A stretch of 36,507 nt of DNA from Bacillota bacterium (GTDB lineage: Bacteria; Bacillota_I; Bacilli_A; Acholeplasmatales; Acholeplasmataceae). Under the pieces are notes generated by a model, which did no database searches, had not been told where the DNA came from, and saw only the letters and a program-made list of their open reading frames with translations. Below, one piece after another: positions 1 to 36,507 of the stretch. The stretch lies in contig JAHIRQ010000123.1 of assembly GCA_018818645.1 (NCBI GenBank), positions 1-36,507 of the forward strand, read 5' to 3'. How positions within the stretch are numbered: position 1 is the stretch's first letter; the number at the start of each line of letters is the position of its first letter. The position numbers and the translations under genes are program-made.

Positions 1-3000
1 CACTTCTAGATATAACTCTTGATTGGTTATTTGAATACGTAGCACTCGCCCAACCAATCTTCGTATACTCACGACCTTCATAGCTAACTTCGGTTCTATT
101 TAATGTTTTTTGATAAGTTGTTCTAGTCCATTGATCGGTTCCACTATTGTATGCATAAGCATATTTTTGTGAGGTAATCGTGATATTTCTTTGTCTTCTA
201 GTTAAAGCAGGATTATTGTTATTACGATAAAAATATGTGTAACCAGTAAAAACTGCTTGTGTTGTATCATTTTTTCTTGCACTATAATAGACTGAATTTG
301 AGAAATCGAAATAGGAGACGGAAGATGTGTAATTATAAACTTGGTCAAGACGACCAATAAGGTCAACATTTGGGTCCATGTTTACAATAAAGTTAAATGT
401 CGAATTTGAATTATTATTTCCGTACATGATTTGGTTTTGAGCGCGTTGCAGACGACCAAAAATCCCACCGAAACCACGTTTATTTTCAGGGAAAAGTCTA
501 AGATCACTTCGTGTTATTGGAAATATAAAAGTACTGTCAACTGCATAAAAACCATCTCTAATTGTCTCATAATCCCAAATGTCGACTTGATTGAAATTAT
601 AGTATCCATCGCCTGCTGAACCTCGATCAAAAGCTCTGACACGACCATAATTAATCGCAGTATCAATCTTCACATATTCAGTAGTCAAAACAAAGGTTGC
701 ACCAGCAATACCACCAGCTACATCTGTTGAACTGATTTCACCATGATTTAACATACGTCTCATAATGGATAGTCCATACCCAATGACTCCACCAGCTGAT
801 GCATTGATACCTGGACGTTCGCCTGTTGATTCTCTTGTGCGTACTACTGTAGTTGAATACCAATCCACGGGTAATGTAGAGTCATATCTAATATTTGAGA
901 CTGATGCATTGACATTATCACTTGAGTACTCAGATATTGTAATGGTTATAGCAGAAATATTTCCATAATTAATCGAATTGGTAAGAATTGAATCTCGAAT
1001 GTTATTATTACTCGATGTATAGAAGAGTTCGATATTGCCAGTTTCAAGTTCAATAAAAGTTGCAGATGCTAAAATCCCTCCAGCTCTTGTGAAGTTTTTA
1101 GATTTTGCGATAATCATTCCTTTATTTGCGGTATCATATATTCTTGATCTACTGCTTAAAACAGCTCCTGCTATTCCTCCTAAGACGATACCATATCGAT
1201 ATTTAAGCGAGCGTCCACCTGTAGTAGCTAAAGTTGAAAAAGTTACATTGGATGTGTCTACATTACTTAAATTCTCAAATCTTAAATCTCCAAGGTTTGC
1301 AGTATCTTGAATATCACCATCATTAAATGTAGCAATTCCACCACCAAATACATTTGCATGACCAACAATTCCATAAATAGAAGACGTATATGTAGACGTA
1401 ATAATTGCACTATTGATTGAATTGATAATACCAATGGTTGCTTTAGGCATTGCTAAATTACCATTTGGATCCATATTTCCAGACCAGTTGTAATTGACAA
1501 ATCCACCAACATAGATATTATTTCGTTCTGAACGATTGATTGTATTCGATGTAATTCCTGCTACAGTAATCTCACCATTCACTAAACTATTTTTAATATA
1601 TCTACCATTGGTTAAGTTTTTTGTTATACCTGATACAAATAGCTCTTTATTGAATCCAGCAGTTTGCATCAAAACATTTGATACTCGAATCACTCCATCG
1701 TAAGATACATTTAAATAATCTATATTTTCAGACATTGAAATACCTGCAATATTTTGAGTTGCAGACATGGTTTGATTTTGATAGATTATATCTCCTTTGT
1801 TTTCTACGAAACGTAACATTGAAGATGCATTTGCTGTTGAATGATAAACTCCTGAATAATCATAAGAGCCGTAAATTTCGATATCTGCATTGTTTCTAGA
1901 TTGCGACAAAATCACTCCAGATCCAACGTTGTAGACGAGTGTTGTATAATTTAAATTATTAAAGTTTCCAGTAACTGCACCAGTCCCTTGATTGACTGTA
2001 TAATAACGAAGCGTTCCTGTACTTTCATTGAATAAATGAATAAATTCTGTTTCTACGCTATGGTTTGATACTAAAATACTAGAAGCGTTGACAATATTGG
2101 TTCCTCGAGTTAAGACATCGATAATCCCTTTATTGATAAATTGACCAAATGTTAGATTCATCTGGTAAGCTATTCCACTACTCATGCCGATGACTCCACC
2201 TACATAAAGTGTTTCAACACCTGCAGATTTGAGTTCACCAGTATATAATGTACCTTCATTAGTCAGTAAACCTAGGACATGATTTGAAAGCTCAGTATTT
2301 GTAACTTTACCTATTACACCGCCCATATATAAAGTAGGTGCACTTGATACTGTCATTGATGTTGAAGTTGTTCCTAAAGCTAAAATGTCAACCTTATTAT
2401 AAATATCAGTTAAGATGAGTTGGTTTTCTCCTGTACTACCGACTACTCCTCCGAAATGATAGCTTGGATTGATCAAAATATCAGTTCGATAAACATGGTC
2501 AGTATTTGGAATAATTTCGCCTTCCACATAAATTCCTGATATCATTCCACTTGCTCTACCAACTAAACCACCGACATGCATTACACCTAGAGTATCATGT
2601 CCAAGATCAATTTCAACATCTGCTAAGACATTTCTAATGATTCCAGAAGTGAAATCTCCAGCTAGGATACCTGCATAAGTAGAAACACCTGCAAAATTAT
2701 TAGTTTCTGTTAAGGTTAGTTTTGAACTATAAAAGATTAGGTTATAAACTTGCCCAGCTAGGATACCAAACATACCTGCATAATAGTTTTGTTGAACCAT
2801 ACCATTGACGATGTCTAAGCCATAAATATAGACTTCATTATCGATACCACTAAATACACCTGTAAATTCGACTGTAGGTGTCGTATAAGAGTTTGGTGCA
2901 ACATTACTCATATCGATGTTATCTGTGACGACATAATTCATTTCACGATAAGGAGCTAGGTTTGATTCTCTTGTATAATTTAACATCTTAGAAAAGGCAA

Positions 3001-4267
3001 CTAAATCCAGTGCATTTTGAATCACATAATAAGTAGATAATGTTACCTTATCGGTTGGATTATCAGATAGGATAATATCTAGTGGAGTACTTACAAGATC
3101 TAGGCCTAGTGTTGTAGGATATTTAGCATAAGGGTTATTTTCAACAGGGTAAAAATACCATCCGCTTCCTAGGACAGCATTTGAATTTCTAAGTTGAGTG
3201 GTTGTCATGGAGGTTGCATATGAGTTTGGAGTCGTAATACTATATGAACTACCACTGATTGAAACTGTCTCTTGATAAAGAGTATCATCAAATGCTAAAT
3301 GATCATAAACTCCTGAAGTGTGATTGGTATATAATACAGGTTGTACTGTAAATCTTGAACCATAGGATGCATTCATAACAACTCTAGAAGCATAGTATGC
3401 ATCGGTAAATGTACCGTAGTTATCAAAGAGAATTCCAGCTGCTTGTCCAGCAGATGCAACCATACGAATACCGGATACTAAAGCCGTCGCGCGGTAATCA
3501 ATAACATAGATATGATTGACATTTCCTGACTCTCTATTTAGCCCAACGATGTTAGCTGCTTTATATAATGTTGAGCTTTCAAAGTTGAATTCATAGGTTG
3601 GATTGATTAAACCAAAGTTTTGAATAGTTCCTTCATTATATGCAAACATCGCATAATATTCAACATAAGATATTTCAGTTTCAAACTCAGTTCCTTCATA
3701 TAGAGATTCTGTTAGTAGACTGAATCCAGAAAAATATAGGTTTGTAATTTCAAATCCATTTCCATCAAATGTTCCTGTAAATGCTTGTGAATAATGGGTG
3801 GATTCAATAAAGAAATCATAGCCAATTGGATTAAACTGTTTGGATTTCATGACTGAATAATCGATATCTCTACCAAGCACATAATGAAGACTTAAAAGCT
3901 TACTAATCGCTGATTGAGTGAGCTTGGTTTCATATATACTATATTTAAGTTTATAAGATACATCTATTGAAAAACGGTAAAGTTCTTCTGCTGAATCAAA
4001 GCGAATGATTTTATCCCAAGTTCCTAGGTTTATGGCATCAATTTGAGGGGATGTTGTAGCAATCGTATTTCTAAATTGAGTGTAGGTGATATAAATATCA
4101 TCAGGAAGTGTTAAGTTTGGTAATTCTTGATAGCTATGATCTGTAAAAATTCCGTATTGATCTTGTGCAGTGGATGGAAAGCTCAGTTTGAGTAATTCAC
4201 TACCAAGCAATATGGAAAACATGGATAGAAAAATAAATATTACAATTTTCTTTGTTAGTTTTCTCAT
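1..4267 (-). CDS. Giant secreted GLUG-repeat surface protein (cluster A), 3' end cut by window edge
   Basis: The frame is open from an ATG at 4267 to position 1, about 1422 codons with no stop seen, so the C-terminus lies outside the window. The start overlaps the TGA of the upstream gene (ATGA) and has a GGGGAGG ribosome site in the end of that gene. It begins MRKLTKK followed by a hydrophobic segment, i.e. a signal peptide. Residues about 125-175 carry FTGTFDGNGFEITNLYF, the usual opening of a GLUG beta-solenoid. After that, GG(I/V/L)xG motifs (YMGGVIGK, HVGGLVGR, YVGGVIGM) alternate with NxGxI motifs. It is the paralogue of the 2329-aa protein at 14135-21124, which shares YVLGxDIDY and FDGxGFEITNLYF. 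Likely a cell-surface adhesin or fibre-associated protein; the ligand is unknown. It is the last visible gene of the riboswitch-controlled distal transcript. Confidence 0.88.
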   Translation of the reverse strand, partial: MRKLTKKIVIFIFLSMFSILLGSELLKLSFPSTAQDQYGIFTDHSYQELPNLTLPDDIYITYTQFRNTIATTSPQIDAINLGTWDKIIRFDSAEELYRFSIDVSYKLKYSIYETKLTQSAISKLLSLHYVLGRDIDYSVMKSKQFNPIGYDFFIESTHYSQAFTGTFDGNGFEITNLYFSGFSLLTESLYEGTEFETEISYVEYYAMFAYNEGTIQNFGLINPTYEFNFESSTLYKAANIVGLNRESGNVNHIYVIDYRATALVSGIRMVASAGQAAGILFDNYGTFTDAYYASRVVMNASYGSRFTVQPVLYTNHTSGVYDHLAFDDTLYQETVSISGSSYSITTPNSYATSMTTTQLRNSNAVLGSGWYFYPVENNPYAKYPTTLGLDLVSTPLDIILSDNPTDKVTLSTYYVIQNALDLVAFSKMLNYTRESNLAPYREMNYVVTDNIDMSNVAPNSYTTPTVEFTGVFSGIDNEVYIYGLDIVNGMVQQNYYAGMFGILAGQVYNLIFYSSKLTLTETNNFAGVSTYAGILAGDFTSGIIRNVLADVEIDLGHDTLGVMHVGGLVGRASGMISGIYVEGEIIPNTDHVYRTDILINPSYHFGGVVGSTGENQLILTDIYNKVDILALGTTSTSMTVSSAPTLYMGGVIGKVTNTELSNHVLGLLTNEGTLYTGELKSAGVETLYVGGVIGMSSGIAYQMNLTFGQFINKGIIDVLTRGTNIVNASSILVSNHSVETEFIHLFNESTGTLRYYTVNQGTGAVTGNFNNLNYTTLVYNVGSGVILSQSRNNADIEIYGSYDYSGVYHSTANASSMLRFVENKGDIIYQNQTMSATQNIAGISMSENIDYLNVSYDGVIRVSNVLMQTAGFNKELFVSGITKNLTNGRYIKNSLVNGEITVAGITSNTINRSERNNIYVGGFVNYNWSGNMDPNGNLAMPKATIGIINSINSAIITSTYTSSIYGIVGHANVFGGGIATFNDGDIQDTANLGDLRFENLSNVDTSNVTFSTLATTGGRSLKYRYGIVLGGIAGAVLSSRSRIYDTANKGMIIAKSKNFTRAGGILASATFIELETGNIELFYTSSNNNIRDSILTNSINYGNISAITITISEYSSDNVNASVSNIRYDSTLPVDWYSTTVVRTRESTGERPGINASAGGVIGYGLSIMRRMLNHGEISSTDVAGGIAGATFVLTTEYVKIDTAINYGRVRAFDRGSAGDGYYNFNQVDIWDYETIRDGFYAVDSTFIFPITRSDLRLFPENKRGFGGIFGRLQRAQNQIMYGNNNSNSTFNFIVNMDPNVDLIGRLDQVYNYTSSVSYFDFSNSVYYSARKNDTTQAVFTGYTYFYRNNNNPALTRRQRNITITSQKYAYAYNSGTDQWTRTTYQKTLNRTEVSYEGREYTKIGWASATYSNNQSRVISRS

Positions 4268-5040
4268 GACCAAGTACCTCCCCATGGTGGAGTAGGTAAT
4301 TGCCAATTATATAAAGGTGCATTGTTTCCTGCTTGAATTGCTTCTACTAGAATTGCGAGCTGCAAAGTATAACCAAATGACTTGGTTTTAAACTCTAATC
4401 CATCATATTCCTCAATAAAGGATAAAGTTAACTGAGAAGAATCCATGTCACGTTCAATCAACATTGGATAATAATAGAATCCATCATTTAGTTTATTATC
4501 ATACCAATGGTCGATACGCTCAACAACATCACTAGATGTAATACCACCAAGTGCAACTTCGGCATCATATAAATCTTGATAGGACACATCATTAACTAAC
4601 CATTCTCTTGAAAATGCATAATTTATGGGTTGGTCTACAATTGAAACTTCCCCTTTATTACCTTCGAAATCAATGGTTGCTAAAGTGAGTGCATCAATGA
4701 TTGATACTCTTAAATAAGTGTCTACTGTGCTGTTAACATGGATATCAATTCTTAAGTTCTCGATATAATCATCTGCTTCAAAATCTGTAACATTGATTTG
4801 AAATACTCCTGATTTTACCATGGTAGAAATACCAGTATCAATACTAAAGTCTTCAGGTTCTAGCATGATACCATCTAGATATACCGTGTAAGAAATATCT
4901 ACCTTTGCTGCTGTAGCAATAAAAGAGTCTGTTCTATTCACTAAAACAAACCATGCGTAGGTTAAAGAGCTTAAAACAGTCAGCAACAAAAAAGCTGTAC
5001 TAATTACTAAGTATCTATACTTTTTTGTCAACTGTAGCAT
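4264..5040 (-). CDS. Small exported SipW-signal protein (cluster A minor subunit)
   Basis: 258 aa. The N-terminus has a basic patch and one hydrophobic segment (about residues 9-32) ending LTYAWFVLVN, the AWF box typical of SipW-dependent signal peptides. The rest has no membrane segment and reads as a beta-rich extracellular domain. The C-terminus has an IQAGN...YNW pattern matching the end of the 21137-21805 product (IQANRYVELWG), so I pair these two as paralogues. An AAGGAG site lies 6 nt before the ATG. Its stop codon overlaps the start of the GLUG gene, suggesting translational coupling. Likely a minor or adaptor subunit linking fibre and GLUG protein, by position only. Confidence 0.82.
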   Translation of the reverse strand: MLQLTKKYRYLVISTAFLLLTVLSSLTYAWFVLVNRTDSFIATAAKVDISYTVYLDGIMLEPEDFSIDTGISTMVKSGVFQINVTDFEADDYIENLRIDIHVNSTVDTYLRVSIIDALTLATIDFEGNKGEVSIVDQPINYAFSREWLVNDVSYQDLYDAEVALGGITSSDVVERIDHWYDNKLNDGFYYYPMLIERDMDSSQLTLSFIEEYDGLEFKTKSFGYTLQLAILVEAIQAGNNAPLYNWQLPTPPWGGTWS

Positions 5041-5060
5041 GTTTTTCTCCTTTTTTTTAA

Positions 5061-5783
5061 TTATTCATTAATAAGTGTGTAGAGACCATCAATTAAAAGC
5101 TCTCCATTTTGAAATCCTACTCCATCATCTGGAGTATAAGGATCTAATCCGATTGAAAACTCAATGACTACAATATGTTGTGAAGCTAAGCTAGCTTCTA
5201 ATACTGTAATATTGTTTTCAATCATTAAGTCTTCACCTTCAAGATAGTGATCAAACAAATTACTGATTCTACTTTGTTCTAGATTATAACCAAGATATTC
5301 AATAGTTACATCACTAATTTGCGCAATCATGATGTCTTGATCTAGATATGGGTTTTCTGCAATATATTCTGCATTGGATTCATACCATGTCAAGTTGATG
5401 ATTCCATTTTCTAGGAAAAAGAAATCTGTCAAATCATAATCAATTGATGTTTCCATAGCTCTAATGTTATACATGATGATATCAAGTGCCATATCATTAT
5501 CACCAATTGGATTTGAATTTTTAACAACGACTTTGATGTTTATAAAGTCACCAGGTAACATACTCGAAAGATATGCATTGATTTCAGCAGGTTCATCAAA
5601 GTTAGTATAGCCACCACCATTGATTCCATATTGAATATCTAGGTCTAATTCTCTACGAATGACATCACCTTGAATCGGTTGAATGTTACTTTCATTGGAT
5701 AAAGCAAACCAAGCATAAACAACTGCTGTAAACAGAATGATTGATGTGATTAACATGATGACTGATTTTAGCATTTGCTTCAT
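5061..5783 (-). CDS. Small exported SipW-signal protein, first gene after the third c-di-GMP riboswitch
   Basis: 240 aa from the ATG at 5783, which follows AAGGAG by 8 nt. A longer in-frame reading up to 5825 runs into the riboswitch terminator and is not credible. The N-terminal hydrophobic segment ends VVYAWFALSNESN, a SipW-type signal. The mature part is acidic and has no further membrane segment. The C-terminal pattern FSIGLDP...NGELLIDGLYTLIN resembles the end of the 22476-23240 product (FYFDP...NIFMNQVFTVEDIFMYISN), so they are probably paralogues. It heads a transcript with its own promoter and GEMM riboswitch, so its level should follow c-di-GMP. Confidence 0.83.
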   Translation of the reverse strand: MKQMLKSVIMLITSIILFTAVVYAWFALSNESNIQPIQGDVIRRELDLDIQYGINGGGYTNFDEPAEINAYLSSMLPGDFINIKVVVKNSNPIGDNDMALDIIMYNIRAMETSIDYDLTDFFFLENGIINLTWYESNAEYIAENPYLDQDIMIAQISDVTIEYLGYNLEQSRISNLFDHYLEGEDLMIENNITVLEASLASQHIVVIEFSIGLDPYTPDDGVGFQNGELLIDGLYTLINE

Positions 5784-5814
5784 GGTTTGGTCTCCTTTTC
5801 TTTGTTTTTTAAAC

Positions 5815-5851
5815 AAAAAAACCAACTGAACTCTTTTCAGAGTGCAACTGG
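5815..5851 (-). terminator. Intrinsic terminator, expression platform of riboswitch 3
   Basis: Arms 5839-5851 and 5822-5834 form a 13-position stem with one mismatch and two G-U pairs, loop GAAA, followed by seven T on the minus strand (5821-5815). The 5' arm starts at the conserved C of GUAGC in the aptamer. Because no separate terminator follows the upstream sipW-like gene, this hairpin may also stop or gate readthrough from the proximal cluster A transcript. Confidence 0.88.
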
Positions 5852-5910
5852 CTACCTTAAGAAGGCCCTATAGCTTTGCGTCACTAGGTTACCCTAGTTT
5901 TGCCCAAATT
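5815..5910 (-). promoter_or_regulatory. c-di-GMP-I (GEMM) riboswitch no. 3, before the distal cluster A genes
   Basis: On the minus strand the leader shows the GEMM core in order. GGGCAAAAC (from 5905) is followed by a CUAGG/CCUAG stem with a GNRA-type loop, then GACGCAAAGCUA, GGGCCU and AAGGUAGCC (ending about 5850). A guanine sits where I place Vc2 G20, which fits c-di-GMP rather than the cGAMP-binding variant. The aptamer's 3' end (GUAGCC) overlaps the 5' arm of a terminator at 5815-5851, so ligand-bound aptamer and terminator should exclude each other. I infer an ON switch. Sequence recognition is strong; direction of control is inferred. Confidence 0.93.
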
Positions 5911-5946
5911 TAAATATATATTATTATAATATATAACTACGATTTA

Positions 5947-5975
5947 ATTATACTGCTTTTTTTATTTCTTGTCAA
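5947..5975 (-). promoter_or_regulatory. Consensus housekeeping-sigma promoter for the distal cluster A transcript
   Basis: TTGACA (5975-5970) and TATAAT (5952-5947) are both perfect and separated by exactly 17 nt. The -35 box lies inside the last codons of the 5962-6648 gene. Transcription would begin near 5940, about 30 nt before the GEMM aptamer. Confidence 0.88.
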
Positions 5976-6648
5976 TGAAATCGTCTGGATTTGACTTCAT
6001 TTTTTCTTGTTCTTCTCTTAAAATCTCTTGATAGAGTTTTTCCTTCTCTAAAGCCTTTAAGTCCTCTAGATTCTTATCAAATTCAAGCTTCAATTTCTCT
6101 TCTTTATCATGCTTGACTGTCTTAATAATATGAAGAGTTTCTGTGATCACCATAACTACCAATACAAGACTCAAAATTAAGAAAATAACGTTTCTAGAAT
6201 TTGCTGCTAAACTTGCGATTGGCTTTAAAAAAGTAATCTTTCCACTCATGGTTCCTTGATAGTTTTCTTCTGTGACTGGGTTTGTATCAACCGATAAATT
6301 ATTATCACCTTGTGTCTCAAAACCACCATCTAGATGAGGTCCTACAACTCTATGAATAACTAAGATATCTATTCCTTGATATTCGCTTTGGAAAACAATG
6401 ACATCACCAATTTCGATATCTTCAAAACTAGATTTTTTAATAATTGCGATATCATATACATCCAGTGAATCTGGAGCATCACCTATCATAGACTCAGATG
6501 GTACAATCGAGAATGAATAACCAAAAATATAGAGTGGTTCGTTGTTCCTCATTGCAGCAGTTCCAATAAACATAATGCCAATAGAGAATAAGAAGATTAA
6601 AATTGCTAATGTTGTAACGGTTATTGATATGATTTTCTTCAAATTCAT
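5962..6648 (-). CDS. sipW: SipW-type (ER-type, S26B) signal peptidase, second copy in cluster A
   Basis: 228 aa. It removes signal peptides of SipW-dependent proteins at the outer membrane face. Membrane segment about residues 8-30; catalytic Ser53 in SESM; His99 in VIHRV, where bacterial-type peptidases have Lys, so it is the Ser/His ER-type; GDNN at 114-117; second membrane segment about 153-177; then a lysine/glutamate-rich cytosolic tail to 228. It follows the coiled-coil gene by 17 nt. It is more divergent from the other two SipW-like proteins here than they are from each other, so it may serve different substrates, perhaps the distal subunits. The start has a GGAAG ribosome site close to the ATG. 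Confidence 0.88.
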   Translation of the reverse strand: MNLKKIISITVTTLAILIFLFSIGIMFIGTAAMRNNEPLYIFGYSFSIVPSESMIGDAPDSLDVYDIAIIKKSSFEDIEIGDVIVFQSEYQGIDILVIHRVVGPHLDGGFETQGDNNLSVDTNPVTEENYQGTMSGKITFLKPIASLAANSRNVIFLILSLVLVVMVITETLHIIKTVKHDKEEKLKLEFDKNLEDLKALEKEKLYQEILREEQEKMKSNPDDFIDKK

Positions 6649-6665
6649 CCTCTTCCAATCTGTTC

Positions 6666-8540
6666 TTATTCTTCAGGACTTGATTTTTCTTTTTTCACTT
6701 TTTTAATCTTTAATTCTGCTTGAACTCTTGCTTTTTGTTTTTCTTTTTGAATACGTTCTTTCGATGCTTTTTCAAGCTTCAATTGCTCTTCTTTATAGCG
6801 TTTCTTTTCTGCTCTAATCTTTGCTTTTGCAAGCTTTTCGTATTTTTCCTTTTCCAAACGTTGTTTTGTTTTCAACTTTCTAATTTCTGCGTTATACTGA
6901 ATAGTTGCTTTCTTCTTTTCGAGCTCGATAATCTTCTTTTCTTCAGCTTTAATACGTTTTTCTTCAGCTTTAATTCTTTCATTTATATCTCTAGCTTCAT
7001 CAGTGATGATTCGTTTTTGCTCACTTACGAATTCTAGGTAACCAGACAAGGTTTCTTGATTCTTATCGAGATTCACTCTTTCAAGTTTAATGCGTTCTTC
7101 TATCGCTTGCTTCTTCGCTTCATCAATTGCTCTCTTCTTAAGTCCCTTAGAGATTTCTTTATTGATTCTTTCTATCTCTTTTAACATTCTTTTCTCTAAA
7201 CGAATTGAGTTATTGTAGTCAACTTCTTTAGTCTCACGAATAATTCTAGCAATTCTTGCTTTATCCTTTGCTTTCAGTAGTTCTGCATCTAAGTCCTGCT
7301 TAACCATTCTAGAAAAGAATATATCATCCGCGTCATCATCATCATTTAAATCAAAATAGTCCTGGAATAAAGTGTTTGTGATTGCAATCGTATCACGAAG
7401 TGCTTTTCTTAAGGCTACATCATAACTTGAGGATTCATCTCTGAACTTTTCTAGTTTTTCATCAAATGCTTTTTTGTTTTGATCTAAGAAATACTGATTC
7501 ATTTGTGTATCTTCTAATATAAATGGATCTGGATTCTTCATAATATCTGATAAACTCTTCTTTAAGAATTTAGGAGACTTCTTTTTGTATTCAGAAACAT
7601 CTAGATACTGATAATGATCTTCTAATGCTTTTTGATTTGCATATACAGTTGTAAAGGCTGTAAGTGCACTTTGATACACATTTCTTAAATAGTATCTATC
7701 AAATGTTAAGTTCTTCTCTGTTACGTTTACATCATAGTTTAAGGTATTATATTTGTCTAAATATAACCATAGATTGTAACAGTTTTGATAGTCGATATTT
7801 TTCAATAGGATGGACGTCTTCATAATCGGTGGAATGACTGGTTTTGCGTTCTTTAATTCCTCCATAAATGGAGAAACACGAATTCCATTAACTTTTTTGA
7901 GTAAGTTCTGAATTCGATTCAGTAATTCGTGATTATAATGACCAACCTCATCGTTTTCTAGGTCTTCTATAAATTTCATATCGATATCTAGATCAACTTT
8001 TGTTTCTCTAATATCGAAGGTTGATGTCAGTTTAAATTGCTTTGTTTGAAAGGATTCAACATTGTTTTTAACAAGTTCATGTCTATTATTGACAAAATCA
8101 AACAAGCGATTGACTAATGTTTTTATAAATCTATTTTCATAGATTGCATATTCTATCTCAGCTTGTGTAGTTAAAATCTTCTTAGGAATGACTTGACCAT
8201 TTCTAATTTCTTTGATCAAATGTGTATTCGCAGCTAAATGTCTGATTGAATCACTATTCGTTTTCTTTGCTTTCTCGATCGCCACGACTTCTTGAAGATA
8301 TTTCAATCCTGACTTAGGATCTTTAGTGATTTTATCAAGACTTGGGAAATACGATTCAATCGTACCCATCCATTCCTCATGGAATGTTTTCGTTTCGGAT
8401 ACAGTCTTTTGAAATAAGGTGTTCTCACCAGATAGAAATGCAGTATAAAAGTGATTTGGAAACTCGTCTTCTTTTTCAAGTTCGTAAAATGCATCATTTA
8501 GTTGTTGATGAAATTTTACCAAGTCACTTGTTTTTTTCAT
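6666..8540 (-). CDS. Cytosolic coiled-coil protein with an McrC/DUF2357-like ENRF motif
   Basis: 624 aa with no signal or membrane segment. Residues 1 to about 430 look helical and globular, with PKKILTTQAEIEYAIYENRF at about 119-138. That 'ENRF-K' patch preceded by a short Pro-Lys stretch resembles the DUF2357/McrC-type partner proteins of McrB-like NTPases; this is my reading of a short motif only. Residues about 430-615 are an almost continuous Lys/Glu/Arg coiled coil. I see no PD-(D/E)xK nuclease signature. It follows the McrB-like AAA+ gene by 12 nt with an AGGAG site, so partnership with that NTPase is plausible. There is no counterpart in cluster B. It could also be a scaffold between the NTPase and the cytosolic tails of the peptidases. 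Confidence 0.7.
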   Translation of the reverse strand: MKKTSDLVKFHQQLNDAFYELEKEDEFPNHFYTAFLSGENTLFQKTVSETKTFHEEWMGTIESYFPSLDKITKDPKSGLKYLQEVVAIEKAKKTNSDSIRHLAANTHLIKEIRNGQVIPKKILTTQAEIEYAIYENRFIKTLVNRLFDFVNNRHELVKNNVESFQTKQFKLTSTFDIRETKVDLDIDMKFIEDLENDEVGHYNHELLNRIQNLLKKVNGIRVSPFMEELKNAKPVIPPIMKTSILLKNIDYQNCYNLWLYLDKYNTLNYDVNVTEKNLTFDRYYLRNVYQSALTAFTTVYANQKALEDHYQYLDVSEYKKKSPKFLKKSLSDIMKNPDPFILEDTQMNQYFLDQNKKAFDEKLEKFRDESSSYDVALRKALRDTIAITNTLFQDYFDLNDDDDADDIFFSRMVKQDLDAELLKAKDKARIARIIRETKEVDYNNSIRLEKRMLKEIERINKEISKGLKKRAIDEAKKQAIEERIKLERVNLDKNQETLSGYLEFVSEQKRIITDEARDINERIKAEEKRIKAEEKKIIELEKKKATIQYNAEIRKLKTKQRLEKEKYEKLAKAKIRAEKKRYKEEQLKLEKASKERIQKEKQKARVQAELKIKKVKKEKSSPEE

Positions 8541-8552
8541 ACTTTCTCCTAC

Positions 8553-10097
8553 TTAGAACTGTCTCTTGATTGAGTTTAGATAATCTTGACATTCAACAAA
8601 CACATTTTTACCAAACAAACGATCAAGCAATACAGAAAGTTCATTGATTTCATCTTGCAAGAATGGTAAGTTTAAGCTTTCAAACTTTCTAAAAATCTTT
8701 CTCGCAACCATATAATCTAAAGCTTCATATTCAGAGTTTCCACATGCTACATAAACTGGAACGAACGCTCTAATTTGCTTCATGATACGGTTACCGAATG
8801 TTACCTTAAGGTTCTTAGTGATAAATGCATCTAGTTTTTCTAGATTTTCAATCGCTTTTAATGAAATCGAGTGATCTTTATTTGCTTGTCTAAATAATTC
8901 GACTAAATAATCATAGCTTAAATTGACACCTTCAGTATCTGGAGCATCGATATAAGCGGATTTTGGGTTAATAATAATTGGTGTAGCACGGTCATAAACC
9001 TTATCCGTAATTGTAAATGTTGAGTCATCCTTATTCGCTGTGCCGACAAACCAAACATTTTGTGGTAGTAATATTTTACCGTTTTGTAAATGTTTAGGGT
9101 CTCCAGGTTGGTTATCAGGTACGATATCAATTAACCATGCATCAGCATCAGGCATTTCAAGTAATGATAAAAGTTCAGCAAAGTAGTATTCTACACGTGC
9201 CAAGTTCATTTCATCTAATACGATAAGACATACATCGTCGCGATAAGTCGTCTTGTAGACTGCTTTTAAAAAGTCAGTTTCGTTAAACTTCTTTGTAAAT
9301 TCATTTAAATAACCAATCATTTCGGCACGATCTCTCCATGAGGGTTGTACAGCAATGATTTCAGAATCATTATTGAAAAATTTTCCCATCGCATAAGGTA
9401 GTGATGTTTTCCCTGTACCAGAGATACCTTCTAGAATCATCGTCTTGGATGCAGCCATACCAGCAAAAAATGCTGATATAATCTTTTTATCATAGAATAA
9501 TCCAAGTCTTGATGCGGAGAAATTGATAAATCTTTTTACCAATTCATTTAAGTTAATCATATCCTCATCTTTCATGTGGATCTGAGTCACCATGTTTTCG
9601 TACTCTTTATCAACTTGAAGCAATTTCACAAATCGTGAAGGACCAGTATACTCATCATCTGAATCATCTGCACTTGATTGACCATAATTTCTAGACTCAT
9701 CCTCTGGAGTAACACCAAGGTTAGATACTTTAAGTGCTAGAATCTTATTTTTTTCATCAATCAGTTCTACTGTCTTCTGGTTTAGAAACGAAATCTCTTC
9801 TAGAAGCTCATCCTTTTCGATTTCAATTTTTGCAAATTTAACATATCGTCTTATGACTTGATAAAGTTTTAAAACAACGAATACAATAAAAGCCAAGTTA
9901 ATGACTAAAACAAGAAAAGCCATTACCCAATCTAGTAATGTGAAGTTCGCGCTTTTGTCGATGAAGCTATTTATATATTCTATAACTCCACTAAATAATA
10001 ATTCGGCAAATGCCCCAAAAATTTGATTGAAGAATTGGCCGATATTAGTAAAAAAATTTCTAATGAAGTCAATATAGTAACGAGCAAACTCTACCAT
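8553..10097 (-). CDS. Membrane-anchored McrB-like AAA+ NTPase (cluster A)
   Basis: 514 aa. An amphipathic N-terminus is followed by one membrane segment (about 54-78), a coiled coil (about 90-124), an acidic linker (128-152), and an AAA_5/McrB-like domain. Walker A is GISGTGKT (224-231), Walker B LIVLDEMNLARVEYYF (291-306), sensor/NxxD motif GTANKDD (352-358, N355 and D358), then DRA at 369-371. DEMNLARVEYYF and an NxxD motif are typical of the McrB branch, which often prefers GTP. No DNA-binding or nuclease domain is visible, and the membrane anchor is unusual for restriction. It sits between sipW and the coiled-coil gene. Its paralogue at 23260-24786 is very similar throughout the NTPase domain. 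AAGGAG precedes the start by 5 nt. Confidence 0.9.
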   Translation of the reverse strand: MVEFARYYIDFIRNFFTNIGQFFNQIFGAFAELLFSGVIEYINSFIDKSANFTLLDWVMAFLVLVINLAFIVFVVLKLYQVIRRYVKFAKIEIEKDELLEEISFLNQKTVELIDEKNKILALKVSNLGVTPEDESRNYGQSSADDSDDEYTGPSRFVKLLQVDKEYENMVTQIHMKDEDMINLNELVKRFINFSASRLGLFYDKKIISAFFAGMAASKTMILEGISGTGKTSLPYAMGKFFNNDSEIIAVQPSWRDRAEMIGYLNEFTKKFNETDFLKAVYKTTYRDDVCLIVLDEMNLARVEYYFAELLSLLEMPDADAWLIDIVPDNQPGDPKHLQNGKILLPQNVWFVGTANKDDSTFTITDKVYDRATPIIINPKSAYIDAPDTEGVNLSYDYLVELFRQANKDHSISLKAIENLEKLDAFITKNLKVTFGNRIMKQIRAFVPVYVACGNSEYEALDYMVARKIFRKFESLNLPFLQDEINELSVLLDRLFGKNVFVECQDYLNSIKRQF

Positions 10098-10124
10098 ATG
10101 TGCTCCTTGTAAGTTAAGTCATTA

Positions 10125-10844
10125 TTACTTTTCTTTGTCTTGACTTTCTTTCTTTAATTCTTCAAGTACTTGTTGTCTAATCTTTTCTTTTTCAGCTTCA
10201 ACATCAAAAACAGTTTGTTCTTTGTTGATCTCAAACTTCTTTTCAAGTTTTTCATTATTGAGCTTTATTACATTTTTAACGAGTAAAACCCCTTCAAACA
10301 CTAGAATAATAATAACTGGTAATATTACAAATAGTGCGAATCCAGAAGGCGTTTGTAAATACTTAAGTGTGTTACCAGCACCAACCCACTTCGATTGATA
10401 TTGAGCTAAAGCTTCATCAATATGAATTGGAGCATCATCAGGTGCACCAGCCTTATCACCCTTAGTAATAAGAAATGTTTCACCCTCAAGTGTTATAATC
10501 TCAGATATTCTATGTGTAATTAGTCCTTGAACACCTAATCCAGGTATTTCCATACTGAAATAAGTAACAATGTCTCCTACCTCTAATTCCAAGCGAGATT
10601 CATCATTTAAGATTTTTACAAATACGATATCATCAACTGTGAAGGAATCACTTTCTTCACCATCCATTGAATCTGTTAAAACGGTCGTGAAACCATTCCC
10701 AAAAATATTGGCTATATCATCTTTTTGCTTCAGCTGCATATTAGCAATTGAAAATGTAATGAGTAATACGATGACTGAATAAAATAAAACATTTAAAAAG
10801 ATTTTTCCAACCTTGATCACTGTTTGCTTTGTTTCTGGTTTCAT
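10125..10844 (-). CDS. sipW: SipW-type signal peptidase (cluster A, proximal)
   Basis: 239 aa. First membrane segment about 15-37; catalytic Ser59 in TDSMDG; His111 in ITHRIS replaces the Lys of bacterial-type enzymes; KGD at 128-130; second membrane segment about 166-189; charged cytosolic tail 191-239 predicted to be helical. It should cleave the AWF-type signals of the neighbouring subunits. Close paralogue of 24822-25511: same length to Ser59, same TPSGFALFVILPV-type second helix. It follows the major subunit gene across a structured 134-nt gap and precedes the McrB-like gene by 27 nt. Ribosome site GCGGGG. Confidence 0.9.
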   Translation of the reverse strand: MKPETKQTVIKVGKIFLNVLFYSVIVLLITFSIANMQLKQKDDIANIFGNGFTTVLTDSMDGEESDSFTVDDIVFVKILNDESRLELEVGDIVTYFSMEIPGLGVQGLITHRISEIITLEGETFLITKGDKAGAPDDAPIHIDEALAQYQSKWVGAGNTLKYLQTPSGFALFVILPVIIILVFEGVLLVKNVIKLNNEKLEKKFEINKEQTVFDVEAEKEKIRQQVLEELKKESQDKEK

Positions 10845-10870
10845 ATAATCCCCGCTTGTTTGAAAGAATC

Positions 10871-10933
10871 CTAGTCAAAATCCAAGTAGGATGGTAAGTG
10901 CACTATGAACGTAGCGCACTTACCAGTGACTAG
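10871..10933 (-). ncRNA. Structured RNA element between major subunit and sipW (three-way junction), copy A
   Basis: On the minus strand CTAGTCA (10933-10927) pairs with TGACTAG (10877-10871). Inside are a strong hairpin GGTAAGTGC/GCACTTACC (10924-10916 with 10901-10893) and a small hairpin ATCC/GGAT (10892-10889 with 10883-10880). No T-run follows, so it does not look like an ordinary terminator. The same layout is found at 25529-25580. Possible roles are processing, mRNA stabilisation of the upstream subunit message, or attenuation. Copy A is preceded by a palindrome ATAGTATA-T-TATACTAT at 10951-10967. Confidence 0.6.
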
Positions 10934-10978
10934 AATGATATTTACTATCTATAGTATATTATACTATATTTTTTGATA

Positions 10979-11884
10979 TTATGCAGCAAATCTTAATGAA
11001 GTTGTAATAACTCTACCAAGTAGTGAGTTGTATGCTTCTCCATCCCAACCTTCTAACCAAATACGTACAGTAACAACACCATAATATAGAGCTTCTGGCA
11101 TTACTGGATTCGTAACCATATCTAATACCTTAGTGTTAGAAATAGCGGTTACTGTTGATACTACTGTAACATCATCTGAACCTGTAGGAAGTGTATTGTT
11201 AACTTGATAGTAGTAATTTGTTGATCCATTTGCACCAATTCCACCATTTAAAAATGCTGTAGTTTCATTTGTATGTCCACCAAGAACTGTATTTCTAGCA
11301 GGTTCTGAAACTGGATTTTCATATGCTGTGGTAGCGTTTGAACCTCCAATGTTACCTGTTACTGAAACTCTAACTGCATCTGCAGCATTCACTGAGAATG
11401 AACTACCTGCAACTCTAGCATTACCAAGTGAATCAGTAAATGATACCCCAGTAATCCAGCTAGCAGTTGGACTTGATACAACAACTTGTGTCCAATTGAT
11501 TTCTGTTTCATTATCGGATCTGAAATGTAGAGGAATTTCTAAGTATCCATCAGTAACGCCAACACCTTCTAAATCAGTAAATGATACACCATTTGTTGAA
11601 CTTACATGAGTAAATTGGAATCCACCAGGATAAGCAGCATCGATAAAGTCATAAATGTCTTGAGTTGTAAGAACTGTCTTCCATTCTAATAAAACTGGAT
11701 CGCCAATACCAGGAGTTCCAATTGCAATTTCAATACCTGTATCTGCTACGATTTCAGCTTCAAATGGTTGAATGACTGAAGTATTCGTAAGCGTAAACCA
11801 CGCGAATGTTGTAGTCCCTAAAGCTACAACCGTAAGTACGACTGATAATACGGATAATACTAATTTTCTTGCTAGTTTGTTCAT
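10979..11884 (-). CDS. TasA/camelysin-like major fibre subunit candidate (cluster A)
   Basis: 301 aa. The signal region (about residues 8-36) ends LGTTTFAWFTLTNTS, a textbook SipW-dependent signal with likely cleavage near FAWF. The mature part is rich in Thr, Val, Gly, Asn and Ser with little Lys, as expected of an assembled extracellular subunit. The C-terminus has VRIWLEGWDGEAYNSLLG then an alternating beta strand, a motif shared with the other proximal proteins of both clusters. Paralogue: 25601-26563. The gene is preceded by a stable hairpin and a purine-rich leader with AAGGAG, and followed by a conserved RNA structure, both suggesting high expression. Homology to TasA is inferred from signal type and context, not from alignment. 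Confidence 0.85.
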   Translation of the reverse strand: MNKLARKLVLSVLSVVLTVVALGTTTFAWFTLTNTSVIQPFEAEIVADTGIEIAIGTPGIGDPVLLEWKTVLTTQDIYDFIDAAYPGGFQFTHVSSTNGVSFTDLEGVGVTDGYLEIPLHFRSDNETEINWTQVVVSSPTASWITGVSFTDSLGNARVAGSSFSVNAADAVRVSVTGNIGGSNATTAYENPVSEPARNTVLGGHTNETTAFLNGGIGANGSTNYYYQVNNTLPTGSDDVTVVSTVTAISNTKVLDMVTNPVMPEALYYGVVTVRIWLEGWDGEAYNSLLGRVITTSLRFAA

Positions 11885-11957
11885 TTTTCTAGTCTCCTTT
11901 TATTTCTCTTTTTCTTTTTCTATTTTTTCTATTTATATTAACTTTCGTTAAGTTAAT
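11885..11957 (-). promoter_or_regulatory. 5' hairpin plus purine-rich leader before the cluster A major subunit
   Basis: On the minus strand an ATTAACTT/AAGTTAAT stem (11957-11950 with 11944-11937, 5-nt loop) is followed by about 45 nt almost free of C and rich in A and G, ending in AAGGAG 8 nt before the ATG. The structure resembles a 5' mRNA-stabilising hairpin followed by an unstructured translation-enhancing leader. Cluster B has a weaker version before its homologous gene (TTAGC/GCTAA, 26610-26622). Confidence 0.5.
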
Positions 11958-11963
11958 CCTAAT

Positions 11964-12929
11964 TTACAAAGCTTTTCTAGCTGCTTTAAACTGTAGTTGG
12001 ATTTGCACGATATCTTTATCGATTGCATCAAATGCATCTGCATCCCATCCTTCTACCCAAATATTAATTCTAACTTTGCCTGCATAATATGTTTTGTCTT
12101 TTGAATCCTTAGTATCTGTTTCTTGAAGAGTTGCTACTAGTGAATCATTATCTAGTGCTTGATATGGGTTGTATGGATCCATTTCAGATAGTCTATAACT
12201 TGTTGGTGGATATGCAGTAGGTAAGTATTGATATATCAACGTTCTTTGGAAGAAATAACTGAATGCTCCAACCGGGGAACCATATCCTCTATCAGGATTT
12301 CCTGAAGGATCATAAATAAATGTTTTTAACTCATCAACTGCTCTTTGGTCATTTAGATTATTTTCATCTTGCAATTCTACGATTGATATTCTAATTGCAT
12401 CATGACCGTAATAAATTCCAATATCTCCAGCTTCTACTGTGTCTTCAATCATTGGTCCATTGAAGAATGTATGAGGTGATCGCCATGAGACTCCTTTTGA
12501 AACAAAGTAAGTACCATTTCTTTCATCTCCAAATTCCATTTCCTTTGAAACATCATTGACTAAGAAGATGTCATGTTCTGATTGAGAGGTTCTAATCCAT
12601 AAGTCGAATGATAGATAATGTTCATTTGCTATTGCCTCGCCAACTGGTCTAAGACCACCTGTTTGAAAGTTAATTCCATCAATTGATGTAACATCATATA
12701 ACCTTATACCATCAACTGAGCTTTCTAAAGGTGTAAAGGGTAATACATTGAAGTACTCAATACCATCAAATGATAATTCTAATTCATCACCACTGGATGC
12801 TGAAAATGTTAATCCATCAATGTTGTTAATTTCTGATAAGGATGTCCAAGCATATGTTACTGTTCCGAAAATTAAGCTAATTAATATAAAGGATAAAATC
12901 GAGATATGAATTTTTTTTAATTTTCTCAT
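11964..12929 (-). CDS. Exported SipW-signal protein, 321-aa family (cluster A)
   Basis: 321 aa, same length as its paralogue at 26635-27600. The signal (about residues 7-29) ends FGTVTYAWTSLSEINNI. Shared blocks with the paralogue include EHxxxLxNxVS, the YRLSEMDPxNPYQ block, ALDNDSLxAxLQET and the C-terminal VRINIWVEGWDADAFD. No second membrane segment. It is translated just after the 12939-13646 gene with a 9-nt gap and before the putative major subunit. Probably a minor fibre subunit or anchor; no enzymatic motif was recognised. Confidence 0.84.
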   Translation of the reverse strand: MRKLKKIHISILSFILISLIFGTVTYAWTSLSEINNIDGLTFSASSGDELELSFDGIEYFNVLPFTPLESSVDGIRLYDVTSIDGINFQTGGLRPVGEAIANEHYLSFDLWIRTSQSEHDIFLVNDVSKEMEFGDERNGTYFVSKGVSWRSPHTFFNGPMIEDTVEAGDIGIYYGHDAIRISIVELQDENNLNDQRAVDELKTFIYDPSGNPDRGYGSPVGAFSYFFQRTLIYQYLPTAYPPTSYRLSEMDPYNPYQALDNDSLVATLQETDTKDSKDKTYYAGKVRINIWVEGWDADAFDAIDKDIVQIQLQFKAARKAL

Positions 12930-12938
12930 TGTCCTGCC

Positions 12939-13646
12939 CTACTTACTGTCTCTAAGTATTGAGAAAACCATTTCCATCTTGATTGTTCCACCTAATAGTT
13001 CATCTGTTGTATCCGGATCATTTCCCTCAAGATAAATAATCACTGAGAATTTTTTGGTTTGCTGTGGTTTAAAATTGAGAATCTCTTTTCTCATCACTTC
13101 TCTGGATGTCCGGAAGTGCTCAGCAACTGGCATTGTAGAAGGATAGTTTGAGTTATTGGTTGGGTCTGCTTTCATATACATGGTTTCAACACCATCTTCT
13201 ATCACAATGACTCGAATACCTTCATCTAGACTATTCGTGAAATCAGTAATTCTGATGTAGTAATCTAAGTCTACTGCTTCAAATCCTTCGTTTCTCATAT
13301 AGAATGTGTATGCCACATATCCATGTACAGTATCAATGAAGTTTCCATCAGTTTCTTGTACTTCATCAAGTTTAATCCAAGAGTAAGTAATTTCTTTTGC
13401 ATTTTCAACAGGTTCACTCATTAATCTTACGTCTGTATATTCTTCTTTAAACTCTTCAGTAGACAATCTGATTTTTCTTTGTGCTGCATCAGGATCTATT
13501 GACATAATCATATTTCCTGCATTTTGTCCATAAAATGTAATGACACCGAATGTTAAGGAAAGCATACCAGTGATAATGATTCCTAAACTGAAGATTCGAT
13601 TTCTAATTTTAATTCGTCTCACTCCAAGAACTTTAGAAAGTCTCAT
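12939..13646 (-). CDS. Small exported/membrane protein, GQNAGN family, first gene of cluster A
   Basis: 235 aa from the third of three consecutive ATG codons (13646), 8 nt after AAGGAG; its paralogue starts MKLSKVL, matching MRLSKVL here. An in-frame extension upstream to 13772 is riboswitch sequence, not protein. One hydrophobic segment (about 19-40) is followed by TFYGQNAGNMIMSID instead of the AWF box, so processing may differ. The C-terminus YLEGNDPDTTDELLGGTIKM matches the EGxD...GG motif of other TasA-like proteins. It is the first gene after the tandem riboswitches. Likely a base or initiator subunit by position. Confidence 0.83.
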   Translation of the reverse strand: MRLSKVLGVRRIKIRNRIFSLGIIITGMLSLTFGVITFYGQNAGNMIMSIDPDAAQRKIRLSTEEFKEEYTDVRLMSEPVENAKEITYSWIKLDEVQETDGNFIDTVHGYVAYTFYMRNEGFEAVDLDYYIRITDFTNSLDEGIRVIVIEDGVETMYMKADPTNNSNYPSTMPVAEHFRTSREVMRKEILNFKPQQTKKFSVIIYLEGNDPDTTDELLGGTIKMEMVFSILRDSK

Positions 13647-13673
13647 CATCATCACTCCTTTTTGAAAACTTTT

Positions 13674-13712
13674 TTGAAAATAAAAAGCCAGCGTCATCAA
13701 TGACAACTGGCT
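13674..13712 (-). terminator. Intrinsic terminator of riboswitch 2
   Basis: AGCCAG (13712-13707) pairs with CTGGCT (13691-13686), with an inner GTCAT/ATGAC stem, then TTTTTATTTT on the minus strand. It overlaps the aptamer's GUAGCC. Confidence 0.88.
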
Positions 13713-13773
13713 ACCTTTTAATAGGCCCTCTAGCTTTGCGTCCTTAGGTTCCCCTAAGTTTGCCTTTAACATT
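13674..13773 (-). promoter_or_regulatory. c-di-GMP-I (GEMM) riboswitch no. 2 (proximal of a tandem pair)
   Basis: Minus strand from 13773: AATGTTAAAGGCAAAC, a CUUAGG/CCUAAG stem with GGAA loop, GACGCAAAGCUA, GGGCCU and AAGGUAGCCAG (to 13707). These are the conserved blocks of the GEMM-I aptamer in order. A G at the Vc2 G20 position fits c-di-GMP. The 3' conserved bases double as the 5' arm of the terminator at 13674-13712, so I infer ligand-dependent antitermination. The first start codon of cluster A lies 28 nt downstream. Confidence 0.95.
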
Positions 13774-13798
13774 TTTTAATGCAAATTCTTACTACGGT

Positions 13799-13839
13799 TT
13801 AATAAAATAAAAAGCCGTCGTCATCAATGACAACTGGCT
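13799..13839 (-). terminator. Intrinsic terminator of riboswitch 1
   Basis: AGCC and GTTGTCAT (13839-13828) pair with ATGACGAC and GGCT (to 13813), with one unpaired A and one G-U pair, followed by TTTTTATTTTATT. It overlaps the aptamer's 3' conserved bases as in copies 2 and 3. Confidence 0.87.
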
Positions 13840-13900
13840 ACCTTTTAATAGGCCCTTTAGCTTTGCGTCCTTAGGTTCCCCTAAGTTTGCCTTTAACATT
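13799..13900 (-). promoter_or_regulatory. c-di-GMP-I (GEMM) riboswitch no. 1 (distal of a tandem pair)
   Basis: Nearly identical to riboswitch 2 and offset by 127 nt. It has the same AATGTTAAAGGCAAAC start at 13900, the same stems and the same GGTAGCCAG end. Differences I see are a G-to-A in the GCTA(G/A)AGGGCC segment and a changed terminator 3' arm. Each copy keeps its own terminator, so transcription must pass two checks before the first gene. The near identity indicates recent duplication or gene conversion. Confidence 0.95.
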
Positions 13901-13928
13901 TCGTATCTATATTTCTCGATACACCTGT

Positions 13929-13957
13929 ATTTTATTATAAGTTGTAAAGTTTGTCAA
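13929..13957 (-). promoter_or_regulatory. Promoter of cluster A
   Basis: TTGACA (13957-13952), 17-nt spacer, TAAAAT (13934-13929) on the minus strand. Transcription would start near 13922, about 22 nt before the first GEMM aptamer. A GTATC/GATAC inverted repeat lies between start point and aptamer. Confidence 0.82.
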
Positions 13958-14085
13958 CAATATTAATCACTTTTTTTATATTTTTTTAATTGTTTGTATG
14001 AAGATAGCATTTCCATTAATACCTTTACTAAAGTAAAAGGAAAAAGCATGAAATCAAAAGAAAATAAAATTTCTTCTTTTTAAAT
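13958..14085. other. Intergenic spacer between clusters, with a short inverted repeat
   Basis: AT-rich with no credible gene; one 11-codon ATG-to-stop run on the plus strand is not convincing. An imperfect inverted repeat CCTTTACT/AGTAAAAGG at 14022-14040 lies about 65 nt upstream of the cluster A -35 box and could be an operator or chance. Confidence 0.3.
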
Positions 14086-14120
14086 TTAAAAACAGAGCAA
14101 ATGTTGTAATTTGCCCTGTT
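14086..14120 (-). terminator. Terminator of cluster B
   Basis: AACAGGGCAAAT (14120-14109) pairs with ATTTGCTCTGTT (14102-14091) with one G-U pair, followed by a T-run on the minus strand. It lies 15 nt after the stop of the 2329-aa gene. Confidence 0.85.
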
Positions 14121-14134
14121 TCTTCATTCTTTTT

Positions 14135-17100
14135 TTATTCTGTTTCTAGAATTTCTACTATTTCTTGCTGCCCCCATTGATAGTCTTCAACGACTTCTAT
14201 AATCGTTAAGGTGACATAATACTTTCGTGGGAGTATTGAATTCTCTAGATAAAAAGCATTCCCAGTAATCGATACTTGTTGAACCTGCAGTTCATATCCA
14301 AACCCTTTTGGAAGATTTGCTGTTATCGTATAGGTTCCATAAGTTGTCGTTTGAAATTGATTGTTTGAATATAGCCCAGTCGTTTGATTGTAAGTAGAAA
14401 ATACAGCCATGGACAATATAGAATCAGTTACTGAACATGCTCCTAAGTAATCTTCACCAAGTTGGCATAGGCTAATACGAATAAACACATTGTCAAATAG
14501 AGTAGTCGTTTGATTCACAACTGTCAAATTAAATCTTATATTATTGGTAACATCCTGTACGGCAACATAATAATCTGTGTAATTGGCTGGATTTTGATCA
14601 TAGTCCATCGCGTACACACGATATAAAATAAAGTTGAAGGTGTCTCCAATTGGTGAGAAATCAGCAGTTAAATCCTCGGATTGATAGGAATAGCCTAATT
14701 CTGTGAAGTTTGTTACCTTTCTAACAATTGCTCCCTCTGGAAGAATAAAAACTGGTTGATAAACACTGGTGTTGGTCTGCTGAACTTGTCCAATGACCCA
14801 ATAACTTTGATAATCATCATGACCATTATAGAGAATTCCTTTCGTTGGTAATATGTTGATTGTTCTTTCGTTTGGTTGTTCTAAATAATGTTCATATAGA
14901 ACTGGTGTAATCTCTTGGTAATCCATAATGGTATTAAACCCAGCAAATACAGTTTCAGTAACAAAAAGTATATCATCAAGCAAACTGTTCTCGTTTTGAA
15001 CCTTTGTAAGTGATACGGTTTGGAAATCATAACTCCATGTTAAAACTTCATTCCAAATCATAACTTCTTGCGAGTAATTGAGCTGATAACTATAGAGTCC
15101 AAGAGGAATATCCTTGTTGAAATCTACTTCAAAACCAACGTTAGCGATTGAATCGATAAAGAAATCTACATCCTCTATTGCAGTCATTCCAGCTTCATCA
15201 GGGATAAATGAAGATTCAATCGTTAATAAAGTACTTGGATGAAAATACGTATTCGAGAAATCATGTTCAATACGTAAAGTCGGTTGATCTTCATAGCCTA
15301 TCATCAAGTTAGATAATGGTAAATCAAGTTCTCCACCATTCAAGTATGCAATCTTAACCTCATTTGTCATTTCATGTTCTAATAGATTGTGTGTGAAACT
15401 TGATAAGGTTCCATCTTCTGCCTGAAGATCATAAGTTACTACATACTGATGTCTATATAAATCGATCATCTCTATCGATAAGTTAATGGATAATAAGGTG
15501 GAAAATGGTGATATTTCCATTTGAGTTAAATAGGTTGGTAGATTGGTGCTAATCATATCGTAATTGATGTTACTTAATGTATCGATGTTACTGAAATTAA
15601 CAATTTGAGTATTCTCTTCTAGCTCTTGATAGTAAATGCCATAAGGTATCAACGATTGATATGTGTTCATTGTTGGTATAACCAATAAATCATTATGCGT
15701 AAATGATAAAACACTCGCTTCACTACTTTCTTCTTTTGAAAAATAAAGACGATAAGCTTCTCCACTTAATAGCGTAGTTTCCATATAGTAGTCACCACTT
15801 GGAAATATATCTGTAACCGTAAAATCAATTGTTACATGACCAACTCCCCAGCTACCAGTTAAATTATCAAATGAAGCATCTGTTTCAACAACTCCATTAT
15901 TTAATTCATAATAGGATGAATGTACTTTGACTCCAGTATGAATATTGTAAATAGATATACTAGGTATCAATTGATATAAGTCTGGTAAATTAAGAGTTTC
16001 ATAAGAGATTTGAAAGGTTCCAAGATCCTGATAATGATCATAATGTAATACCTCATTCGAAGTAATTTCATTGACTGTATAAAGAAGTGGCATTGCATCG
16101 ATTCCATTTGCTATTAAAGACTCAATTGATAAAAGCTCAATATCTGCAGTTCTAATAATTCTAAGGTCATAGTCTCTATAGGTCGAAGGATCAACTTCAC
16201 TATAGGACTCAGAATAGATACGAATACTTCCATAATGATCAGCAACACTATCAATATAGTTTCCTTGACTGTCATACATTGCATCATAGATACCAAAGCT
16301 TCTTGGAATAGAAGCCAACTCTATAGATGGAACACCTTGCTGATAAAATGATGCATTCATCGATATTGTATAGGAACCTTCATTTAAATTTGCTTTAAAA
16401 TAGGAACTTGATTCATCATAAACAACAATGTTACTGGTGACATCGGTTTGAATATAAGTCACATTCTCCATCGAAGGACCAACGTAACGATAGATTGGAT
16501 TTGGATATCCCGATAAAGTAAATCTTTCATATGCTGCATAACCAGGTGATGTTGTCTGATTTAATGTTGCACGGAAGCCAGTGGCTTGCCACCAGAAAAA
16601 TACATACGTATGTGGAGTATGCTTCATTAAGGGTGTAATTGTTGAATCTAGATCCACGTGTGTTAATGAATAGACTGGTGTATTTCGATTATAATAAGTT
16701 GCTGCTCCTGAATCGTTCGTTGTTACATCATAAATACCGGTTGTATGATATGGTCCGATTTCTACATAATCTAGACCATCCTTTTTGTAGTCGCCTACCC
16801 ATGTATATGTTTGTTCACCGGATAAGACAATGTCTGGAACCTTTCTACCTAAGCCCTCTGATACTTCAACAAAACTGTAAATATCCATCAAGGAAAAGGA
16901 TTGATTGTTTAAGATACTCGCATTGCTTGGTATATAATAGGTAATTAAAGCTCTCTTTTCATCAATAATTGGAGCTTTTAGCTTAAATCCGTCAGGAACT
17001 ATATTTCCTAACGCATCACTTTCTACGAGTTCTAAATCATAGATAGTTGAAGCAAATGAAGCCTTGATTTGTCTCATTTCAACAAATAAATGATAGCTTA

Positions 17101-20100
17101 CTGATGATTGATCATCAAGATCACCTAACCAAGAGAAATCAAATTCAGTTTCTTCATGATAAGGACTTAAACCTTCAAGATTAAAATTATCAGGTATAAA
17201 AATACCTTGACCGATTCCTAAGCTTGAAGAAAGTGCATAGATTCCTGGATAGCTGTGTATGGTATTTTCTTCTAGTCTCTCTAGGATAGCAGGATTTACT
17301 TTTTCTCTTGGAATGTATTCGATATAGTCTCTGATATATTGATCGGTTCCTGAATAGATTGGTCTAAAACTTCGAATCGAAAAATTTTCATTGAACATTC
17401 CATCTTCAGTTTCTGAAATCTCATAATAATCAATAACCTTACCCATATATTGACCAATCCATCCACCCTGGAAAAAATAAGTAAATGGCTTAGCTGATAG
17501 GTCATTAGGATTGGTTGTTGCCATATATTTTAGCATGTTTAAAATGACTTCATTGGCTTCTTGAAGATTACCAAATCCATCTGCCCACGTACTAGATAGC
17601 TCAGGAGCGTTAGAAAACATACTGATTTTTTCATCAAAATTGATGAGATAACCAAAATAGATACGGTCAATAGGATAGGTTACATCACCTGTAAATGCCC
17701 AACTAGATGTTCCTGTATGAATCTTACCAACGATTGCACCATAAGCATTATATGTTGTTTTAGCAGGCATTTGATTCATATCAATTGAATAGGTTTGACT
17801 CAAAAGTTCATAATCACTTATCGCACGAATCTTACCGTAATTCATAGAGTTTGAAATATAAACTTGATTTAAGCCTAAGGTTCCAAATCGATTTAAATAA
17901 ATAAATCCAATTATTCCAGCAGACAAATATTTACCATATATATTCCCGTAATTCATATTATTAATCACTGATAAGACACCGATAGCTAGAATACCTGATG
18001 CCTTTGTTCTTGTTTCATTGGTGATATTGTAGCTGGTTTCTATCGACTCACTCCACGCATAAATATCTCCATAATTCATCGTAAACATGATTTTTGCGTA
18101 TTGATGATTCATTCCACCTGTTATATAACTACCGTCTTCTAATCGTTCATTTCGCACTGCTATTCCAGATGCATGAGCAGTACCAAGTGCGCTATTAGAT
18201 ATCGCTTCAATCTTTCCATTATTTGCTGCATCTTTAATCTGAGCAAATGCACCAATCATCAGATAACTAATACCAGCAACTTCAACTTCATACTCATTTG
18301 AAGTATTTAAATTTTCAGCACGTATATCACCTAAATTGATCGCATTCGTGATCATAGAATAATTGTATAATACAATCCCAGATAGATAAATATGAGATTG
18401 AAAGCTTCCTGTAACCAGGATGTTTCCATGATTTAAAACATGTTCTATATTTCCTATTTGATTTTGAATGTCTATCGACTGATAATCAATTTGATTTACC
18501 TGATAATGATTGGTATTCATGTTTCTTGTAACAATTCCAGAGACCTTGATTTTATATATTGATGAAAGACTATCTAGATGATTGACTGTAATTGATCCCC
18601 CATTATAGCCATTGATCGCTGCTCTATTCATGCTAACTTCTTCTAATAAGCCAGTCACTAGAATTGTTCCTTCACTTAATGAAGCTGCTTCTCCACTTGA
18701 TAAAGTTAAACTGATGTTTCCTTCATTTCTAAAATGCTCAATTGAGATATTTTGTCCTAAAAACATACCAGAGACTTTAATCAAGTCATGAGTCATGATA
18801 TGATTTGAGGCTAATGTTATATTTCCATCATTATATGCCTGTAAGATAGATATAGGAACTATACTTTTTGTAATCAAGATTCCAGCGACTTCTTTAACTA
18901 AACTCAAATCAGCTGTTATACTTCTTTCATTAAAGAGACCAGTTACACTTCCACCACCATTTAAGATAGTTAATACTCCTGCAAGATGAATATCCATTAG
19001 GCTTAGATCTGCTTCATCCAAAATAGCTGATGAAACCTTTTGAATACCTAATATCCCATTATTGGTTAAACTATTTAAGTTCAGTATCGAGGTTGTATCA
19101 ATAGTTCCAACTCCAGATAGATAAATAGTTTGACTTTGATTGACATTTGTTAAAATGCTTCCTTGATTATAGAACCAACTGATTTCCTCAGTTAAGTCAG
19201 TTAGCAAACCAAAAAAACCACCCATTTGAATAGACTTGAGATATCCAAGCTCATGATTTGAGGTTATATTTCCTTTATTGATAACCTTTATGGCTTGATT
19301 TAAACTACCTTTCCCAAATATTCCTCCTACAAATGTGGATTGGTCTTGATTTGAAGTGTAGCTCGTACCTGTTATTGAATTTGAATTAATGACTTCACTC
19401 AAGGTGATAAAATCTGACTCACCAATGATTCCACCAACTGTTGCAAGATTTGAATCTAATGTGAATGCGTGAATTCCAGAATTGATACTTCCATTTGATG
19501 AGACATGGTGGACTATTCCACTGCCACGACCAATCAATCCACCCAGTAAAATACGTCCTATTAAATCAGTTGAATCAGTTACTGTGATCGTTCCATTTCC
19601 ATGCACATTTTCGATTATGCCCGAGTTCATTTGACCAGCAACTAAACCAATTGAAAGATTCTTTTTTTCGATGGTTTCTGCTAAATCTGTTGTTACGATA
19701 TTATAGTTTATGAAATTAATATTTTTGACTGTACCGAATAAGGATGCGAAAAGAGCATAGCTTGCATGCTTTCCTAGTAGGGTAGTTTGCACGATTGAAA
19801 GGTTTATGATCGTATGATAATTGGGATCTCCACCTTGATTTATGTTTCTTTCATATAATACACTCGTTTCGTTCACCAAGTTACTTTTGAGTGTTCCATT
19901 AAATCCAACGGATGCTGCTACATATGCATTTGTTGAGACTTGACTCATATCTATGTCGTGCTTGATGACATAGTCGCTAGACCGAAATAATCCAGAAACC
20001 AATAAGAGTTCATTCATATAGATTAAATCAGTTGCATCCATGATTTCTAGTTGAAACTGATCTACTTTTAAGCCTTGAAGAATTGGATAATCAAGATTTA

Positions 20101-21124
20101 ATAACAATTGATTTTCTTCGGATTGACTTTGAGCAAGACTAAGATAAGAATCATAGAAAAACCAATCACTTGAAAATAGTAAGTGATTTTTAAACTGGGT
20201 GGTTTCAATTCCTAGTCCTAAGGAAAGGTCAGCATCTAAGTCACTATAAAGACTATTGTCATAATAAACTTTATCTAGGATTCCAGAATTAAATCCAACA
20301 ATAGGACTTACCTTTATATTATGGACGACAGCTCTAGATTTTATATGTTTAGCTACTACAAATGCATTTGAAACTTGTCCTATATTATGAGATACTAACC
20401 CAGCAATTTCAAATGCACCTTCAGCATGAAATCCTGATGCATCATCCCTGCGATCCAATAAATATACATTTTTAATTAACCCATTATTTTCTCCAACAAG
20501 TGCAGATACATATTGCATATTTCCCCACTCTAGTGGCTGAATAATGATTGGATTGATTAACCCAACATTCTTTACAATTCCACTAGGTCCAATCTTTGAA
20601 AACATTGAAAAATATCTGAGACCAGGATAATCAAGATCATACATCTCTTCATCCATAATCGTTTGAAAGTATAGATTGGTAATCTCAAACCCTTGACCAT
20701 CAAAGGTGCCGTTAAATGGTTCTATGAAGCCAACAGGATGAAATCTAGTTGTAATATCAATTGCGACTGTATCAAAGTAATCAATATCATTACCTAGCAC
20801 GTAATTTAGTGATAAATAGACCAATCGATTGCTACCCTTACTGCGTAATGAAAACATATATAAATCGTATGCATTTTCTATAACATAGGTCTTTGTGATA
20901 TCAATTTCTATACCCTCTTCACTAATACTTGAAAAGGATAAATAATGACTTTCATAATCGCTAGATTGGAGTTCAAGAAAATCTAAATCTTGTCCACTCC
21001 AACTACTCGAAAGATCAAAGTCATAACCCTTAACATCTTTAAAATTATCAGGTCTATAAAAAGAAAAAAGAAGCGCAGCAATAAAGCATATAATCAATAG
21101 TTTTTTGAGTATATTTTTCTTCAT
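14135..21124 (-). CDS. Giant secreted GLUG-repeat surface protein (cluster B), 2329 aa
   Basis: Signal peptide at residues 1 to about 25 (KKLLIICFIAALLFSF). From about residue 105, HPVGFIEPFNGTFDGQGFEI opens a beta-solenoid. Up to about residue 1150 it carries many alternating GG(I/L/F)xG or (V/S/A)AGI-type turns (ILLGGLIGRGSG, TFVGGIFGKGS, IQMGGFFG) and NxGxI turns (NKGNITS, NYGDIYA, NHGNILV). The remaining half, about 1250-2329, is beta-rich, Tyr/Ser/Thr-rich and looks like several Ig-like domains, but I cannot name them. No LPxTG and no C-terminal membrane segment, so it must be held by partners or released. AAGGTG ribosome site before the ATG. Last gene of cluster B, paralogue of the truncated gene at 1-4267. 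Probable adhesin or fibre tip protein. Confidence 0.9.
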   Translation of the reverse strand: MKKNILKKLLIICFIAALLFSFYRPDNFKDVKGYDFDLSSSWSGQDLDFLELQSSDYESHYLSFSSISEEGIEIDITKTYVIENAYDLYMFSLRSKGSNRLVYLSLNYVLGNDIDYFDTVAIDITTRFHPVGFIEPFNGTFDGQGFEITNLYFQTIMDEEMYDLDYPGLRYFSMFSKIGPSGIVKNVGLINPIIIQPLEWGNMQYVSALVGENNGLIKNVYLLDRRDDASGFHAEGAFEIAGLVSHNIGQVSNAFVVAKHIKSRAVVHNIKVSPIVGFNSGILDKVYYDNSLYSDLDADLSLGLGIETTQFKNHLLFSSDWFFYDSYLSLAQSQSEENQLLLNLDYPILQGLKVDQFQLEIMDATDLIYMNELLLVSGLFRSSDYVIKHDIDMSQVSTNAYVAASVGFNGTLKSNLVNETSVLYERNINQGGDPNYHTIINLSIVQTTLLGKHASYALFASLFGTVKNINFINYNIVTTDLAETIEKKNLSIGLVAGQMNSGIIENVHGNGTITVTDSTDLIGRILLGGLIGRGSGIVHHVSSNGSINSGIHAFTLDSNLATVGGIIGESDFITLSEVINSNSITGTSYTSNQDQSTFVGGIFGKGSLNQAIKVINKGNITSNHELGYLKSIQMGGFFGLLTDLTEEISWFYNQGSILTNVNQSQTIYLSGVGTIDTTSILNLNSLTNNGILGIQKVSSAILDEADLSLMDIHLAGVLTILNGGGSVTGLFNERSITADLSLVKEVAGILITKSIVPISILQAYNDGNITLASNHIMTHDLIKVSGMFLGQNISIEHFRNEGNISLTLSSGEAASLSEGTILVTGLLEEVSMNRAAINGYNGGSITVNHLDSLSSIYKIKVSGIVTRNMNTNHYQVNQIDYQSIDIQNQIGNIEHVLNHGNILVTGSFQSHIYLSGIVLYNYSMITNAINLGDIRAENLNTSNEYEVEVAGISYLMIGAFAQIKDAANNGKIEAISNSALGTAHASGIAVRNERLEDGSYITGGMNHQYAKIMFTMNYGDIYAWSESIETSYNITNETRTKASGILAIGVLSVINNMNYGNIYGKYLSAGIIGFIYLNRFGTLGLNQVYISNSMNYGKIRAISDYELLSQTYSIDMNQMPAKTTYNAYGAIVGKIHTGTSSWAFTGDVTYPIDRIYFGYLINFDEKISMFSNAPELSSTWADGFGNLQEANEVILNMLKYMATTNPNDLSAKPFTYFFQGGWIGQYMGKVIDYYEISETEDGMFNENFSIRSFRPIYSGTDQYIRDYIEYIPREKVNPAILERLEENTIHSYPGIYALSSSLGIGQGIFIPDNFNLEGLSPYHEETEFDFSWLGDLDDQSSVSYHLFVEMRQIKASFASTIYDLELVESDALGNIVPDGFKLKAPIIDEKRALITYYIPSNASILNNQSFSLMDIYSFVEVSEGLGRKVPDIVLSGEQTYTWVGDYKKDGLDYVEIGPYHTTGIYDVTTNDSGAATYYNRNTPVYSLTHVDLDSTITPLMKHTPHTYVFFWWQATGFRATLNQTTSPGYAAYERFTLSGYPNPIYRYVGPSMENVTYIQTDVTSNIVVYDESSSYFKANLNEGSYTISMNASFYQQGVPSIELASIPRSFGIYDAMYDSQGNYIDSVADHYGSIRIYSESYSEVDPSTYRDYDLRIIRTADIELLSIESLIANGIDAMPLLYTVNEITSNEVLHYDHYQDLGTFQISYETLNLPDLYQLIPSISIYNIHTGVKVHSSYYELNNGVVETDASFDNLTGSWGVGHVTIDFTVTDIFPSGDYYMETTLLSGEAYRLYFSKEESSEASVLSFTHNDLLVIPTMNTYQSLIPYGIYYQELEENTQIVNFSNIDTLSNINYDMISTNLPTYLTQMEISPFSTLLSINLSIEMIDLYRHQYVVTYDLQAEDGTLSSFTHNLLEHEMTNEVKIAYLNGGELDLPLSNLMIGYEDQPTLRIEHDFSNTYFHPSTLLTIESSFIPDEAGMTAIEDVDFFIDSIANVGFEVDFNKDIPLGLYSYQLNYSQEVMIWNEVLTWSYDFQTVSLTKVQNENSLLDDILFVTETVFAGFNTIMDYQEITPVLYEHYLEQPNERTINILPTKGILYNGHDDYQSYWVIGQVQQTNTSVYQPVFILPEGAIVRKVTNFTELGYSYQSEDLTADFSPIGDTFNFILYRVYAMDYDQNPANYTDYYVAVQDVTNNIRFNLTVVNQTTTLFDNVFIRISLCQLGEDYLGACSVTDSILSMAVFSTYNQTTGLYSNNQFQTTTYGTYTITANLPKGFGYELQVQQVSITGNAFYLENSILPRKYYVTLTIIEVVEDYQWGQQEIVEILETE

Positions 21125-21136
21125 TGCTTCACCTTC

Positions 21137-21805
21137 CTATTCGTTATAAAAATCTCTTGATAGCCCCCAAAGCTCAACATATCTATTGGCTTGTATAACA
21201 TCAATTACAAAGCTTAACTTTAAGATACATGACTCTTCAAAGAATACATTATTTCTAACTGAGTAATGATCTCCTCCATCTACAAGATGAATTTCTTTTT
21301 CTTCTCCTTGAGCAAGTAAGCTTTGTTCATATGCATATCCATCAGACTCAAATACTGGTGTAAAACCTACTCCTAATTTTAATAAAGAGAAAGGATAATA
21401 AGATGATTCTTTATTGGTATGATAGATCGTTTCAACAGTTTCTCGGTTGTCTTCTTTATATGTTCTAGTGAGCTCCCATTCATCCATTAGTTTAATACGT
21501 AATCTTGACGCTAGAGACGCTTTGACTACAAGTCTTACATCAAGCTTTCCTATATAGTTTAAACTGTCAGGATCGTATGTATTCACGATTAAAACATCTT
21601 TTAAAGAATCGTAATAGATACTTTGCTCATCAATTGCTAAGTCATCAAATTTAATATACGCAGTGATTTCGATATCACCTGTCGATAAAGAAATTCCATA
21701 CTCTTTCTCTGATATATAATATGCAAATGTTAAGACTACAGATAAGAGTAAGAGTATTACATAAAGTAATCCAATCATGACGTACCTATTTTTAATCAAT
21801 TTCAT
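21137..21805 (-). CDS. Small exported protein with SipW-like signal (cluster B minor subunit)
   Basis: 222 aa. Hydrophobic segment about 10-30 ends VVLTFAYYISEKEYGI; the AWF box is replaced by AYY, so it is an atypical SipW-type signal. The C-terminal IQANRYVELWG parallels IQAGN...YNW in the 4264-5040 product, and both genes sit immediately before the GLUG gene of their cluster. This supports a specific link between this family and the GLUG protein. The ATG is one base after the TAA of the preceding gene, with GAGGTG inside that gene's end. Confidence 0.8.
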   Translation of the reverse strand: MKLIKNRYVMIGLLYVILLLLSVVLTFAYYISEKEYGISLSTGDIEITAYIKFDDLAIDEQSIYYDSLKDVLIVNTYDPDSLNYIGKLDVRLVVKASLASRLRIKLMDEWELTRTYKEDNRETVETIYHTNKESSYYPFSLLKLGVGFTPVFESDGYAYEQSLLAQGEEKEIHLVDGGDHYSVRNNVFFEESCILKLSFVIDVIQANRYVELWGLSRDFYNE

Positions 21806-21806
21806 T

Positions 21807-22454
21807 TTAGCTCACCTCTTTTTTAGCTGAAACAGAGCCAATTCTTACTGTCATTGAAAATGTATAATCTAAGTAATTTTCAGGGACTTCAATTAAATCA
21901 TAATCTACCCAAAAAACAAACTGTAAGGATAATTGATCGCCAGGAAACATTGTTAATAATGAGATGTCATTGAGTACTTTTTGGTTATGTATATCAATCG
22001 CATTCAAGATATCTATTTTTGATTGTAAAGGAGCGTAGATGGATTGTAATAATAAATGATATTCTGTATTTTTTAGATGACTACTCTCTAAATTAATTCC
22101 CTCATAAATAATGAACATGATGACTGCTTCATGACTCACATCAACTGTGATTAAATGTTTAGTCAATGGTGAAAGTTCACTTAATACAATATCGATATCA
22201 ATTGAAGTTGCCATTTCATCCAACACATTGGATAAATCATTGACGAAATCATCCTCAAAATCGATATATGCAAGCTCATTTAGAATGAATTGATCCAATA
22301 TCAGTTCATCATTTGCCTTCGTTTCCACAATAATCTCATTCGATACAAAGCTTGCGAGTGACTTTCTTTGGACATAGGTAAACCAAGCATGCGTAAGGAC
22401 TGCTGATGAGAGAGTCGATAACAATATAAGGCATACAATGATTAACTTACGCAT
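21807..22454 (-). CDS. Small exported SipW-signal protein, no clear cluster A counterpart
   Basis: 215 aa. Signal segment about 3-22 ends AVLTHAWFTYVQRKS. The mature part is acidic and rich in Leu, Ile and Asp, with repeated short amphipathic stretches, unlike the Thr/Gly-rich major subunit. AGGAG precedes the ATG by 9 nt. It lies between two other small SipW-signal genes. Cluster A has only two small genes at the equivalent place, so this one is either a cluster B addition or lost from A. Confidence 0.78.
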   Translation of the reverse strand: MRKLIIVCLILLSTLSSAVLTHAWFTYVQRKSLASFVSNEIIVETKANDELILDQFILNELAYIDFEDDFVNDLSNVLDEMATSIDIDIVLSELSPLTKHLITVDVSHEAVIMFIIYEGINLESSHLKNTEYHLLLQSIYAPLQSKIDILNAIDIHNQKVLNDISLLTMFPGDQLSLQFVFWVDYDLIEVPENYLDYTFSMTVRIGSVSAKKEVS

Positions 22455-22475
22455 ATGGTTGAACTCCTGTCCTTT

Positions 22476-23240
22476 TCACGTTAGGTCATTGGATATATAC
22501 ATAAATATATCTTCAACTGTAAATACCTGATTCATAAAGATATTTGAATTGGTATAGGGAACTTGATTGATATCAGAACCGAAAATTGTCGGATCGAAAT
22601 AGAAATCAAAAAAGATAATTATGGATGAACCTAGTTCTTGATCAATAAATATTGGAACATTTTTTACCATTGGATAAATATAGTCGGGATCTTCATGAAA
22701 GTAATTGCTTGTATGTATGGTTGGTGACACTTCTTTTTTATCTATGGTCTCGATGTTATTTTGAATATAAACAATTTTTGTAACTTCATAATAAAAGGCG
22801 TTTTGAATCTTATTTTTACTTAAATCGTATCCTGTTGAGGTCACTCCACCAATGCTAAGATTTAAATACGATTCTGCATTTCCCAGTGCTAAAATTTTGA
22901 TCGCAAATGAATATCTTTCCCCAGGTGCAGCACTTCCATCCATTAGGTGGGCTGATGTTGGGTTTGGGATTAACAGATAGCATAAGTCTTGATTTTCAAT
23001 TGTGCAAACATTATTTTCTAGTGTTGGATCAAGACTTCCATCATGTAAACTATTTTGATAAATATAGAACTCATATTCTGCTTCAACATCTGAAATGTTT
23101 GATATCAAATGTGAATTATTTTCATTGGTTATAATAAACCATGCGTAAACAGTTACTGAAAGTAATAAGAATGACGTTAGAAAATAGGTAACTGAGAGTA
23201 TCATCATTTTTTGCATGCTATACGTTTTCTTTTCTTTCAT
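22476..23240 (-). CDS. Small exported SipW-signal protein (cluster B)
   Basis: 254 aa from the ATG at 23240, preceded by GAAGG; a TTG reading five codons earlier begins inside the ribosome site region. Hydrophobic segment about 14-35 ends VTVYAWFIITNENNS. The mature part carries two Cys close together (NNVCTIENQDLCYLL), a possible disulphide that is rare in this locus. The C-terminus resembles the 5061-5783 product, so these are likely paralogues. It follows the McrB-like gene by 19 nt, where cluster A instead has the coiled-coil gene. Confidence 0.8.
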   Translation of the reverse strand: MKEKKTYSMQKMMILSVTYFLTSFLLLSVTVYAWFIITNENNSHLISNISDVEAEYEFYIYQNSLHDGSLDPTLENNVCTIENQDLCYLLIPNPTSAHLMDGSAAPGERYSFAIKILALGNAESYLNLSIGGVTSTGYDLSKNKIQNAFYYEVTKIVYIQNNIETIDKKEVSPTIHTSNYFHEDPDYIYPMVKNVPIFIDQELGSSIIIFFDFYFDPTIFGSDINQVPYTNSNIFMNQVFTVEDIFMYISNDLT

Positions 23241-23259
23241 GCTCTCACCTTCCAATAAT

Positions 23260-24786
23260 CTAAAACTGCTTCTTAATATTATTTAAGAATGCTTGACATT
23301 CTTCAAATTCACTCTTTCCAAATAACTTATCGAGTAGTTTAGATAAATCATTAATTTCAGTCTGTAAGAATGGTAAATTCAATCCTTCAAACTTTCTAAA
23401 TATCTTTCTAGCAACCATGTAATCTAAAGCTTCATATTCTGAACCACCACATGCTACATATACTGGTACAAATGATCGAATCTGTTTCATGATACGGTTA
23501 CCAAAAGTTACTTTAAAGTTTTTAGTGATAAAATGGTCTAGTTTTTCAAGGTTTTCAATAGCTGCTAAACTCATTGGATTTTCTTTGAATGCAGCACTGA
23601 ATAAATCAGTTAGGTAATCATAGCTAAAATGTACTCCTTCTGTAATCGGTGCATCGATATATTGTGACTTGGCATTGATTTCAATTGGAGTTGCACGGTC
23701 ATAGACCTTATCCGTAATAATAAATGTAGAATCATCTTTATTTGCAGTTCCTATAAACCATACATTTTGAGGAAGTAATATTTTACCTCGATGAAAGTTC
23801 TTCGGATCTCCCGCTTCTGTGTTTGGTACGATATCAATTAACCATTGATCGTGATCAGGCATTTCAAGTAGTGATAACAATTCAGCAAAATAGTACTCAA
23901 CACGTGCAAGATTCATTTCATCTAAAACGATGATATTGATATCATCACGATATGTCGTTTCATAAATTGCTTTTAAGAAATCTGTTTCATTGAATTTCTT
24001 CGTAAATTCATTTAAATATCCAATCATTTCTGCACGATCACGCCATGAAGGCTGAACTGCAATGATTGCAGCATCGTGACTAAAGAATTTTCCCATCGCA
24101 TATGGAAGAGATGTCTTACCAGTACCTGAGATACCTTCTAAAATCATTGTTTTAGATGCAGCCATGCCAGCAAAGAATGCTGATATGATTTTATGATTAT
24201 AATAAAGTCCTAGCTTGTTTGCTGAAAAGTTGATAAATCGGGTAACTAAATCCTTTAGGCTAATCATGTCTTCATCTTTCATGCGAATCGTTGTTACAAC
24301 ATCTTGATAGTCTAAATCGACTTGAATCAACTTCACAAATCTTGAATGTGGAAGAGTTGGATCTTCCTCTTCTGGTTCTCCATCTGGATAATCAGGGTTT
24401 ATCCCAAGATTTGAAACTTTGAGTGCTAATATCTTATTCTTTTCATCGATAAGTTCCATCGTTTTCTGGTTTAGAAACGCTATTTCTGAAACCAACTCAT
24501 CTTTTTCAATTTCCTGTTTGGAAAATTTGATATACTTTTTAATTGCTTGAATCAATTTCATTGAAAGTATTACAATGAAAACAATATTAATGATAAAGAC
24601 AATGATTGTCATTACCCAATCGAGAAGTGAAAAATGAATCGAGGATAACATGAAATCACTGAACAAATCGGAGAAGCCATCTAGAAACAGTGTAGTGAAT
24701 ACTGTGAATAAACCCCTAAAAAATTCAAGGATTTTTTGAAAGAATTCTCTGATGAAATTGATATAATATCGTCCAAATTCTACCAT
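23260..24786 (-). CDS. Membrane-anchored McrB-like AAA+ NTPase (cluster B)
   Basis: 508 aa from the ATG at 24786, 6 nt after AAGGAG; a TTG start 15 nt earlier overlaps that site and is less likely. Same plan as the cluster A protein: membrane segment about 54-78, coiled coil about 90-124, acidic linker of different sequence, Walker A GISGTGKT (218-225), Walker B DEMNLARVEYYF, GTANKDD and DRA. The NTPase part is nearly superimposable on its paralogue, while the N-terminal membrane region and linker have diverged. No coiled-coil/ENRF partner is encoded in this cluster, so it may share that of cluster A or work alone. Confidence 0.9.
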   Translation of the reverse strand: MVEFGRYYINFIREFFQKILEFFRGLFTVFTTLFLDGFSDLFSDFMLSSIHFSLLDWVMTIIVFIINIVFIVILSMKLIQAIKKYIKFSKQEIEKDELVSEIAFLNQKTMELIDEKNKILALKVSNLGINPDYPDGEPEEEDPTLPHSRFVKLIQVDLDYQDVVTTIRMKDEDMISLKDLVTRFINFSANKLGLYYNHKIISAFFAGMAASKTMILEGISGTGKTSLPYAMGKFFSHDAAIIAVQPSWRDRAEMIGYLNEFTKKFNETDFLKAIYETTYRDDINIIVLDEMNLARVEYYFAELLSLLEMPDHDQWLIDIVPNTEAGDPKNFHRGKILLPQNVWFIGTANKDDSTFIITDKVYDRATPIEINAKSQYIDAPITEGVHFSYDYLTDLFSAAFKENPMSLAAIENLEKLDHFITKNFKVTFGNRIMKQIRSFVPVYVACGGSEYEALDYMVARKIFRKFEGLNLPFLQTEINDLSKLLDKLFGKSEFEECQAFLNNIKKQF

Positions 24787-24821
24787 GATAATCTCCTTCA
24801 AAAAGAATCACATCTACCTTA

Positions 24822-25511
24822 TTAACCCTTTGTTAACTCTAGCTCACGTAGGATTTCCTTACGAATCGCTTCAATCTCAGTTTCTAAACTTCGATTGACT
24901 TGTTCAACTTGCTTCTTAAATTTATTTTCTAGTTTTTCTTTGTTCATAACTAAGAGGAATCTGACTAAAAATGCACCTTCTAGTAGCAATAAAACCAATA
25001 CCGGAAGGATAACAAATACTGCGAAACCAGTTGGTGATTGCAAATAATCAAGCATGTTACCAGCATTTGGAATCGTAGATCTGTGTACAGATAGTGCTTC
25101 TGATACATGAATAGGTTGATCTGCTTCTAGCGTATTGTCACCTTTAGTGATTAAGAATAGTTCATTATCAATCCATTCAATTTCAAGAATTCGATGCGTA
25201 TTGTGACTTCTTATGGTGTGATCATAGAATGTTACGATATCTCCAACTGCTAAATGATTTCTAGATTGTTCATTTAACATACTCACTAGAATGACATCTC
25301 CTTGGTTAAAGGAATCATTATTATCACCTGACATCGAATTGGACTGAACCGATAAAAATCCAGTTTGAAACACATTTGCGATATCAGATGTTGACTTTAA
25401 TTGGATGCTAGCAACCGAAAATAATACTAAAAAAACGATTACTGTATAAAACAATCCATTTAAAGAAATCTTTAATGCCTGAAAAACCTTTTTTCTAGCT
25501 TTTGGATTCAT
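24822..25511 (-). CDS. sipW: SipW-type signal peptidase (cluster B)
   Basis: 229 aa. First membrane segment about 14-36; Ser59 in SNSMSG; His106 in NTHRIL (Ser/His ER-type dyad); KGDN at 123-126; second membrane segment about 158-180; charged helical tail rich in Glu/Lys/Arg. Close paralogue of 10125-10844, including TSDIANVF near residue 45 and TGFAVFVILPV in the second helix. It follows the major subunit gene across a conserved structured RNA. Ribosome site GAGAGG. Confidence 0.9.
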   Translation of the reverse strand: MNPKARKKVFQALKISLNGLFYTVIVFLVLFSVASIQLKSTSDIANVFQTGFLSVQSNSMSGDNNDSFNQGDVILVSMLNEQSRNHLAVGDIVTFYDHTIRSHNTHRILEIEWIDNELFLITKGDNTLEADQPIHVSEALSVHRSTIPNAGNMLDYLQSPTGFAVFVILPVLVLLLLEGAFLVRFLLVMNKEKLENKFKKQVEQVNRSLETEIEAIRKEILRELELTKG

Positions 25512-25528
25512 ATAAACCTCTCATTTTA

Positions 25529-25580
25529 AGTCACCAAATAGGTTGGTAAGTGCAACATCTCATGCTGCACTTACCCGACT
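25529..25580 (-). ncRNA. Structured RNA element between major subunit and sipW (three-way junction), copy B
   Basis: Minus strand: AGTC (25580-25577) with GACT (25532-25529) encloses hairpin GGTAAGTGCA/TGCACTTACC (25575-25566 with 25554-25545) and small hairpin ACC/GGT (25543-25541 with 25535-25533). Same topology and same core hairpin arms as copy A, with the second hairpin changed on both sides (ATCC/GGAT versus ACC/GGT). No T-run follows. Confidence 0.6.
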
Positions 25581-25600
25581 AGTTATTCTTTTTTTAAAAA

Positions 25601-26563
25601 TTAAGCTCCTTGGAATCTAAATGATGCAAGAATAGTTTTACCTAGTAATGCATTATAACCTTCAGCATCCCAACCTTCGAACCAAATACGTACTGTAACT
25701 TGACCATAATATTCTGCATCCGCAATTGCTGATTGATCAGCAGTCATGTCTAGAATTAATGAACTTGTTATTGAAGTTAGGGTTGCAACTGTAGATACTG
25801 AATCACTTCCACCAGGAAGTATAGCATTGGATCTGTAGAAATAGTTTTGTGCACCATTTACACCAATATTAGTAGGTATGCCTTGTACCAATTCAGTAGT
25901 TCCTTGAAGATCAGCAGCTGCAAGTTCACCAAGAACTGTATTGGTAGTTGAAAGTGGATTTTCATAAGCTGTTGTAACATTTAAAACTGTAGGCACAGTT
26001 TCAACTTCAACAATTTGGTTACCTGTAATTGAAATTCTCATTGCATCCGCTGGATTCACAAGTAATGCACTATTTGCAGAACGAGCAACACCTTTGCTAT
26101 CTGTGAAAGCAACTCTAGTTGTAAATGATGAGTCAGAACCAGTTAATGAAACATAGCTCCAATTGATTTGGCTTGTTGAATCTGATCTAAAATGTAGAGG
26201 TAATGTTAAATATCCAGAAGTTGTACCGTCACCAACACCAATTGTTCCAAGTGTGAAGAAGTTTCTTCCGTCAGGTGTAGTCACATGATTGAATCTAAAA
26301 CCATCAACTCCATATGTTTGTTCCATATAATTGATAATATCTAATGTAGTCAGTGTTGATTTCCATTCTAATGTAAGAGGATCTGATCCTGCTGTACCAA
26401 TAGCAATTTGAATCCCTGAATCAGCAATGATATCTGCTTCAAAAGGTTGCACTGTTGCTGTATTCGTAATTGTAAACCATGCAAATGTAGTTGTTCCAAG
26501 TGCTACCACTGTTAGAACGACTGATAAAACTGATAATAATAACTTTCTTGTAATTTTTTTCAT
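25601..26563 (-). CDS. TasA/camelysin-like major fibre subunit candidate (cluster B)
   Basis: 320 aa. The signal is nearly identical to the cluster A paralogue (LSVLSVVLTVVALGTTTFAW), followed by FTITNTATVQPFEADI. The mature part is Thr/Val/Ser/Gly-rich with blocks TAYENPLS, NTVLG, NYFYR and a C-terminal VRIWFEGWDAEGYNALLG. It has an insertion of about 20 residues before TAYENP relative to cluster A. Conserved signal but diverged body suggests constant processing and variable surface. AAGGAG and a purine-rich leader precede the ATG. Confidence 0.85.
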   Translation of the reverse strand: MKKITRKLLLSVLSVVLTVVALGTTTFAWFTITNTATVQPFEADIIADSGIQIAIGTAGSDPLTLEWKSTLTTLDIINYMEQTYGVDGFRFNHVTTPDGRNFFTLGTIGVGDGTTSGYLTLPLHFRSDSTSQINWSYVSLTGSDSSFTTRVAFTDSKGVARSANSALLVNPADAMRISITGNQIVEVETVPTVLNVTTAYENPLSTTNTVLGELAAADLQGTTELVQGIPTNIGVNGAQNYFYRSNAILPGGSDSVSTVATLTSITSSLILDMTADQSAIADAEYYGQVTVRIWFEGWDAEGYNALLGKTILASFRFQGA

Positions 26564-26634
26564 TTCCTAGTCTCCTTATATTTTTTTCTTATATTTTTTT
26601 CTATATCAATTAGCTAAGCTAAATGAATCCTTGA

Positions 26635-27600
26635 TTACGATGCTGGATTTGCAATTTTAAATTCCAGCTGCATTTTAATTCTGTCTGAGATAATCGAGTC
26701 AAATGCATCCGCATCCCATCCCTCTATCCAGATATTGATTCTAACCTTACCCTGATAATATGTTTTACCAGCTAATGTTTGCTCATTTGTCTCCTGCAAT
26801 AAAGCGATTAGAGAATCATTGTCAAGAGCTTGATATGGATTCATAGGATCCATTTCTGAGAGTCTATAGCTTGTATTTGGAACTTCTATTGGAAGTTCGA
26901 TGAACACTCCCGTACGTTGAGCAAAATAACTATGTGCTCCATATGGTTTTCCATATCCTCTAGACTCATCTTCTGAGGGGTCATAGATGAAGACATTTAG
27001 ATCATCTATATTTCTGATGTCAAGCTCGTTTTCTTCATCCTTTAATTCTTCAACTGAGATTCGAACTGCTTGACTTGCATAATAGAAGTTGACATCCCCC
27101 TTGTAAACCATATTTCCAATATCGTTACCGTTTAAGAAATCAACATGACTTTCCCAACTTCGTCCTCTTGAAACAATATAGGTGCCTTTTGCTGTTGTGT
27201 CATACATTACTTTTGGACTAACATTATTAATTAAGTAAAGACCATGTTCTCTTCTAGTTGTTCTAAACCATAACTCAAAGCTCATGTAATCCCTGTTTGG
27301 GGTAGCGACTCCATATTCGGTCAGACCACCTCTTCTAAACTCGATTCCATCTCTTGAGGTCACATCCTTGAGTGTTGGATTGCCAAAATAGAGTTCAATG
27401 ACACTAGAATCAATTTGATTACCGAAGTTTACTCCATCCAGTGATATTTCTAATTCGCTTGCTGTAGTTGCTGTTAAGGATAAGCCTTCAATGTTATTGA
27501 TCGTTGACATGGTGATCCATGCATAGGTTACGGTTCCGAAGAGCATGAGGATGAACATGAGGGATAATAATGATATATAGAGTTTCCTTATTTTTCTCAT
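26635..27600 (-). CDS. Exported SipW-signal protein, 321-aa family (cluster B)
   Basis: 321 aa from the ATG at 27600, 6 nt after AGGAGG; a longer frame to 27624 would overlap the previous gene and has no better site. Signal about 7-29 ends FGTVTYAWITMSTINNI. Blocks shared with 11964-12929 include RRGGLTEYG, the YRLSEMDPMNPYQ block, ALDNDSLIALLQET and RINIWIEGWDADAFDS. No enzymatic motif. Probably a minor subunit or anchor. Confidence 0.84.
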   Translation of the reverse strand: MRKIRKLYISLLSLMFILMLFGTVTYAWITMSTINNIEGLSLTATTASELEISLDGVNFGNQIDSSVIELYFGNPTLKDVTSRDGIEFRRGGLTEYGVATPNRDYMSFELWFRTTRREHGLYLINNVSPKVMYDTTAKGTYIVSRGRSWESHVDFLNGNDIGNMVYKGDVNFYYASQAVRISVEELKDEENELDIRNIDDLNVFIYDPSEDESRGYGKPYGAHSYFAQRTGVFIELPIEVPNTSYRLSEMDPMNPYQALDNDSLIALLQETNEQTLAGKTYYQGKVRINIWIEGWDADAFDSIISDRIKMQLEFKIANPAS

Positions 27601-27610
27601 CCTATACCTC

Positions 27611-28321
27611 CTATGGATTATCAATCGAGAAGTTCATCTGAAGCTTTATCATTCCACCAAGGATATCATCTGTACAATCAGGATCAGTTCCTTCAATCCA
27701 CATCACCACACTGTATTTTCTAATTTGCCCTGGTGTAAAGTTTGAAACTCTTTTTCGAGTCACTATCGTCTCGGATAGGAATTTATCGGTACGTTGCAAT
27801 TCTAGAGGATAACTGATTAAGATACCTCCTCCAGGATTTTGATCTGGTTTTTGGAAAATGGATTGTACTCCTTCTTCAATAACCAAAACTCGAATTGCTT
27901 CATCCATTCCCTTGTAAACATCGGTGATTCTAATGTGATAAATGATATCAACAGCTTCAATTCCATTATTTTGAAGGTAGAATGTGTAAGCAACGTAATC
28001 ATAATCTGGATCACTATAATTTCCAGTAGTTGCTGAGACCTCTTCAATCTTTAACCAAGAGTATGTCATGTCTCTCGCTTCTCCAACAGGTTTGGTCATC
28101 AGTCTTGCTTGAGAATTGATAAATGATTCGTCATTGGATAAGACAATACCTCTTTTATATGCATCATGATCAACTGTCATTACAAAGTTTCCTGCTTGTT
28201 GTCCATAAAAGGTAATTAAGATGAAGATTACTGAAAGAATACCAGATCCTAAGAAGATTAAGGATTGTATTCGTTTTTGTTTGATTGATTTTTGAACTTT
28301 TAAAACTTTGGACAATTTCAT
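27611..28321 (-). CDS. Small exported/membrane protein, GQQAGN family, first gene of cluster B
   Basis: 236 aa. MKLSKVLKVQK start, hydrophobic segment about 19-39, then TFYGQQAGNFVMTVD. The C-terminus WIEGTDPDCTDDILGGMIKL is the EGxD...GG motif of TasA-like proteins. Paralogue of 12939-13646 at the same first position of the cluster. Its stop lies 10 nt before the ATG of the next gene. Likely a membrane-proximal or initiating subunit by position. Confidence 0.83.
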   Translation of the reverse strand: MKLSKVLKVQKSIKQKRIQSLIFLGSGILSVIFILITFYGQQAGNFVMTVDHDAYKRGIVLSNDESFINSQARLMTKPVGEARDMTYSWLKIEEVSATTGNYSDPDYDYVAYTFYLQNNGIEAVDIIYHIRITDVYKGMDEAIRVLVIEEGVQSIFQKPDQNPGGGILISYPLELQRTDKFLSETIVTRKRVSNFTPGQIRKYSVVMWIEGTDPDCTDDILGGMIKLQMNFSIDNP

Positions 28322-28562
28322 TCAAACTCACTTCTTTCCTTATTCTATAACTCGATACTATCACAGGAAATAGCAAAAAAAAATGAATAAATTGTTATAA
28401 ATTGATTACAATCATGTCAATTCCCTTACGACTTCTTAATGTTTATAATTTTTCACTTTTTGTTAAGATTATTGTAAGAATATGTATTCAAAACATATAT
28501 TTATTTCTTAAGATGGGATTTTTTTCAATATAAATAATAATTATTTATACTCAAAAAAACAT
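28322..28562 (-). promoter_or_regulatory. Leader and promoter region of cluster B, without a GEMM riboswitch
   Basis: The best candidate is TTGACA (28420-28415) with TATAAC (28399-28394), but the 15-nt spacer is short. A palindromic ATTGTAATCAAT lies in the spacer, and ATATGT/ACATAT repeats occur at 28481-28499. I find none of the GEMM blocks (GGCAAAC, GACGCAAAGC, GGUAGC) here, so control differs from cluster A. Confidence 0.4.
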
Positions 28563-28589
28563 AAAAAAAACTGCTTGAAATCAAGCAGT
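28563..28589 (-). terminator. Terminator of the GGDEF-EAL operon
   Basis: ACTGCTTGATTTCAAGCAGT perfect hairpin (28589-28570) followed by eight T on the minus strand, 21 nt after the stop at 28611. It separates the c-di-GMP genes from cluster B. Confidence 0.92.
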
Positions 28590-28610
28590 CTCATTTCATT
28601 CTATTTATTT

Positions 28611-30047
28611 CTATTTTTGTACATCCTTCCAGGCTTCAGTACCGATATATCCACGCAGTGCTTCTGCAGAAAGAGGTTTTGTAAAGTAGAATCCTTGCAT
28701 CACTTCAATTTCATATTTCTTCGCTTCCTCAAGCATTGGTAGATCTTCTATCGCTTCACAGATTACAGTATATTTATTTTTATGCGCAAATTCTACGAGA
28801 AGAGATGCAAACTTCGCTTTCATGTAAGATTCTTCTTCCTTTAAGAATTCATTATCTAGTTTAATGATGTCAATATTGAGAGATTCAGCTTTCGAGAGTG
28901 TAGCATAATCTAGCCCAAATCCATCAATAGCAATCTGAAAACCCATTTTTTTCAAATCACTCAATGTTTTATGAATTTGCATTGGTTTATCAAATACTGC
29001 AAACTCAATAATTTCTAAAATAATATTTTCAGCATTCATTCTATACTTTTTGAGTAACTTTTGAAACTCTCCTGATAAACTCTCATTCATTAACTGCTTT
29101 GGACTTAAGTTGATTGAGAATAAGATATTTCTCTTTGGAAACTCTTGTTTTAGCTCTTGATAGGTCTTAATAACAGTTTCTAGTCCCCATAACCCAATCC
29201 AATTAATGTCTCCAGATTGTTCCATGATTCCTAAGAATTTAAAGGGTGATAACAATCCATGCTCAGGATGGTTCCAACGAATTAAAGCTTCTACACCATA
29301 AATACTATTTGATTTGATGTCTATCATTGGATGATAGAACAATTGGAACTCCTTATGTTGAATCGCATGTTTGATTTGATAATAATACTCAACATGTTCT
29401 CCACCTTCAGTCGTCATTTCATCAGAATAAACACGAATTGCATTTCCGCCATTGCGCTTAATTAAATAAGTTGCAAGCTTTAAAGAGTTTAATAAATCCT
29501 TTAAATTACCACCATGAATCGGGAAGAATGCGATTGCAATCGATGCAGTTGAATTGATAGAAGTATCTCCAAATAGTTTGATTGGTCGACTGAGCGCTAT
29601 TTTGACCTTGTTTGCCAAGTCAACAGCTTCTGTTCTGTCATAGTCCATCGATAAAAATATTAGAAATTCGTCATTTTGAAGTCTTGCTAGTTTTACTGTT
29701 TTTGGTAATGCATATTCGATATTTTTAACAATTTTTTCGATAATTTTTTCACTTTCAGTTTGACCAAATGCGTTGATAAAGTCTGAAAATTTATCTAAGT
29801 CAAGATAAATCAATGAAAATTGACCATCTTTACCTGCTCTTGCAATATGAGAGGTAATAATCGATGTGATCTCTGCTCTTGTAAGTACTCCTTCAATCGT
29901 TAATGCTTTTTCTTCTTTAATTCTTTGACGTTCAGAAAAATAAGAGCGTGCTAAAAAATAGATTGATGCAAGCATAATCAAAATTGCAACTACTGATAAA
30001 ATAATTGTCAACTGATCACTAGCCTGATATATAGTGAACCATCTCAT
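28611..30047 (-). CDS. Membrane-anchored degenerate GGDEF-EAL protein
   Basis: 478 aa. One membrane segment (about 13-33), a GGDEF domain (about 50-210) whose signature reads QNDEF at 124-128, and an EAL domain (about 222-475). In the EAL domain EALIR (253-257), NLSPKQL (313), LEIIE (344-348), IKLD (395-398), CEAIE (430-434) and QGF (451) are kept. The paired metal-binding Asp of DDFG is reduced to IDGFG (D375, G376). I expect no cyclase activity and impaired phosphodiesterase activity; it may act as a c-di-GMP or GTP sensor or as a partner of the upstream enzyme. Its ATG overlaps the upstream TGA (ATGA), with AAGGAG 8 nt before it, so the two are probably coupled. Confidence 0.9.
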   Translation of the reverse strand: MRWFTIYQASDQLTIILSVVAILIMLASIYFLARSYFSERQRIKEEKALTIEGVLTRAEITSIITSHIARAGKDGQFSLIYLDLDKFSDFINAFGQTESEKIIEKIVKNIEYALPKTVKLARLQNDEFLIFLSMDYDRTEAVDLANKVKIALSRPIKLFGDTSINSTASIAIAFFPIHGGNLKDLLNSLKLATYLIKRNGGNAIRVYSDEMTTEGGEHVEYYYQIKHAIQHKEFQLFYHPMIDIKSNSIYGVEALIRWNHPEHGLLSPFKFLGIMEQSGDINWIGLWGLETVIKTYQELKQEFPKRNILFSINLSPKQLMNESLSGEFQKLLKKYRMNAENIILEIIEFAVFDKPMQIHKTLSDLKKMGFQIAIDGFGLDYATLSKAESLNIDIIKLDNEFLKEEESYMKAKFASLLVEFAHKNKYTVICEAIEDLPMLEEAKKYEIEVMQGFYFTKPLSAEALRGYIGTEAWKDVQK

Positions 30048-32641
30048 CTCTTAGTCTCCTTAGGTTTCATGAATTTTTGCACATCGACTCTCTTCGTCTT
30101 ATCTATATTATAATCTATTAAGAGTTTAATCGCTTCACTTTTCACAACTGGTGCTGATATCATATATCCCTGGATAATACTACAGCCACTCTTATAGACG
30201 ATTAAGTTTTGTTTTTCATTTTCAATACCTTCAGCAATAACTTCCAATCCTATATTTTTCGCTAAGTTGGAAATCATCGTTACAATTGCTCTTGAGTGAG
30301 CATCTGTTTCAAGATTGATAATGAATGCACGGTCAATTTTAATCGTATTGATTGGTAGATCTCTTAAATATTGTAGTGATGAGTACCCAGTACCGAAGTC
30401 ATCTAGATGGATATCAAACCCATATTTTTGAAGTAGTTTTAATTTATTGATAACAAGTTCAAAAGATCCAATTAAGAATGTTTCGGTAATTTCTAAGCTT
30501 ATCGAATGTTTTTTCAAATCATATTGCTCAAATACAGTAATGATTTCATTCACGAAGCCTGCTTGTAATATTTGGACTGGAGAAATATTTAAAGAGATGT
30601 GTACATTATATTTTTCCATTTCCTTAGCAATTTGACAGGTTTCATGAAGTGCAATACGACCGATATCAATAATCATGTTGTTACGTTCAGCCATTTGGAT
30701 AAACTTTAAAGGGGACTCAGAAGCATATTTTGGATTTCTCCAGCGAATGAGTGCCTCAAAGCCAGTAATCATCTCTTTAGTATTATCATACTGAGGTTGA
30801 AGTGCCATATAAAATTCTTGGTTCTTAATCGCGATGGCTAAATCGGCTTCCATAAGCTGCTCGCGAGATGCAACCATATTTAAACTCACATCATAAATAA
30901 AGTGTTTATGTGTATTGGATTCCTTAGCATGATTTAATGCAAGGTTCGCATTATCATAGGTAACATCTGCATTTAGAATTTCATAACGGTCTGCTTCGAT
31001 ATTAAATACACCAATCTTTACATCAATATTGATAAAGTTTTTGTCAATTGTTATTGGTTTTTCAAAAATACTTAAAATCTTAGTGATCCAACGTGTCACC
31101 CAGTTATAATTTTCAATATCCTTGAAAAAGATGAAGAAACTATCAGATTCCGTATTGTAAAGTGTTGCAGGGTATCCTTCTAAGGACTCATCAATAAGTT
31201 CAGAAATGATGACTAGGAATCGATCACCGCTCTTATCCCCTAATAAGATGTTAATTTTAGAGAAAGAAACAATATCAATAGCGAGTAATGAATTCATTTT
31301 CTTAACTGCATCCAAATCACTAAAGAATGAGATTAAGTCTGCTCTTAAACTATTATAGTTTGGTAAATGAGTCACTTTATTGAATAAAGCAAGTGATTTA
31401 TACTCATCGAATCTTCCTTCAATATTTGAATTGTCATCCCCAACCAGTAGATATCCTCCACCAGAACGCATAGGGATAAATCGAATATATACAAGTCTTA
31501 AGAGACCAAGCTCAAAGATTGCTGTAAATGCTCGTTGACGATGTATGACATCCTCAATATTTTCCATATCAAATTCGGTCTTAATTTTGAAGTCTTGTAT
31601 CTTATCGTAAATATCATAATCACCTAAAAGTTTCTTAAAGCTTTGATTATAGCTCTTGATTTTTCCTTTACCAGTGATCCATATGATATAAGGCTTGGCG
31701 TAATAATGGGTAATTCTAGCATTTTCGATATCATTAATCTTGGTTACTAAAATCTTGTAAATGATAACCAATGCTAAAGCAAATAAAACGAAGATAACAA
31801 AGAATAATGCCCATAAAATATTTGTTAAATAAGACATCGAAAGAATTATATCATTTTCATTATAGGTCACAATCAAATAGAACTGCTTTGACGAAAATTG
31901 AGAATCTAATGGATTTAAAGTTATAAACGAGGATTCACTTAGAAATTTCGATTGCAAAACATGGGTTGAACCCTCCATGACTTTTGATTTAATATCATCG
32001 ATAACAGATTCACTAACAGACTCATTTCTTAAATAATCATAAAAGAAACTCAGTGTTCCATTTGAAAAACTTTTATACGATATCGTGTTATCAGCAGTCA
32101 TGACTAAAAAATTTGTAGATGTTTGACTTGACTCCATCAAAGCTTCTATATAGGGTGCTGCTTCAAAATATGCAATGACATCATCCACTTTGAAAAAAAT
32201 GTAATTGGTTTGTTCTCCAGTTTGAAATGCACTTTGAAAGGAGTAAATAGAAACAATTTCATTAAAATCTTCAAAGTCATATGCATCGATGTAAGTATAT
32301 TCAATTCCATTGATTGTTAAAACTCTTTCATCTAGAGTTCCAAAACCTGTATAGGTCGAACCATGGATGTTTAAATCATTAATATTTGCATTGAGTGTAG
32401 CAACTGGATCGAGCGATTGTGCTATATAGGTCTCTATGGTATCTTCTAACTTGTTATAGTCAAAATCGATTTGCGCACTAATTCTTTCAGCTAAAACCTC
32501 ACCTGTATCTAAAAGATTTTTACTCGCTTGTCTCTCAATAAAGTTTTGTGAGATGTTTATATAAGCAAAAACAACCACCAACATGAGCAGTAAGTAGGAA
32601 ATAACGAATGCAATTGCAAGTTTCCAGGTGTAACGCTTCAC
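30044..32641 (-). CDS. Transmembrane sensor GGDEF-EAL protein, probable c-di-GMP phosphodiesterase
   Basis: 865 aa from a GTG at 32641, 6 nt after GAGGG. An ATG at 32722 lies upstream of the promoter and another at 32671 lies in the -10 box, so both are rejected. Membrane segments at about 9-29 and 273-297 enclose an extracellular sensor of about 240 residues. Then come a PAS-like segment (about 312-405), a GGDEF domain (about 413-585) with the signature degraded to ESDSF, and an EAL domain (about 598-840). The EAL domain keeps EALIR (629), NISPVQ (685), LEITET (716), DDFGTGYSSL (747), KID (768), AEGIE (803) and QGY (824), so c-di-GMP hydrolysis to pGpG is expected. Located beside c-di-GMP-controlled surface genes, it probably sets the signal they read. 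Confidence 0.92.
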   Translation of the reverse strand: MKRYTWKLAIAFVISYLLLMLVVVFAYINISQNFIERQASKNLLDTGEVLAERISAQIDFDYNKLEDTIETYIAQSLDPVATLNANINDLNIHGSTYTGFGTLDERVLTINGIEYTYIDAYDFEDFNEIVSIYSFQSAFQTGEQTNYIFFKVDDVIAYFEAAPYIEALMESSQTSTNFLVMTADNTISYKSFSNGTLSFFYDYLRNESVSESVIDDIKSKVMEGSTHVLQSKFLSESSFITLNPLDSQFSSKQFYLIVTYNENDIILSMSYLTNILWALFFVIFVLFALALVIIYKILVTKINDIENARITHYYAKPYIIWITGKGKIKSYNQSFKKLLGDYDIYDKIQDFKIKTEFDMENIEDVIHRQRAFTAIFELGLLRLVYIRFIPMRSGGGYLLVGDDNSNIEGRFDEYKSLALFNKVTHLPNYNSLRADLISFFSDLDAVKKMNSLLAIDIVSFSKINILLGDKSGDRFLVIISELIDESLEGYPATLYNTESDSFFIFFKDIENYNWVTRWITKILSIFEKPITIDKNFINIDVKIGVFNIEADRYEILNADVTYDNANLALNHAKESNTHKHFIYDVSLNMVASREQLMEADLAIAIKNQEFYMALQPQYDNTKEMITGFEALIRWRNPKYASESPLKFIQMAERNNMIIDIGRIALHETCQIAKEMEKYNVHISLNISPVQILQAGFVNEIITVFEQYDLKKHSISLEITETFLIGSFELVINKLKLLQKYGFDIHLDDFGTGYSSLQYLRDLPINTIKIDRAFIINLETDAHSRAIVTMISNLAKNIGLEVIAEGIENEKQNLIVYKSGCSIIQGYMISAPVVKSEAIKLLIDYNIDKTKRVDVQKFMKPKETKR

Positions 32642-32669
32642 GAAGTTCCCTCTTTCATCCTTTACTACC

Positions 32670-32698
32670 ATTTTATGTGATATTTGATAATATTTCAA
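32670..32698 (-). promoter_or_regulatory. Promoter of the GGDEF-EAL operon
   Basis: TTGAAA (32698-32693), 17-nt spacer, TAAAAT (32675-32670) on the minus strand. Transcription would start near 32663, giving a leader of about 22 nt to the GTG start. This placement is the main reason for choosing the shorter protein. Confidence 0.75.
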
Positions 32699-32811
32699 CC
32701 ACAAACCCGAATTACACTTCATAATTGACTTTATAAGTCATGTATTTACCAATGACATTTTAAATTAACATGAATGCCTAACATATATACTTAAAATCAT
32801 TATACATTATT

Positions 32812-32845
32812 AAAAAAAATGGGTAACTTTTTTTACCCATTTTTG
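32812..32845 (-). terminator. Terminator of the lysine/DAP operon
   Basis: AAAAATGGGTAA pairs with TTACCCATTTTT around a T-rich loop; the stem begins in the stop codon of the aminotransferase gene and ends in eight T on the minus strand. The A/T flanks are symmetrical, so it could work in both directions. Confidence 0.88.
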
Positions 32846-34029
32846 TTTGTATTTATTGAAATGAAGATACTTTCAAAGATATTTAAGAATATATCAAGAT
32901 CTTTATAAGTCATGTTTAATGGCGGTAGTAATCGAATAACAGTTTGATTGGTAACATTGAGTAATACCTTTTTGGCAAGTGCTTCATTCTTAATTTTATC
33001 AGCAAACTCTCCAACCTCAATTCCAATCATTAAACCTTTTCCTCTGATTTCTTTAATGATTTTGTATCTATTTTTCAGACTATTTAATTTTTCGAATAAA
33101 TAATCTGATTTAGCTTGAACTTCTTGGATCATGATTGCACTTGAAAGTATAGTGAATGTAGCAAGCCCTGAAGCTGCTGCTAATGGATTTCCTCCAAAAG
33201 TAGTTCCATGATCTCCAGCTTTTAGAATATCTTCGAGTGATTTTGAGACAAGCATAGCACCTAATGGTAATCCTCCACCTAATGACTTTGCTAAAGTAAG
33301 AACATCTGGGATTAGATTGGTATGTTCATAAGCAAATAGCTTACCGGTTCTAAGTAATCCTGTTTGAATTTCATCAGCAACAATCAAGACTTTAAATTCC
33401 TTGGATAGTTTGATTAATTCATCGATATATTCTCTCGATAACACTTGAATACCACTTTCACCTTGAATCATTTCGATAAAGATTGCACAAACATCACGAT
33501 TCATTGCTTTTCTTAATTCCTTGATGTTATTTCTTTCTACATAGGTTATACCTGGTAGTAAAGGAAGAAATGATTCTTGATACTTTGGCTGTGCTGTTAA
33601 TGTTAAACCACCCATTGTTCTACCATGAAAAGATTCTGAAAGTGTAATGATTTTAAACTTATTAGGACTTATCGTTTTACCATATTTTCTTGCAAGTTTA
33701 ATGGACGCTTCAATCGCCTCAGTTCCAGAATTCGTAAAGAATACCTTCGATGCGAAACTTTTGCTTACCAATCCCTTTGCTAGATCGACTAAAGGTTCTG
33801 AGACAAAGTAGTTGGAAAGATGAAGATTTTTCTTCATCTGCTTTTTCATCGCTTGAATCACTTTAGGATGCAAATGACCTAAGCTAGAAACTGCAATACC
33901 AGCAAACATATCTAGATATTTATTTCCCATTTGATCATATAGATAAGATCCCTTAGCCTTTACGATTTCAATTGGTAATCTTTTATAAGTATTTAATATG
34001 TAGTCTTGATCAAGTTTGATTAAATCCAT
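32833..34029 (-). CDS. Class-III PLP aminotransferase, probable N-acetyl-L,L-DAP (or acetylornithine) aminotransferase
   Basis: 398 aa, the usual length of the ArgD/class-III family. FTNSGTEAIEASIKLAR (PLP phosphate binding), DEIQTG (Asp contacting the PLP nitrogen), LAKSLGGGLPLGAM (Schiff-base Lys) and GTTFGGNPLAAA are intact. The gene follows dapH by 6 nt at the end of a dap operon, so the likely job is the amination step after tetrahydrodipicolinate N-acetylation. The acetylase-pathway enzyme of Bacillus is a class-I protein, so this would be an ArgD-like replacement; acetylornithine aminotransferase is the alternative. No arg gene is in the window. Confidence 0.85.
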   Translation of the reverse strand: MDLIKLDQDYILNTYKRLPIEIVKAKGSYLYDQMGNKYLDMFAGIAVSSLGHLHPKVIQAMKKQMKKNLHLSNYFVSEPLVDLAKGLVSKSFASKVFFTNSGTEAIEASIKLARKYGKTISPNKFKIITLSESFHGRTMGGLTLTAQPKYQESFLPLLPGITYVERNNIKELRKAMNRDVCAIFIEMIQGESGIQVLSREYIDELIKLSKEFKVLIVADEIQTGLLRTGKLFAYEHTNLIPDVLTLAKSLGGGLPLGAMLVSKSLEDILKAGDHGTTFGGNPLAAASGLATFTILSSAIMIQEVQAKSDYLFEKLNSLKNRYKIIKEIRGKGLMIGIEVGEFADKIKNEALAKKVLLNVTNQTVIRLLPPLNMTYKDLDIFLNIFESIFISINTNKNG

Positions 34030-34035
34030 AAATAC

Positions 34036-34746
34036 CTACTTTCTAAGATCATCGAGTATTTTTGTCTTCTCTATTGTTTTTTCATCTTTATTTTTTATGA
34101 TTCTCGCAGGTGATCCAGCAACAACTACATTTTCAGGAACATCAACAGTCACAATTGCTCCTGCTGCTACTACCGAATTCCTACCTACTTTTACACCCTC
34201 TAAAATGACAGCATTCGCACCAACTAAAACATCATCTTCAATAATGACAGGTGTTTTTGAAGGTGGTTCTAGCACACCTGCTACAACAGCTCCTGCTCCA
34301 ATATGGCAGTTCTTACCAATAATTGCTCTAGCTCCAACAACTGCATTCATATCGATCATCGTTCTTTCTCCGATAACTGCACCGATATTGATCGTTGAAT
34401 TCATCATGATGACAGCGTCTTTACCAATCGTTGCATGTTCTCTAATGACTGCGCCTGGTTCAATTCTTGCCTGAATCTTAGTGATATCAAGTAGAGGTAT
34501 CGCAGAATTTCTTCTGTCGTATTCAATCACATAGTCTGTGATGTGTTCCTTATACTCATTTAATAGTCTTTCAATTTCAACAATCTCGCCAAAAACGATT
34601 TGATGATTTTGATCACCAAATGCTGATACATTAGAAAAATCAATATTGAGCATATCACCTCTTAAATATAGCTTAATTGGTGTTTTCTTTTTTGAATCCT
34701 TTATGAATTTAGCGATTTCATAAGCATCTAATAAAAATTCACTCAT
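34036..34746 (-). CDS. dapH: Tetrahydrodipicolinate N-acetyltransferase
   Basis: 236 aa. N-terminal alpha/beta part (1 to about 85), then a left-handed beta-helix of hexapeptide repeats ([20 protein letters not shown] and onward) to about residue 220, with a PPSKTPV loop between coils, and the C-terminal [10 protein letters not shown] typical of the family. It acetylates tetrahydrodipicolinate with acetyl-CoA, committing to the acetylase branch of DAP/lysine synthesis. Overlaps dapB by 4 nt. DapE/DapL-type deacetylase, dapF and lysA are not in this window. Confidence 0.94.
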
Positions 34747-35486
34747 TGTTTTAGCTCCTTAAAAATATCATTCATCTTGTATAATCCTGCTTTCTTACAA
34801 ACTAAAAATTTGGCAGCTTTAATCGATCCATAAGCAAATATTGACTTAGATTGTGCAATATGTGAAATCTCAATCGTCTCATCTTGACCTAGAAACATAA
34901 CGGTGTGTTCACCAATAACTGAGCCACCACGTACGGCGTGTATTGCTAACTCGTTTTCTGCTCTTTTTCCTTGGTGTCCATTTACTATTTCTTTTTTGAC
35001 TAGAAGTGATTGATTGATTGTATTGGCTAGATGAAGTGATGTTCCACTTGGAGCATCTACTTTTAAGTGATGATGTTTTTCAACAATTTCAATATCGTAA
35101 TCAGCTTCTAAAACTGAAGAGATTTGTTTTAACACCTGTGTCAAAACTTCAACTCCAAATGAGTAATTTGAACTCTTAAAAATTGGAAGGACTTGACTCA
35201 TCGTTAAGATCTCTTCCTCTTGAAGACTACTATATCCTGTGGTTGCTATCACTAATGGTGTACAGTTTATTTTCGCATAGCTTAAGATATCAGAAAGTAA
35301 GCTTGGGTGTGAATAATCAATGATAACATCAACTTTAGGTAAGTCAGAAAAAGTTTGAAATGTTGTCTTAGAACTGATCTCATGTTGATCCAATCCATAG
35401 ACTAAATCAACTCTTTGATCTGCTTCTAATAACGTCTTTACCAACGCTCCCATTTTACCTTTAGATCCAATGACTAATACTTTCAT
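34743..35486 (-). CDS. dapB: 4-hydroxy-tetrahydrodipicolinate reductase
   Basis: 247 aa. N-terminal Rossmann motif [12 protein letters not shown] (residues 4-15), central ATTGY, and the substrate loop [15 protein letters not shown] with the catalytic His pair and Lys. NAD(P)H-dependent reduction in DAP synthesis, cytosolic. Overlaps dapA by 4 nt upstream and dapH by 4 nt downstream, implying one transcript. Confidence 0.95.
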
Positions 35487-36370
35487 TTTTGATCTCCAAT
35501 CAATTGATATTTTCTTAAAACACTTTTTAGCGTTTCAAGATTTTTATCTTCTAAACTAACGAGTGGAAGTCTAACTTCTTTTTCAATCATACCCATTAGA
35601 TTTAATGCTGTTTTTGCTGGTACTGGATTGCTTTCAATAAACATAACTTGATGCAATTCTCTTGTTTTTAATGCTGAGTCAACCCATTTTTGATCACCAT
35701 TTAAATAGCCTAAGACTTGATCATGAATCAATCTTGGACAAATATTTGCTGTAACTGAAATAACACCTTTTCCACCGAGTGCTAAGATAGGCATTGTTTG
35801 ATCATCATTACCAGAATAAACTATAAAATCTTTAGGAACAAGTTCTATAACTTTTGCGATTTGACTGATGTCTGCAGACGCCTCTTTTATAGCCCTAATT
35901 TGTGAGATTTTAGAAAGTTCTAGGACAGTTTCAGGAAGTAGGTTAACTCCTGTGCGTGATGGTACATTGTATAAGATGATTGGAATACTCACATGCTCTG
36001 AAATGGCTTTAAAATGCGCATATAACCCTCTTTGAGTAGGTTTGTTATAATAAGGCGTGATGAGTAATAAACCATCTGCACCGACTTTTTCTGCATACTT
36101 AGAAAGTTCAATTGAGACTTTTGTATCATTTGTTCCTGTACCTGCAATTATCTGTGTTCTTTTATGCGCAATTTTTACTGTAAATTCTACGATTTTTTTC
36201 TTTTCTTCCATGGATAAAGTTGCACTTTCTCCAGTCGTTCCAAAAACGATAATCGCATCTGTTTTTTCCTCGATATGCCACTCGATTAGTCTTTTCAATG
36301 CATCATAATCGACTTCATTTTTTAGAAATGGTGTGACGATTGCTACACCTGATCCCGTAAATAAGCTCAT
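35483..36370 (-). CDS. dapA: 4-hydroxy-tetrahydrodipicolinate synthase
   Basis: 295 aa, standard length. TIM-barrel aldolase with [10 protein letters not shown] (residues about 44-53), [14 protein letters not shown] (with the catalytic Tyr), VPSRTG and AIKEAS (Schiff-base Lys). Condenses pyruvate with aspartate semialdehyde. The ATG overlaps the TGA of asd, with AAGGAG 9 nt before it. Confidence 0.96.
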
Positions 36371-36507
36371 ATAAGATTCTCCTTTATTAAGTACTCTGCA
36401 ATTTGAATTGCATTGGTTGCTGCACCTTTTCTAACATTGTCTGCAACTGCCCATAAATGAATACCATTTTCTGCACTTAAATCCTTTCTCAATCGACCAA
36501 CATGAAC
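36367..36507 (-). CDS. asd: Aspartate-semialdehyde dehydrogenase, C-terminal 46 residues only
   Basis: The frame is open from the right edge and ends with TGA at 36367. The residues [34 protein letters not shown] are the conserved C-terminal end of Asd. The 5' part of the gene and the operon promoter lie outside the window. The 4-nt overlap with dapA fits a lysine/DAP operon, where Asd makes the DapA substrate. Confidence 0.92.

Follow-up and report, generated by a model that had tools for sequence, protein, structure and literature searches.

The gene at 8553..10097, on the minus strand of the window (the whole stretch of DNA that was analyzed, 36,507 nt long), probably codes for the NTPase of a membrane-anchored, nuclease-free module of the McrBC type, which serves a surface-fibre export machine induced by c-di-GMP. 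Restriction is what McrBC proteins are known for. A broader reading, towards which we still lean with rather less assurance, is that this McrBC-type pair has left antiviral defence: Acting from the cytosol, it would drive or time SipW cleavage and fibre assembly through the cytosolic tails of the peptidases, switched by c-di-GMP, and would occur widely in Bacillota, wall-less ones included. Every gene of interest lies on the minus strand of the window, and the host genome has a size of 2.23 Mb.

The NTPase, here called B1, has 514 amino acids from an ATG start. It contains a hydrophobic segment at about residues 49–83 (one transmembrane helix), a coiled-coil-like stretch at about 90–123 and an AAA domain at about 200–480, with a Walker A motif GISGTGKT, a Walker B motif VLDEMNLARVEYYF and then GTANKDDS. 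An earlier note on this DNA had described this combination of one membrane helix, coiled coil and AAA domain, a description that stands, with the Pfam AAA_5 match itself (20.5 bits) below the cut-off of 22. Conservation extends over the whole protein, from Acholeplasmatales to Clostridia, with a mean column identity of 62% in an alignment of 17 sequences (A3), in which the coiled-coil-like stretch is kept and GISGTGKT, VLDEMN and NKDD are invariant columns. All 103 distinct full-length homologues have the membrane segment, and with this full-length conservation the features of B1 are not due to chance. Walker A, Walker B and N-x-D are retained in all aligned full-length copies of the B1 type, so hydrolysis seems to be needed.

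The AAA domain is nearer to McrB than to MoxR/RavA, as judged from sequence comparison. Three results lead to this assignment: the match to the PADLOC family PDC-M26A (E=4e-39), a PDB profile search with a profile of 17 homologues, which matched McrB alone (6hz4, E=1e-4), and HHalign against E. coli McrB (P=95.2, E=2.8e-8). MoxR and RavA belong to the same AAA_5-like superfamily, but HHalign of B against RavA is not significant (P=3.1), and membership in that family was discarded on this basis. The McrB branch had thus been correctly recognized in the earlier note, which had called for the comparison; its NxxD motif was a misreading of NKDD. In the alignment the motif reads N-x-D-[D/E], its D at +2 being kept in all intact copies of B across contexts, which by sequence assigns these proteins to the NxD branch described by Bell et al. 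(PMC11090510). In a tree of AAA domains, the copies associated with SipW, those next to cadherin-like proteins and those in B-B-C-B arrays (both described below) form one group (support 1.00), apart from soluble McrBs. No Pfam match to a modified-base-binding domain is found on B1, whose N-terminus is occupied by the membrane helix and the coiled coil.

The gene that follows B1 had escaped the earlier note, which placed the NTPase between sipW and fibre-related genes: The sipW side holds, the other side does not. Starting 12 bp downstream of B1, gene C (6666..8540, minus strand) codes for a protein of 624 amino acids with no membrane helix and with a DUF2357 domain of the McrC N-terminal type (Pfam PF09823, E=9.1e-12). 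Its AlphaFold model (31 sequences, pLDDT 77.8) has the DUF2357 part followed by a 200-residue helix at 417–619. The best PDB match of this model in Foldseek is McrC (6hz4_M), a weak one (E=0.024, prob 0.75), and direct HHalign of C against E. coli McrC is not significant; the protein resembles McrC by its Pfam domain and by this weak top match. Neither Pfam nor the model reveals a nuclease on C: There is no Pfam nuclease match, and the model has no alpha/beta nuclease core, with one strand after the DUF2357 part. The earlier statement that no nuclease or modified-base-binding domain is visible was correct for B1 and extends to its partner, as far as nucleases are concerned. Among related loci, the partner of B in L142 gives a weak PDDEXK_7 match below the cut-off (E=6e-4), and a family scan gives no such match in L144. 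Of 101 relatives, 58 have a full-length B and all of these have DUF2357, which is absent from all 29 that lack B altogether.

Two SipW/ER-type signal peptidases flank B1 and C. S1 (10125..10844, minus strand, NCBIfam TIGR02228, 63.7 bits) has a charged cytosolic tail, VEAEKEKIRQQVLEELKKE, and ends 27 bp ahead of B1. The second, S2 (5962..6648, minus strand, 55.6 bits, tail ALEKEKLYQEILREEQEKM), was not included in the earlier note and begins 17 bp after C. Exported proteins with TFA-WF-like signal peptides are coded on both sides, also on the minus strand: T1 (10979..11884), with a TTFA-WF type signal peptide and predicted to be beta-rich, T2 (11964..12929), with a TYAWT type signal peptide, and T3 (12939..13646), exported or membrane-anchored, on one side; T4 (5061..5825, VYAWF) and T5 (4264..5040, TYAWF) on the other. 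The listed reading frame of T3 reaches 13772, but the stretch upstream is a riboswitch, so we place its likely start at about 13646 (MRLSKVLGV..., as in the paralogue at 27611-28321). Beyond these genes lie two giant repeat surface proteins on the minus strand, one GLUG-like with 2329 amino acids and no Pfam match (14135..21124), the other partial at the window edge and 31% identical to it (2..4306).

The signal peptides of these substrates fit the SipW class, with an aromatic residue at P2', as in the cut site of TasA. SipW cuts the TasA signal peptide at such a site (PMC10269814), and the TasA subunits are joined extracellularly by donor-strand exchange (PMC9674648); the BsaA filaments of Clostridium perfringens also need SipW (PMC7395162). 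The likeness of the neighbours to GLUG and TasA-like proteins, pointed out in the earlier note, stands as a resemblance, while homology finds no significant Pfam match. Searches of Pfam, NCBIfam and PDB profiles and a fold search give no significant match of the exported proteins to TasA: The best value against Peptidase_M73 is E=0.11, and the fold search returns weak pilin-like and archaeal-filament matches, none significant. Homology to TasA is thus not supported by these searches. Neither the giant repeat protein nor the exported proteins of the window have a significant Pfam match of any kind. In alignments of the exported proteins (A2 and A4, for example 10979-11884) we have also observed a shared C-terminal motif, (I/V)W-x-EG-x-D, which is near-invariant in A2.

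The window contains a second cassette (21137-28321, minus strand), also new with respect to the earlier note, which repeats the layout of the first with 48–73% identity for T1–T3, SipW and B. Its NTPase, B2 (23260..24801), is 73% identical to B1 and has intact catalytic motifs. It is preceded by the peptidase S3 (24822..25511, TIGR02228, 70.7 bits, tail TEIEAIRKEILRELELTK), so that three genes of the window are above the cut-off for the SipW-type ER peptidase. The paralogues of T1 (25601-26563), T2 (26635-27624) and T3 (27611-28321) are 56%, 53% and 48% identical to those of cassette 1, and three more exported proteins are coded at 21137-21805, 21807-22454 and 22476-23255. There is no DUF2357 partner beside B2, and cassette 2 lacks a second SipW as well. 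In the genus of the window, the listed genomes have a single DUF2357 gene each, against two or three B genes in most of them, so the second B may use the single C in trans.

Three c-di-GMP-I riboswitches are found in the window, all on the minus strand and well above the gathering threshold of 35 bits for RF01051. Aptamers 1 (13826..13901, 63.7 bits) and 2 (13699..13774, 62.8 bits) are in tandem at the head of the cassette-1 operon; aptamer 3 (5840..5914, 55.8 bits), which overlaps a terminator, is inside the operon, between S2 and T4. Aptamers 1 and 2 are each followed by a terminator-like hairpin, at 13838-13804 (-12.6 kcal/mol, z -4.7) and 13710-13677 (-9.2 kcal/mol, z -3.5). Promoter-like sites, which are consensus matches only, lie just upstream of the tandem pair (13929..13957, 11/12, minus strand) and of aptamer 3 (5947..5975, 12/12, minus strand). 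The tandem riboswitches (13677-13901) are direct repeats of 98 nt with 97% identity, which points to a recent duplication.

Riboswitches of this type also reach the Rfam gathering level in Acholeplasma granularum, A. oculi, zrk7, Paracholeplasma (P. vituli) and two Clostridia loci. With a survey model built from 14 aptamers (those of the window and these relatives), a riboswitch is found upstream of 37 of the 44 C-containing cassettes versus one of the 14 C-less cassettes with enough upstream sequence, all sequences being distinct. The same model gives 92 matches in 1.20 Mb, against two in the 0.63 Mb of sequence from loci in other contexts. The C-less cassette 2 stands outside riboswitch control. 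In three near-closed genomes, every c-di-GMP-I riboswitch detected with the Rfam model is at the B-C cassette (G042 1/1, G032 2/2, G074 3/3); the proportions are 3/5 in G000 and 5/8 in G033. Other readable riboswitches (L193 G000:C129; L196 G033:C4; L195 G033:C3) mostly precede genes for AYW-type exported proteins and clusters with stand-alone SipW. It may be that c-di-GMP controls most SipW-type export in these bacteria. Of 59 aptamers, 45 have a 3' strand which can also pair as the 5' arm of a hairpin resembling a terminator, compared with 11% at random positions. From this overlap c-di-GMP is predicted to switch the operon on.

Enzymes which may set the level of this signal are close at hand. 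An intact gene for a GGDEF-EAL protein with an N-terminal membrane helix (28611..30047, minus strand, EAL E=5.7e-56, GGDEF E=1.8e-15) neighbours the cassettes. Next to it, a membrane protein of 892 amino acids (30044..32722, minus strand) is apparently a second GGDEF-EAL protein, as read from its sequence; its clostridial counterpart (L118:3382-5562) has an EAL domain with E=3.6e-58.

We have surveyed loci from Acholeplasma, Peloplasma, Paracholeplasma, Mycoplasmatota zrk strains, other Bacilli and Clostridia MAGs. The recurrent order is [GGDEF-EAL pair]-T-T-T-S-B-C-S-T-T-giant, and the core of it, with surface proteins on both sides of SipW-B-C-SipW, recurs in Acholeplasmatales, other Bacilli and Clostridia; the S-B-C-S order is likewise found in further families of the class. 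Since similarity to the query was the basis on which loci were collected, the proportions describe near relatives of B1: Among 77 distinct B genes with enough flanking sequence, 46 have C, SipW and exported proteins, 14 have SipW and exported proteins without C, two have C and SipW only, one has exported proteins only, and the remainder fall into other layouts, with surface proteins or of the B-B-C-B type. In this survey, which the earlier note had suggested, B loci are tied to SipW and surface genes and not to nucleases. That the NTPase was recruited, as proposed, to a SipW-type operon for surface export is well supported by the S-B-C-S order, the c-di-GMP-I riboswitches and the SipW tails beside B.

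Other layouts extend this picture. Six loci (L038, L040, L042, L044, L046, L186) contain a giant surface protein, a degenerate GGDEF-EAL gene, B and C, without SipW and without riboswitch; the giant protein of L038 has 13 cadherin-like repeats. Five loci (L047, L049, L051, L145, L190) are B-B-C-B arrays, with one AAA copy degenerate in several of them, and their neighbours include a protein with a transglutaminase domain (L047, E=1.5e-18) and large surface proteins that are YDG-like. In a single genome (L137, G094:C7, 3937-17951), B (9275-10888, minus strand) and a C-like gene (7920-9272, minus strand) are found among type IV prepilin-like reading frames, suggesting that the NTPase pair can work for exported subunits of another kind as well. 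Related B-C pairs also adjoin ABC permeases and lipoprotein-like genes, as read from sequence. A further type (L133-L136, L141, L146) has a B of about 900 amino acids with a long membrane N-terminus and a C-like protein of about 520 amino acids, which is zinc-ribbon-like in L134; no surface genes are recognized in these loci.

The NTPase pair might share an operon with the export genes for transcription only and have an unrelated membrane function. We consider this very improbable: The gene order is kept over a wide taxonomic range, the long SipW tails are restricted to B-linked enzymes, and related pairs adjoin surface genes even where SipW is absent (cadherin-like proteins, B-B-C-B with transglutaminase, prepilin-like proteins).

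The tails of the peptidases deserve separate attention. The charged cytosolic tail has a median length of 42.5 amino acids in SipW-type enzymes near B (n=158) and 11.5 in stand-alone ones (n=48), which come largely from the same genomes (rank test p=1e-19, ignoring the relatedness of the sequences). The helix motif EKEKIRxQILEEL, chosen after the tails had been inspected, is present in 69 of 86 upstream and 28 of 72 downstream enzymes, and in none of the 48 stand-alone ones. The SM...HR signature of the peptidase is found in 139 of 156 B-linked copies, and several others retain S-M...H without R. Taken with the coiled coils of B and C, these tails point to tethering.

Tethering would also be expected if B and C were a membrane scaffold or switch, in which the state of the NTPase determines the place or time of SipW activity, for example by bringing the peptidases together at one pole, and does no mechanical work on subunits. 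This reading, rather unlikely in our opinion, is favoured by the intact B of the C-less second cassette and by the SipW/TasA systems of B. subtilis and C. perfringens, which form fibres with no McrBC genes or NTPase of this kind reported in the operon (PMC9674648, PMC7395162); a motor is therefore not needed in general. The constant presence of Walker A, Walker B and N-x-D speaks against it, but separates a motor from a scaffold poorly. For the module itself, we infer that it organizes or powers export, in the role of a motor.

A third alternative is that B and C form a membrane-bound anti-phage system of the CoCoNuT or type IV restriction kind, sensing injected nucleic acid, with the surface genes as shields or decoys. 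In Bell et al., these systems are grouped next to CoCoNuTs (PMC11090510), and on plasmids the closest relatives without a membrane segment are operons of B and DUF2357 of the CoCoNuT type. The AAA domain also matches PDC-M26A, a candidate defence family in PADLOC, but every NxD McrB tested does so, surface-linked ones included, and we have dropped this match as evidence of defence. C has no nuclease fold and no nuclease is recognized adjoining it; among the scanned neighbours in the window and in the conserved gene layout, neither HEPN nor any other nuclease was recognized near B. Not one of 72,556 plasmids carries a near-full-length copy of B, partial relatives being the only matches, and just two of 50,697 phage records match B at all. 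The family is, moreover, kept at high identity across species and under c-di-GMP riboswitches. Defence is thus improbable, and we have rejected an active defence reading on account of the nuclease-free C, the lack of near-full-length plasmid copies and the two phage matches.

Returning to the preferred reading of a fibre-export module, its operation might be as follows. GGDEF/EAL enzymes would set the level of c-di-GMP; at a high level, the ligand would hold the 3' strand of the aptamer, the overlapping terminator would be blocked and the operon read. Subunits would leave through Sec, and the SipW enzymes of the operon would cleave them. B, bound to NTP, would form a ring on the cytosolic face of the membrane and C would be its activating stalk, as McrC is for McrB; McrC is known to activate the McrB ring (summarized in PMC11090510). 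Peptidases and ring may be kept in contact by the coiled coil of C and by C-terminal helices in the SipW tails, and cycles of NTP would either time the cleavage of subunits and their hand-over to the growing fibre, or gather export sites.

A module of this kind is already known. Contrary to the earlier note, which knew of no described role of this type, Bell et al. 2024 named the NxD McrB systems associated with signal peptidases, fused to membrane and coiled-coil segments, CoCoPALM (pilus assembly linked), in one paragraph which gives no mechanism and promises a later paper (PMC11090510). The window shares with CoCoPALM the NxD McrB-type NTPase fused to a membrane helix and coiled coil, the DUF2357 partner with a coiled coil (the 200-residue helix of the C model) and neighbours of the signal peptidase family, here SipW-type on both sides and recurring. 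According to Bell et al., the fused domain is homologous to FtsB (PMC11090510); Pfam DivIC/FtsB gives no match to B1 at E<0.05. Their paper does not mention c-di-GMP, GGDEF or riboswitches (PMC11090510). In the open literature, which leaves aside subscription journals and most preprints, the name CoCoPALM for such systems appears in Bell et al. and its preprint only, and nothing relevant is found on SipW joined to McrB, SipW in Acholeplasma or PDC-M26. The c-di-GMP-I control, the SipW tails and the C-less duplicate cassettes are new with respect to Bell et al. and were not found described; the cadherin-like, prepilin and B-B-C-B layouts are additions to their account.

Other known systems share parts of this organization. 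E. coli McrBC has the McrB-type AAA+ core and the same order of B and then the DUF2357 partner, but it has NxxD instead of NxD, a methylcytosine-binding domain where the membrane anchor is found here, and a PD-(D/E)xK nuclease on the partner where our predicted model has a long helix. CoCoNuT types I-III (Bell et al. 2024) share the NxD NTPase with coiled coils and the DUF2357 partner, but no HEPN or PD-(D/E)xK nuclease or RNA-binding domain is recognized in the window, where the NTPase is membrane anchored and in a context of surface export. SipW-TasA-TapA of B. subtilis and SipW-BsaA of C. perfringens also combine an ER-type signal peptidase with dedicated exported substrates; they differ in having no reported McrBC genes, and the substrates in the window have no detectable homology to TasA.

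If our reading is correct, a motor of defence has been turned to export, which would be a use of McrBC outside defence, in building the cell surface. It would provide a candidate NTPase for SipW-type fibre systems, for which we have found no energy source or cytosolic machinery described. It would also give an output of c-di-GMP in Mollicutes, where this signal seems to have been little studied; in several of these genomes, the operon is the only target of c-di-GMP-I riboswitches. Cultured relatives, such as Acholeplasma granularum, A. oculi, Peloplasma and Paracholeplasma, make the export reading testable.
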